Below, piece by piece: positions 1 through 49,782 of a DNA stretch of 49,782 nt (positions within the stretch are counted from its first letter, which is position 1; each line of letters begins with the position of its first letter). This stretch comes from an uncultured Eubacteriales bacterium (GTDB lineage Bacteria > Bacillota > Clostridia > Christensenellales > Aristaeellaceae): NCBI GenBank assembly GCA_902801165.1, contig CADCHI010000023.1:19179-68960 (forward strand), read 5' to 3'. Below the pieces are notes generated by a model. It was not told where the DNA came from and did no database searches. It was given only the letters and a program-made list of their open reading frames with translations. The position numbers and the translations under genes are program-made.

Positions 1-81
1 GCGACTGCTATAGCCCCACTAAGCCTGCGGAAAATCGCCTTGAAATGAATGATCATCTGCTCGAAACTGCACATCCCTCAT

Positions 82-99
82 TTTAGAAACACACTCTAA
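82..99 (+). repeat. 18-base element, inverted copy near window end
   Basis: The 18 bases starting TTTAGAAACACACTC recur exactly, in reverse complement, at 49626-49643. The sequence on the left-hand side of both copies, read in the same orientation, looks loosely related over several tens of bases (a TGCAT-like and a CATTTCA-like block). This suggests a dispersed intergenic element rather than chance. No open reading frame or transposase accompanies it. Confidence 0.45.
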
Positions 100-180
100 A
101 CCACGAAATGCGCCGATGACGCGCCGGGCGGGGGCGAGGCCCGCTCCGTTATGTGTGCATTGTCTAAACCAAGAAATAAA

Positions 181-209
181 TTGACGAAAGCACGGGTTTC
201 CGATATAAT
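181..209 (+). promoter_or_regulatory. Sigma-A promoter of the glycan locus
   Basis: A TTGACG -35 box (181-186) and a TATAAT -10 box (204-209) are separated by exactly 17 bases. The -10 box is followed at once by a second AATAAT-like run. This is the only convincing promoter found upstream of the long plus-strand glycan gene series, so it probably drives that series. Transcription would begin near 215. Confidence 0.75.
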
Positions 210-664
210 ATAATAGGGTTGTAGTATTCAGTTAAAATGGTTAAACTGTAGCCCGGAATAAGGGGCGGCAGAGGCTGAATTCTGCGGCCGACCAAAGACA
301 GAGGAAAAGCAGTACCAGCTGGATTGGCGGGCTGCCGGAACTTGAGAAATAGCTGCTCAAGGCGAAGGGCATGATTGCTGTTGATTGCCCTCCGCAGGGC
401 GAAGCTATGTCTTGAAAGGGCTGCTTGGGGGCGGAATGCCGATGTTTCTGTTTCCGCGCAGACTTGCGGCCCGTGAGGCGGCGCCGGCACAGCCGGCGGA
501 GAAGGGGAGGCCTCGAACCCATTTCGCGGGTCCGGGCAAGTTCCCCGCTGCGTTCATTGGATGGAACAAGGGTCCATCGCAGCGCGGATTGACATGCGGG
601 AACCGGAGACGGCCGGCTGCGTGGCCTGTGAAACGGGCAAAAACAGAGCGGCAGGCTGGGAAAT
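210..664 (+). promoter_or_regulatory. Long untranslated leader of the glycan operon
   Basis: About 450 bases separate the promoter from the first credible gene. Open frames here have no recognisable protein content. A small hairpin (GCCCT at 387-391 with AGGGC at 396-400) and a GCCGGC repeat near 482-499 are visible, but no clear terminator with a T-run. Very long polysaccharide operons are often controlled by processive antitermination acting in such leaders (RfaH/ops in enterobacteria, LoaP in Bacillota). I could not identify a definite ops or LoaP element, so regulation here is only suspected. Confidence 0.4.
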
Positions 665-1549
665 ATGCAGAACGACAGCAGATATACGGTAATCATTCCC
701 ACCTTGAATGCGGCAAGGCAGATCGAGCGGCTGATCAGGGCCCTGAGGGACCAGACGAGACCGCCGGAGGGCATCCTCATCGTGGATTCGCAGTCCGGCG
801 ACGATACGGTCCGCCTGTCCCGGTCCTTCGATGGGGTCGAGGTCATGGCGGTGCGCCGGGGAGAGTTCGACCATGGAACGACCCGCGACATCGCAGTCAG
901 GTCGACGGACGCGCCGTATGTGGTGCTGATGACCCAGGATGCGCTTCCGATGGACGAGGGGTGCATGGAGGCGCTGCTGGCTCCGCTGGAAGATGACGAA
1001 GGGATCGCCGCGGTGTGCGGCAGGCAGGTCGCCTATCCCGACGCGACCGCCCGGGAAAAGGCGATTCGGGAATACCGCTATCCGGCGGAGGACCGTCGCT
1101 GGTCCCAGGAGGACATCCCGGGGCTGGGAATGCGCGCCTTTTTGCTGTCGGATACCTGCAGCGCCTATCGCCGGGACGCCTACGAGGCGGTGGGCGGCTT
1201 TGCCCACGGGGTGCGCACGAACGAGGACATGCTGATCGCCGCCGACTTCCTGAAGGCCGGGTATAAGCTGGCCTACCAGGGCCAGGCCAGGGTGCGGCAC
1301 TCGCACAACCACTCCATGCGGGAGGAGTATTTCCGCAACTACGGGGTGGGGGCCTTTCTCGAGACCTATGCGGATCACTTCGCGGGTGCGAGCGACACCA
1401 GCGAGGGCATGCGCCTGGTTCGTAGCGTCGTTCGCCAGCTGATCGCAGGAGGCCGCTTTTGGGAAATACTGCCCTTTGGGGCGAGCTGCGCGGCACGCTT
1501 GCTCGGCAATCGCAGGGGCCGACGTGCCGTTCGGAGGTCGAAGACATGA
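665..1549 (+). CDS. GT2 glycosyltransferase, RfbF-like rhamnosyltransferase
   Basis: A 294-residue GT-A fold glycosyltransferase with no membrane segment, expected to work at the cytoplasmic membrane face on a lipid-linked glycan. The N-terminus has the GT2 pattern TVIIPTLN (residues 8-15), the nucleotide-binding DSQSGDDT stretch (41-48) and TQDALP (90-95), which replaces the usual DXD and is typical of RfbF-type rhamnosyltransferases. A conserved END-type element (TNEDML, near 185) follows. It resembles the N-terminal domain of the protein encoded at 8135-10366. Its stop overlaps the next start (ATGA at 1546-1549), so the two are translationally coupled. Substrate is inferred from the rml genes in the same locus; linkage and acceptor cannot be read. 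Confidence 0.8.
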   Translation: MQNDSRYTVIIPTLNAARQIERLIRALRDQTRPPEGILIVDSQSGDDTVRLSRSFDGVEVMAVRRGEFDHGTTRDIAVRSTDAPYVVLMTQDALPMDEGCMEALLAPLEDDEGIAAVCGRQVAYPDATAREKAIREYRYPAEDRRWSQEDIPGLGMRAFLLSDTCSAYRRDAYEAVGGFAHGVRTNEDMLIAADFLKAGYKLAYQGQARVRHSHNHSMREEYFRNYGVGAFLETYADHFAGASDTSEGMRLVRSVVRQLIAGGRFWEILPFGASCAARLLGNRRGRRAVRRSKT

Positions 1550-2481
1550 GCGCTCGGGACGGCGGCGTGGAGATTCTGATGGCGGTCCACAATGGATCGG
1601 CATTTTTGAAGGAGCAGATCGACTCCATCATCCGCCAGACGGATGGGCGCTGGCACTTGACGATTTCTGACGACGGCTCCACGGATGATTCGAGGGAGAT
1701 CATCGACGATTACGCGCGGCGCTGCCCGGATAAGATCGCTCACCTTCGATCGGGCAGGCGCTTCGGCAACGCGCGCGACCACTTTTTCTTTCTGATGGAG
1801 CGCTGCGATTCGGAATACATGCTGTTCTGCGACCAGGACGACGTGTGGTATCCCGACAAGGTGAAAAAGACCCGACAGGCGCTGCTGGACGCGGCGGAGA
1901 AGTATGGAAGCGGGACGCCGATCCTGGTCTTCAGCGACCAGGTTCCTACGGACGCGGCGCTGAACCCGCTGGCCGATTCCCTGATGCGCTATCAAAACCA
2001 GTACCGCGAGGACTTCGATTTTCGCAGCCTGCTGATGCAGAATGTGGTCACGGGCGGCGCCATGGGCATCAACCGCGCCCTGGCGGAAATGGCCAGGCCG
2101 CCGCGGGAGGCCGGGACCATCATCATGCACGACTGGTGGCTGGCCGTCGTAGCGGCAAAGTTCGGGAGGATCATCTACCTCGACGAGCCCCTGGGCGCCT
2201 ACCGCCAGCACGGGGACAACGCCGTGGGCGCCAAGGCGGTGGGGAGCGCGCGCTACATCTCGGAGCGCCTGAGCGCCTTGGGCGAGGTGAGGCGGAGTAT
2301 TCTGCGCAAGAAGGCCCAGGCCGAGACCTTCCGCCGTGCCTATCAGGACAGGCTGAGCGACGAGGAAGCGCTTTATCTACGTCAATTTGCCAGGAAGCAC
2401 AGCGGCATGGGGTTCTATCTGCGGCACATGGGGCTCATCCATGGAACGGCGCGCAGGGTGGGCATGCTGCTGCTGGGCTGA
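1546..2481 (+). CDS. GT2 glycosyltransferase, probable rhamnosyltransferase
   Basis: A 311-residue GT2 enzyme. Visible motifs are ILMAVHNG (residues 10-17), SDDGSTDD (41-48) and CDQDDVWYPDKV (95-106), the last being the metal/nucleotide-binding block common in RfbG/RfbN-type rhamnosyltransferases. I chose the ATG at 1546 rather than the upstream in-frame start at 1459: it is preceded by GGAGG (1534-1538), overlaps the previous stop as ATGA, and places the beta-1 strand at the usual distance from the N-terminus. It probably adds a backbone or adaptor rhamnose in the cytoplasm. The sugar is an inference from context. Confidence 0.8.
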   Translation: MSARDGGVEILMAVHNGSAFLKEQIDSIIRQTDGRWHLTISDDGSTDDSREIIDDYARRCPDKIAHLRSGRRFGNARDHFFFLMERCDSEYMLFCDQDDVWYPDKVKKTRQALLDAAEKYGSGTPILVFSDQVPTDAALNPLADSLMRYQNQYREDFDFRSLLMQNVVTGGAMGINRALAEMARPPREAGTIIMHDWWLAVVAAKFGRIIYLDEPLGAYRQHGDNAVGAKAVGSARYISERLSALGEVRRSILRKKAQAETFRRAYQDRLSDEEALYLRQFARKHSGMGFYLRHMGLIHGTARRVGMLLLG

Positions 2482-2504
2482 GAAGACAAGAAGGAGTTAC
2501 GCCA

Positions 2505-3701
2505 TTGGAATCAGCTGCTGAAAACAGAAAATGCCATGTATTGCTGATCTATCGCGCCATGATCCCCTCGGTGCGGCTCTGCGGCCACAGCCAGATGGAG
2601 GCCTTGGCGCGGGAGGGGCTGCTCGAGTACCGGGCCGTGCAGGAGATGCAGTTGACCCGGGCGGACATGAATTGGGCTGACACGGTGCTGCTGGGACGGC
2701 TGGACAGCTGGTATGAGCGCAGGCTGGCCCAGATCCTGCACGACGCCAGGCGCAGGCTCGTCTACATCATCGACGACGACCTGCTGAACATCCCTCCCGC
2801 CATCACCAGCGCCGCTTACTACGGGCAGCCGGCGGTCCAGGGGAATATCCGGGCGATGCTCGACATGAGCGGCGTCATATTCTCGCCCTCGCCGCTGCTG
2901 CTGGCCAAGTACGCCACCGATGGCAAGCTGGCGGTAAAAATGGAGGAGCCTGCGCTGGAGCCGGTATCCTACAGCCCGCGGAACCCGGGAAGGCCGCTGA
3001 AGATCGGCTTTGCGGGTTCGATCGACCGGGTTTCGGACATTGAGGAAATCCTTCGCAAGGCGCTGTTTCGCATCAAGGAGGAGTTCGGGGACCGGGTGCG
3101 GTTTGAATTCTTCGGGGCCATTCCCAGCTTCGCCAGGCAGCTGGAGGCTGCCTGTATCCCCTATACGGAGGATTACGATCACTACCGCCGTAAATTGAAT
3201 GAGCTCGCCTGGGACATCGGGCTTGCGCCCATGCCCATCACGCCCTTCCACGCCTGCAAGCACTATAATAAGTTCTGCGAGTACTCGGCGGCCGGCGTCG
3301 CGGGGATCTATACCGACAGCGAGCCCTACGTGTTCATCCCGGAGAAGGAGCGCTTCGGCCGGTTCTGCAAGAACACCCCGGAGGCCTGGTACGAGCAGAT
3401 CCGCGCGGAGATCCTGGACGACGAAGGCCGGGAGGAGCACCGCAGGCAGTGCTGCGCCTGGGCGGGCGAGAGATTGTCTCCGTCCTATATCGGACGGGAG
3501 CTGTTTCAGGCTCACGGGGAGCTGTTCCGCCCCCTGGAGGCGCAGGCGATCGCCGGTTCTGCGCTGGGCTGGCTGAAGGTGCAGAACCTCTGCCGCTCGG
3601 TGGCGGAAAAGGTGCGGCGCAACGGCCTCAAGACGCCGGTCGTGGCGGTCCAGAAGCTGACGGGCCGGCTCCGCTCGATGGTGGAGAGGCGTCGGCATTG
3701 A
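2505..3701 (+). CDS. Glycosyltransferase, GT-B type, specificity unknown
   Basis: About 398 residues starting at a TTG (2505) with AAGGAG at 2491-2496. The open frame continues far upstream, but that part overlaps the preceding gene and codes for no plausible protein. The N-terminal half begins with a CHVLLIYRAMIP strand and contains an IDDDLL motif (near residue 86). A GFAGSIDRV segment starts the second Rossmann-like half, and a HYNKFCEYSAAG element near residue 250 resembles the donor-sugar EX7E region of GT4-like enzymes. It lies between GT2 rhamnosyltransferases and the exporter, so it probably contributes a residue to the same glycan. Donor and linkage are unknown. Confidence 0.6.
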   Translation: MESAAENRKCHVLLIYRAMIPSVRLCGHSQMEALAREGLLEYRAVQEMQLTRADMNWADTVLLGRLDSWYERRLAQILHDARRRLVYIIDDDLLNIPPAITSAAYYGQPAVQGNIRAMLDMSGVIFSPSPLLLAKYATDGKLAVKMEEPALEPVSYSPRNPGRPLKIGFAGSIDRVSDIEEILRKALFRIKEEFGDRVRFEFFGAIPSFARQLEAACIPYTEDYDHYRRKLNELAWDIGLAPMPITPFHACKHYNKFCEYSAAGVAGIYTDSEPYVFIPEKERFGRFCKNTPEAWYEQIRAEILDDEGREEHRRQCCAWAGERLSPSYIGRELFQAHGELFRPLEAQAIAGSALGWLKVQNLCRSVAEKVRRNGLKTPVVAVQKLTGRLRSMVERRRH

Positions 3702-3723
3702 TAGAAGGGAGACAGATTCCATC

Positions 3724-4527
3724 TTGAAAAGAATAACACTTCGGGGACACGGCTATCGGAAGAAAACGGCGCTGACGCTGTCCCTTGCATCCAATGATTT
3801 CAAGAGCAAGTATGCCAGCTCTCAATTGGGCGTGCTCTGGGCGTTTGTCAAGCCGATTGTGCAGGCGTGCGTCTATATTTTTGTGTTCACGATCATCGCC
3901 AGATCGGCCCCGGTTGGGAACACCTATCCGTATGCGTTTTGGCTGCTGCCGGGTATCGTGGCGTGGTTCTTCTTTTCCGAAGGCGTCATGTCCGGAGCGA
4001 ACGCGCTGCTGGAGTACTCCTATCTGGTCAAGAAGGTACGGTTCGACATCGAAATTCTGCCGATGGTGAAGGTGCTGTCAGCGTCCATCGTTCACATCTT
4101 CTTTGTGCTGTTTGTGCTGTTTCTATACCTGCTGTGGGGGCTCCCGCTGAGCTGGACGATGCTGCAGATTCCCTATTATATGCTCTGCACGCTGTGCATC
4201 ACCTCGGCGCTGGCCAGGATCAATTGTGCCCTGGTGCCGTTTTTTCGGGACTTTACGCAGATGCTGGAAATAGTGCTCATGGTCCTGATGTGGGCCTGCC
4301 CGGTGATGTGGGACATCGCCATGATGCCGCAGAAGATTGTCGTTCTGTTCAAATTGAATCCGATGTACTACGTGATCGACGGCTACAGGCAGTCGTTTAT
4401 GAACGGCAAGTGGTTCTTTGAAAGCCCCTGGCTGACGCTGTACTTCTGGGCGATTGTCATCGTGCTGCATTTCGGCGGCAAGAAGCTGTTTCAGCGGTTG
4501 CGCATCCACTTCGCCGACATTATCTGA
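3724..4527 (+). CDS. wzm: Polysaccharide ABC exporter, permease subunit Wzm
   Basis: A 267-residue ABC-2 type membrane protein with about six hydrophobic segments, the normal size for Wzm/TagG-type permeases. The N-terminal amphipathic stretch before TM1 and the ASSQLGVLWAFVKPIVQ segment (near residues 30-46) are characteristic. The start is a TTG at 3724 behind a GAAGGGAG ribosome site. With Wzt it would carry a completed undecaprenyl-linked polymer across the cytoplasmic membrane. Its position directly before wzt and after glycosyltransferases fits O-antigen, teichoic-acid or S-layer-glycan export loci. Confidence 0.88.
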   Translation: MKRITLRGHGYRKKTALTLSLASNDFKSKYASSQLGVLWAFVKPIVQACVYIFVFTIIARSAPVGNTYPYAFWLLPGIVAWFFFSEGVMSGANALLEYSYLVKKVRFDIEILPMVKVLSASIVHIFFVLFVLFLYLLWGLPLSWTMLQIPYYMLCTLCITSALARINCALVPFFRDFTQMLEIVLMVLMWACPVMWDIAMMPQKIVVLFKLNPMYYVIDGYRQSFMNGKWFFESPWLTLYFWAIVIVLHFGGKKLFQRLRIHFADII

Positions 4528-4551
4528 TCTGATAGGGGAGAGTATCGGTTT

Positions 4552-5847
4552 ATGGCCGTAGTAGAGGTTTCACACATCAGGAAAACCTATAACACCTATA
4601 AAAAGGAGAGCGATCGCTTCCGGGAGGCGATCTCCTTCCGGCACAAGGAGCTTCACAGCCAGTTCACGGCGCTGGAGGACGTAAGCTTTCAGCTGGAAAA
4701 GGGCGAATGCCTGGGCATTATCGGTACCAACGGCTCCGGCAAGTCAACGCTGCTGAAGATCATCACGGGTGTGCTGCAGCCGACCGACGGGCAGGTGAAC
4801 GTGGACGGCAAGGTCAGCGCGCTGCTGGAACTTGGCGCGGGCTTCAACGGGGATTATACCGGCATCGAAAACATCATCCTCAACGGGAAGATCATGGGTT
4901 ACAGCGAGGAAGAGATGCGCGAACGCATTCCGATGATCGCGGACTTCGCTGAGATCGGGGATTTTATCAATCAGCCCGTCAAGATCTACTCCAGCGGCAT
5001 GTTTGCGCGGCTGGCCTTTGCTGTGGCGATCAACGTGGACCCGGACATACTCATCATCGACGAGGCGCTGAGCGTCGGCGACATTTTTTTCCAGACGAAG
5101 TGTTACCGGAAATTTGACGAGTTCATGCAGCGGGGAAAGACGATATTGTTTGTCTCCCACGACCTGAGCAGCGTCATCAAGTATTGCAACCGCTGCCTTC
5201 TGCTTCACAAGGGCAGGCAGATCGCCCTGGGGGACTGCAAGGAGGTTGTGGACGTCTACCGCAAGATCCTGGTGGACCAGTACGACGAGGACAATGGGCT
5301 GGCTTCCGTGCGCGTGGAGGAGGCCGACGCCCAGGAGGAGCAGGCGGAGGAAGGCGCGCCGGTCGTTTGGAAGAACGCGGTGCTCCAAAACCCGAACTAT
5401 GTGGAATACGGAGACCAGAGCGTCGTCATAGATGACTTCGGCATCATCAATGAGGACGGCGAAGTCTCCAGCGTGTTGATGAAGGGTACCACCTATTCGA
5501 TCGTGATGAAGTTCCACTTCAACAAGACGATCGTAAACCCGATATTCGCCTTCACGATCAAGGATCCGAAGGGCACGGACCTCTGCGGCACCAACACCAT
5601 GCTCGAGGGGCAGACGCTGGATCGCGCAGCGGCAGGGTGCAGCGGCGTGGTGCGCTTCAAACAGGTCATGCGGCTGCAGGGCGGCCAGTACTTCCTGTCA
5701 CTGGGTGCGACCAGTTACCTGGGCGAGGAGTTGCAGGTGCATCATCGGCTGTATGACATCTGCCACTTGCAGGTGGTTTCGGATTACAACACGATCGGCG
5801 TATACGACGTGGAATCGACGGTCAGCTATGAGAATTTGAAGGGCTAA
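4552..5847 (+). CDS. wzt: Polysaccharide ABC exporter ATPase Wzt with C-terminal glycan-binding domain
   Basis: 431 residues. The ATPase half shows Walker A GTNGSGKS (58-65), an SSGM signature (147-150), Walker B DILIIDE (165-171) and the switch region FVSHDLSS. After a Glu-rich linker (about 255-275) comes a beta-rich domain of about 145 residues that matches the Wzt C-terminal domain. In E. coli O8/O9a this domain binds the modified non-reducing end of the finished polymer and so licenses export. The neighbouring methyltransferase-kinase-coiled-coil gene would supply such a terminal mark, so the two probably form a cap-and-recognise pair. That pairing is inference; the ATPase identity is clear. 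Confidence 0.9.
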   Translation: MAVVEVSHIRKTYNTYKKESDRFREAISFRHKELHSQFTALEDVSFQLEKGECLGIIGTNGSGKSTLLKIITGVLQPTDGQVNVDGKVSALLELGAGFNGDYTGIENIILNGKIMGYSEEEMRERIPMIADFAEIGDFINQPVKIYSSGMFARLAFAVAINVDPDILIIDEALSVGDIFFQTKCYRKFDEFMQRGKTILFVSHDLSSVIKYCNRCLLLHKGRQIALGDCKEVVDVYRKILVDQYDEDNGLASVRVEEADAQEEQAEEGAPVVWKNAVLQNPNYVEYGDQSVVIDDFGIINEDGEVSSVLMKGTTYSIVMKFHFNKTIVNPIFAFTIKDPKGTDLCGTNTMLEGQTLDRAAAGCSGVVRFKQVMRLQGGQYFLSLGATSYLGEELQVHHRLYDICHLQVVSDYNTIGVYDVESTVSYENLKG

Positions 5848-5862
5848 GGGGCGCAATCTGCA

Positions 5863-8115
5863 ATGATGGAAACGATTGAAGTGATTGGCAAGGTCCGGCT
5901 GAACAAGCGCTGGTATCGGGGCAGTGATTCCTATTCGGACGGGGATTCCGCCGAAAACGAGCTGCTGTCCATTGTCAGTCAGCACACTCCGGAGGATTAC
6001 AACGGGATCATCATGCGCCAGGGCTCGTGGCCGCTGCTCTACCACCTGTCACCTGTTCGTGAAAACATCATCGGCTGGTATCCCTTCCGGGAGGGCGCCA
6101 GGGTGTTGGAGCTCGGGGCCGGGTGCGGCGCGGTGACGGGCGCGCTGCTGGATCGGGGCCTTCAGGTCAGCGCGGTGGATCTCTCCCTCCGCCGCTGCCG
6201 GATCAATGCCGAGCGCCACGCCAACTGTGACGACCTGGAGATCTTCGTCGGGGCGATTGAGGACGTGCTGCAGAACATCGAGGCGCAGTTCGACTACGTG
6301 CTGTTGATCGGCGTGCTGGAGTACGCGGCGATGTTCTCCTCCCATGAAGCACCCCAGGAATACATGCTGCGGTGCATTGAGCGGGTGCTGAAGCCCGAGG
6401 GCGAATTGATCGTTGCGATTGAGAACCAGCTGGGCATAAAGTACCTGGCTGGATGCCGGGAAGACCATACGGGGCGCTTTTTCGAAGGCGTGGAGGGCTA
6501 TCCCCATCGCGATGGGCCCGTGACCTTCAGCAGGAGCCAGCTGGCCGCGCTGTTTACTTCGTGTGGATTCACACCGGAGTTCTTCTATCCATATCCTGAT
6601 TACAAATTCCCGATCAAGATCTTTTCAGATCGCAAGCTTCCCGCCAAAGGAGAACTGAATCGCAACTGGCAGAACTTTGACGCGAGCCGGGTGCGGCTAT
6701 TTGATGAGTGCAAGGCCAGCGACGTCCTGCTGGACGCAGGGCTGGCATCGGAATTTGCCAATTCCTTCCTGGTTCGCCTGACGCGGCAGCCGGATGAACA
6801 GGCAACAAGGGCGCTCTATGTCAAGTCGTCCGTGGAACGCAGGCGGGAGTATCGGCATCACACGATCATCATGGAGGGCCCGGAGGGCCGGTCCGTGTAC
6901 AAGAAGGCGGCGTCCCGGGAGGCCGAGGCGCATCTTCGCTCAATGGATGGCTGCCGGGAAGCGCTGACGCAGGCGCTGCTGCCCGGAGCCCGGGTAGATA
7001 TCGCGCCGTGCATGGTCCGTCCGGACGGTACGATCGTATTTCCCTTCTATCCCCACGAAACGCTGCGCGATCTGCTGTCGCGCTGCGGCGGAGACGTTCA
7101 GGCCTTTTCAGACGTGGTGGAAGGTTTCAGGCAGGCCCTGGTCGACGCCTTCGGCACGGCGAGGTTCGAGGGGGGTGAGGCGTTTGAGGCCATGTTCGGC
7201 GGCGCGAAGCTGCCGGAGGGACTTGAAGCGCTGCGGGTGACGAACCTGGATATGAACTTCGACAATGTGTTCATTGACGGTGACCGCTATATCATTGTCG
7301 ACTACGAGTGGGTTCTGCCCGTTCCCGTGCCGCTGTCCTTTGTGCTTTACCGGGCGCTTCTGGTCAATATGGACATGGCGCGCTTCCCCGACGACGAGCG
7401 CGAATTCGTATGGTCCCGGCTGGGGATCGACGAGGTGCTGCGCAAGGTTTATTGGGAGATGGAACTGTGCTTCCAGCGCTATGTATCCGGAGAGAACAAC
7501 AAGCTGGAACAGTTTGAAAACCAGGAGCTGGGCGAGGCGCCTGTGACAGCCAGCCTGGAGGAGCTTCTCTTTGCATTACAGGAATCCCGGCGGCTTTCCA
7601 AGGATATGGAGGCATTCCGGGATGCCTACGAAAAGCAGGCGCAGGCTTCGGCGGAGTTGACCCGACAGCGGGACGAGTATCGGGACGCCCTGGATGCGCA
7701 AACGCAGGCTTCGGCGGAGTTGACGCGTCAGCGGGACAAATATCGCGATGCTCTGGATGCGCAAACAGAAGCTTCGACAGAGTTGACGCGCCAACGGGAC
7801 GAATATCGCGATGCTCTGGATGCGCAAACAGAAGCTTCGACAGAGTTGACGCGCCAGCGGGACGAGTATCGCGATGCTCTGGACGCGCAAACAGAAGCCT
7901 CGGCGGAGTTGACGCGCCAGCGGGACGAATATCGCAATGCTCTGGATGCGCAAACAGAGGCCTCGGCGGAGCTGACCCGTCAGCGGGACGAGTACCACGC
8001 GGCAAACGATGAGCTTTGGAAGCGGGTCGCTTCCGCGGAGAGCGCGCTGGAGTCCACCCGTGCTGAGCTGGCAGAGCTGATACGAAAGACCACGCCATTC
8101 TGGCGCAGGCATTGA
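5863..8115 (+). CDS. WbdD-like chain terminator: methyltransferase, kinase-like domain, repetitive coiled coil
   Basis: A 750-residue cytoplasmic protein. Residues about 60-270 form a SAM methyltransferase with motif I VLELGAGCG (81-89). Residues about 310-560 look like a small-molecule kinase: a Lys pair in VYKK (347-348), a catalytic-loop-like NLDMNFDNV (461-469) and a metal-binding VDYE (479-482). Residues about 575-735 are coiled coil containing five near-identical 21-residue units, each three heptads. In E. coli O8/O9a, WbdD methylates (and in O9a first phosphorylates) the growing end, and its coiled coil acts as a ruler setting chain length. Domain order and the adjacent Wzt with recognition domain support the same role here. 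The kinase assignment rests on short motifs. Confidence 0.7.
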   Translation: MMETIEVIGKVRLNKRWYRGSDSYSDGDSAENELLSIVSQHTPEDYNGIIMRQGSWPLLYHLSPVRENIIGWYPFREGARVLELGAGCGAVTGALLDRGLQVSAVDLSLRRCRINAERHANCDDLEIFVGAIEDVLQNIEAQFDYVLLIGVLEYAAMFSSHEAPQEYMLRCIERVLKPEGELIVAIENQLGIKYLAGCREDHTGRFFEGVEGYPHRDGPVTFSRSQLAALFTSCGFTPEFFYPYPDYKFPIKIFSDRKLPAKGELNRNWQNFDASRVRLFDECKASDVLLDAGLASEFANSFLVRLTRQPDEQATRALYVKSSVERRREYRHHTIIMEGPEGRSVYKKAASREAEAHLRSMDGCREALTQALLPGARVDIAPCMVRPDGTIVFPFYPHETLRDLLSRCGGDVQAFSDVVEGFRQALVDAFGTARFEGGEAFEAMFGGAKLPEGLEALRVTNLDMNFDNVFIDGDRYIIVDYEWVLPVPVPLSFVLYRALLVNMDMARFPDDEREFVWSRLGIDEVLRKVYWEMELCFQRYVSGENNKLEQFENQELGEAPVTASLEELLFALQESRRLSKDMEAFRDAYEKQAQASAELTRQRDEYRDALDAQTQASAELTRQRDKYRDALDAQTEASTELTRQRDEYRDALDAQTEASTELTRQRDEYRDALDAQTEASAELTRQRDEYRNALDAQTEASAELTRQRDEYHAANDELWKRVASAESALESTRAELAELIRKTTPFWRRH
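7669..7983 (+). repeat. Five tandem 63-base units encoding a coiled coil
   Basis: Units begin at 7669, 7732, 7795, 7858 and 7921, each starting with a codon block for RDEYRDALDAQT. A partial unit precedes (from about 7633) and another follows (from 7984). Units 2 and 3 differ at only two of 63 positions. Each unit is exactly 21 codons, or three heptads, so gain or loss of a unit keeps the frame and the coiled-coil phase. Confidence 0.95.
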
Positions 8116-8134
8116 TTACCATACGGAGGCAATG

Positions 8135-10366
8135 ATGGACGTAACGATCTGTATACCAACCAAGAACGGTGGCAAGCAGCTGGATCGCGTTTTGGAGGCC
8201 GTGTTCAACCAAAAGACGGACTTGGAATACGAGGTGGTATGCGTCGATTCCGGTTCCGTGGACGACACGCTGGAGATCATCCAAAAGTACCCCCGGGTAA
8301 AGCTCGTCCAGATCCAGCCGTCGGAGTTTGGCCACGGCAGGACCCGGAACCTCGCGGCCTCCCACGGCACGGGGGAATTTATCTACTTCATCACTCAGGA
8401 CGCACTGCCGGCCTCCGACGAGTGGCTCGATCAAATGATCCGGGCCATCCGCAAGGACGACAAATGCGCGCTGGGATTCGGCATCCACTATCCCTATCCG
8501 GGATGCAATCTGCTGGACGCCCGGGACATCACCATGCACTTCAACGGCTTCGGCATGGAGAACACCTACTATTGGCTCGACGACCGCCAGCGTTATGCCC
8601 GGGAGGAGGGTTACCGGCATCTGCTGGCCTTCTCCTCGGACAACAACGCCTGCGTGCGCCGCTCGGTGTTTGAAAAATACCCCTACGAGGATGTGGAGTT
8701 TGCGGAGGACCAGATCTGGACCAAGAAAATGATGGAAATGGGCTATCACAAGGTGTATTGCCCCTATGCCCCGGTCTACCATTCCCACAACTTTCCCCTG
8801 AGAGAATACTTCCGCCGTTACTTTGACGAGTACAAGGGCCTGCGGGAGCTGCATGGTTACAGAATCGTGCGACGGGCCAGGGACATACCCCGCGCTGCCT
8901 ATGCCCTGATCAAGAGCGACTTCCGATATATCCGGGGCACCGATTTGCCCTTCCTAAAGAAAATGTATTGGCGGGTGTACGCCTTCCGACGGGACATCGA
9001 CCGCAATACGGCAGGCTACCTGGGAGGCAAGTACGCGGATGCCGCCCCGGATACGCAGCAGCTGATGGACGAGCTGTTTTCCCAGCAATACCAGCAACGC
9101 AATCGCAAGAAAAAGAAGAAGATGGGAGAGAGGTTCATGCTCAAGAAATACTGGGCCTTTTGCAAGAAGGCGGTGCGCTACCTGAGAAAGAATCACGGCA
9201 TCCCCGAGTCGGTGCTTGAGGAGACCCAGGAGCCGCCGAAGGTGCACGTGGAGGACGTATTCGGCATGGCGCTGGATAACGCCATCACCCCCTTCAACCG
9301 CGAGGATTATCTGGCCGCCAAGGACGGCCCGTTGCAGCTGAATTGGGTCATCCCTGAGATGGGGGTTGGGTCCGGGGGGCACATCAACATCTTCCGGTTC
9401 ATCTCTGCCCTGGAGCACAAGGGCATCAAGAACCGCATTTACATTGAGCGGGCAGTCAACTACCATACGGATGACGCGCTGCGGAACTTCCTGGCGGATG
9501 CCTATCCCATCCTGGACAGCAACATTGAGGTACACTGCTCAACTGAGAACATGCCGTTCTGCCATGGCGTGGTGGCCACCTCCTGGACGACGGCCTACTT
9601 TGTGAGGCGCTTCAACAACGCGGTGTCGAAGTTCTACTTCGTGCAGGATTACGAGAGCAGCTTCTACGCCGTGGGTTCGGAGTATATGCTGGCCGAAAAC
9701 ACGTACAACTTCGGCTTCCGGGGCATCACGGCGGGTGACTGGCTGAAGAACAAGCTGGAGAGGGAATACGCCATGCCCTGCGACAGCTTCCACTTTTCCT
9801 ATGACAAGGAACTGTACCACGCCATTGAGAAGCGGGACAATACCAAGCGCATCTTCTTCTACGCCCGCCCGGTCACGCCGCGGCGCGCGTTTGAACTGGG
9901 CATGCTGGCCCTGCTCGAGCTGCACAGGCGGGTCCCGGAGATCGAGGTCGTGTTCGCCGGCTGGGATGTGAGCAACTACTACATTCCCTTTACCCATCTG
10001 AACGCGGGCAGCGTGCCGCTGGCACAGCTTTCCGATCTGTACGCGCAGTGCGATATCTGCCTGGTCATGTCGCTGACAAACCTGTCGCTGCTGCCGCTTG
10101 AAGTCATGGCGTCCAACTCCGTCATCGCCACGCAGGGCGGTGAAAACAACTCCTGGATGGTGGATGAGCGCAATGCCATCATCGTCGATTGCGATCCGTT
10201 GAACATCGCTTCCAAGCTGGAGGATTACCTGAACCATCCTGAGAAGCTGGCGGAGCTGCGCAAGGCTGGATTGGAGTATGCTGCTTCCACCAACTGGGAC
10301 CGCGAGACTGACAAGGTTTATCAGAGTATTGTCAAGGGGATTCGAGAAGATGAACAAAAACTGTAA
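8135..10366 (+). CDS. Bifunctional rhamnosyltransferase: GT2 domain fused to WsaF-like GT4 domain
   Basis: 743 residues; ATG 8135 is better spaced from GGAGG (8125-8129) than the adjacent ATG 8132. The first 280 residues are an RfbF-like GT2 domain (TICIPTKNG near 4, TQDALP near 87). After a Lys-rich linker (NRKKKKKMG, near 325) comes a second enzyme of about 330 residues, beginning LQLNWVIPEMGVGSGGH. This closely resembles WsaF, the rhamnan-backbone rhamnosyltransferase of Geobacillus stearothermophilus S-layer glycan. The C-terminus has the GT-B donor-site style motif SNLS/LPLEVMA. Two active sites in one chain suggest that it builds a disaccharide repeat of the polyrhamnose backbone. The linkages cannot be read. 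Confidence 0.75.
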   Translation: MDVTICIPTKNGGKQLDRVLEAVFNQKTDLEYEVVCVDSGSVDDTLEIIQKYPRVKLVQIQPSEFGHGRTRNLAASHGTGEFIYFITQDALPASDEWLDQMIRAIRKDDKCALGFGIHYPYPGCNLLDARDITMHFNGFGMENTYYWLDDRQRYAREEGYRHLLAFSSDNNACVRRSVFEKYPYEDVEFAEDQIWTKKMMEMGYHKVYCPYAPVYHSHNFPLREYFRRYFDEYKGLRELHGYRIVRRARDIPRAAYALIKSDFRYIRGTDLPFLKKMYWRVYAFRRDIDRNTAGYLGGKYADAAPDTQQLMDELFSQQYQQRNRKKKKKMGERFMLKKYWAFCKKAVRYLRKNHGIPESVLEETQEPPKVHVEDVFGMALDNAITPFNREDYLAAKDGPLQLNWVIPEMGVGSGGHINIFRFISALEHKGIKNRIYIERAVNYHTDDALRNFLADAYPILDSNIEVHCSTENMPFCHGVVATSWTTAYFVRRFNNAVSKFYFVQDYESSFYAVGSEYMLAENTYNFGFRGITAGDWLKNKLEREYAMPCDSFHFSYDKELYHAIEKRDNTKRIFFYARPVTPRRAFELGMLALLELHRRVPEIEVVFAGWDVSNYYIPFTHLNAGSVPLAQLSDLYAQCDICLVMSLTNLSLLPLEVMASNSVIATQGGENNSWMVDERNAIIVDCDPLNIASKLEDYLNHPEKLAELRKAGLEYAASTNWDRETDKVYQSIVKGIREDEQKL

Positions 10367-11264
10367 TGTGATGATTTTGGGCGGCGGGGGCTTCATCGGG
10401 AGCAATCTGTCAGCCTACTTGAGCCGGAAGAGCTACAACGTGTCCGTCTTCGATATGCGAGCGCCTGAGAATCCTGTGCCCGGAGTGCGCTACATGGAAG
10501 GAAACTTTTTTGACGAAAGGTCTCTGGATGTGTTGACTGAGGGCCAGGACATTGTCATCCACGCGCTTTCTACTGTGACTCCCGGCAATTCCAACCGGGT
10601 TTACATGCGAGGGTATGGCGGGGATTTTCTGCAGACCATCCATCTTCTTGACAGGCTGAGCCAGACGAGGGGCAAGCTGCTCTATCTGTCTTCCGCGGGT
10701 ACGGTTTACGGCCGCTATAATGATCACCCCTTCCGGGAGGAGGACCCGCTGCGCCCGATCAACCACTATGGCAGCGTCAAGGTCTGCGTGGAGACGGCGA
10801 TGCGCGCCTTCAATGAACAGCAGGACACCCACTTCCTGTCCTGCCGAATCACCAATCCTTACGGGCCGGGCCAGGATTACATGAAGGGCGTCGGCTTCAT
10901 TGACGCCGTGGTCAAGAGCGTGATGAACGATCAAACGCTGGAGGTGTGGGGCGACGGCAGCGTCGTGCGCGATTACATCTACATCGACGACGTGTGCCAC
11001 ATGCTGGAGCTGCTGCTGCACTACGAGGGCAAGCTGCAAACCTTTAACATCTCTACCGGCGTGGGCACATCCCAAAATGAAATCATCGCCCTGTTTGAAA
11101 AGCTGGGTCTTCCTGTGCGGGTCAATTACCTGAGCGCCAGGACGGTGGACGCGAAGTACAACATCGCCAGCAACGACAAGATCGTCGCCGCGCTGGGGTG
11201 CACCTGTTGTTCGATCGAAGAAGGCGTGACCCGGTACCTCGATTATCTGGGTATCCGGCGATGA
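10350..11264 (+). CDS. NAD-dependent sugar epimerase/dehydratase (extended SDR)
   Basis: 304 residues; the ATG at 10350 overlaps the end of the previous gene by 17 bases and gives the correct Rossmann N-terminus. Visible are the NAD-binding GGGGFIGS (11-18), the SSAGTVYG strand (114-121) and the catalytic Tyr140-X3-Lys144 pair. This is the UDP-glucose 4-epimerase-like branch of the short-chain dehydrogenases. It probably interconverts or makes a nucleotide sugar for the glycan, for example a 4-epimer or a 6-deoxy sugar, but the substrate cannot be inferred from motifs. It is distinct from rmlB and rmlD further down. Confidence 0.75.
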   Translation: MNKNCNVMILGGGGFIGSNLSAYLSRKSYNVSVFDMRAPENPVPGVRYMEGNFFDERSLDVLTEGQDIVIHALSTVTPGNSNRVYMRGYGGDFLQTIHLLDRLSQTRGKLLYLSSAGTVYGRYNDHPFREEDPLRPINHYGSVKVCVETAMRAFNEQQDTHFLSCRITNPYGPGQDYMKGVGFIDAVVKSVMNDQTLEVWGDGSVVRDYIYIDDVCHMLELLLHYEGKLQTFNISTGVGTSQNEIIALFEKLGLPVRVNYLSARTVDAKYNIASNDKIVAALGCTCCSIEEGVTRYLDYLGIRR

Positions 11265-11274
11265 GGAACTGATC

Positions 11275-13356
11275 ATGAAGAGAATTGCTCAGAACAGGAA
11301 AAGAATTACTGCCGTGCTTATGGTGCTCCTGCTCTTTGTCGGCGCGTACTTCTTTGGAAATAAGGTCGTGGCGCCCAGGCGGGCGGCTACGCAGGCAGCA
11401 GGCGAAGCAGGGGCGGAGGCTCAGGCGGGCGAGGCGGAGGTCGATGCGCCAGGCGCTGCGGAAGAAGTGACGGCGCCCGTCGTCGTTTCATCCCCTTCCT
11501 TGGTCAGCGGCTCTGCGGAAAGCGGTGAAGACGTGCCGGTATCCTTCTTTTTGGCAGATGTTCAGTACCTGGATTTGGACAGCACGATCGAACTGATGCG
11601 GGAATGCGACGTCACCGTGTTGACGGTGCCGCTGGCCTGGTCGATACTGGAGCCGGAAAAGGGCAGTTTCCAGGTGGATTCCTATTGGGAGAAGCTGGAC
11701 ATACTGGCGGAGCAGGGGTTTGACTTCATCTTCCTGCTCGACGCTTCCTCAAGGTGTATCCTGAACGAACAGGAAGTCGTAGTCTGCACTTCTATTCCCG
11801 AGTGGGTCTATCAGGAGCCGGGCGCCATGACCATGCTGGACTTCATCGGCAGCACGGGCAGCGCGAGGGGGTCGCTGAGCTATTCCTATCCGGCCAACCA
11901 GGCGCTGTACCTGGACTTCTGCCGAAGGACCATCGAGGCATTCGACGAGCGGTACGGAGAATCGATCCTCGGCTTTGCGCCGGGAGTCATGCCGGAGTTT
12001 GAGATCAAATATCCCCAGGAGAATTTTGCCTGGGTGGATTTCAACGAGGACGCGCAGAACCATTTCCGCGCTTTCCTGAAGGAAAAGTACCAGACGGTCC
12101 AAGCGATGAACAATGCGCTGGGCACGAGCTGTCTGAGCTTTGCCGAGCCAATGCTGCCGATCATCAACTACAACAACAGCCTGGCGAACGGACAGCTGGT
12201 TGAAGCGCCGCTGTACGTCGACTATCAACTGTTCCGGGAAAAGGAGCTGGTACAGTACCTCATTCCGGTCTATGACCTGATCCACAATGCGGGATACAAG
12301 ACATTCTCCTATTTCGGACAGGTGCTGCATCCCCACGACGGGATCTATGCGGCTGGAGTCGCCACGAGACTGCACGATTACGTGGATGTCGCGGTGATCG
12401 ATTACAATTTCTATGACGGTTACGGCCTGGTGTTGGATTGCGCTCTGCCCGCCATGATGGCAAATTACATGAAGACCGCCGGCTACGCGGAGGTTTGGTC
12501 CGGACTCTACGTGGAACAACTGTTTTACGCGGGCATGAATGACTATGGATTTCTCCAGGAAGCCATCGATTACATCGCCGCGGACGGGAGCGCCGGGGGC
12601 GTGGAGATCGGCGGCTTGCAACACAGCCTCCATGCCTCGGAGGACGGGAGCGTCGATATAGGGCTGTCCTATGGCAAGGTCGAGCGACAGGCGCCCGCCA
12701 GGATCGCGATCTATGCCAGCGAGTGGAATTTCTACCACAGCCACGGGGAAAGCCCCGCGTTGATCAATTACTTTGACGACTGCCTGGTACAGATGTACAA
12801 GATTATCCAGTTCGAGCTGGGGCGAAACGTCGATATCCTCTGCGATGAGGCCGTGCTGGATGGGCGCCTTGGGCAATATGACCTGGTCGTACTTCCCGGG
12901 CAGTTCTATGTGGACGCGGAAGTACGCCAGGCAATCGAGGATTACTTGTCTGCAGGCGGCAAGGCCATCCAGGACTTCCGCTTTGGTGAGTGGGATGCCT
13001 ACGGCGTCAACCAGGGCTCCTGGAGCGACGGGTGGTTTGACATCGCCGCGAGGGAGGCGCTTCATGCGGAGGAAATTCTGACTCCGGTGGATGAATCCTT
13101 TGCAGAACTGGGAGAGGTGACGCTGCAAGCGCCTTATGGTTTGATTCCCAACTGCTATGCCATCGCCGGCGCGGATGAGAACACCCGCTATCTCTTTGCC
13201 GGGATGGATGACAGGTATTTTGGCACCCGCACGGACAATACCATTTGCCTGTGCTGGCAGCCGCAGATCCAGTATAAGTACGCGCAGACCCAGGAGGAAC
13301 AGCAGGCATGCGTCCGGGCGATCGAACTCGCCATCGACGCCGTGCTCGACGAATGA
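11275..13356 (+). CDS. Membrane-anchored GH42-like glycoside hydrolase
   Basis: 693 residues. A single N-terminal hydrophobic segment (about 13-28) followed by an Ala/Glu-rich linker (35-75) indicates an extracytoplasmic anchored enzyme. Residues about 85-460 resemble the TIM-barrel of family 42 beta-galactosidases, with [14 protein letters not shown] as the early barrel strand and Glu-rich candidates for the catalytic pair in [10 protein letters not shown] (near 240) and GLYVEQLF (near 414). Residues about 470-600 resemble the GH42 class I glutamine-amidotransferase-like middle domain. Inside a polysaccharide locus it may trim or release the polymer outside the cell. The catalytic residues are guesses and the substrate is unknown. 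Confidence 0.65.
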
Positions 13357-13384
13357 GAATCGAGAAAGCAGGAGGTATGACACA

Positions 13385-14272
13385 ATGAAAGGCATCATCC
13401 TGGCCGGCGGCGCCGGCACGCGGTTGTATCCGCTCACCATGGTCACGTCCAAGCAGCTCTTGCCGGTGTACGACAAGCCAATGATCTATTATCCGCTGTC
13501 CACCCTGATGCTGGCGGGTATCCGGGACATCCTGATCATCTCCACGCCGGAGGACACGCCCCGCTTCGAGCACCTGCTGGGCGACGGCGCGCAGTTCGGC
13601 GTGAATCTGAGCTATGTGGTGCAGCCCTCTCCGGACGGCCTGGCCCAGGCGTTCCTGCTGGGCGAGGAGTTCATCGGCGACGACGCCTGCGCCATGGTGC
13701 TGGGCGACAACATCTTCTACGGCAACGGCTTCAGCAAGATCCTGCGCGCGGCTACCGCGGACGCCGAGCAGAACGGCCGGGCCACGGTCTTCGGCTACTA
13801 TGTCAACGACCCGGAGCGCTTCGGTATCGTGGAGTTCGACGCCGACGGCAAGGTGATCTCCGTGGAGGAGAAGCCCGCCCAGCCCAAGAGCAATTATGCC
13901 ATCACGGGCCTGTACTTCTATCCCAAGGGCGTGTCGGCGATGGCCCACGAGGTCGTGCCCAGCGCCAGGGGAGAGCTTGAGATCACCACGCTGAACGACA
14001 TGTACCTGAAGCGGGACCTGCTGGACGTGCAGCTGCTGGGCCGCGGCTTTGCCTGGCTGGACACCGGCACCATGGACAGCCTGGTGGAGGCGGCGGACTT
14101 CGTGCGGATGATCGAGCAGCGCCAGAGCATCAAGATCAGCGCGCCGGAGGAGATCGCCTACAAGAACAACTGGATTTCCAAGGAAAAACTGCTGGAATCC
14201 GCGGAGCGCTACGGCAAGAGCCCCTATGGCAAGCATCTGAAGGCGGTCGCGGACGGAAAGGTGAGGTATTGA
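13385..14272 (+). CDS. rmlA: Glucose-1-phosphate thymidylyltransferase RmlA
   Basis: 295 residues, the normal length for the short RmlA. It makes dTDP-glucose from glucose-1-phosphate and dTTP, the first step to dTDP-L-rhamnose. The signature [11 protein letters not shown] (8-18) and [18 protein letters not shown] just after it are diagnostic; VLGDNIFYG contains the metal-binding Asp. The start at 13385 follows AGGAGGT (13370-13376); a longer in-frame opening from 13157 lies inside the previous gene and is spurious. It leads the block rmlA-rmlC-rmlB-rmlD. Confidence 0.97.
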
Positions 14273-14835
14273 TGAAAAAGATAGAGACGAAACTGCCCGG
14301 CGTGGTCATCGTGGAGCCCCAGGTGTTCGGCGATCACAGGGGATATTTTATGGAGACCTGGTCCACCCGCAACTTTGAGGAGCTGGGCCTGAACTATGAT
14401 TTCGTGCAGGACAACCAGTCCTTCTCCGCCCAGAAGGGCACGCTGCGGGGCATCCACTTCCAGAACGCGCCCTATGCCCAGGCGAAGCTGGTGCGCGTGA
14501 CCCGTGGCGCGGTGCTGGACGTGGCAGTGGACCTGCGCAAGGGCAGCCCAACCTACCGGCAGTGGGTGGCCGTGGAGCTCTCCGCCGAGAACAAGCGCAT
14601 GCTGATGATCCCCCGGGGCTTTGGCCACGGCTTCAAGACGCTGACGGACAACGTGGAGTTCTGCTACAAGGTGGACAACCTCTACAGCAAGGAGTGCGAC
14701 CGGGGCATCCGCTTCAACGACCCCACCATCGGCGTGGACTGGGGCGAGGTGACCGAGGAGCTGCTCAGCCAGAAGGACACCACCTCGCCGCTGCTCGACG
14801 ACAGCGACTGCAACTTCATCTACGGAGAGATTTGA
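14272..14835 (+). CDS. rmlC: dTDP-4-dehydrorhamnose 3,5-epimerase RmlC
   Basis: 187 residues, a cupin-fold epimerase of typical size. Catalytic candidates His62 (in RGIHFQ) and Tyr132 (in EFCYKVD) are present, as is the substrate-binding GYFMETW near the start. The ATG at 14272 shares one base with the rmlA stop, indicating translational coupling. A TTG one codon upstream is less likely. It converts dTDP-4-dehydro-6-deoxyglucose to the L-configured 4-keto intermediate that RmlD reduces. Confidence 0.97.
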   Translation: MKKIETKLPGVVIVEPQVFGDHRGYFMETWSTRNFEELGLNYDFVQDNQSFSAQKGTLRGIHFQNAPYAQAKLVRVTRGAVLDVAVDLRKGSPTYRQWVAVELSAENKRMLMIPRGFGHGFKTLTDNVEFCYKVDNLYSKECDRGIRFNDPTIGVDWGEVTEELLSQKDTTSPLLDDSDCNFIYGEI

Positions 14836-14853
14836 CACAGGAGGAATGCACAA

Positions 14854-15873
14854 ATGAATATCATCGTGACCGGCGGCGCCGGCTTTATCGGCTCCAACTT
14901 CATCTTCCACATGCTCAAGGCCCATCCCGACTACCGCATCGTGTGCCTGGACAAGCTGACCTACGCGGGCAACCTGTCCACGCTGGCGCCGGTGATGGAC
15001 AACCAGAACTTCCGCTTCGTGAAGGCGGACATATGCGACCGTGAGGCCGTGTACAAGCTGTTTGAGGAGGAGCATCCGGACATCGTGGTGAACTTCGCGG
15101 CAGAGAGCCACGTGGACCGCTCCATCGAAGACCCGGGCATCTTCCTCCAGACGAACATCCTGGGCACCGCCACGCTGATGGACGCCTGCCGAAAGTACGG
15201 CATCACCCGCTATCACCAGGTTTCCACGGATGAGGTCTACGGCGACCTGCCGCTGGACCGCCCCGACCTGTTCTTCACGGAGGAGACGCCGATCCACACC
15301 TCCAGTCCCTATTCCAGCTCGAAGGCGGGCGCGGACCTGCTGGTGCTGGCCTATCACCGCACCTTCGGGCTGCCGGTGACCATCTCCCGCTGCTCCAACA
15401 ACTACGGCCCTTATCACTTCCCGGAGAAGCTGATCCCGCTGATGATCGCCAACGCGCTGAACGACAAGCCGCTGCCGGTGTACGGCGAAGGCCTGAATGT
15501 GCGCGATTGGCTGTACGTGGAGGACCACTGCAAGGCCATCGACCTGATCATCCACAAGGGGCGCGTGGGTGAGGTGTACAACATCGGCGGTCACAACGAG
15601 ATGCGGAACATCGACATCGTGAAGCTGATCTGCAAGGAGCTGGGCAAGCCGGAGAGCCTGATCACCCACGTGACGGACCGCAAGGGCCACGACATGCGCT
15701 ACGCCATCGACCCGACGAAGATCCACAATGAGCTGGGGTGGCTGCCGGAGACGAAGTTCGCGGACGGCATCAAGAAGACGATCCAGTGGTACCTGGACAA
15801 CCGGGAGTGGTGGGAGACCATCATTAGCGGCGAGTACCAGAATTACTACGAGAAGATGTACGGCAATCGGTGA
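14854..15873 (+). CDS. rmlB: dTDP-glucose 4,6-dehydratase RmlB
   Basis: 339 residues, an extended SDR of the expected length. The NAD site is GGAGFIGSNF (7-16); the active site shows STDEVYGD (124-131) with the Asp-Glu pair characteristic of dehydratases, and Tyr153-X3-Lys157. It dehydrates dTDP-glucose to dTDP-4-dehydro-6-deoxyglucose. It lies 18 bases after rmlC with an AGGAGG-like site. Gene order A-C-B-D keeps the whole pathway in one transcript. Confidence 0.97.
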   Translation: MNIIVTGGAGFIGSNFIFHMLKAHPDYRIVCLDKLTYAGNLSTLAPVMDNQNFRFVKADICDREAVYKLFEEEHPDIVVNFAAESHVDRSIEDPGIFLQTNILGTATLMDACRKYGITRYHQVSTDEVYGDLPLDRPDLFFTEETPIHTSSPYSSSKAGADLLVLAYHRTFGLPVTISRCSNNYGPYHFPEKLIPLMIANALNDKPLPVYGEGLNVRDWLYVEDHCKAIDLIIHKGRVGEVYNIGGHNEMRNIDIVKLICKELGKPESLITHVTDRKGHDMRYAIDPTKIHNELGWLPETKFADGIKKTIQWYLDNREWWETIISGEYQNYYEKMYGNR

Positions 15874-15885
15874 GGAGAAGAGAGC

Positions 15886-16803
15886 ATGAAGGTATTTGTG
15901 ACGGGTGTCTGCGGACAGCTGGGCCACGATGTGATGAATGAACTGGCAAAGCGGGGCCATGAGGGCGTGGGCAGCGACATCGCCCCGGCCTACAGCGGCA
16001 TCCAGGACGGCAGCGCCGTGTGCGCCATGCCCTATGTGCAGCTGGATATCACCGATGAAGCCGCGGTCCGCGAGGCGCTGGAGCGCGTTCGGCCCGACGC
16101 AGTGATCCACTGTGCCGCCTGGACGGCGGTGGACGCCGCCGAGGACGAGGCGAACCAGCCGAAGGTCAGGGCCATCAACGTGGACGGCACCCGTCACATC
16201 GCCCGGGCCTGCCAGACACTGGATTGCAAGATGATGTACATCAGCACCGACTATGTGTTCGACGGCCAGGGCACGGAGCCCTGGCAGCCGGACTGCAAGG
16301 ACTACGCGCCGCTGAACGTGTACGGCGAGTCGAAGCTGGGCGGCGAGCTGGCAATTCACGAAGCGGTGAAGAAGTTCTTCATCGTGCGCATCGCGTGGGT
16401 GTTTGGCCTGAATGGCAACAATTTCATCAAGACGATGGTCAAGCTGGGCAAGACCCACGACACACTGCGGGTGGTGAACGACCAGATCGGCACGCCCACC
16501 TATACCCTCGACCTGGCCCGCCTGCTGGTGGACATGATCGAGACGGAGAAGTACGGCTATTACCACGCCACCAACGAGGGCGGCTACATCAGCTGGGCGG
16601 ATTTCGCCATGGAGATCTTCCGCCAGTCCGGCCAGAGCGTGACGGTGACGCCGGTGACCACCGCGGAGTACGGCCTGTCCAAGGCTGCCCGCCCGTTCAA
16701 CAGCCGCCTGGACAAGCGGAAGCTGGTCGAGAACGGCTTTGAGCCGCTGCCGGACTGGAAGGACGCGGTGAGAAGGTATCTGGCACAGATTGCGTTCCTG
16801 TGA
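15886..16803 (+). CDS. rmlD: dTDP-4-dehydrorhamnose reductase RmlD
   Basis: 305 residues. Visible are the nucleotide-binding VTGVCGQLG (5-13), the ISTDYVFDG strand (119-127) and the catalytic Tyr146-X3-Lys150. It performs the last NAD(P)H-dependent step to dTDP-L-rhamnose, the donor for the rhamnosyltransferases upstream. The start at 15886 lies 12 bases after rmlB behind a GAGGAGAAG ribosome site. Confidence 0.96.
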   Translation: MKVFVTGVCGQLGHDVMNELAKRGHEGVGSDIAPAYSGIQDGSAVCAMPYVQLDITDEAAVREALERVRPDAVIHCAAWTAVDAAEDEANQPKVRAINVDGTRHIARACQTLDCKMMYISTDYVFDGQGTEPWQPDCKDYAPLNVYGESKLGGELAIHEAVKKFFIVRIAWVFGLNGNNFIKTMVKLGKTHDTLRVVNDQIGTPTYTLDLARLLVDMIETEKYGYYHATNEGGYISWADFAMEIFRQSGQSVTVTPVTTAEYGLSKAARPFNSRLDKRKLVENGFEPLPDWKDAVRRYLAQIAFL

Positions 16804-16903
16804 GGCGCAGTTCCCGTGGATTCGCTCATGCAGGCTGAGTGCGTAAAATACCTACTCTCAAGGAAGATGAAGACGACAGTGGGGAGCACAAGGGTTTGGT
16901 AGA

Positions 16904-19153
16904 ATGGTGGGTACTATGACAAAAAAGAAGCAGAAGAGGCGCAAGGTCGGGATTCTGTTTGCGGTATTGAAGTATGGTTTTTCCGTTATGGCGACGGTCA
17001 TGGCGTGCACAGCGGTGCACAATTGGGCGCTGCTGCCTGTCGGCCTTGCGGAGCTTTTTCTGATTTGGACGGTAAGCAACGCCCTGCTGAACCTGGTGAA
17101 CCCGTTAGGACAAATCATTCATTTCTTGCTTCTGTTCCTTTTTGGTGGACAGATGCTGGTGATGTACTTCGGCAACTCCTTTACGACGCTGCTGATGCTG
17201 ACCAATCTTGTCTCCCTGGAGGATTTGAGCGGCAATTTTGGGGTCTACCTGATGCTGCTGATCCCGATGCTGGTCATCCTGTTCTATCCCATGGTGACCG
17301 TGCGACTGCGCCGGAAGCGCGGGTGGCTGATGCTTGGCGCTGCGCTTCTGATATGGCTGGGCACGGTACTGGGGTTTAGCGCTTCGTGCTCGCCCCTCAT
17401 CAGCGCCGGGCTGGTGGTCAGGGACGCCGTTGACCAGCGCAACATGCGGGCCGAGATCCAGAACAACGATGCGGTGGATCGGTCGCAATTCTACAGGGCT
17501 GGAATTGCTGATAACCGCGCCAAGCCGGGCGACCTGCCGGAACAGCCCAACGTTATTCTGATCTTTGCGGAGGGGCTCTCCCAGAGCATCGTCGAGGACG
17601 AAAGGGCGATCATGCCCTTCCTGGCATCGCTGGAGGAAAAGTCGCTCTTTTTTGAGAACTACTACAACCATACATTTGCGACCTATCGCGGCCTGATCGG
17701 CCAGCTCTATTCCGGTTTCCAGCTTTCGGATTTTGATTCAAACTCCCTGGTCTCCATGCAGAGTATGTTCGGGGATCTGGGTTATACTACCACCTTTATA
17801 AACACTGAGCCGGACAATGTTCAGTTCACGGCATACCTGGGCAGGATGGATTTTGATGAACTCCTGTCAAAAGACGAATGGATGACATCAAACTATGGAT
17901 TGTTGTATGTCAGTGACAGGGAGGCTTTTAATCGACTGTATGAGACCGCCCTGGAATTGCATGACGGCGATAAACCTTTTTTCCTGTCCATGTATTCCTT
18001 TGGCACGCACGCATCGCTGAACAGCCCGGATCTGATGTATGGCGATGGCACGACGCCGGAAATCAATAAGTTCTACAACTTGGATGCGCAGCTGCAGGCC
18101 TTTTTCGAACGGTACGAGCAGGGCGAGCTGGCGCGGGACACGTTGATTGTCATCACGGGCGACCACTGCACCTACCAGGATAAAGCCTTTACAGAGGCCT
18201 TCCCGGATTATCCCCGCTACTGCACCGAGATCGATCACGTCCCGCTGATACTGTACTACCCGGGCATTCAATCCGAGCGCGTGGACGCGCAGGGCAGGAA
18301 CACGTTGGATCTCGCGCCCACCGTGCTGGACTATATCGATGTTTCCGCACCGAATTATTTCCTCGGTGACAGTCTCTTTGGCCTGGGACAGGAAGTGCGA
18401 GAGGACGTACTGCCCTTTGACCGGATTTTCTTCGACGGTTCCTACATCTACAGGACGGACCTGGGCGAGGAGATCGAGCTTCAAGACGCTATGCGTCAAG
18501 ACGCCCTCGAGCGGATCATGGAATACTTCGCGGTCAGCATCAACACGAGCACAGACGACGACAGCTATGATTTTGATGTGACGCCGTCCAGCGACAGCAG
18601 GTACTTGTCCATCATTTCGACACACCAGGTTGAAATGGGGCAGCGCCTGTGGTTCGGCGTTTGGTCGGGCCAGAATGAGCAGGACGATATCAAGTGGTAC
18701 AGGCCGGTTTATACATTTGAGGGCGTCGCGCATTGCGTCGTTCCCCTCATCAACCACGGCGATTCCGGAACCTATCTGATTCATGAGTACATTGGCGATG
18801 ATCAGAGGCCGACTCCCGGCAGTTACATTGCGGGAAAAAACTGCTATGTTTCAAAGACGCCTACCCCTTACGAGATTGATATCGCATTGAATGAGGCGCA
18901 GGCAAAAATGGAGATTGCCGTTCCCATGAACCTGCTGGAGGGCGAGGTGCTGTACTTTGCCGTCTGGGGGTCGGAGGACGGACAGAATGACCTGGCCTGG
19001 TATACGGCTTCCGACGATGGCAGCGGTTCGCAGCGCGTCACGGTGGATTTGAGCGAGCATGCCGAAAAGGGCCAGTACATCATTGACATGTATCTGGGCA
19101 CGGATGTCAATTACGGCACCATGCTGGGCCGCGGCGAATGCATGGTGGAATAA
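16904..19153 (+). CDS. LtaS/GacH-like phosphoglycerol transferase with C-terminal Bsp-like repeats
   Basis: 749 residues. About five transmembrane segments occupy roughly residues 15-165, followed by an extracytoplasmic alkaline-phosphatase-superfamily domain (about 205-530). Catalytic-type residues are Glu223 (IFAEGLS), the nucleophile candidate Thr260 (FATYRGL) and Asp420-His421 (ITGDHC), matching the LtaS arrangement Glu-Thr-Asp-His. Two C-terminal beta modules of about 90 residues each contain VWSGQNEQDDIKWY and WGSEDGQNDLAWY; they resemble GBS-Bsp-like repeats found in wall-associated proteins. In a rhamnan locus the likely role is transfer of glycerol phosphate from phosphatidylglycerol to the polysaccharide, as GacH does for the group A Streptococcus carbohydrate. 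ATG 16916 is an alternative start. Confidence 0.72.
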   Translation: MVGTMTKKKQKRRKVGILFAVLKYGFSVMATVMACTAVHNWALLPVGLAELFLIWTVSNALLNLVNPLGQIIHFLLLFLFGGQMLVMYFGNSFTTLLMLTNLVSLEDLSGNFGVYLMLLIPMLVILFYPMVTVRLRRKRGWLMLGAALLIWLGTVLGFSASCSPLISAGLVVRDAVDQRNMRAEIQNNDAVDRSQFYRAGIADNRAKPGDLPEQPNVILIFAEGLSQSIVEDERAIMPFLASLEEKSLFFENYYNHTFATYRGLIGQLYSGFQLSDFDSNSLVSMQSMFGDLGYTTTFINTEPDNVQFTAYLGRMDFDELLSKDEWMTSNYGLLYVSDREAFNRLYETALELHDGDKPFFLSMYSFGTHASLNSPDLMYGDGTTPEINKFYNLDAQLQAFFERYEQGELARDTLIVITGDHCTYQDKAFTEAFPDYPRYCTEIDHVPLILYYPGIQSERVDAQGRNTLDLAPTVLDYIDVSAPNYFLGDSLFGLGQEVREDVLPFDRIFFDGSYIYRTDLGEEIELQDAMRQDALERIMEYFAVSINTSTDDDSYDFDVTPSSDSRYLSIISTHQVEMGQRLWFGVWSGQNEQDDIKWYRPVYTFEGVAHCVVPLINHGDSGTYLIHEYIGDDQRPTPGSYIAGKNCYVSKTPTPYEIDIALNEAQAKMEIAVPMNLLEGEVLYFAVWGSEDGQNDLAWYTASDDGSGSQRVTVDLSEHAEKGQYIIDMYLGTDVNYGTMLGRGECMVE

Positions 19154-19252
19154 GTGAAGGAGCGGGAATCCGCGCCGGTTTTGGAACGATCGAAAGGGAG
19201 AAGGGTAACGGGAACTTTGGAAGAGAACGTCAATGAGTATCAGGGTGAAGCG

Positions 19253-19675
19253 ATGGGATTACTCAATAAGGAAACGACCAGGCGTTTGCGCGAGCGGCTC
19301 AAGGAACTCCTTCTGTATGAATTCTTTGGGGTGTTCACGCTCCTGATCAGCATTGGGAGCTTTGCGCTGTTCACCGAAACGCTGATGATAGACCCCCTCG
19401 TCGCCAATGTGTTTTCGTGGGTGCTGGCGGTCGCTTTTGCATATGTCACCAACCGGAATTGGGTGTTCAAGAAGACCGCCACGGGTGCTGGAGATGTGAT
19501 CCATGAGACCATGCGGTTTGTCTCCGGCAGGCTGTCCACGCTGATAATAGAGGAACTGATCATACTGGTCTGCGTCACATGGCTTGGGATGGACAACATG
19601 ATCGTCAAGGTCGTCGCGCAGATTGTGGTCATACTGTTGAACTACTGCATCAGCAGGTTTTGGGTGTTCCGCTGA
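19253..19675 (+). CDS. GtrA family membrane protein
   Basis: 140 residues with four hydrophobic helices, the standard GtrA architecture. Recognisable family marks are YEFFGVFTLLISIG near the start, the NRNWVFKK turn between helices 2 and 3, and a terminal SRFWVFR. GtrA proteins help flip undecaprenyl-phosphate-linked monosaccharides made by GtrB-type enzymes. A GtrB-like protein (25558-26520) and a GT-C membrane transferase (26974-28824) are in this locus. I chose ATG 19253; TTG 19217 and GTG 19154 are in frame and would add a hydrophilic N-terminus. Confidence 0.75.
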   Translation: MGLLNKETTRRLRERLKELLLYEFFGVFTLLISIGSFALFTETLMIDPLVANVFSWVLAVAFAYVTNRNWVFKKTATGAGDVIHETMRFVSGRLSTLIIEELIILVCVTWLGMDNMIVKVVAQIVVILLNYCISRFWVFR

Positions 19676-19751
19676 GCGCGCCGAATCGAGCGCCGTGCGG
19701 GAACAGGCCTTGCAGACAGATTGCAATAATCTTGATTAGGGATCGAAACAG

Positions 19752-21122
19752 ATGATTCGCCGTAACCAAAGACAACTGAATCGAATAAACATCGTGACGG
19801 ACGCCCTGCTGGTGTTCCTGTCATACCTGTTCGCCTCCTGGCTGTGGCTGGGAGTGATCAAGCACGACGAGAACATGGCGTCCCTGTCCAACCTGCGCAA
19901 CGGCCCCGCGATGGCGGCGGCGCTGTACGCGGTGTGGACGGTGATCGTGCTGAGCTGGCTGAGGGTCTATCGCTTTACGCGCATCAAGAAGATCAGCCAG
20001 GAGATCCGGAGCATCACGCTGGGCAACCTGCTCGCGCTGGTCAGCGCGGCCGCGCTGCTGTACCTGTTCCGGCTGCAGGACTTCTCCCGAGGCGTCCTTA
20101 TCGTGTTCTACGCCACGGTGGTCACCGCCATGGTGTCCAAGCGCCTGGTCGTGCGGTATTCGCTGCGGTACTTCCGCGCCAAGGGCTATAACCTCAAGCA
20201 CAACCTCGTGGTGGGCGGGGGACACCTGGCCAAGCGCTACGCGGAGATCGTGGCGGAGGACAAGTCGCTGGGCGTCCACCTGGCGGGAATCATCCCCCCG
20301 AAGGGGGACGACTGGCAGGAGTGGCTGGAGGCGCAGCTTCACGGCGACGGCATCGACGAAGTCGTGCTGGCGCTGGAGCCGGAGGAGCTGGGGGTGACGG
20401 TGCAGGTCATCCAGCTGTGCGAAAAGAGCGGCACCAAGGTCAGCGTGATCCCCTTCTACAATGACGTCATCCCGACCAAGGCGACCATCGACAACATCGG
20501 CCCCATCAAGCTGATCCAGCTGCGCACGACGCCGCTGGACGAGCCCTTCAACGCGATGCTCAAGCGCACCTTCGACATCTGCGTCAGCCTGCTGGCGCTC
20601 ATCGTGCTGAGCCCTCTGTTGCTGATGATCGCGGCGGCCATCAAGCTGTCAAGCCCGGGACCCGTGCTCTTCCGACAGGAGCGCGTGGGCTTGAACAAGA
20701 AGAACTTCATGATGCTGAAGTTCCGCAGCATGCGCGTGAACGACACCCAGGACACGGCCTGGACGACGGACCATGACGATCGGCGGACGCGGATCGGGAC
20801 GCTTTTGCGCAAGTTCAGCCTGGACGAGCTGCCCCAGCTGTGGAACGTGGTTCGGGGGGACATGAGCCTGGTGGGGCCGAGGCCGGAGATCCCGTTCTTC
20901 GTGGAGCAGTTCCGGGAGACGGTGCCGCTGTATATGGTCAAGAACCAGGTGCGGCCGGGCATCACCGGCTGGGCGCAGATCAACGGCTATCGCGGCGATA
21001 CCAGCATCCCCAAGCGGATCGAGCATGACATCTGGTACATCGAGAACTGGTCGTTCTCGCTGGACTTGAAGATATTGTTCAAAACGGCGTTCGGCGGCAT
21101 GGTGAACCACGAGGCGGTGTGA
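19752..21122 (+). CDS. Polyprenyl-phosphate hexose-1-phosphate transferase (initiating PGT, WcaJ/CpsE type)
   Basis: 456 residues. About four N-terminal transmembrane helices (roughly 15-115) precede a soluble Rossmann-like CoA-binding-type region (about 140-255). A re-entrant or transmembrane helix (about 275-300) leads into the catalytic bacterial sugar transferase domain. Diagnostic motifs are KRTFDI, GPVLFRQERVG, KFRSMR, SLDELPQLWNV, DMSLVGPRPE and RPGITGWAQING. It moves a sugar-1-phosphate from a nucleotide sugar to undecaprenyl phosphate, starting lipid-linked glycan assembly. The sugar is probably a hexose such as glucose or galactose by family, but specificity cannot be read. Confidence 0.9.
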   Translation: MIRRNQRQLNRINIVTDALLVFLSYLFASWLWLGVIKHDENMASLSNLRNGPAMAAALYAVWTVIVLSWLRVYRFTRIKKISQEIRSITLGNLLALVSAAALLYLFRLQDFSRGVLIVFYATVVTAMVSKRLVVRYSLRYFRAKGYNLKHNLVVGGGHLAKRYAEIVAEDKSLGVHLAGIIPPKGDDWQEWLEAQLHGDGIDEVVLALEPEELGVTVQVIQLCEKSGTKVSVIPFYNDVIPTKATIDNIGPIKLIQLRTTPLDEPFNAMLKRTFDICVSLLALIVLSPLLLMIAAAIKLSSPGPVLFRQERVGLNKKNFMMLKFRSMRVNDTQDTAWTTDHDDRRTRIGTLLRKFSLDELPQLWNVVRGDMSLVGPRPEIPFFVEQFRETVPLYMVKNQVRPGITGWAQINGYRGDTSIPKRIEHDIWYIENWSFSLDLKILFKTAFGGMVNHEAV

Positions 21123-21169
21123 CAACCGGTCGTCGGGCATGACTGCCAATGCTTACAGGAGGACGTATA

Positions 21170-23413
21170 GTGCGTTATTCTCCGAAATGGATGCCCCTTT
21201 CACAGAAGGTCAGGGCGGGATTCGAGGCCGCGGGAGAGCGGCTTTTCCTCTTCCTGACCGCGATGTACCTGTTCTACTGTTTTTCGGGCATCACGACGTT
21301 TGGCCTTACATTTCCGGCTGAGTTTGAGGCGACCCTGCTGTGGTTCATGACCGTCGTCGCGCTGGCGCGCCTGGTGCTCATCGGTCCTCGCCGCAGGGAG
21401 CCCTGGCTCGGCCTGGCGCTGGCGGCGGTGTGCTATCTGTCCCATCGGACGGGCAGCTACCGGCACCTGTACTATCTCGCGGTGATGACCCTGGGGTTCA
21501 TCGGGATCGACTACCGCAAGATCCTGTGGACCTACCTCGCGACCGTCGGCAGCCTGCTGCTGGCGACGGTGCTTGCGGCGCTGGCCGGGGGCATCGCGAA
21601 CATCGTATACTATCGGGACGGCTTTCGCAGCAGCCTGGGGATCTGCTATCCGACGGACCTGTCGGCGATCTCGCTGTTCGCATTGCTGGCGCTCTGGGCG
21701 GCCTGGAAGAAGGTCCCGACGCCCGTCATGCTGGCGATCAGCCTGGGGTATGTGGCCCTGACGGCGTTCGTCACCCGGTCGCGCAACAGCCTGGTCTGCG
21801 GCGCGCTGCTTGCCCTGCTGATACTGGCATACTGGATCGGAGAGCGGCAGACGAGCAAGGGCTGCCTGACCCGGCTCGTGGATTGGCTGCTGACGCTGGC
21901 GCTGCCGATTTGTGCAGGCGCCATCATTTTGCTCGTATTCGTCTATTCGAAGAATACGCCCCTCGCGGAGAAGCTGAACGCGCTGCTGTCGGACCGGCTG
22001 CGACTCAGCCTGCAGGCCTATCGGGATCATGGCCTGACCGCCTTCGGGACGCCCTTTGACATGATGGGGAACGGTTATTCCGTGTTCCCGCCGAGCGACT
22101 ACTATTTCGTGGACAGCTCGTATATGCTGATCCTCCTGCGCCACGGGTGGGTGATGCTGCTGGAGCTGGGCGCGGCATGGGTGTACCTGACGCGAAGGGC
22201 CATCGCGAACGGCCACCGCAGGCTGGCGATGGCGCTGGGCCTGATCGCGTTCCACTCCATGCTGGAGCATCACTTCATGGAGATTGGTTACAATATCCTG
22301 CTGGCGATGCCGCTGGCGTCGATCGCGACGCAACCGGAACCGAAGCCGCTGCAGCGCGGCCAGTATACAAAGCGGTATATCGCTTCCGGGATCGTCCTTG
22401 CGCTGCTCTGTGCGCTGATGATCTTCCTGCCCGGGTTTGTCACCCGCCTGAGAACGGTATTCGAGGCGAAGGGCTGGCACAACGGCGGCCAGAACGCCGC
22501 GCCGGTGCTGCTGATTGCGCTGTGCGCCGTGTGGACGGCGATCGCGCTGTCGAGGTCGCTGTATCGCATCGCTGACCGGCTGGTTGAGCGCCGGCGTCCG
22601 CAGCTTGTTCCGGTGCTGGCATTGGGCGTGTGCCTCTGCCTGGGCGTCGGGGGTTGGCTGTGGAGCGGCGGCGTGGTCGCGCAGGCCCAGAGGGATTACG
22701 CGCCCAATGTGAAGGAGGATGCCGCGGCGCTGGAGTGCGTCCTGTATTCCGCGAAGGGCGGGGTCTATTCCGATGTGGCGCCGGACGTCTACAGAAGACA
22801 GTACCCGGGGATTCGCCCGACGATCCTCCCGACGGAGGAGCTGGCAAGGCTGGACGGCGCGACGGTGCTGGCGATGGCGGCGCCGGAGTACAACGCCTTT
22901 TTCCAGAACGACTTCCGGTTCGCACAGATCTCCGGCATCCACGGCATCTATACCAACGACCCGGATGCCGCGGAAGCGCTGGCGGCGGCGGGCTTTTCTG
23001 TGACGGATTACTATTCGACGAAGGTGAGCGTGGATCTCGGCTGCGAAGCCGCGCTGAACGGACTCACCGTGGATGAACACGGCGTGCTCCTGGACGGGCC
23101 GCTGCAATCGCTGAACCAGGGTCCCTACATGGACCTGTTCGCCGGGGAATATGAGGTCAGGTTCGACCTGTTCCTGCCGGAGCGGGCGGGCGAGGACGCG
23201 GACAAGGTGTGCACGCTCCGGGTCAACACCTACTGGGGCGAGAACACGCTCGAGGTACAGCCGGTCTACCGGGGAGATTTTGACGCGGACGGCAGGTTGA
23301 CAGCCACGCTGAGGTTTTCGGCAGGGTACGCGCGGGCCACGGAGTTTGCCGTCGTGGCGGAGGACGAGCCGCTGTATATCAGCGGGCTGACTGTTCAGAA
23401 GGTTGGAAAATGA
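21170..23413 (+). CDS. Polytopic Wzy/WaaL-like membrane protein with C-terminal extracytoplasmic domain
   Basis: 747 residues from the GTG at 21170, which sits behind AGGAGGA (21157-21163); the ATG at 21149 lies upstream of that site and is unlikely. Around twelve hydrophobic segments fill roughly residues 20-520. A large hydrophilic loop near residues 265-320 includes VDSSYMLILLRHGW, of the kind seen in O-antigen polymerases and ligases. After a last helix (about 482-502) comes a soluble, apparently extracytoplasmic domain of about 240 residues with no motif known to me. Because the locus has an ABC exporter, which needs no polymerase, a ligase that attaches exported polymer to the wall is an attractive reading. 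A Wzy polymerase of a second glycan remains possible. Confidence 0.6.
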   Translation: MRYSPKWMPLSQKVRAGFEAAGERLFLFLTAMYLFYCFSGITTFGLTFPAEFEATLLWFMTVVALARLVLIGPRRREPWLGLALAAVCYLSHRTGSYRHLYYLAVMTLGFIGIDYRKILWTYLATVGSLLLATVLAALAGGIANIVYYRDGFRSSLGICYPTDLSAISLFALLALWAAWKKVPTPVMLAISLGYVALTAFVTRSRNSLVCGALLALLILAYWIGERQTSKGCLTRLVDWLLTLALPICAGAIILLVFVYSKNTPLAEKLNALLSDRLRLSLQAYRDHGLTAFGTPFDMMGNGYSVFPPSDYYFVDSSYMLILLRHGWVMLLELGAAWVYLTRRAIANGHRRLAMALGLIAFHSMLEHHFMEIGYNILLAMPLASIATQPEPKPLQRGQYTKRYIASGIVLALLCALMIFLPGFVTRLRTVFEAKGWHNGGQNAAPVLLIALCAVWTAIALSRSLYRIADRLVERRRPQLVPVLALGVCLCLGVGGWLWSGGVVAQAQRDYAPNVKEDAAALECVLYSAKGGVYSDVAPDVYRRQYPGIRPTILPTEELARLDGATVLAMAAPEYNAFFQNDFRFAQISGIHGIYTNDPDAAEALAAAGFSVTDYYSTKVSVDLGCEAALNGLTVDEHGVLLDGPLQSLNQGPYMDLFAGEYEVRFDLFLPERAGEDADKVCTLRVNTYWGENTLEVQPVYRGDFDADGRLTATLRFSAGYARATEFAVVAEDEPLYISGLTVQKVGK

Positions 23414-23468
23414 GGGCTTGCGCAAGGATGAGTCGCGGCGGGGATCATCGGCGTCGCGCTGACAGAGC

Positions 23469-23506
23469 GGCTGCTTCCTGACGGAGTGGCTGTTTCCTGA
23501 CGGAGT
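23469..23506 (+). repeat. Two tandem 19-base units
   Basis: Units at 23469-23487 and 23488-23506 differ by one base (GGCTGCTTCCTGACGGAGT and its C-to-T variant). They lie in the 126-base gap before the GHMP kinase gene. No hairpin with a T-run is formed, so this is not a terminator; function unknown. Confidence 0.8.
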
Positions 23507-23539
23507 CGGATCACATAAGGATAAACGACAAAGGCGACG

Positions 23540-24742
23540 ATGGTCGCTGGAATGGACAGACATATGAATTGTGAACAGACCTTTTTCGAGATATATGGCC
23601 GCGAGCCGGAAGGAATGGCCTTCGCGCCTTATCGCGTTTGCCCTATCGGGGCTCATGTGGACCACAACCTGGGCAAGGTGACGGGCCTGGCCATCGACCG
23701 GGGTGTGCGCATCGCCTATCGGCCCAAGCGGAACGGCGTCGTGGAGCTGCGCAGCCTGCAGTTTCCAAAGCGCGCCCAGTGGCACGTGGCATCGGTGCCG
23801 AAGACAAAGGAAAACGATTGGGCGGACTACCTGCGCGGGGCGACGCTGGCGCTCTCGCAGCGCCACCCGCTGGAGGTTGGGTTGAGTGGCGTCATTGAGG
23901 GCACGCTGCCCATCGGTGGGCTGTCCTCCTCGGCGGCGGTCACGCTGGCGTTCCTGTCGGCGCTGAGCGCGGTGAACAGGCTGTCGCTCTCCGACAAAGA
24001 GCTGATGGAAATGGCGCTGGTGGCGGAGCGGGAGTACGTGGGCGTCTCCGTGGGCAAGCTGGACCAGTCCTGCATTGTGCTGAGCCGGAAGGATCACCTT
24101 CTGTACCTGGACACGAAGAATGACAACTATGAATTGATTCCCACCAGCCCCGACATGAAGCCCTACGAGATCGCCATCTTCTTCAGCGGGCTGGAACGCA
24201 GCCTGGCGGGCAGCAAGTACAACCTGCGGGTGGACGAGCTGCGGGCGGGAGTGTATGCCCTGCAGGCCTTTGCGGGAATGGACTATGGCAAGTTTTCGCA
24301 GACCAATGCCCGCAGCGTGTCCTGCGAGGTTTACCGCCAGTATGCCAGTCGGCTTCCGGAGATCTGGAGGAGACGCTGCGAGCACTGGTACACCGAGGTG
24401 GCGCGGGTGGAGGCCGGCGCAGAGGCCTGGAGGCGGGGGGACATCGAGACCTTTGGGCAGCTGTCCTTCGAGTCCGGCTGGAGCTCTATCCACAACTGGG
24501 AATCCGGCGCGCCGGAGCAGATCCGGCTGTATGAGATCATGCGCGAAACCGACGGCATCTATGGCGGGCGCTTTTCGGGTGCGGGCTTCAAGGGCTGCTG
24601 TATGGCGCTGATCGACCCGTCTTACCGCGAACAGATCGAAAGGCGGGTGACCGAAGCCTACCTGAAATCCTTCCCGCATCTTGAGGGCAAGTACAGTGCC
24701 TTTTTCTGCCATAGCGCAGACGGCGTGGGGGTGGGAAGATGA
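23540..24742 (+). CDS. GHMP family sugar kinase, galactokinase-like
   Basis: 400 residues. The N-terminal substrate motif VCPIGAHVDHNLG (33-45) replaces the galactokinase GRxNLIGEHTDY signature. The ATP-binding PIGGLSSSA (124-132) and a C-terminal FSGAGFKGCC glycine motif are present. LERSLAGSKYNLR resembles the galactokinase substrate loop. It should phosphorylate a sugar, most likely at the anomeric position as galactokinase does. The next gene, a nucleotidyltransferase, overlaps it by ATGA (24739-24742), suggesting a kinase/pyrophosphorylase salvage route to an NDP-sugar. The altered signature means galactose should not be assumed. ATG 23564 is an alternative start. Confidence 0.7.
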   Translation: MVAGMDRHMNCEQTFFEIYGREPEGMAFAPYRVCPIGAHVDHNLGKVTGLAIDRGVRIAYRPKRNGVVELRSLQFPKRAQWHVASVPKTKENDWADYLRGATLALSQRHPLEVGLSGVIEGTLPIGGLSSSAAVTLAFLSALSAVNRLSLSDKELMEMALVAEREYVGVSVGKLDQSCIVLSRKDHLLYLDTKNDNYELIPTSPDMKPYEIAIFFSGLERSLAGSKYNLRVDELRAGVYALQAFAGMDYGKFSQTNARSVSCEVYRQYASRLPEIWRRRCEHWYTEVARVEAGAEAWRRGDIETFGQLSFESGWSSIHNWESGAPEQIRLYEIMRETDGIYGGRFSGAGFKGCCMALIDPSYREQIERRVTEAYLKSFPHLEGKYSAFFCHSADGVGVGR

Positions 24743-25488
24743 GGTGCCTGGTGCTGGCCGCGGGCTATGCGACACGGATGTATCCGCTGACGGAGAACTT
24801 TCCAAAGCCGCTCCTGCCGGTGGGCGGAAAGCCGATCCTGGACTGGCTGCTGGACGACGTGGAAGCCACGGGCATGATGGACGGCTGCGCGGTGGTCACC
24901 AACCACCGATACCAGCCCCATTTCCAGGCCTGGCGGGAAACGCGGCTTAATCCTGTGACGATATTGGATGACGGAAGTCAATCCAATGCAGAGCGCCTGG
25001 GCGCGGTGCGCGACATCCAGTTTGCCATTGATTCTTTGGGCTTGGACGACGACCTTTTGGTGATCGCAGGGGACAACCTGCTGGATTTCAGCCTGGAAAG
25101 CTTTATTCGATATGCCGGCGAGGTCGGCACCACCTGCGTGATGCGCTATGTGGAGCCCAGCCTGGAGCGCCGTCGCCGCAGCGGCGTGCTGCGGCTGGAT
25201 GAAGCGGGCAGGGTGCTGGAAATGCAGGAAAAGCCCCCCGAGCCGATCAGTGAGTGGTGCGCGCCGCCGATCTATTTCTATGCCCGGCGGGACTTGCCGA
25301 TGGTGCGGCGAGGCATCGAGGCGGGCTGCGGGGTGGATGCGCCGGGCAGCTTTATAGCCTGGCTTTGCGGCCAGGTCCCCGTGCACGCCTGGAAGATGAT
25401 CGGCCGGCGCTATGACATTGGCAGTCTCGACAGCTATGAGGAAGCGAAGCGCTCCTACCGGGGCATCACGGTGCGCGCGGGGGACTGA
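24739..25488 (+). CDS. Sugar-1-phosphate nucleotidyltransferase
   Basis: 249 residues, NTP-transferase fold. The nucleotide-binding signature AAGYATRMYPLT (7-18), KPLLPVGGKPILDW (25-38) and the metal-site region VIAGDNLLDFS (near 110) are clear. It lacks the RmlA-specific substrate segments and is shorter, so it is not a second RmlA. Translational coupling to the upstream GHMP kinase suggests it activates that kinase's product to an NDP-sugar for a glycosyltransferase in the locus. Which nucleotide and sugar are used is unknown. Confidence 0.75.
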   Translation: MRCLVLAAGYATRMYPLTENFPKPLLPVGGKPILDWLLDDVEATGMMDGCAVVTNHRYQPHFQAWRETRLNPVTILDDGSQSNAERLGAVRDIQFAIDSLGLDDDLLVIAGDNLLDFSLESFIRYAGEVGTTCVMRYVEPSLERRRRSGVLRLDEAGRVLEMQEKPPEPISEWCAPPIYFYARRDLPMVRRGIEAGCGVDAPGSFIAWLCGQVPVHAWKMIGRRYDIGSLDSYEEAKRSYRGITVRAGD

Positions 25489-25557
25489 ACAGGGCGGCTG
25501 ACGCTCGGATCGACGCAAGAGCCTGTTCATGGGAATCTTTATGGAAGGAAGTCAAGA

Positions 25558-26520
25558 ATGAGCAAACCGACGCTGTACATCGTGATCCCCTGCTACAACG
25601 AGCAGGCGGTGCTGCCGCTGACGGCGCCGATGTTCCTGGAGAAGCTGACGGCGCTGATCGACGCGGGGCGGATCGCGGAGGACAGCCGGATACTGTTCGT
25701 CAACGACGGGTCGAAGGACGACACCTGGAACATCATCAAGGAACTGGCGGCGCGGGACGCCCACTACACCGGCATCGCCCAGAGCCGCAACCGGGGACAT
25801 CAAAACGCGGTGCTGGCCGGGCTGATGGAGGCCCGGGAGAAGTGCGACGTCACCATCTCCATCGACTGCGACGGCCAGGACGACATCGACGCCATGGACG
25901 CCATGCTGGACGCCTACGCCGACGGCTGCGAGATCGTCTACGGCGTGCGCAGCAAGCGGGACACGGACACGTTCTTCAAGCGCGCCACGGCGGAGGGCTA
26001 TTACAGGCTGCTGAACCGGATGGGCGTGGAGGTCGTGTTCAACCACGCCGACTACCGTCTGGTCTCCGCCCGGGCGCTGAAGGAGTTCGCCAACTTCCGG
26101 GAGGTCAACCTGTTCCTGCGGGGCATGTTTCCGCTGGTGGGGTTCAAGTCCACGTCGGTGTACTACGAGCGCAAGGAGCGCCTGGCGGGGGAGAGCCACT
26201 ATCCGCTGTCGAAGATGCTGCTGCTGGCCTTCGACGGCATCACCAGCCTGTCCATCAAGCCCATCCGGCTGATCACCGCCTTCGGGCTGATTGTGATGGC
26301 GCTGAGCTTCATCGGGATACTGTGGGCGATCATCATGTCCATCGCGGGGCGTACGGTGTCCGGCTGGACGAGCCTGACCTGCCTGATCTGCTTCTTCGGC
26401 GGCACGACCCTCAGCGCCATCGGCGTGGTGGGGGAGTACGTGGGCAAGGCGTACATCGAGGCCAAGGCCCGGCCGCGGTACATCATCAGCGAGAGGACCG
26501 AAGAACAAGAAGAGAAATAG
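25558..26520 (+). CDS. GtrB-like polyprenyl-phosphate glycosyltransferase
   Basis: 320 residues. The N-terminal GT2 domain (about 1-215) has IVIPCYNEQ (8-16), FVNDGSKDDTW (48-58) and IDCDGQDD (near 101-108), the DPM1/GtrB arrangement. Two transmembrane helices follow at about 237-258 and 268-295, then a short basic tail. Such enzymes make undecaprenyl-phosphate-linked monosaccharides that GtrA-type proteins flip and GT-C enzymes use outside the membrane. GtrA (19253-19675) and a GT-C protein (26974-28824) are in the same locus. Donor sugar unknown, commonly UDP-glucose or UDP-GlcNAc. Confidence 0.85.
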   Translation: MSKPTLYIVIPCYNEQAVLPLTAPMFLEKLTALIDAGRIAEDSRILFVNDGSKDDTWNIIKELAARDAHYTGIAQSRNRGHQNAVLAGLMEAREKCDVTISIDCDGQDDIDAMDAMLDAYADGCEIVYGVRSKRDTDTFFKRATAEGYYRLLNRMGVEVVFNHADYRLVSARALKEFANFREVNLFLRGMFPLVGFKSTSVYYERKERLAGESHYPLSKMLLLAFDGITSLSIKPIRLITAFGLIVMALSFIGILWAIIMSIAGRTVSGWTSLTCLICFFGGTTLSAIGVVGEYVGKAYIEAKARPRYIISERTEEQEEK

Positions 26521-26610
26521 AGGAAATAAAGCGCCGCATGAGGCATGCCGGTTTTCATGGACCGTCTATTCCGAATGGAATACCCTGGCCTGAAGCAATC
26601 GACATGCCTT

Positions 26611-26880
26611 TGATTTTGAACCCGACACCCCTTGCACGCTCGAAGAAGGGAGCGCTCCCATGATACTGCAAAGAATCGGCTGGCCGGACCGCATCGAGGA
26701 CCGGGAACTGTTCTACCGAACGGACGGCACCATCGAGCTCGATCCGAAGGCCGCCGCCTTTCACCTGCACGGCAACGCCGTCCGCTTTGACACCTACTTC
26801 AACGCCTTCTCTCTGATCAAGTGGAGGAAGTACACCCTGCTGGAGGGCGTGGCGTTGACGTTGGAGCTAAAGGGCGATGT
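26611..26880 (+). repeat. Direct repeat: 5' end of the galactofuranosyltransferase gene
   Basis: This block is nearly identical to about 29044-29313. The match begins roughly 45 bases before the ATG in both copies (sharing GAAGAAGGGAGCGCTCCC). It stays almost perfect for about 200 bases of coding sequence and then fades. The two copies bracket the 616-codon membrane-protein gene. Recombination between them would delete that gene and restore a single intact galactofuranosyltransferase. Confidence 0.9.
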
Positions 26881-26944
26881 GGACGCTGTGTTGCTGTGGC
26901 ATGGGAAGATCGAGAAAGAAATACAGACGGAAGGATTGTGCTAG
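26660..26944 (+). pseudogene. Truncated N-terminal copy of GlfT2-like galactofuranosyltransferase
   Basis: 94 codons. Residues 1-73 are almost identical to the N-terminus of the intact 607-residue protein at 29093-30916, with the same ribosome site. Sequence then diverges (LWHGKIEKEIQTEG) and stops. It contains only part of the N-terminal beta-sandwich and none of the catalytic GT-A domain, so it cannot be active as a transferase. The shared upstream bases show that it arose by DNA duplication. It probably still gets transcribed and translated as a short peptide. Confidence 0.85.
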
Positions 26945-26973
26945 GGCTGGGAAACCAGGATTGAAGGAGTAAC

Positions 26974-28824
26974 ATGGAGATAGGAAAGACAAACGCGACA
27001 CTCATGAGGCGAAAGACAGATGCTGTAGCATTAGGCATTGCGCTGGGGATTGCGCTGGTGGCAGCGATGTTTATATTTTACTATACGGATATGACGGACA
27101 CGCTGGAGAATTCCGCGCTGATGTTGGAGAGTATAGTGAAGGGGGAATTCAGCCAGTTCTATACATACTCGCTTGAACACGCGGAGGCGGTGTTTGCAGC
27201 GAATTATGAGTTGCCGATCTACTTTATCTTTCTTGTTTGGAATCTGCCAGCAGCCATTGCGTATGTGAACGGGGCACCGTCTCTTGATAATCCCTGGGCG
27301 ATTTTGTGGTGTAAGGCCCTGATCCTGGTAGCATTATTGGTGTGTGCTTGGCTCATCTATAAAATATACCAGACAGTGTGCGAAGAGGAGGATTCCACAC
27401 CGGTGTGCCGATGGGTTATCCTTGGGGCCTTGCTGAGTTCGCCAACTGTGTTTTTGTCTGCTTTTATGGCCTGCCAGTATGACTGCATCATGTTAGCCTT
27501 TGTGCTTGCTGGACTGTATTTCTGCGTAAAGGGATGCTTCGGGCGGTTCTTGCTCATGTTCTGCTTGGCGTTTCCACTAAAGAGCTTTTCCATTTTTATC
27601 TTTATGCCACTACTGCTGATGCGGGAAAAGCGGGTGTGGTACATCGGGCTGTGTACCGTCCTGCAGTTGATGATCACGTTGGTTCTGGGAGTGCTGTATC
27701 GCGGAGATCCGGCACACGGTTTTTTGCTGGGATCACAGAACAGGGATGCTATGAATATGATCACTGGGACGTGGGTGAGTTTAGGAGACAGCGGAATACG
27801 TCCATTCCTGGCGGGATTCATATTGGTTTGCATAGCTACGTATGTACGGCCATATGATAAGCACTTTGCGCTGTACTATCCTGCGGTGGTCATGGTGATG
27901 ACATTGGTGCTGCTGCCTATACGCAGTTACTGGATGATCCTGGCGGAGCCGTTTTTGTTATTGCTGATTCTGGATAGACGCGGTGAGATGTGGGTGAACA
28001 TGCTGCTGCACACTATCGGCTCAGTGGCTGGAGCGGTGTGGCATATGTATAATCACTGGATATACAACACCGGAGTGAACACCAAAATGCTAACAATGCT
28101 AAAGTGGGTGGAGCGGCCGGAGCACCTGATGTATGGACGGTTCAACCAAATGATCAACACATTGGGCCTATCGGATTATATGCCATTGGTGCAAACGGTG
28201 TACATTGCTTGCTTCGCGGCGCTGTTGGTGATCAATCACCCCAGGTTTCCTGAGGTGAAGTCTAAATGCCACTTTTCTGTGCGGGCCAGTCTGCGAACAC
28301 GGATTGCAGCCCTGATTGCCATGACTGCGGTGATGGTAGCAGTTGAGCTGATTCCAGGTAAGGTTCCATTTGTCAACACACTTCTGAGCAGTGGCGACTT
28401 TGCCCAGGCAGAAAGCCTGAGATTCGGGGAAGATTTGTCCATGGGGACGATAGTGGAACAGGCCTTCACGGTGGTTGAGGGCCAGGAGGCGACACAGCTG
28501 GCGCTGCAGTTTTACCTAACAGACAACGGCCGCAACAACCGGGGCCGCTTTCAGGTGAGAATCACACAGGCAGATGACAGCACAGTATTATTTGAGAGAG
28601 TGATGGGCAATTCTTCAGTGAACAAGAATGAAAACTATTTGATCAAGCTGCCAAGGATCCCGCTTGAAGCAGGTGTGGAATACCATCTAACCGTACAGGG
28701 TATTGTGACGCCCAAGAGTGGCGCTTTGTATTGCTGTCATACAGTGGAGAAATCGCAGGTGCTGCCGCCAGCCACTGTAAATGGGGAGGCGCAGGAATTT
28801 TCACTATGTTTCCAGATGCAGTAA
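26974..28824 (+). CDS. GT-C type integral membrane glycosyltransferase (probable)
   Basis: 616 residues with about ten hydrophobic helices between residues 15 and 455, then a beta-rich soluble C-terminal domain of about 145 residues. After TM1 an acidic segment (YTDMTDT, near 31-37) lies where GT-C enzymes keep their catalytic Asp. Such proteins take sugars from polyprenyl phosphate outside the membrane. With GtrA and GtrB in the locus, it is the natural third partner for side-chain addition, as GacL is in the group A Streptococcus carbohydrate locus. Its DNA is noticeably richer in A+T and uses more A/T-ending codons than its neighbours. It is flanked by the direct repeats, so it is probably a recent acquisition. 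Confidence 0.6.
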   Translation: MEIGKTNATLMRRKTDAVALGIALGIALVAAMFIFYYTDMTDTLENSALMLESIVKGEFSQFYTYSLEHAEAVFAANYELPIYFIFLVWNLPAAIAYVNGAPSLDNPWAILWCKALILVALLVCAWLIYKIYQTVCEEEDSTPVCRWVILGALLSSPTVFLSAFMACQYDCIMLAFVLAGLYFCVKGCFGRFLLMFCLAFPLKSFSIFIFMPLLLMREKRVWYIGLCTVLQLMITLVLGVLYRGDPAHGFLLGSQNRDAMNMITGTWVSLGDSGIRPFLAGFILVCIATYVRPYDKHFALYYPAVVMVMTLVLLPIRSYWMILAEPFLLLLILDRRGEMWVNMLLHTIGSVAGAVWHMYNHWIYNTGVNTKMLTMLKWVERPEHLMYGRFNQMINTLGLSDYMPLVQTVYIACFAALLVINHPRFPEVKSKCHFSVRASLRTRIAALIAMTAVMVAVELIPGKVPFVNTLLSSGDFAQAESLRFGEDLSMGTIVEQAFTVVEGQEATQLALQFYLTDNGRNNRGRFQVRITQADDSTVLFERVMGNSSVNKNENYLIKLPRIPLEAGVEYHLTVQGIVTPKSGALYCCHTVEKSQVLPPATVNGEAQEFSLCFQMQ

Positions 28825-29092
28825 GACAGAATAGATGTTTGTGTAGTCACCTCCTGTCCAAGAATGTTTGTCATGCGGTCTCGCAAAGGGTAGAAACTTG
28901 ATTCCTGATGCAAGCTGTTATTTGAACGGGATAAATAAGCAGATATCGGAGTTTTTATAGCGACACTGCCATCTCTACCAACTACGACAGATAAGACGGT
29001 ATCATCAGCCTGTCAATCAAGTCCATCTGTCCGATCATTACTTTCGAATTTGAACCAGACCCCCTTATCCGCGCGAAGAAGGGAGCGCTCCC

Positions 29093-30916
29093 ATGATACT
29101 GCAAAGAATCGGCTGGCCGGACCGCATCGAGGACCGGGAACTGTTCTACCGCACGGACGGCACCATCGAGCTCGATCCGAAGGCCGCCGCCTTTCACCTG
29201 CACGGCAACGCCGTCCGCTTTGACACCTACTTCAACGCCTTCTCCCTGATCAAGTGGAGGAAGTACACCCTGCTGGAGGGCGTGGCGCTGACGCTGGAAC
29301 TGAAGGGCGACGCGGAGGTCGCGCTGCTGCGCCACGACCTGCGGGGCGAGCTGGAAGCCCGGCCCGCCAGGCTGGAGCAGCCGGAGTTTGACGCGGTCGA
29401 GACCGTCGTGCGCACGGAGCGCTTCCACTTCGACGACTTCACGCCGGTGACGCTGGACTATCCGGACATCGACGGCGCGACGGGACTGAGCTTCTCCGTT
29501 CGCCCGCTGTCCGGCGGCGCGGCCTTCCGCAGGGCGGCCTATCGCACGCCGGTGGACGCGCCCGAGCCGGCGCCCGCCAAGCTGGCGCTGGCCATCTGCA
29601 CCTACAAGCGGGAGGGCTATGTCGGCGCGAGCATGGACGCCCTGCGCAAGGGCGTGTTCAATGACCCGGATTCGCCGATCCGGGAGCATCTGCGGGTCTA
29701 CATCGCCGACAACGGCCAGTCGCTGGACGCCAGGCAGTTCGCCGACCTGCCGGTGAGCGTCTATCCCAACAAGAACAGCGGCGGCTCCGGCGGATTCAGC
29801 CGCGCGGCCATCGAGGCCATGCACGACGACCGCTTTCCCGCGACCCACGTCGTCCTGATGGACGACGACATCTCCTTCAACGTCTGGGCGCTGGAGCGCA
29901 ACCACAGCTTCGTCAGCCTCATCCGCCCGGAATACGCCCTGAGCCTGCTGGGCGGCACCATGCTGAACGCGGACAAGCGGCACCTGCTGTATGCCGCGGG
30001 GGAGCGCTTCACCCTCCACGGCATCAAGAACGACAAGGAGGAGTGGGACCTGCGGGACATCCGGTACGTGCTGCTGGAGGAGACGGATATCCCCGTGGAC
30101 TACTTTGGCTGGTGGTACTGCTGCATCCCCGTGCCGCTGTTGAAGCGGAAGCAGTTCTCCATGCCCTTCTTCGTGCAGTTTGACGACGTGGAATTCAGCC
30201 TGCGCTGCCCGGAGTCGGAGAAGATCTGCCTGAACGGCGTCTGCTGCTGGCACGATCCCCTGGAGCACAAGGAGAACGACACGCGCTATTACTACAACTA
30301 CCGCAACCTCACCATCATGGGCCTGCTGTACTACCCGGAGTTCGATGGCGGCCACCTGAAGCGCATGCTCAAAGAGGACATCATGCACATGCTGTTCTGC
30401 TATGAATACAGGCGGACACACCTGGCCCTGCGGGGCATCGAGGACTTCCTGAAGGGCGTCGACTGGTTGGCCGGCCAGGACCCCGCCGCGCTGCACAGGG
30501 AGATGCTGGCCGCGGCGGACCCGATCCTGCCGGCGGAGAAGCTCCCCGTGGCCTTCGACCCGAAGGACGTGCTGCGGAACAGCGACATCGACCAGAACCC
30601 GCTCAAGCGGCGGCTGCGCTGGCTGCTGCTGAACGGCTGGCTGTTGCCCGCCAAGCGCCGCGCGGTGGTGGTGGAGAAGTTCAGGTCTCCGATGCAGTAT
30701 TACTTCTGCGCCGGCACGGTGGTGAAGTATGACCTGGACACCCATCTCGGGCTCGTCTCGAGGCGCAGCTACCGCGACGCCCTGTCGGTGATCCGCCATC
30801 TGCGCAGGACGCTCAAGGCCGTGGACGAGCGCTTCGACCAGGCCGCCGCGGAGTTCCGCGCCCGCCACGACGAGATCACTTCCGAGGCGTTTTGGCGAAA
30901 ATACCTGGGTTTTTGA
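29093..30916 (+). CDS. GlfT2-like galactofuranosyltransferase
   Basis: 607 residues, close to the length of mycobacterial GlfT2. An N-terminal beta-sandwich (about 1-150) precedes a GT-A domain beginning LALAICTYKREG (about 165). Asp257-Asp258-Asp259 form the metal-binding DDD, Trp340-Trp341 a GWWY loop and His387 the WHDPLEHK motif. These correspond in order and spacing to the DDD, WW and His of GlfT2. A helical C-terminal region (about 430-600) completes the usual architecture. It should transfer Galf from UDP-Galf in the cytoplasm. No UDP-galactopyranose mutase gene is in the window, so the donor must come from elsewhere or differ. The 268 bases before it carry nothing I recognise apart from the repeat edge. 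Confidence 0.82.
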   Translation: MILQRIGWPDRIEDRELFYRTDGTIELDPKAAAFHLHGNAVRFDTYFNAFSLIKWRKYTLLEGVALTLELKGDAEVALLRHDLRGELEARPARLEQPEFDAVETVVRTERFHFDDFTPVTLDYPDIDGATGLSFSVRPLSGGAAFRRAAYRTPVDAPEPAPAKLALAICTYKREGYVGASMDALRKGVFNDPDSPIREHLRVYIADNGQSLDARQFADLPVSVYPNKNSGGSGGFSRAAIEAMHDDRFPATHVVLMDDDISFNVWALERNHSFVSLIRPEYALSLLGGTMLNADKRHLLYAAGERFTLHGIKNDKEEWDLRDIRYVLLEETDIPVDYFGWWYCCIPVPLLKRKQFSMPFFVQFDDVEFSLRCPESEKICLNGVCCWHDPLEHKENDTRYYYNYRNLTIMGLLYYPEFDGGHLKRMLKEDIMHMLFCYEYRRTHLALRGIEDFLKGVDWLAGQDPAALHREMLAAADPILPAEKLPVAFDPKDVLRNSDIDQNPLKRRLRWLLLNGWLLPAKRRAVVVEKFRSPMQYYFCAGTVVKYDLDTHLGLVSRRSYRDALSVIRHLRRTLKAVDERFDQAAAEFRARHDEITSEAFWRKYLGF

Positions 30917-30965
30917 CAAATTCCTTCGAAAAATAGGAAAAAGCAGTACGTTTGAATGCGATGAC

Positions 30966-30994
30966 TTGACAAAAAACGAAGAGTGGAATACAAT
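30966..30994 (+). promoter_or_regulatory. Sigma-A promoter upstream of the DUF3048 gene
   Basis: TTGACA (30966-30971) and TACAAT (30989-30994) are separated by exactly 17 bases. The promoter starts just 50 bases after the glycan locus ends and gives the next gene independent transcription with a leader of roughly 275 bases. Confidence 0.75.
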
Positions 30995-31137
30995 CTATGC
31001 TATATTCGTGGTAGACTGTGATGATCGTTGTGGTTTGACTGTGGGATGTGCATACCCTCGTCCGTTCAAGGGTGGGCGCAAGGGTAGCGCAGCGTTTCAA
31101 ATGCGCAATGAAACCACTATACCACTGTGAATCGTTG

Positions 31138-31198
31138 AGTGAGCACTCCAACATGCGCAGACAGCGCCGCTGGAGTTTTCCTTACAGCGAAACTCACT
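31138..31198 (+). promoter_or_regulatory. Structured leader element, three nested stems
   Basis: AGTGAG (31138-31143) pairs with CTCACT (31193-31198). Inside it ACTCCA (31145-31150) pairs with TGGAGT (31171-31176), and inside that GCGC (31155-31158) pairs with GCGC (31164-31167). The middle stem is followed by TTTTCCTT, giving a weak attenuator look. I do not recognise a known riboswitch class. Confidence 0.4.
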
Positions 31199-31276
31199 TA
31201 AGGGAGGTGGATGAGCCAAAGCAAACCCAAACCAAGGCCATTACAACTTTTTTCGATTCGAAAGGAGATAATATCA

Positions 31277-32239
31277 ATGAAGAAGATAATCATCATCGCC
31301 CTGGCAGTCATGCTCATGCTGACCAGCGTTGCTTCCGCGGAGGTCTCGCTGACATCCGGACGCAATATCGATCACGCGAACCATGAAGTCATCGTTCAGC
31401 TGGACAACGAGCCCGGCGCGCGCCCCCAGAAGGGCATTGGCTCCGCGGACATCGTGTATGAGGTTGAGCTGTACAATGGCGGCTATACCCGCTATACCGC
31501 TGTTTTCAACGACACCATTCCGGACATGGTCGAGGCCATTCGTTCCGCGCGAATCGTGAACGCCGACATCTATACCGACTATTTCGGCGTGTTCGTGCAC
31601 TTCGGCGGCCAGAAGTATCCGGGCAGCAACGTCTACGATCACTTCGGCATCCTGCGCGACGTGACCCGCATCGACGGCATTTCTGAGGACGGCGGCAAGA
31701 CCTTCTACCGCGACAAGAGCCGCAAGGCCCCCAACAACGTGATCTGCATCCTGCCGAACATCATGGATCGCGTGGACTGGTCCACCGTGCTGGCAAAGAG
31801 CCCCCTGCGCTTCAACGCGGAATACACCGTGCCTGAGATCGGCGAGAACGTGAACAGCTTCCGCATCGCCTATCGCGACAGCTACACCCCGTCCTATCAG
31901 TGGGACGCTGCCTCGGGCCGCTACCTGCGCTTCTATGGCGACAAGCCCTTTATCGACGGCGCGACCAACGAGCAGGTCATGGTTGACAACGTCATCGTCC
32001 AGAGCGTGGACTACAGCTGGATCTCCGGCGAGTCGGATCGTCCCAGCGTGGGCACCGTGGGCAGCAACAAGTGCGAGTACTTCATCGGCGGCAAGCACTT
32101 CAGCGGTCACTGGGAGCGCGAAGGCCTGTACGTGAACACCATCTACTACGATGACGCCGGCAACGTTGTTCAGTTCAATCCGGGCGTGACCTACATCCAG
32201 TTCCTGAAGACGGAGAAGTCTGTTGAAATAACCGGCTAA
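31277..32239 (+). CDS. Secreted DUF3048 (YerB-like) protein
   Basis: 320 residues from the ATG at 31277 behind AAAGGAGA (31261-31268); an in-frame ATG at 31211 would put a hydrophilic stretch before the signal peptide and is rejected. An N-terminal signal peptide (about 1-21, ending ASA) lacks a lipobox Cys, so secretion rather than lipidation is expected. The body matches the two-part DUF3048/YerB family: GARPQKGIGSADIVYEVE, IPDMVEAIRSAR and a C-terminal SGHWEREGLY region with VNTIYYDDAGN. The molecular function of the family is not established. The gene is monocistronic with a strong terminator at its end. Confidence 0.85.
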   Translation: MKKIIIIALAVMLMLTSVASAEVSLTSGRNIDHANHEVIVQLDNEPGARPQKGIGSADIVYEVELYNGGYTRYTAVFNDTIPDMVEAIRSARIVNADIYTDYFGVFVHFGGQKYPGSNVYDHFGILRDVTRIDGISEDGGKTFYRDKSRKAPNNVICILPNIMDRVDWSTVLAKSPLRFNAEYTVPEIGENVNSFRIAYRDSYTPSYQWDAASGRYLRFYGDKPFIDGATNEQVMVDNVIVQSVDYSWISGESDRPSVGTVGSNKCEYFIGGKHFSGHWEREGLYVNTIYYDDAGNVVQFNPGVTYIQFLKTEKSVEITG

Positions 32240-32275
32240 AAGCTGAATCGTCATTCAACTGTATATGACGAGACA

Positions 32276-32338
32276 GGGAAACACTGATGATCGTCCTGAA
32301 TACTACGTATTCCCGATGAAACAGTGTTTCCCGTTTTT
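32276..32338 (+). terminator. Rho-independent terminator of the DUF3048 gene
   Basis: GGGAAACACTG (32276-32286) pairs perfectly with CAGTGTTTCCC (32322-32332), followed by GTTTTTT. The loop itself may fold. It starts 37 bases after the stop codon at 32239. Confidence 0.9.
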
Positions 32339-32551
32339 TATGCCGCAAGTGGGGAATCGTGCAGCATGCTTCGATACTGCGCGCCGCGGTGTTGGCTGGC
32401 TTCTCTGGAGAGACCGACGTGCCGTTCCGGACCTTGCTGGAGCCGCCTTCGTCAACGTGCCGATATACTTCGCCTTGATCCTGACGGTCGTCAGCGGCGC
32501 GGACTGCCCGACCCTCAACCGGGACTGCCTCCGGGATATATAACCAAAACG

Positions 32552-32600
32552 AAAGCGTGGCGCCTGAACCTGCAATTGCTCCAGGTCGGCCCACGCTTTT
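32552..32600 (-). terminator. Probable terminator of aspartate kinase, possibly bidirectional
   Basis: AAAGCGTGG (32552-32560) pairs with CCACGCTTT (32591-32599). Read on the minus strand, the stem is followed by CGTTTTGG; on the plus strand by TTGATGG. It lies 92 bases beyond the stop of the minus-strand aspartate kinase gene. Confidence 0.65.
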
Positions 32601-32691
32601 GATGGCTCTTTACGGAAACCTTGGGAATGAAAACACCTCATCCGGCCCTGCGGGCCACTAACAGGGTCTGCCCGCGTTCAACGGCGCATGG

Positions 32692-34014
32692 CTACGCCTC
32701 TTCGTCGATGGTGTAGTAGATGGCGCGAATCGCTTCCTCGTATTTTTCCTCGGGCACGCCGATCAGCAGGTTGAGCTTGCCCGCGCCTTGATTGATGGTG
32801 TTGATGGGCAGGCCGGCCCGGGCCAGGGCGGCCAGCACCTTGGCGTTGGCGTCGCTGGATTCGGTGCCGCATTCGCCCACAACGGCGATCATGGACAGGT
32901 TTTCCGTAAGGCCCAGGTAGTCGGGGGACAGCACCCGGCGAATCTCGTCGAACAACTCCGCCTTGCAGGGGGCCAGCAGGTCGCTTCGGATCACCAGCGT
33001 CACGGTGTCGATGCCGGTCAGGCACTGTTCAAACGGGAGCTGGCGGGTTTTCAGCATGTCCAGCAGTATGGCCGTGAAGCCGGATTCGTCGCTGACCATC
33101 ACCTTCTCCACCTGGATCACCGACATGCCCTTGCGCCCGGCCACGCCGATGATGGGGTCCTTCTTCTCGCCCTTGGGCAGGCGGCGGACGATGATGGTGC
33201 CGGGAGCCTCGGGGCGGTTGGTGTTGCGGATGTTGATGGGGATGTCCAGGTCCGACACCGGCATCACCGCGTCGGTGTGCAGCACGGACGCGCCCATGTA
33301 GGACAGCGTGCGCAGCTCCCGATAGGTGACGTACTGCACCGTCTTGGCGGATTCCACGATTCGGGGGTCCGTGGCCAGCAGGCCCGAGACGTCGGTCCAG
33401 TTCTCGTACAGGTCGGCCTGTATGGCGGCGGCGGCAAGGCTGCCGGTCACGTCGGAGCCGCCCCGGGAGAGGGTGCGGATGCGGCCGTTCATGTCCGCGC
33501 CGTAGAAGCCGGCGATCACCGCGTTCTCCAGGGGCCGCAGCGCGGCGGACATCGTGCGCCGGGTCATGGGCAGGTCCAGCTTGCCGCTCGCGTCGAAGCA
33601 AACGCACCACTCCGGGTCCACGAAGGTGAAGCCCAGGTAGCTGGCCAGTATGCGGGCGGAGAGGTATTCGCCCCGGCTGGCGGCGTAGTCCGCCTGGGGG
33701 TCCCGCTTCAGGCGCTGGCGCAGAGCTTCCATCTCCTGGTCCAGCGGGAAGGCGATGCCCAGCGCTCTGATGATCTCGTGAAAGCGCTCGCGGATCTGCC
33801 GGAACGGGGCCTCAAAGCTGGCGCCGACCACCGCCGCCGCGTGGCATTTCAGCAGCAGATCGGTGATCTTCTCATCGGCGTCGAAGCGCTTGCCCGGCGC
33901 GGAGGCCACGATGAAGCGGCGGCTGGGGTCGCTGAGAATGATGTCGCGCACCTTCCTGAACTGCTGGGCGTCGCAAAGCGAGGTGCCGCCGAATTTGGCA
34001 ACGGTTATGCTCAT
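32692..34014 (-). CDS. lysC: Aspartate kinase
   Basis: 440 residues from the ATG at 34014 (a GTG at 34026 is four codons upstream). It phosphorylates aspartate, the first step to lysine, threonine, methionine and diaminopimelate. The N-terminal KFGGTSL is the classic aspartokinase signature. The FVDPEWCVCFDASGKLD region and SRGGSDVTGSLAAA belong to the amino-acid kinase fold. Two C-terminal ACT domains (about 300-440; the second includes LSMIAVVGE and INTINQGAGKLN) imply feedback control by an end-product amino acid. Length matches monofunctional clostridial enzymes. It stands alone on the minus strand, divergent from sstT. Confidence 0.92.
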   Translation of the reverse strand: MSITVAKFGGTSLCDAQQFRKVRDIILSDPSRRFIVASAPGKRFDADEKITDLLLKCHAAAVVGASFEAPFRQIRERFHEIIRALGIAFPLDQEMEALRQRLKRDPQADYAASRGEYLSARILASYLGFTFVDPEWCVCFDASGKLDLPMTRRTMSAALRPLENAVIAGFYGADMNGRIRTLSRGGSDVTGSLAAAAIQADLYENWTDVSGLLATDPRIVESAKTVQYVTYRELRTLSYMGASVLHTDAVMPVSDLDIPINIRNTNRPEAPGTIIVRRLPKGEKKDPIIGVAGRKGMSVIQVEKVMVSDESGFTAILLDMLKTRQLPFEQCLTGIDTVTLVIRSDLLAPCKAELFDEIRRVLSPDYLGLTENLSMIAVVGECGTESSDANAKVLAALARAGLPINTINQGAGKLNLLIGVPEEKYEEAIRAIYYTIDEEA

Positions 34015-34049
34015 GGTTGGAATCACTCTTTTGTTTCGATTTCCTAATC

Positions 34050-34079
34050 ATTATAACATAAGCATGGGTAGGAAGGCAA
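34050..34079 (-). promoter_or_regulatory. Promoter of aspartate kinase
   Basis: On the minus strand TTGCCT (34079-34074) and TATAAT (34055-34050) are 18 bases apart, giving a leader of only about 30 bases before the ATG at 34014. No riboswitch fits in that space. Confidence 0.6.
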
Positions 34080-34294
34080 TGACAACAGAATGGAGATAAA
34101 CCGGGGGGCGGCTAAGGCGCTTGTTAGCCGGATATCCGGGCGGCATTCCCGATGAAAACGACTCGCCTTCGGTTCCCGTGAGATTTATCGCTCATCAAAA
34201 TATTGAAAAACCCGTCTGAACCGCGTTTTCACTATAGCCATATCCTTTGTTTTGTGATATGATTAACACAAGGATAATGAAGGAAGGGTTTTTA

Positions 34295-35521
34295 ATGGGT
34301 CTCATCAAGAAATGGAATTCCATGAGTTTGATCCTGCGCATACTGATCGGCCTGGTCATCGGCGCGATCCTGGGCTTCGCGGTGCCGAAGGCGACGTGGA
34401 TCGGCGTGCCGGGCGAGCTGTTCGTGGGCGCGTTGAAGGCCATCGCGCCGATCCTGGTGTTCGTGCTGGTGGCGTCGTCGCTGGCGAACTCCAAGGGCGG
34501 CAACATGGAGAAGTTCCGGACCGTCATCATACTCTACCTGTTCAGCACGCTGTGCGCGGCCATCGTGTCCGTGTTCACCAGCTTCGCCTTCAAGGTCACC
34601 ATCCCGCTGACGGGATTGGACGCCGTGGATGCCTCGGCCGCCCCCCAGGGCATGGCGGACGTGGTGCTGAACCTGCTCAAGAGCATTGTCGTCAACCCGG
34701 TGGACGCCCTGGCCAAGGCCAACTACATCGGCATACTGTTCTGGGCGGTGGTGTTCGGCATCGCGCTGAAGCTGGCCGCGCCGGCCACCAAGGCCATGAT
34801 GGACGACCTGTCCAACGCCGTGTCCACCGCGGTGCGCTGGGTCATCAGCTGCGCCCCCATCGGTATCCTGGGCCTGATGTTCACCGCCGTGTCCACCAGC
34901 GGCGCGGAGATCTTCAAGCAGTACGGCCAGCTGGTGGGCCTGCTGGTGGGCACCATGCTGTTCGTGGCGCTGGTCATCAATCCGCTGATCGTGGGCCTGA
35001 TCCTTCGCCACAACCCCTATCCGCTGGTGTTCCGCTGCCTGCGGCAGAGCGGCATCACCGCCTTCTTCACCCGCAGCTCCGCCGCCAACATCCCCGTAAA
35101 CATGCAGCTGTGCAAGGAGCTGGGCCTTGACGAGGACCTGTACTCCGTGTCCATACCGCTGGGCTCCACCGTCAACATGGACGGCGCGGCGGTGACCATC
35201 ACCATCTTCTCGCTGGTAGCGGCCTTCACCGCGGGCGTGCCCGTGACCATTCCCATGGCCATCTTCCTGAGCATCGTGGCGACGTTCTCCGCCTGCGGCA
35301 CCTCCGGCGTGGCGGGCGGCTCGCTGATGCTGGTGCCGCTGGGTTGCTCTCTGTTCGGCATCTCCGCCGACATCGCCATGCAGCTTGTGGGCGTGGGCTT
35401 CATCATCAGTGTCATTCAGGATTCCCTGGAGACCGCGCTCAACTCCTCCGGCGACGTGCTGTTTACCGCCACCGCCGAGTTCCGCGACTGGAAGAAGCAG
35501 GGCAAGAAGCTGCCGCTGTAA
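34295..35521 (+). CDS. sstT: Serine/threonine:Na+ symporter SstT
   Basis: 408 residues, a dicarboxylate/amino acid:cation symporter family protein with about eight helices and two re-entrant loops. Family marks are RSSAANIPVNM (near 265), the NMDGAA cation/substrate motif (near 293) and CGTSGVAGGS (near 335); together they match SstT rather than GltP. The ATG at 34295 follows AGGAAGGG and starts MGLIKKWNSMSL as usual for SstT. The serine dehydratase gene follows after 12 bases, so imported serine would be deaminated at once for pyruvate. Confidence 0.92.
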   Translation: MGLIKKWNSMSLILRILIGLVIGAILGFAVPKATWIGVPGELFVGALKAIAPILVFVLVASSLANSKGGNMEKFRTVIILYLFSTLCAAIVSVFTSFAFKVTIPLTGLDAVDASAAPQGMADVVLNLLKSIVVNPVDALAKANYIGILFWAVVFGIALKLAAPATKAMMDDLSNAVSTAVRWVISCAPIGILGLMFTAVSTSGAEIFKQYGQLVGLLVGTMLFVALVINPLIVGLILRHNPYPLVFRCLRQSGITAFFTRSSAANIPVNMQLCKELGLDEDLYSVSIPLGSTVNMDGAAVTITIFSLVAAFTAGVPVTIPMAIFLSIVATFSACGTSGVAGGSLMLVPLGCSLFGISADIAMQLVGVGFIISVIQDSLETALNSSGDVLFTATAEFRDWKKQGKKLPL

Positions 35522-35533
35522 GGAGGGATGTTT

Positions 35534-36730
35534 ATGAAAACCATCAAGAGCGTCTACAAGATCGGCAACGGACCATCCAGTTCCCACACCGTCGGCCCCT
35601 TCCACGCGGCGACGATCTTCGGCCAGCGCTACCCCGAGGCGGACCGCTTTCGGGTGACGCTGTTCGGATCGCTGGCCTACACCGGCGAGGGCCACGGCAC
35701 CGGCAAGGCCATATTGTCAGGCCTGCCCGGGGCCGAGGTGGTGTTCAACCGCGAGGAGCAGGACCTGCCGCACCCCAATACCATGCTGTTTGAGGCCTTC
35801 AAGGATGGACAGCTGATCGGCTCCAACCGCATCTTCTCCATCGGCGGCGGCTCCATCCGCATCGAGGGGGAGACCTCCGAGGACGAGATCGAGGTCTATC
35901 CGCAGAAGAACTTCACCGAGATCCTGAACATCTGCAAGCAGCGCAGCATGAACCTGGCGCAGTTCATCTACCGCATGGAGGATGACCGCCTGCGGGACTA
36001 CCTCAAGACCGTGTGGGAGGCCATGAAGGCGTCCATCCAGCGGGGTCTCAATGCCGAGGGCATACTGCCCGGCGGCCTGGGCGTGGCCCGCAAGGCCAAG
36101 CTGCTGTACGAAAAGCGGTGCTACAACGAGAGCGCCGACGTCACCATGAACCGCGTCATCGCCGCCTACGCCTACGCGGTCAGCGAGGAGAACGCCGACG
36201 AGAACATCGTGGTCACGGCGCCCACCTGCGGCAGCTGCGGCGTGCTGCCCTCGGTGCTGTACTACATGCACATGGACCGTGGCTTCCCCGAGGAGGAGAT
36301 CCTGGACGCGCTGGCGGTGGCGGGCATCATCGGCAACGTGATCCGCACCAACGCCTCCATCTCCGGCGCGGAGTGCGGCTGTCAGGCCGAGATCGGCAGC
36401 GCCTGCTCCATGACCGCCGCGGCGCTGGCGTCGCTGTACGGGCTGAACATCGACCAGATCGAGTACGCCGCCGAGATCGCCATGGAGCACAACCTGGGCC
36501 TGACCTGCGACCCGGTGAAGGGCCTGGTGCAGATCCCCTGCATCGAGCGCAACGCCGTCGCGGCCATGAGGGCCATCAGCTCTGTGAACCTGTCGCGGTT
36601 CCTGTTCTCCACCCGGAAGATCTCCTTCGACGAGGTGGTGGCCACCATGTACCGCACCGGCCGGGACATGGACGAGAAGTACCGAGAAACCAGCCACGGC
36701 GGGCTGGCGCAGATCTACTACGCGCAATGA
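35534..36730 (+). CDS. sdaA: L-serine dehydratase, iron-sulfur, single chain
   Basis: 398 residues. It deaminates L-serine to pyruvate and ammonia using an oxygen-labile [4Fe-4S] cluster. The beta-type N-terminal domain starts with GNGPSSSHTVGP; the alpha-type domain carries APTCGSCG (near 232-239) and SGAECGCQAEIGSACSM (near 277), which supply the cluster cysteines. Both domains in one chain are typical of SdaA/TdcG-type enzymes. ATG 35534 has AGGAGG at seven bases; ATG 35528 is too close to it. It forms a two-gene operon with sstT, a serine catabolic module typical of fermentative anaerobes. Confidence 0.92.
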   Translation: MKTIKSVYKIGNGPSSSHTVGPFHAATIFGQRYPEADRFRVTLFGSLAYTGEGHGTGKAILSGLPGAEVVFNREEQDLPHPNTMLFEAFKDGQLIGSNRIFSIGGGSIRIEGETSEDEIEVYPQKNFTEILNICKQRSMNLAQFIYRMEDDRLRDYLKTVWEAMKASIQRGLNAEGILPGGLGVARKAKLLYEKRCYNESADVTMNRVIAAYAYAVSEENADENIVVTAPTCGSCGVLPSVLYYMHMDRGFPEEEILDALAVAGIIGNVIRTNASISGAECGCQAEIGSACSMTAAALASLYGLNIDQIEYAAEIAMEHNLGLTCDPVKGLVQIPCIERNAVAAMRAISSVNLSRFLFSTRKISFDEVVATMYRTGRDMDEKYRETSHGGLAQIYYAQ

Positions 36731-36797
36731 CCCTGGGATGGAACTTTGGCTATGCTGGACAGCCTATTGATGTGGTATAATTTAACATGATAAAGCG

Positions 36798-36826
36798 TTG
36801 ACACGAGGCGAATTCCACGGTATAAT
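36798..36826 (+). promoter_or_regulatory. Consensus sigma-A promoter before the T-box leader
   Basis: Perfect TTGACA (36798-36803) and perfect TATAAT (36821-36826) with a 17-base spacer. Initiation near 36833 would place the start at the 5' base of the T-box stem I. Confidence 0.88.
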
Positions 36827-36831
36827 GGGCT

Positions 36832-37052
36832 AAACCGATGAGGAAGGGTAAGTAATCGCTGTTGAGTCCCTTACAGAGAGCCGCCGATGGTGGAAATGCG
36901 GCAGGACGATCGCGATGAATGGCCTTTCGAGGGCGAACAGAAAGCCTCCGGGCGAGTATGCGAGACGGAGCGGGCACTTCGTTAACAAGGGCCGGCATAT
37001 GAATGTATGCGCAGAGCGGGCGCTGACAAGGAATTGTTGGGACAGGTTTTTT
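36832..37052 (+). ncRNA. T-box leader, probably tryptophan (or methionine) responsive
   Basis: Several T-box landmarks occur in order. They are GATGAGGAAGGGTAAGTAA (36837-36855) on the 5' side of stem I; AGAGAGCCGCCGATGGTGG (36875-36893), the AG-bulge and apical region; GAATGGCCTTTCGAGGGC (36917-36934), the specifier strand; GTTAACAAGGG (36981-36991); and AGAGCGG (37013-37019) leading into the antiterminator. The specifier may be UGG (36920-36922, Trp) or AUG (36919-36921, Met). UGG fits the Trp-type transporter genes that follow. The expected TGGTACCGCG T-box sequence is degenerate (TTGGGACAGG, 37037-37046), followed by six T. The 3' end therefore looks altered or rearranged. Confidence 0.75.
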
Positions 37053-37071
37053 ATTGGAGGGAAATGGAGCA

Positions 37072-37761
37072 ATGCACGGTAAAATCGCGATTATAGGCGC
37101 GGGACACGTGGGGTCCCATGTGGGGCGGGCGCTGGCGGCGGGCCTGACCGGCGACGACTGCGGGTTCATCACGGGCGTCTCCAACAACATCCCCGCCGGT
37201 GAGATCGTGAACCTGATCTCGGACTTCCAGCCGGACTACGCGCGCATCGGGTTCCTGTACACCTCCTCGGAGACCAACTCCGTCTCCACCATCAACGCGG
37301 CGAAGGCCTTTTGCGACGCAAACGGCATCGCCTACGAGGAGGTCTCCATCGCCAACCTGTCCGAATTGCAAACCGCCGTCGAGACGCTGATCTCCAAGGG
37401 CGTGGACGCGCTGTATACCGGCAACGACAACTCCATCGCCTCCGCCATGTCCACCTACATCGACGTAGCCTACGAATACGGCATCCCGGTGTACTGCGGG
37501 GCGGACTCCATGGTGGCGGACGGCGGCTTTGCCACCATCGGCGTGGACTACGTGCAGCTGGACCGGCAGGTGGCCGCCATCGTGGCGCGCGTCGCGGGCG
37601 GCGAGCAGCCGGAGGACATCCCCTATGAGACGCTGGCGGACTACGCCCGCTTCGTGAACCTCCAGGCGGCGGACCGCATCGGCATCGAGGTGTCGGGAGA
37701 CATCCTGGCCTCCTATAACGTGCTCGTCGAGGCCGACGGCACCAGCCATTTCGGGGAATGA
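37072..37761 (+). pseudogene. Chimera: LDH-like N-terminus joined to C-terminal part of an ABC substrate-binding protein (TrpX type)
   Basis: 229 codons from ATG 37072 (GGAGGG at 37057-37062). Residues 3-21, KIAIIGAGHVGSHVGRALA, are the NAD-binding start of L-lactate dehydrogenases. From about residue 22 the sequence is that of the ABC_sub_bind family: FITGVSNN, IGFLYTSSETNS, GVDALYTGNDN, IPVYCGADSMV, GGFATIGVDY and QAADRIGI. The signal peptide and first lobe, roughly the first third of a normal 320-residue protein, are missing. The product should be cytoplasmic and unable to feed the transporter encoded next. Either a genomic deletion or an assembly join could produce it; the breakpoint is near 37130-37145. 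Confidence 0.78.
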
Positions 37762-37769
37762 TAGTAACG

Positions 37770-37833
37770 GTTCGGTCTTGGGGAGAATTGGTATTTATCT
37801 AAAGTAAACAACCATTTATCCTCAGAACCGAAC
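37770..37833 (+). repeat. Inverted repeat between binding-protein remnant and permease gene
   Basis: GTTCGGT (37770-37776) pairs with ACCGAAC (37827-37833); inside it GGGGAG and TCCTCA extend the pairing imperfectly. No T-run follows, so it is more likely an mRNA-processing or stability stem than a terminator. Confidence 0.4.
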
Positions 37834-37897
37834 ATCAGTAACACAGTCGGGGCGGGATTTCCCGTCCCACTCCCATCGACAGAATGGAAGGCTCTCT

Positions 37898-38863
37898 ATG
37901 AACACATTGAGTTTGCTGGTATCCGCGCTCAGCCAGGGCATGATCTACGCGCCCATGGCGCTGGGCGTCTTTGTGGCGTTTCGGGTATTGAACACGCCGG
38001 ATCTGACCATCGACGGCAGCTTCGTGGCGGGCATGTGCGTCTGCGTCGTGTTCGCCATCGCGGGCCATCCCATCCTTGCGCTGGCGTGCGGGCTGCTGGC
38101 CGGCGCGCTGGCGGGGCTGATAACGGGCCTTTTGCAGACGAAGCTGGAGATCAACCCGATCCTCTCCGGCATACTGACCATGACGGGCCTCTACACCGTC
38201 AACTTCATGCTGCTGGGCGGGCAGTCCAACCTGTATTTGCAGCGCGCGGAGCTGAACAGCGCCGGGGCCGAGACGCAGGTAGCCAGCGATACGCTGTATA
38301 AATCGTTCAGGAGCCTCATGGCCGCGCTGACGGACAATAAGAAGTTCGACAGCAACCTGAGCGCCCTGATCGTGACGGCGCTGATCGTGGCCGTCACGGT
38401 TGCCATCCTGGCGGTGTTCTTCCGCACGCGCACGGGCATCGCCATACGGGCCACGGGCGACAACGAGGAGATGGTGCGGTCCTCCTCCATCAACGCCGAC
38501 CGGTCCCGGGTGCTGGGCATCATGATCTCCAACGCGCTGGTGGCGTTCTCCGGGGCGCTGCTCTGCCAGCAGCAGCGCTATGCCGACCTCAACTTCGGCT
38601 CGGGCATGCTGGTGGTGGGTCTGGCCTCGGTGATCATCGGCCAGGTGTTCTTCGGGAACCGGGGCGTCACCCTGGGCATCGCCTCCGCGGTGGCGGGCTC
38701 GCTGGTCTACCGGGTGATCCTCCAGGTCGCCTATAAGATTGAGATGCCCAGCTACGCCGTGAAGCTGCTCAGCGCGGTCATCGTCGTGATCGCCCTGACC
38801 ATTCCGCGCCTCCGGCGGCTGGCAGCCCAGCGGCGCGCGGACAGGGAGGAGGACGCGGAATGA
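37898..38863 (+). CDS. ABC importer permease, TrpY/branched-chain type
   Basis: 321 residues with eight to nine hydrophobic helices, of the BPD_transp_2 (LivH/RbsC-like) permease family. MIYAPMALGVFVAFRVLNTPDLTIDGSF, in two parts near residues 14-41, is typical of the permease that partners ABC_sub_bind proteins, as in streptococcal TrpXYZ. The GNRGVTLGIASA segment and the C-terminal TIPRLR basic tail are also family-like. It overlaps the ATPase start by ATGA. With the ATPase it should import a small ligand, tryptophan if the T-box reading is right. Confidence 0.82.
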   Translation: MNTLSLLVSALSQGMIYAPMALGVFVAFRVLNTPDLTIDGSFVAGMCVCVVFAIAGHPILALACGLLAGALAGLITGLLQTKLEINPILSGILTMTGLYTVNFMLLGGQSNLYLQRAELNSAGAETQVASDTLYKSFRSLMAALTDNKKFDSNLSALIVTALIVAVTVAILAVFFRTRTGIAIRATGDNEEMVRSSSINADRSRVLGIMISNALVAFSGALLCQQQRYADLNFGSGMLVVGLASVIIGQVFFGNRGVTLGIASAVAGSLVYRVILQVAYKIEMPSYAVKLLSAVIVVIALTIPRLRRLAAQRRADREEDAE

Positions 38864-39657
38864 AGGGACTCAAACTCATCGGCGTGAAAAAGACCTTTGA
38901 GCGCGGCACGCCCAACGAGAAGGTCGCGCTCGGCGGCGTGGACCTCGAGGTCGCCGGGGGCGATTTCATCACCGTGCTGGGCTCCAACGGCGCGGGAAAA
39001 TCGACGCTGTTCAACGCCATACTGGGGAAATTCAGGCTGGACCGGGGACAGATCCTGCTGGACGGCGAGGACATCACCCGGCAAAGGGACTACCAGCGCG
39101 CGCTGAACATCGGCTGCCTGTACCAGGATCCCCTGCGGGGCACCGCGCCGAACATGACCATCGAGGAGAACCTGGCGCTGGCGTACACGCGCAAGGCCAG
39201 CCGCAGCTTCTTCGCGGTCAACCGAAGGGACAGCGCCCATTTCCGGGATCTGTTGAAGGAGCTGGACCTGGGGCTGGAGGACCGGCTCAAGACCCGGATG
39301 GGGCTGCTCTCCGGCGGCCAGCGGCAGGCGGCCTCGCTGTTGATGGCCACCATTGCCGAGCCGAAGCTGCTGCTGCTGGACGAACACACCGCGGCGCTCG
39401 ACCCCGCCACGGCGGAGAAGGTGCTGGCGCTGACGAAGGAGATCGTGTCGAAGCGGGGCTTGACCTGCCTGATGATCACCCACAACATGCAGTCCGCGCT
39501 GGCCCTGGGCAATCGCACCATCGTCATGGACGGCGGCCGCGTCATACTGGATGTCTCGGGACGGGAGCGCGAAAGCATGACGGTATCCGGCCTCCTGGAG
39601 CTGTTCAGGGAGCGCTCCGGCAGAGAGCTGGACAACGATCGGATGCTGCTGAGATAA
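38860..39657 (+). CDS. ABC importer ATPase, TrpZ type
   Basis: 265 residues. Walker A GSNGAGKS (near 42-49), Q-loop LYQDP, signature LSGGQRQA (near 150), Walker B LLLLDEH and H-loop MITHNMQ are all present and intact. It is the energising subunit of the importer whose permease precedes it. The Walker B Glu is followed by His-Thr-Ala-Ala-Leu-Asp, as usual in this importer subgroup. The operon ends here. Confidence 0.88.
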   Translation: MKGLKLIGVKKTFERGTPNEKVALGGVDLEVAGGDFITVLGSNGAGKSTLFNAILGKFRLDRGQILLDGEDITRQRDYQRALNIGCLYQDPLRGTAPNMTIEENLALAYTRKASRSFFAVNRRDSAHFRDLLKELDLGLEDRLKTRMGLLSGGQRQAASLLMATIAEPKLLLLDEHTAALDPATAEKVLALTKEIVSKRGLTCLMITHNMQSALALGNRTIVMDGGRVILDVSGRERESMTVSGLLELFRERSGRELDNDRMLLR

Positions 39658-39836
39658 AGCGTGGAGGAGCAAGAACTTTCCGCCGTTGCTGAGTACACAG
39701 CCCATGTCGGGGCAACCTGCTTTGCTCGTTGTCTGCCCCTTACAATGACGCCTCGTCGTGGTTTATACTGCGGCACAGACAAATTCGCCCATCGTTTGCC
39801 GCGTCAAGGCGCTGGAAATGGATACCCCCGAAGCCG

Positions 39837-39881
39837 AATCCCCGGAACGATCCTGTGAACAACAGGGGGGTTCCGGGGATT
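39837..39881 (+). terminator. Hairpin, probable terminator of the ABC importer operon
   Basis: A perfect 12-base inverted repeat with a 21-base loop, followed by TTGCTTTGCC. It lies about 180 bases after the ATPase stop. The poor T-run keeps confidence moderate. Confidence 0.55.
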
Positions 39882-40040
39882 TGCTTTGCCTGGCAAGGTC
39901 TTGAATGATATCGGGGCGACGTGGCGCGCCAATTCTGCGGAAGGGGTTTTGACTGGATTTGCGCGAAGCGTGCCTTTGAATCCTGTCAGGGACAATCCTG
40001 CCTGTCTGGAATGAAAGGGCAGCGACCGCTTTCGGCTAAA

Positions 40041-40110
40041 ATCGACACATAGAAGAATAAAACGGCACTATACGAAGGGGCGGGTCATCGGCGATAATTA
40101 TGGCAACAGG
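40041..40110 (+). repeat. Upstream element shared by two neighbouring genes
   Basis: About 70 bases resemble 40635-40704 imperfectly: A-T-(C/T)-GACACAT, GAATAAAA, TATAC and GATAAT blocks line up with nearly the same spacing. One copy precedes the truncated binding-protein gene, the other the MATE pseudogene. TTGACA in the second copy may be a -35 box, but its spacing to TATACA (21 bases) is not ideal. Confidence 0.55.
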
Positions 40111-40150
40111 GACGCGAGAGTCCTGCGAGTGAGAAGAAGGAGGAATTTCC

Positions 40151-40591
40151 ATGAAGAGAGGTTTGCTCAAAGCGATCGCGGCCGCGATTTGCCTGCTGAT
40201 GGTCGTAAGCTGCGCTTCGGTATTGGCAGAGGAGAAGACCACCGTCACCTTCCAGACCTGGAACCCGGCGGATTCCGGCCCGGAGAGCCCGATCTACCAG
40301 ATCATCGAGGCCTTTGAAGCGGAGAATCCCGACATCCATGTCGATTATGTGTATGTCGGTTCAGGCTCCCATCAGGACCAGCTCTGCGTGAAGCTGATGG
40401 GCGGCGAGGGCTCGGACGTGTTCGGCATCAGCGCCGGCGCGGCCTACAACGCCTTCCGCGACTTCGAGGAGGAGCTGTCCCCCTACTGCGAGGCGACCTG
40501 GGGCGAGAATTGGCGGGATACCTTCCAACAATCATTGGAATTGTACATGATTAGGAAAACGGGACGTTTTCCGGGTCGGCGGGTTCCGTAG
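40151..40591 (+). pseudogene. Truncated family 1 sugar-binding lipoprotein
   Basis: 146 codons where about 430 would be normal. A lipoprotein signal peptide with lipobox VVSC (residues 18-21) leads into a typical start of an extracellular solute-binding protein (VTFQTWNPADSGPES, IIEAFEAENPDIHVDYV, GSDVFGISAG). Homology ends near residue 130 (DTFQQSLELY), after which the frame runs into unrelated bases and stops. The break falls at ACAATCATTGGA (40529-40540), which recurs at about 40603-40614. The downstream 300 residues and any permease genes are absent. Confidence 0.85.
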
Positions 40592-40836
40592 GAACACGTC
40601 GACAATCATTGGAGAAAGCATTCGGATAATCAGAATTGACACATCCAGGAATAAAATAGGAGTATACAAAACAGGCGTTATCTGAGATAATGGTGGTGAA
40701 CTGTGGACAAATGACAAGCCGGCTGTGACCGCGGGACAAAGGCGGGAGAAACATCGCGCAGCTGCGAATACTGGAAGAGCGCATTGACGAAGCCAAGCAT
40801 GGCAAGGAGAAAGGCGCTTCGATAAAAGGTTGATTT

Positions 40837-42178
40837 ATGAAGAGATACTTTGGCAGCCTGTCCTTTTACAGGCAGGCGTTGATGATCGGCATTCCCGTGA
40901 TGCTGCAATCGCTGATCCAGTCCCTGGTCTCCCTGGTGGACAACTTCATGGTGGCGGGGCTTGGGGACGTGAAGATGTCCGGCGTGAGCGTGGCGGGCCA
41001 GATCCTGTTTGTGTTCATGGTGCTGTCCAACGCCATCTGTGCGGCGGGCGGCATCTACATGACGCAGTTCTCCGGGGCGAAGGACCGGGCGGGCATGCGC
41101 CAGGCGCTGCGGTTCAAGTTTTACCTGCTCGGGAGCTTTCCGGCAGATTCTCAGTTTGATGGTGATCGGCAATGCCGAGGCGGAGGCGATCCTGGACGCG
41201 GGCGTAGAATACATGCGGCTCATGGGCTTCATGGGCGTGCCCTTCTGCGTCTCCGTGGTGCTGGCCACTTCCATGCGGGAGATCGGCCAGGTGCGCGTGC
41301 CGCTGGTGATCTCCGTCATCGGCACGCTCATCAATACCGGCCTGAACTGTGTGCTGATCTACGGCAACCTCGGCGCGCCGAGGCTTGAGGTACGAGGCGC
41401 GGCCTACGCGACGCTGATCGCCCGTTTCATCGAAATGGCGCTGTATGTGATCTATGTGCGTTGCAATCCCCAGCCCTTCATGGGAAAGCACGCAGAAAAG
41501 ATACCCACGGACTGGCGTCTGTTCGGCAGAATCCTGCGGCGGGGCTGGCTGATGCTGTTCTCCGAGGTGCTGTGGGTGGTCTCCGAAACCGTCACCACCG
41601 CCGTGTACAACGGGCGGGGCGGTGCGGACGTGGTCTCGGGCATGTCGGCGGGCTGGGCCATCGTGAACCTGCTGTTCGTGTCCTTTGGCGGCATCAACAC
41701 GGCCACCTCCGTCATCATCGGCAAGACGCTGGGGAAGGGACAGCTGGACGAGGCGCGGAAGCAGAGCCGGTGGATGCTGTCTGCCGCCGTGGTGTTCGGG
41801 CTGTTCATGACGGCAATAGGCGCTCTGGTGACGCTGCTGACGCCGCTGGTGTTCGGCCATCTTTCGCCGGTGGCCCAGGGCATCTGCCGGGACCTGGTGC
41901 TGCTGGTGTCGCTGTATATGCCTCTGTGGGTCTACAGCAACGTGCAGTTTTCCATAGCCCGCGCGGGCGGCGACACGGTCATGGGCGCGGTGGTGGACGG
42001 CGGCGTGACGCTGGCGGTGGTCATCCCCGGCATACTGCTGCTGGCGCGTTTCACGGACTGGGGGCCGGTGGCGATGTACGGCGCATTGAAGCTGACGGAC
42101 TTTGTCAAGATCACCGTCGCCCACCTGTGGCTGAAAAAGGAGAAGTGGGTAAAGAACCTGACGGTGCAGGCGGCATAG
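40837..42178 (+). pseudogene. Frameshifted MATE family efflux transporter
   Basis: The 5' part (40837-about 41130) encodes a MATE N-terminus: GIPVMLQSLIQSLVSLVDNFMV, split here as GIPVMLQSLIQ and LVDNFMVAGLG, then IYMTQFSGAKD and the start of TM3. The frame is then lost. A second frame from about 41138 (FRQILSLMVIGNAEAE) carries the remaining helices to 42178, including GQVRVPLVISVIGTLIN and RRGWLMLFSEVLWV. Around twenty residues of TM3 are missing at the join, so this is a small deletion, not a single-base slip. A functional product is unlikely unless the sequence is in error. Confidence 0.82.
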
Positions 42179-42220
42179 CCGGCGCGCTGTCTGCGGGGAG
42201 AAGGACAAGGGAATAAGAAG

Positions 42221-42298
42221 ATGAAGCGGTTCTTTCCCCGGGCCATACTGGGATACCTTTTGTTCGTCAGCCTGATTGCAGCCGCGCTGATTCGGTAG
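42221..42298 (+). CDS. Possible 25-residue membrane peptide
   Basis: ATG 42221 opens a 25-codon frame encoding a basic start (MKRFFPR) and one hydrophobic helix (AILGYLLFVSLIAAALI) ending IR. An AAGGACAAGGG purine run precedes it. The positive-inside arrangement makes it a plausible small membrane protein, though it could be a remnant or chance. Confidence 0.3.
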   Translation: MKRFFPRAILGYLLFVSLIAAALIR

Positions 42299-42341
42299 CC
42301 GGAGTCGGCCCTTGACGCCGGAAGGCACACAGGGGGGCTGT

Positions 42342-42899
42342 ATGGAAAAACAGGTGATTCTCTTGAACGGGCCTTCCAGCAGCGGGAAGTCCTCGCTGGC
42401 ACAGCTCCTGCAGGGGCTGATCCTGGCAAGGCGGCGCGAGCGCTATGAGATCGTTTCGATTGACGACTTCCTGACCATGAGCGCGCAGGATGTCATCTAT
42501 GAGGAGGACGTGTACGCAATCTCGCGGGACCTCTGCGAGGCGGCGTCGGCGGCGTTGAAGACCGAGGCCGGGGTGATCGTGGATCACGTCATCACCAGCA
42601 AGCGCATCTTTTACCAGCTGGCGGACGCGCTGCGCGGTTACAGGGTGTGGATGATCCGCGTGTCATGCCCCCTGGAGGTCCTGCGGGAACGGGAGGCGGC
42701 GCGTGGGAATCGCTGCCCGGGCTCCGCGAAGGCCTCTGCCGCGTACCTATTCCCGAAGGACGGCTATGACCTGGCGGTGGACACGCACCGCACGACGGCG
42801 ATGGACAGCGCGGAACGCATATATGTGCATTGTTTTCGCAAGGATGAGACAGACCCGGATTCCGGGCGAGGGAAATCACCAAGGGAGATGCTGCAATGA
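42342..42899 (+). CDS. Chloramphenicol phosphotransferase-like kinase
   Basis: 185 residues. A P-loop GPSSSGKSS (near 9-17), the pattern WMIRVSCPLEVLREREAARGNR (quoted in part: SCPLEVLRERE) and the C-terminal DLAVDTHRTTA match the CPT family (chloramphenicol 3-O-phosphotransferase-like). The start at 42342 follows AGGGGGG; the in-frame ATG... region upstream from 42312 has no ribosome site. Members range from true chloramphenicol kinases to enzymes of unknown substrate, so resistance should not be assumed. It overlaps the next frame by ATGA. Confidence 0.75.
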   Translation: MEKQVILLNGPSSSGKSSLAQLLQGLILARRRERYEIVSIDDFLTMSAQDVIYEEDVYAISRDLCEAASAALKTEAGVIVDHVITSKRIFYQLADALRGYRVWMIRVSCPLEVLREREAARGNRCPGSAKASAAYLFPKDGYDLAVDTHRTTAMDSAERIYVHCFRKDETDPDSGRGKSPREMLQ

Positions 42900-43084
42900 G
42901 AATTCTTGTTTTGAACGGAAGCCCCAAGCGGGAGAGGTGTGACACCCTGCACATCACCAGGGCCTTCCTGGAGGGCATGAAGGAAGCCGCACCCCAGGAG
43001 ATACACGTGATCGACGTCATTGACCGGCAGGTACGTCGCCTATTGCGGGCTGAACTGCGAGACCCGAATCGCGACGATCAATGA
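42896..43084 (+). pseudogene. N-terminal fragment of an NADPH-dependent FMN reductase-like protein
   Basis: 62 codons; residues 1-43 (ILVLNGSPKRER, HITRAFLEGM, IHVIDVID) are the start of a flavodoxin-fold NAD(P)H oxidoreductase, normally about 180-220 residues with a Cys-rich segment next. After IDRQ the sequence changes to unrelated DNA at 43027-43031, where another gene fragment begins in a different frame. No FMN site beyond the first loop remains. Confidence 0.8.
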
Positions 43085-43097
43085 TGACGATGCGCTT
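43032..43097 (+). pseudogene. Fragment of a DUF3795-type protein
   Basis: In the frame beginning 43032 the DNA encodes YVAYCGLNCET followed by RIATINDDDAL, the N-terminal signature of DUF3795 cysteine-rich proteins, with about three residues missing in the middle. It has no start codon or ribosome site of its own and runs out before the next gene. GGCAGGT occurs at both edges (43026-43032 and 43110-43116), suggesting a deletion by microhomology. Confidence 0.6.
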
Positions 43098-43122
43098 TGC
43101 GGGTTGGAAGGCAGGTGGAAAA

Positions 43123-43626
43123 ATGCTTTTCAGAAAGGCTGAGATGCGTGAAGCCGGAGCGATCAGGGCGCTCTACCGGGCCGTGATCGGAACGCCGTTT
43201 TGCACGTGGGATGAATCCTATCCGGGAGAGACGGAAATAACGGGCGATCTCTTGGCGAAAACGCTCTATGTGCTGGAAGATGACCGGGAAATCATCGGCG
43301 CGATCTCCATTGTTCCAGACAACGAGATGGATGGTTTTGATTGCTGGATGGTCAAGGACAACGCCCGTGAGTTTGCAAGGGTCGTATTGCGGCCGGATCA
43401 CCAGCGGAAGGATTTGTCCCGGCATCTGGTCCAGGGCGTGGTCCTGGAGCTTCAAAGGCAGGGCGCTGCCGCGATCCACATTGCCGTCGCGAAGGAGAAC
43501 ATCCCTGCGCAGAAGCTCTATCGAAGAATGGGCTTTGATTTTTGCGGCGAAGCCGATATGTACGGACACAGCTTTTTCCTGTGTGAAAAAATCATGGGAA
43601 CCGCGCGCCCCGATCTCGCAGAATGA
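43123..43626 (+). CDS. GNAT family N-acetyltransferase
   Basis: 167 residues from ATG 43123 (AGGTGG at 43113-43118). The GNAT core is visible: IIGAISIVPD on the central strands, ARVVLRPDHQRKDLSRHLVQGVV as the acetyl-CoA-binding loop and helix (quoted in part), and AKENIPAQKLYRRMGF as the strand 6-7 motif. The CoA loop reads QRKDLS rather than the canonical Q/RxxGxG/A, a modest deviation. Substrate unknown. The stop overlaps the open frame of the next acetyltransferase gene. Confidence 0.78.
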   Translation: MLFRKAEMREAGAIRALYRAVIGTPFCTWDESYPGETEITGDLLAKTLYVLEDDREIIGAISIVPDNEMDGFDCWMVKDNAREFARVVLRPDHQRKDLSRHLVQGVVLELQRQGAAAIHIAVAKENIPAQKLYRRMGFDFCGEADMYGHSFFLCEKIMGTARPDLAE

Positions 43627-43667
43627 AGAATCAGGGGGAAATTTGGCACACAACAAACCTGGGGGGA

Positions 43668-44300
43668 ATGAAAAACATGGAGCATTGCATCATTCGACGG
43701 GAGAAAACGGAGGATTACCGGGAGACCGAAAACCTGATTCGGGAATCCTTCTGGAACGTCTACCGCCCGGGCTGCAGCGAGCACTATGTGATGCACGTGC
43801 TGCGGGACGATCCCGCCTTTATCCCGGAGCTGGACTTCGTGATGGAGCAGGACGGAAAGCTGATCGGACAGAACATGTTCATGCAGACGGTGATCGAGGC
43901 CGACGACGGGCGGACCGTGCCCGTGCTGACCATGGGTCCCATCGGCATCGCGCCGGAATTGAAGCGGCAGGGCTATGGAAAAAAGCTGCTGGACTTCTGC
44001 CTGGACAAGGCGGCGGCCATGGGCTTCGGCGCGGTGCTTTTCGAGGGAAACATCCAGTTCTACAGCCACTGTGGTTTCGATTACGCCCGGAAGTTCGGCA
44101 TCCGCTACCACGACCTGGCGGAGGGCGCGGATGATTCGTTCTTCCTGTGCCGGGAGCTGATTCCGGGCTACCTGGACGGCATCACCGGCGTGTACCAGAC
44201 GCCCAAGGGCTACTACGTGGACGCCGACGACGTGGAAGCCTTCGACGCGGCCTTCCCGCCGAAGGAAAAGCTCAAGCTGCCGGGGCAGCTGTTTGATTAA
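43668..44300 (+). CDS. GNAT family N-acetyltransferase
   Basis: 210 residues from ATG 43668 (GGGGGG just before; ATG 43677 is an alternative). The acetyl-CoA site is canonical: MGPIGIAPELKRQGYGKKLL with the RQGYGK loop, followed by FYSHCGF in the late strand. A C-terminal extension of about 60 residues (GYLDGITGVYQTPKGY) is common in a clostridial GNAT subgroup of unknown substrate. It is intact, unlike many of its neighbours. Confidence 0.82.
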   Translation: MKNMEHCIIRREKTEDYRETENLIRESFWNVYRPGCSEHYVMHVLRDDPAFIPELDFVMEQDGKLIGQNMFMQTVIEADDGRTVPVLTMGPIGIAPELKRQGYGKKLLDFCLDKAAAMGFGAVLFEGNIQFYSHCGFDYARKFGIRYHDLAEGADDSFFLCRELIPGYLDGITGVYQTPKGYYVDADDVEAFDAAFPPKEKLKLPGQLFD

Positions 44301-44327
44301 ACGGATGAATCGCGGCAGGAGGAAACC

Positions 44328-44984
44328 ATGATGAATTACAGGACCATTGACAGAGAGACCTATTACAGAAGGGGCGTCTATCGCCATTTCACGGAGGACT
44401 GCAAGTGCTCCACTTCCATGACGGCGCGGATCGACGTGACAGCCCTCGCGGCGCACAGCAAACAGACGGGAACCAGATTCTATCTCAACTTTCTCTACAT
44501 CCTGTCGAAAGTTCTCAATTCCCGGGAGGATTACCGGATGGCTTATCTGTGGCAGACGGACGAACTGATTTGCTACGATGTCATCCATCCGACACAGTAT
44601 GTGTTCCATGAGGACACGGAAACCTGCACGCCGGTTTATACGGAATACAGGGAAGACTACGATGCTTTTTACCGCCATGCCCGAGAAGACATCGAGAAGG
44701 CGAAGCTGACTCGGGAATATGGCCTGGACGCCCCGAACCATCCCAACTGGTTCGACGCATCCTATATTCCCTGGCTTTCCTACGATTCGCTGAACATCGA
44801 GCTGCCCGACGGATACCTGTATTTTCTCCCCATCGTCAACTGGGGAAAATACCGCGAGGAAGGCGGAAGGCTGCTCATGCCTGTCAGCGTCCGGATGAAC
44901 CACGCGGTCGCGGACGGATACCTGATTGCCAACGTGTTCCGCCTTCTGGAAAGGGAAATGGCGGCTTTCGTGAGGAGAACATGA
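44328..44984 (+). CDS. CAT-family O-acetyltransferase
   Basis: 218 residues (ATG 44331 possible), the length of classical chloramphenicol acetyltransferases. The catalytic motif reads RMNHAVADG: the active His (residue 192) and the structural Asp four residues later are kept, while the first His of HHxxxDG is Asn. NFLYILSKVLN and FLPIVNWGKY also match the family. Such CAT-like proteins in clostridia often act on unknown substrates. Ribosome site AGGAGG at 44318-44323. Confidence 0.82.
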   Translation: MMNYRTIDRETYYRRGVYRHFTEDCKCSTSMTARIDVTALAAHSKQTGTRFYLNFLYILSKVLNSREDYRMAYLWQTDELICYDVIHPTQYVFHEDTETCTPVYTEYREDYDAFYRHAREDIEKAKLTREYGLDAPNHPNWFDASYIPWLSYDSLNIELPDGYLYFLPIVNWGKYREEGGRLLMPVSVRMNHAVADGYLIANVFRLLEREMAAFVRRT

Positions 44985-45032
44985 GTTTGGCGCTTCGCGG
45001 ATAATGGTTTTACGGATAATTGGGGATAAGCA

Positions 45033-45404
45033 TTGCTCGTGAATCAGTATGTCCATGTAGTTCCGGTCGGGCCGGCGCGCGGCAAACGCGTCCGGCGCCG
45101 GTGGGACCTCCCCGGGGGGGACGGGGGGTTCAGCACCACGTCGCAGGGGAAACAGATCATGCCCGAGGCGGCCCGGAAGGTCGTCCGATTCTTCTTTGAG
45201 GAGGTCGGCGCGAACCGCATCTATGCCGGCCACGATGTGAACAACCCCAAGTCCGGCAGGGCGATGCAGAAGCTGGGCCTGCGCTGCTCGTATGTGCAGG
45301 TTCGGCCGGAGAGGATCCCGGTTATGATGATTCCCCTGGGTCGCCCGATGTCGGGGCTGATTCAGGGTTTTTGTTATTGTTTTTCGAAGATTCTTATGAT
45401 ATAA
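45033..45404 (+). pseudogene. GNAT acetyltransferase fragment
   Basis: Only the middle of this frame is recognisable: about 45150-45290 encodes IMPEAARKVVRFFFEEVGANRIYAGHD (in part) and NNPKSGRAMQKLGLR, the late CoA-helix and strand region of a RimJ-type GNAT. The first 40 codons are Gly/Pro/Arg-rich and unlike the family, and the tail after 45300 is also unrelated. There is no plausible ribosome site. I read it as an internal remnant of an acetyltransferase gene. Confidence 0.7.
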
Positions 45405-45405
45405 T
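45377..45405 (+). promoter_or_regulatory. Candidate promoter of the histidine kinase gene
   Basis: A perfect TATAAT (45400-45405) stands 17 bases after a weak TTGTTT (45377-45382), in a locally A+T-rich stretch. The leader to the ATG at 45530 would be about 120 bases. Confidence 0.5.
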
Positions 45406-45529
45406 GGAACAAATCCCATGGAAACGTGCTTTGGATTTTACCTGTATATAATTAAGCGGTCGAACCTTTTTCCGGCCAAATGCCGCGGCACCCGCAGTCA
45501 TCGCCTCGCTATTCAAGGGAGATCTGAAC

Positions 45530-48064
45530 ATGAAGAAGCCTTTGATTGTCATCGTCAACACGGTCATCATGGCTGCCATATTGGTCTTTGTTGTGCTCTA
45601 TTCCAGGTATGAAAGCAGAGACGCCTATCAGAGACAGATAGAGAACTTTGAAAACACGACGGTCACCATGGAACATGTGACGGAAAACTATCTGGAGGGC
45701 GAGCAGCGCATTTGCGACGTGTGGGCGCGTTATATCAACAACAAGGCCATGACCATGGAGGAGGCGGCCGAGTATATCCGCAGTTCCCATGTGCTTGAAA
45801 ACACCTCGGCGCACCTGATTTCGCTTGAAACGCTCACGGGTCTCTCCACGCGCCCGAAGCAGGGCACGGCTGACGACTATGACATTTCCTATCAACGGGT
45901 GGGTCTGCTCGAGGATGTGAGCTGGATCAATGAGATCGGGGCAGCGATCAACATCACCCGATCCTATACCAATCCGATGAACGGCGAACAATCGCTGGCC
46001 TTCTGCAACAGGGTTTCGCTGAATGACCCGGAGAGCGACACTATCACAGACGCGGTTTTGATGCGCGTGGTCCCCGTCTCGGAGCTCGAGGAGAAATGGG
46101 TCTTTCCGCAGGCGGAGTTTTCGCATGCCGAGCTCTCCATGATCGACGCCAACGGCGACTATATCCTCAAGGGTTACAGCTTTAAGAATTCCAGCTTCTT
46201 TGAGTTCTATAGATCTTATAATCCCACGGAGCAGGCCTCGGCGACGGCGCTGTTCGACAGGATCACGTCGTCCACCGGCTCCATTTCCATGCTCAACTCC
46301 CACGGGCAGGAGTGCATACTTGCCTTTGCCCCCGTTACCGCCACGGCCGGGTGGACGCTGCTGAGCTTCATACCGGCGAAGGATCTCAGTGTGAAGCGGG
46401 AGAACTGGCTGCTGACGGGCGTCGTCTCCGCCGGCCTGCTGATCCTGTTCCTGTTTGACCTGTTCTATATGCTTTACTTCAACAGGCGCCTCCAGGTCGC
46501 GGTCCGGGAGGCGGAATCCGCAAGCAAGGCGAAGACGGATTTCCTCTCCACCATGTCCCACGACATCCGCACGCCCATGAACGCCATCATCGGTCTGACA
46601 ACCATTGCGGAAAAGAACCTGGGGGATGTGGGGTCAACGAGAGATAGTCTCAGGAAAATCAACCTTGCCAGCAACCATCTGCTGACGCTGATCAACGACA
46701 TCCTGGACATCTCCAAGGTGGAGAGCGGCAAACTGAAGATGAGCCCGCTGACGTTCTCCATCGTGGAAACCGTGGAGAACCTCGTGAACCTCTCGCAGCC
46801 GATGGTCAAGGAAAAGAACATCGAGTTCTTCTTCCACATCAACCGGATGGAGAAGGAATACCTGTACGCGGACCAGCTCCGGCTGAACCAGATCTACATC
46901 AACATCCTCTCCAACGCCATCAAGTACACGGAGCCCGGCGGGCGCGTCAGCGTGGATATGCGCGAAGAGGAGAGCGCCGCGCCCGGCTGCGTGCGGCTGA
47001 CCTATGTGGTGGCGGATACGGGCATCGGCATGAGCCCGGAATTCATGAAGACCATGTACCAGCCCTTCTCGCGCCAGACGGACAGCCGCGTCAACAGCAT
47101 TCAGGGAACCGGCCTCGGCCTGGCCATCACCAAGCAGATGGTCGAGCTCATGGGCGGAACGATCGAATGCCAGAGCGAACAGGGCAAGGGAACGACCTTT
47201 ACCGTCGTGCTGGACATCCCCGTGGCCGACAAGCAGCGGGAGGACATGCGGCTCGATCCGATCGACGCCCTCATTGTCGACGACGATGACGTCCTGCTGG
47301 AGACGGCGACGGATACGCTTGAATCCCTGGGCGCCGCGGTGGAGCAGGCGCGCAGCGGTCTGGAAGCGCTGGGAATGATCGTCCACAGGCATGAAGCCGG
47401 GAAGGATTACAGCGTCGTGATCATTGACTGGAAGATGCCGGACATAGACGGCGTCGAGACCGTCCGCCGGATCCGCGCCGAGGTCGACGCCAAGATCCCC
47501 ATACTGTTGATCTCCGCGTACGACTGGTCGGATATCGAAGAGCTGGCGAAGGAGGCAGGCGCGGACGGCTTTGTCAGCAAGCCGCTCTTCCGGTCCACCC
47601 TGTATGACAAGATCAACGCGGTCATCGGCGCGGAGTCCAAATCGATCGAGCCGGAGGAGGATTATTCCGACCTGGCGGGGCTGAACATCCTGATCGCGGA
47701 GGACAACGACGTCAACTGGGAGATCATCTCCACCATGCTCGGCATGTTCGGCATGACCAGCGAGCGCGCGGAAAACGGCCGCGTCTGCGTGGATAAGATG
47801 CGCGCGGCCGCGGAGGGCGCCTACACGCTGATCTTCATGGACGTGCAGATGCCGGAGATGAACGGCCTCGACGCGACCCGGGCGATTCGGAAGCTGGAGG
47901 GCGCCTGGAGATCCTCCATCCCGATTGTCGCGATGACGGCGGACGCGTTCTCCGAAAACGTCACGGAATGCCTGAACGCCGGGATGAATGGGCACATTGC
48001 GAAGCCCATTGATATCAAACTGGTCATCAAAGAGATCCGCAGGATCAAGGAAGGAAGGAGCTAA
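45530..48064 (+). CDS. Hybrid sensor histidine kinase with two receiver domains
   Basis: 844 residues. Transmembrane helices at about 5-24 and 292-316 enclose an extracytoplasmic sensor of about 265 residues, probably Cache-like. HisKA holds the phospho-accepting His344 (MSHDIRTPMN). HATPase motifs are NILSNAIKY (N box), DTGIGM (G1) and GTGLGLAI (G2). Receiver 1 has Asp633 (IIDWKMPD) and receiver 2 has Asp771 (FMDVQMPE). There is no HPt or DNA-binding domain, so output must pass to another protein. The solute-binding gene begins two bases after its stop, suggesting joint sensing of a carbohydrate-like ligand. Confidence 0.92.
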   Translation: MKKPLIVIVNTVIMAAILVFVVLYSRYESRDAYQRQIENFENTTVTMEHVTENYLEGEQRICDVWARYINNKAMTMEEAAEYIRSSHVLENTSAHLISLETLTGLSTRPKQGTADDYDISYQRVGLLEDVSWINEIGAAINITRSYTNPMNGEQSLAFCNRVSLNDPESDTITDAVLMRVVPVSELEEKWVFPQAEFSHAELSMIDANGDYILKGYSFKNSSFFEFYRSYNPTEQASATALFDRITSSTGSISMLNSHGQECILAFAPVTATAGWTLLSFIPAKDLSVKRENWLLTGVVSAGLLILFLFDLFYMLYFNRRLQVAVREAESASKAKTDFLSTMSHDIRTPMNAIIGLTTIAEKNLGDVGSTRDSLRKINLASNHLLTLINDILDISKVESGKLKMSPLTFSIVETVENLVNLSQPMVKEKNIEFFFHINRMEKEYLYADQLRLNQIYINILSNAIKYTEPGGRVSVDMREEESAAPGCVRLTYVVADTGIGMSPEFMKTMYQPFSRQTDSRVNSIQGTGLGLAITKQMVELMGGTIECQSEQGKGTTFTVVLDIPVADKQREDMRLDPIDALIVDDDDVLLETATDTLESLGAAVEQARSGLEALGMIVHRHEAGKDYSVVIIDWKMPDIDGVETVRRIRAEVDAKIPILLISAYDWSDIEELAKEAGADGFVSKPLFRSTLYDKINAVIGAESKSIEPEEDYSDLAGLNILIAEDNDVNWEIISTMLGMFGMTSERAENGRVCVDKMRAAAEGAYTLIFMDVQMPEMNGLDATRAIRKLEGAWRSSIPIVAMTADAFSENVTECLNAGMNGHIAKPIDIKLVIKEIRRIKEGRS

Positions 48065-48066
48065 GT

Positions 48067-49359
48067 ATGAAGAAGACGACGTGTGTGGTTTTGGCGGTGC
48101 TGATGATTCTGGGTTTGACGCTGTGCGACTTCACGCAATTGCGGGCGAAAGCGGAGGAGGGCTTCCAGCCGTCTCTGGATACCTCCATCGACTGCAAAAT
48201 CGACGTTATCGGCGGCTACAGCAACTTTGAGGCGCTGGAGGCCGAATTTGACCGCTTCAACGAGTATTACCCGAATGTGAAGCTGGCGTTCACGAAGATC
48301 GACGACTATAACAACATGGTCGGCACGATCCTGAACGGAAACGCCGCCCCCGACATCTACGTCAATTATTCCTGGATGTATGGCCGGGAGCCGTACAAGG
48401 CTTCCATCGATCACGCGGAGGATTTGGCCAACCCCGCGCTGGCGCTTGATCTGGACTGCATCCGCGGCAATATCATCCTGAATACGGACGATGGCACGCT
48501 CCCGATGGTCCCGGTCTTCTCAAACACCTACGGCATGCTCGTGAACAACGATCTGTTTGAAAAAGAGGGGCTGAGCGTTCCCACGACCTATCCGGAGCTG
48601 GTGGCCGTGTGCGACGCGTTCCGCGAGAAGGGCTATGAGAGCCCGATGATGGGCTTTTCCAGGGAGGAGACGACTTCGCTCTTCACCGTGACGATCTATC
48701 CGTTCTTCTGCGGAACCGTGGCGAACGACGCGGAGGCGATCAAGAAGCTCAACGCCCTCGATCCCTCGGCGGGCGAGTACATGCGGCCCTCCCTCGAGAA
48801 GATCGTGCAGTTCCTGGACGACGGCTGCGTGAATCTTGAGGCCTGCGCGGAGATCGAAAACAACTATGACGCCGTGATCCTTCGCTTCTTTGAGGGCGAC
48901 GTTCCCATGATGACCTGCTCCGGAGATACCGTCTCCGGCACCAAGAAGCGGGAGGAACGTTCCGAGGCGTTCATCGCCAATCCCTTTACTTACACCTTTG
49001 CCCCTGTTCCCATGGCGGACGAAGGCGCTTATTTCCTCGACATGCCGAATTTGCAGTTCTCTGTCAACAAGGACAGCCAGAACCTGGACATGGCCAACGA
49101 ATTCATGCGCTTCCTGGTCACGTCCCGGGAGCTGAACGAGATGGCGCTGAACAAGGGCCTGGTGTCCCCGACCAAGGGCCTGTCCTTTAACAGCATGTAT
49201 GCCGCGTTCGGCGACGTTCCGGAATCCCGGGTCCTGTCGCCGGAGGTGTTCGGCTTGACGGATGACGCGGTCAAGCAGCTGAGGCAGGCGGTTTACGGGG
49301 TCGGGATCGGCGCGATGACCATCGACGAGGCGGTTGCCCGCTACGGCTCCTTTGAGTGA
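48067..49359 (+). CDS. Extracellular solute-binding protein, family 1
   Basis: 430 residues, full length for a carbohydrate-type binding protein. The signal peptide is hydrophobic to about residue 20 and contains LTLC, a poor lipobox; cleavage after RAKA (near 29) is an alternative. The body shows the family pattern: FDRFNEYYPNVKLAF, NAAPDIYVNYSW, VPVFSNTYGMLVNNDLF and a late ANEFMRFLVTS. No permease or ATPase follows within the window. Its place directly after a sensor kinase suggests that it presents ligand to the kinase rather than, or as well as, to a transporter. Confidence 0.85.
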   Translation: MKKTTCVVLAVLMILGLTLCDFTQLRAKAEEGFQPSLDTSIDCKIDVIGGYSNFEALEAEFDRFNEYYPNVKLAFTKIDDYNNMVGTILNGNAAPDIYVNYSWMYGREPYKASIDHAEDLANPALALDLDCIRGNIILNTDDGTLPMVPVFSNTYGMLVNNDLFEKEGLSVPTTYPELVAVCDAFREKGYESPMMGFSREETTSLFTVTIYPFFCGTVANDAEAIKKLNALDPSAGEYMRPSLEKIVQFLDDGCVNLEACAEIENNYDAVILRFFEGDVPMMTCSGDTVSGTKKREERSEAFIANPFTYTFAPVPMADEGAYFLDMPNLQFSVNKDSQNLDMANEFMRFLVTSRELNEMALNKGLVSPTKGLSFNSMYAAFGDVPESRVLSPEVFGLTDDAVKQLRQAVYGVGIGAMTIDEAVARYGSFE

Positions 49360-49492
49360 CCTTGAAGCTCCGTTCTGTCGGGAACCCTCGCCCTGCGCGG
49401 ACGACGCTTCCATGAGCGGGGCGGGGGAAACGGAAGGACAAAGATTACGATTGATAAAAGGATAAAATACATAAAAAAGAAAACGGGCAAAA

Positions 49493-49551
49493 GCCGGCCT
49501 TCCAGGCGCATCGACCATTGCACTATTGCACGAATGCTCCGGGAGGCCGGC
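49493..49551 (-). terminator. Inverted repeat, candidate terminator (minus-strand orientation)
   Basis: GCCGGCCTTCC (49493-49503) pairs with GGGAGGCCGGC (49541-49551) with one mismatch. On the minus strand the stem is followed by TTTTGCCCGTTTTCTTTTTT, a good T-rich tail, so it would stop transcription entering from the right. On the plus strand it may still end the solute-binding protein transcript. Confidence 0.55.
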
Positions 49552-49625
49552 GCGTTGTATCGGGATGGCCGCCTTTTCACAGCCGCGCGGCAAGGACGAT
49601 ATGCTCATGTACGATTAGTGAGGAA

Positions 49626-49643
49626 TTAGAGTGTGTTTCTAAA
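49626..49643 (-). repeat. Inverted copy of the 18-base element at 82-99
   Basis: Reverse complement of the element at the left end, with an exact 18-base match. Similar flanking blocks (GATGCATTTTCG, CATTTCAGCG) follow on the plus strand. Confidence 0.45.
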
Positions 49644-49782
49644 TTCGGAAAGATGCATTTTCGGCGTCCTGAGCTGCATTTCAGCGTTGATTTCCCTTGA
49701 CTTTTACGCACCGCCGCTACTCCGCGACGCGGAAGCGGCGGCAGCGCCGCGCGAATCCTTTGGATTCAAGGCGACAATCCCG

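Follow-up and report, generated by a model that had tools for sequence, protein, structure and literature searches.

The window, by which we mean the whole 49,782-nucleotide stretch of gut clostridial DNA analyzed here, contains a cluster of genes predicted to build, terminate and export a rhamnose-containing glycan (Table 1). A gene for a protein with a methyltransferase domain, a predicted kinase domain and a long C-terminal helix follows the genes for a Wzm-Wzt ABC transporter and precedes one for a GT2 glycosyltransferase fused to a WsaF-like rhamnosyltransferase. The adjoining Wzt has a C-terminal recognition domain (PF14524 Wzt_C, E 1.1e-37), as a first-pass annotation of the sequence had claimed. 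The rml ORFs are 36-66% identical to the annotated rfbA/C/D and rffG of locus L050. Among the 16 loci with wide flanks, which are those examined for synteny, Wzm-Wzt genes lie directly before the terminator gene in 14; the two exceptions are L063, which begins at a contig edge, and L062, with no Wzm or Wzt in the 11 kb covered.

Table 1. Features of the putative terminator gene and of neighboring genes, in window positions.
Feature	Position	Strand	Basis
Wzm, ABC-2 permease	3724..4527	+	Pfam ABC2_membrane
Wzt ATPase with C-terminal glycan-binding domain	4552..5847	+	Pfam ABC_tran and Wzt_C
Methyltransferase-kinase-helix gene (putative terminator)	5863..8115	+	open ORF, 750 aa
SAM methyltransferase core, residues 82-184	6106..6414	+	Pfam and alignment to P0004
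Predicted APH-fold kinase domain, residues about 305-543	6775..7491	+	AF2, Foldseek, VIA-align
Kinase catalytic motif, residues 459-483 (D463, N468, D480, E482, W483)	7237..7311	+	alignment-invariant columns
50-residue linker	7492..7641	+	equal length in window gene, L040, L041, L048
Five internal 63-bp / 21-residue units	7642..7956	+	TRF, unit alignment
Sixth (terminal) unit	7957..8019	+	nearest to last unit of other genes
39-residue C-terminal anchor, ends FWRRH, overlaps last unit	7996..8112	+	
GT2 fused to WsaF-like rhamnosyltransferase, candidate polymerase	8132..10366	+	Pfam, synteny
dTDP-rhamnose genes rmlA, C, B, D (start of rmlA approximate)	13157..16803	+	ORFs, identity to L050

Other features of the neighborhood were recorded. 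The ORF between a GT2 gene and wzm (2538-3701, + strand) has no match in Pfam or NCBIfam and possibly encodes a glycosyltransferase; a counterpart of 53-63% identity occupies the same place in L040, L041, L048 and L065, and lies nearby in L047. The rhamnan cluster also includes a GH42-like protein (11275-13356, +), with 39-40% identical proteins in L042-L044 and none seen in L041, L048 or L065. Downstream of rmlD is a sulfatase-fold protein with two GBS_Bsp-like repeats (16904-19153, +), and a 19-bp tandem repeat of 2.5 copies (23459-23506) separates the ORFs at 21149-23413 and 23540-24742.

Domains of the terminator protein and its known counterparts

The methyltransferase motif noticed in the first-pass annotation is confirmed by Pfam matches (Methyltransf_12/11/25) at residues 81-184, with a best E of 8.6e-11. 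A kinase-like catalytic loop had also been noticed. Although the protein has no kinase match in Pfam or NCBIfam, the AF2 model of the isolated domain (pLDDT 86, pTM 0.83) matches APH kinases in both Foldseek and VIA-align, which places the loop within a predicted APH-like fold. There is no hydrophobic stretch in the first 40 residues, and the best-scoring 19-residue segment (1.7) is located in the kinase, which fits a cytoplasmic protein. Pfam finds no GT domain in the protein, and the 50-residue linker, the units and the 39-residue end leave no room for CBM or GT2 modules.

The protein had been read as a Gram-positive counterpart of WbdD, the terminator of Escherichia coli O9a. Direct membership of the WbdD family by sequence was rejected, as similarity is confined to the SAM motif: the best BLASTP E against WbdD is 0.81, and hhalign aligns only 69 columns of that motif (probability 89). 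Searching PDB sequences with this one protein as query returned methyltransferases and one coiled-coil protein, but not WbdD. Predicted structure gives the counterpart reading its support. With the whole AF2 model, the WbdD structures 4azs, 4ax8 and 4azt occupy ranks 1-3 of the Foldseek search of the PDB (E 1.5e-10 to 2.1e-10, 13% identity), which suggests a fused methyltransferase-kinase fold as in WbdD; with a TMq of 0.20 and an rmsd of 16, the packing of the domains is not reproduced. WbdD is absent from the best 50 VIA-align matches of the whole model, all methyltransferases, and from the best 50 of both Foldseek and VIA-align for the kinase domain alone.

The two systems share the order of their domains, a C-terminal helix, and a gene position between wzm-wzt(CBM) and the polymerase gene. 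In E. coli HS the order is wzm-wzt-terminator-wbdA; the terminator bears just a methyltransferase annotation in that genome, and we name it WbdD from its place and its 708 residues. By the same synteny, the gene after the window terminator would be the polymerase. The counterpart claim therefore holds for predicted fold and O9 gene order and fails for sequence relationship. The proteins also differ in that the WbdD kinase has Pfam APH and Pkinase matches, whereas the kinase of the window protein has none, and in that nothing comparable to the tandem array occurs in wbdD (E. coli HS wbdD has only a 15-bp x 2.2 repeat). In a survey of wbdD, 263 records match and 210 cover at least 80% of the gene; among the 40 matches listed, the span is 2127 bp in all 32 with full coverage (89.9-100% identity). 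The remaining eight are confined to the final 8-13% of the gene, so there may be further alleles of a different length.

By sequence, the window protein appears to group with the type of Klebsiella pneumoniae O7 ORF6, whose kinase is AmiN-like (PMC11231755). ORF6-O7 was shown experimentally to add phosphate, partly methylphosphate, to the terminal rhamnose, and a D441A substitution abolishes the kinase step (PMC11231755). The homes named for this type in the available part of that source are alpha- and gammaproteobacteria and cyanobacteria, and some orthologs are described there as missing the GT modules (PMC11231755). A plasmid search returned four records, two of them clear gammaproteobacterial homologs with 27-31% identity to the window protein, and likely homologs of ORF6-O7 as well: P0003, a Citrobacter gene in an rml-wzm-wzt-terminator-GT-GT cluster, and P0004, a 1457-residue Pseudomonas protein. 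Because P0004 has Y28, Y66, G91, G93, E112 and Y158 at exactly the ORF6-O7 numbers, it was taken as a stand-in for that family. These residues align with Y24, Y60, G85, G87, D106 (E to D) and Y154 of the window protein, among which G85, G87, D106 and Y154 are the SAM-site equivalents; judged via the stand-in, the SAM-site residues of the ORF6-O7 type thus appear to be present. Residue 441 of P0004 is Phe, but its D443, which lies two positions from the D441 published for ORF6-O7, is matched in the alignment by D463 of the window protein, the probable equivalent of the catalytic Asp in the predicted AmiN/APH-like fold.

ORF6-O7 and the window protein both have a methyltransferase, an AmiN/APH-like kinase missed by family searches and then a helix, and both are accompanied by wzm-wzt and rml genes. 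The CBM domain and the two GT2 modules fused into ORF6-O7 were not seen in the window protein, and we did not take them as defining the type. In the comparison through P0004, the repeat-built helix and the Clostridia host are particular to the window protein.

A further relevant system is WsaE of Geobacillus, a methyltransferase with two GT domains that caps a Gram-positive rhamnan with a terminal 2-O-methyl group (PMC2943079). It shares with the window locus the Gram-positive host and Wzm/Wzt export, and with the predicted product of that locus a rhamnan and terminal methylation; a homolog of WsaF adjoins the window terminator; the fused GT domains of WsaE have no Pfam equivalent in the window protein. 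The WsaE precedent lends some weight to a reading in which the kinase has degenerated or has a different substrate and chains end in a simple O-methyl group, as with WsaE or E. coli O8 WbdD. The same reading could draw on loci with the methyltransferase and kinase on separate ORFs (L046, L047, L062, L064 and L066) and on K347, which is invariant in alignment A3 but replaced by R in P0003 and by H in P0004. We regard it as improbable, since D463, D467, N468, D480, Y481, E482 and W483 are invariant in all 10 rows of A3, and since the available part of the WsaE source names no kinase domain (PMC2943079). In alignment A2, which includes the two plasmid homologs, D463, N468, E482 and W483 are still invariant; the position of D480 is E in P0003.

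The repeat array and its turnover between species

A single tandem array was found by TRF in the terminator ORF (7645-7991; period 63, 5.5 copies, 90% matches, score 519). Identity at lag 63 is 0.86, whereas 2000 shuffles of the gene's codons reach 0.42 at best, so chance does not explain the array. The motif recurs as six 21-residue units starting at residues 594, 615, 636, 657, 678 and 699 (span 594-719). Five near-identical units had been counted before; these correspond to the internal ones (mean DNA identity 87.8%, minimum 81%), to which a sixth, diverged unit has to be added, a hybrid whose second part is the conserved C-terminal anchor.

The array was also thought to form a coiled coil. 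In the AF2 monomer model, residues 565-743 form one helix (block pLDDT 45-71), and the hydropathy of the tail peaks at a period of 3.50, which 0 of 2000 shuffles reach, although the 21-residue repeat itself favors that harmonic. A single unit taken alone is not above shuffles at this period (5936 of 20000 reach it), and the residues of the heptad core (A, L, Q, Y, A, Q) make it a weak one. The long helix and its period are consistent with a coil, then, but this part of the prediction is less firm than the others. From the rise per residue of a helix, each unit would add about 3.1 nm to the rod.

Related genes differ in unit number. In draft assemblies, we count six units in the window gene and in L040, four in L048, two in L041 and none in L005 (G022), in agreement with the expectation that the number would not be invariant, here between species only. 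The linker has 50 residues in the window gene, L040, L041 and L048, and the C-terminal end 39 or 35, so the lengths of these four proteins differ almost only by units. L040 and L041, for example, have catalytic cores that are 89% identical and differ in length by exactly 84 residues, or four units. Three more distant genes, L042, L044 and L043, are 88-89% identical to one another and encode 749, 770 and 770 aa; pattern matching, which misses diverged units in these genes, finds 5, 7 and 6 in L042, L043 and L044, where exact repeats are 15-18 bp. Some loci and genomes of the samples are the same and not independent (L040 is G008, L041 G017, L048 G010, L046 G212, L047 G002 and L045 G101). The distribution is patchy, with 22 of 308 genomes of the family and 6 of 396 in the order sample.

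Such differences might be artefacts of short-read metagenome assembly, of which repeats are a known weak point; nine of the loci come from MAGs or "uncultured" genome assemblies, and the genome of the window itself is in 98 contigs. The longest exact repeat, however, is 55 bp in the window gene and 59 bp in L040, and none of the seven genes measured exceeds 59 bp, which is below usual read length and makes collapse of the six-unit arrays unlikely, if still conceivable. The units also bear distinguishing substitutions, and the diverged arrays of L042, L043 and L044 differ by one 21-residue step. We therefore give an artefactual origin of the differences very little credence.

The units themselves show the signature of arrays that turned over once the species had diverged. 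For all 13 internal units of the window gene, L040 and L048 the nearest neighbor lies within the same gene, and no permutation of their labels (0 of 20000) reaches the observed difference; the single internal unit of L041, whose nearest units are those of L040, was excluded from the 13 and from the permutation. For last units, L041 included, the nearest neighbor is another gene's last unit in four of four cases. We infer from this between-species turnover, rather than from observed events, that the array is recombination-prone, as first proposed.

Relatives without an array indicate that it is dispensable for this type of gene: L005 has no units, L045 lacks an array and its tail is short, and the split-gene relatives L046 and L047 have no array in the coil. 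This bears on a reading in which the protein is a chain terminator whose helix only oligomerizes the enzyme and recruits the polymerase, with a unit number that drifts neutrally and no control of length. Intact catalytic motifs in L005 and L045 are in keeping with it, as is the report that WbdD trimers form through the helix, which is important for kinase activity too (PMC3482155). We nevertheless think neutral drift rather unlikely. Between the window gene, L040 and L048, protein identity is 85-90% in the units vs. 67-72% in the core; for the window gene and L040 the values are 84.8% vs. 66.9%, although four-fold sites are equally diverged (44.4% vs. 44.1%). Four-fold sites are about equally diverged for the window gene and L048 as well (units 50.3, core 48.3), and closer in the units for L040 and L048 (62.6 vs. 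41.3). Insertions and truncations of the WbdD coil, moreover, alter O-antigen length (PMC5082667).

Array periods in other loci also argue against neutral drift. In a scan of 29 loci, eight of which lack the kinase motif pattern and could not be judged for an array, every strong coil array shows, in its best-scoring row, a period that is a multiple of the heptad, 63 or 42 bp; an overlapping row in L067 with a lower score and a period of 30 bp (64% matches) does not. Weak off-pattern arrays (scores 43-64) include a 25-bp two-copy repeat in L079, whose period is not divisible by three, and repeats of 12 to 17 bp in L070, L073 and L079. At 1402-1446 of L071, the terminator ORF of G022, which has no 21-residue units, carries a 21-bp x 2.1 repeat, equal to one heptad.

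Proposed mechanism and its implications

Taken as a whole, the locus probably encodes a cap-forming terminator with a rod-length ruler. Growth of a rhamnose-containing polymer, assembled in the cytoplasm on a lipid carrier, would be ended by the protein: the kinase would phosphorylate the non-reducing terminal sugar and the methyltransferase would then methylate that phosphate; the C-terminal domain of Wzt would recognize the cap, and Wzm/Wzt would export the chain. An oligomeric helical rod would carry both catalytic domains at its distal end, and its conserved C-terminus would dock at the membrane, on the GT2/WsaF polymerase of the adjacent gene, or on both. Only chains that span the rod would be capped, so that rod length would set chain length. 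In WbdD, likewise, a distance separates the capping domains from the polymerase, and a chain is capped and exported only once it reaches those domains (PMC5082667); a coiled-coil methyltransferase ruler has also been proposed for E. coli O101/O162 (PMC13168486).

One ORF of L064 (7095-9221, - strand) encodes a kinase, 14-residue repeats (42 bp x 6.2, 93%) and a GT2 portion 55% identical to the window GT2 over 321 aa, a fusion in which the coil links the capping kinase with what is likely the polymerase. Its repeats are a second array of heptad-multiple period in this type of gene. The fusion and the conserved anchor are indirect hints of a possible C-terminal recruitment of polymerase and membrane of the WbdD kind.

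As for the product, LpxC occurs in 0 of 28 genomes of the genus and the genome of the window has four LytR-CpsA-Psr matches, so the glycan is likelier to be tied to the wall than to belong to LPS. An S-layer with SLH anchors is not supported either, as that genome (88.6% complete) has no SLH match.

Since a unit is 63 bp long and comprises three heptads, its gain or loss would change the rod by 21 residues, or about 3 nm, and keep both frame and heptad phase. The array might thus act as an evolvable ruler, a heptad-locked minisatellite serving as a length gauge, with which populations step glycan length by recombination or slippage and leave the enzyme intact; we put this forward tentatively, as an idea we hold somewhat doubtful. 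For the S-layer glycan of Geobacillus stearothermophilus, an additional factor controlling length was considered necessary (PMC2943079). No paper among the literature matches listed describes tandem repeats in a terminator ruler or a kinase-bearing terminator in Clostridia; one of these listings covers 12 of 32,911 matches and says little.

The locus would extend the methyltransferase-kinase terminator into Clostridia without LpxC. The natural series of 0, 2, 4 and 6 units in related species makes the ruler rule and its retuning directly testable. If the evolvable ruler is real, it would be a quantized counterpart of phase variation for the length of surface glycans, and evolution may set sugar-chain length in fixed steps.
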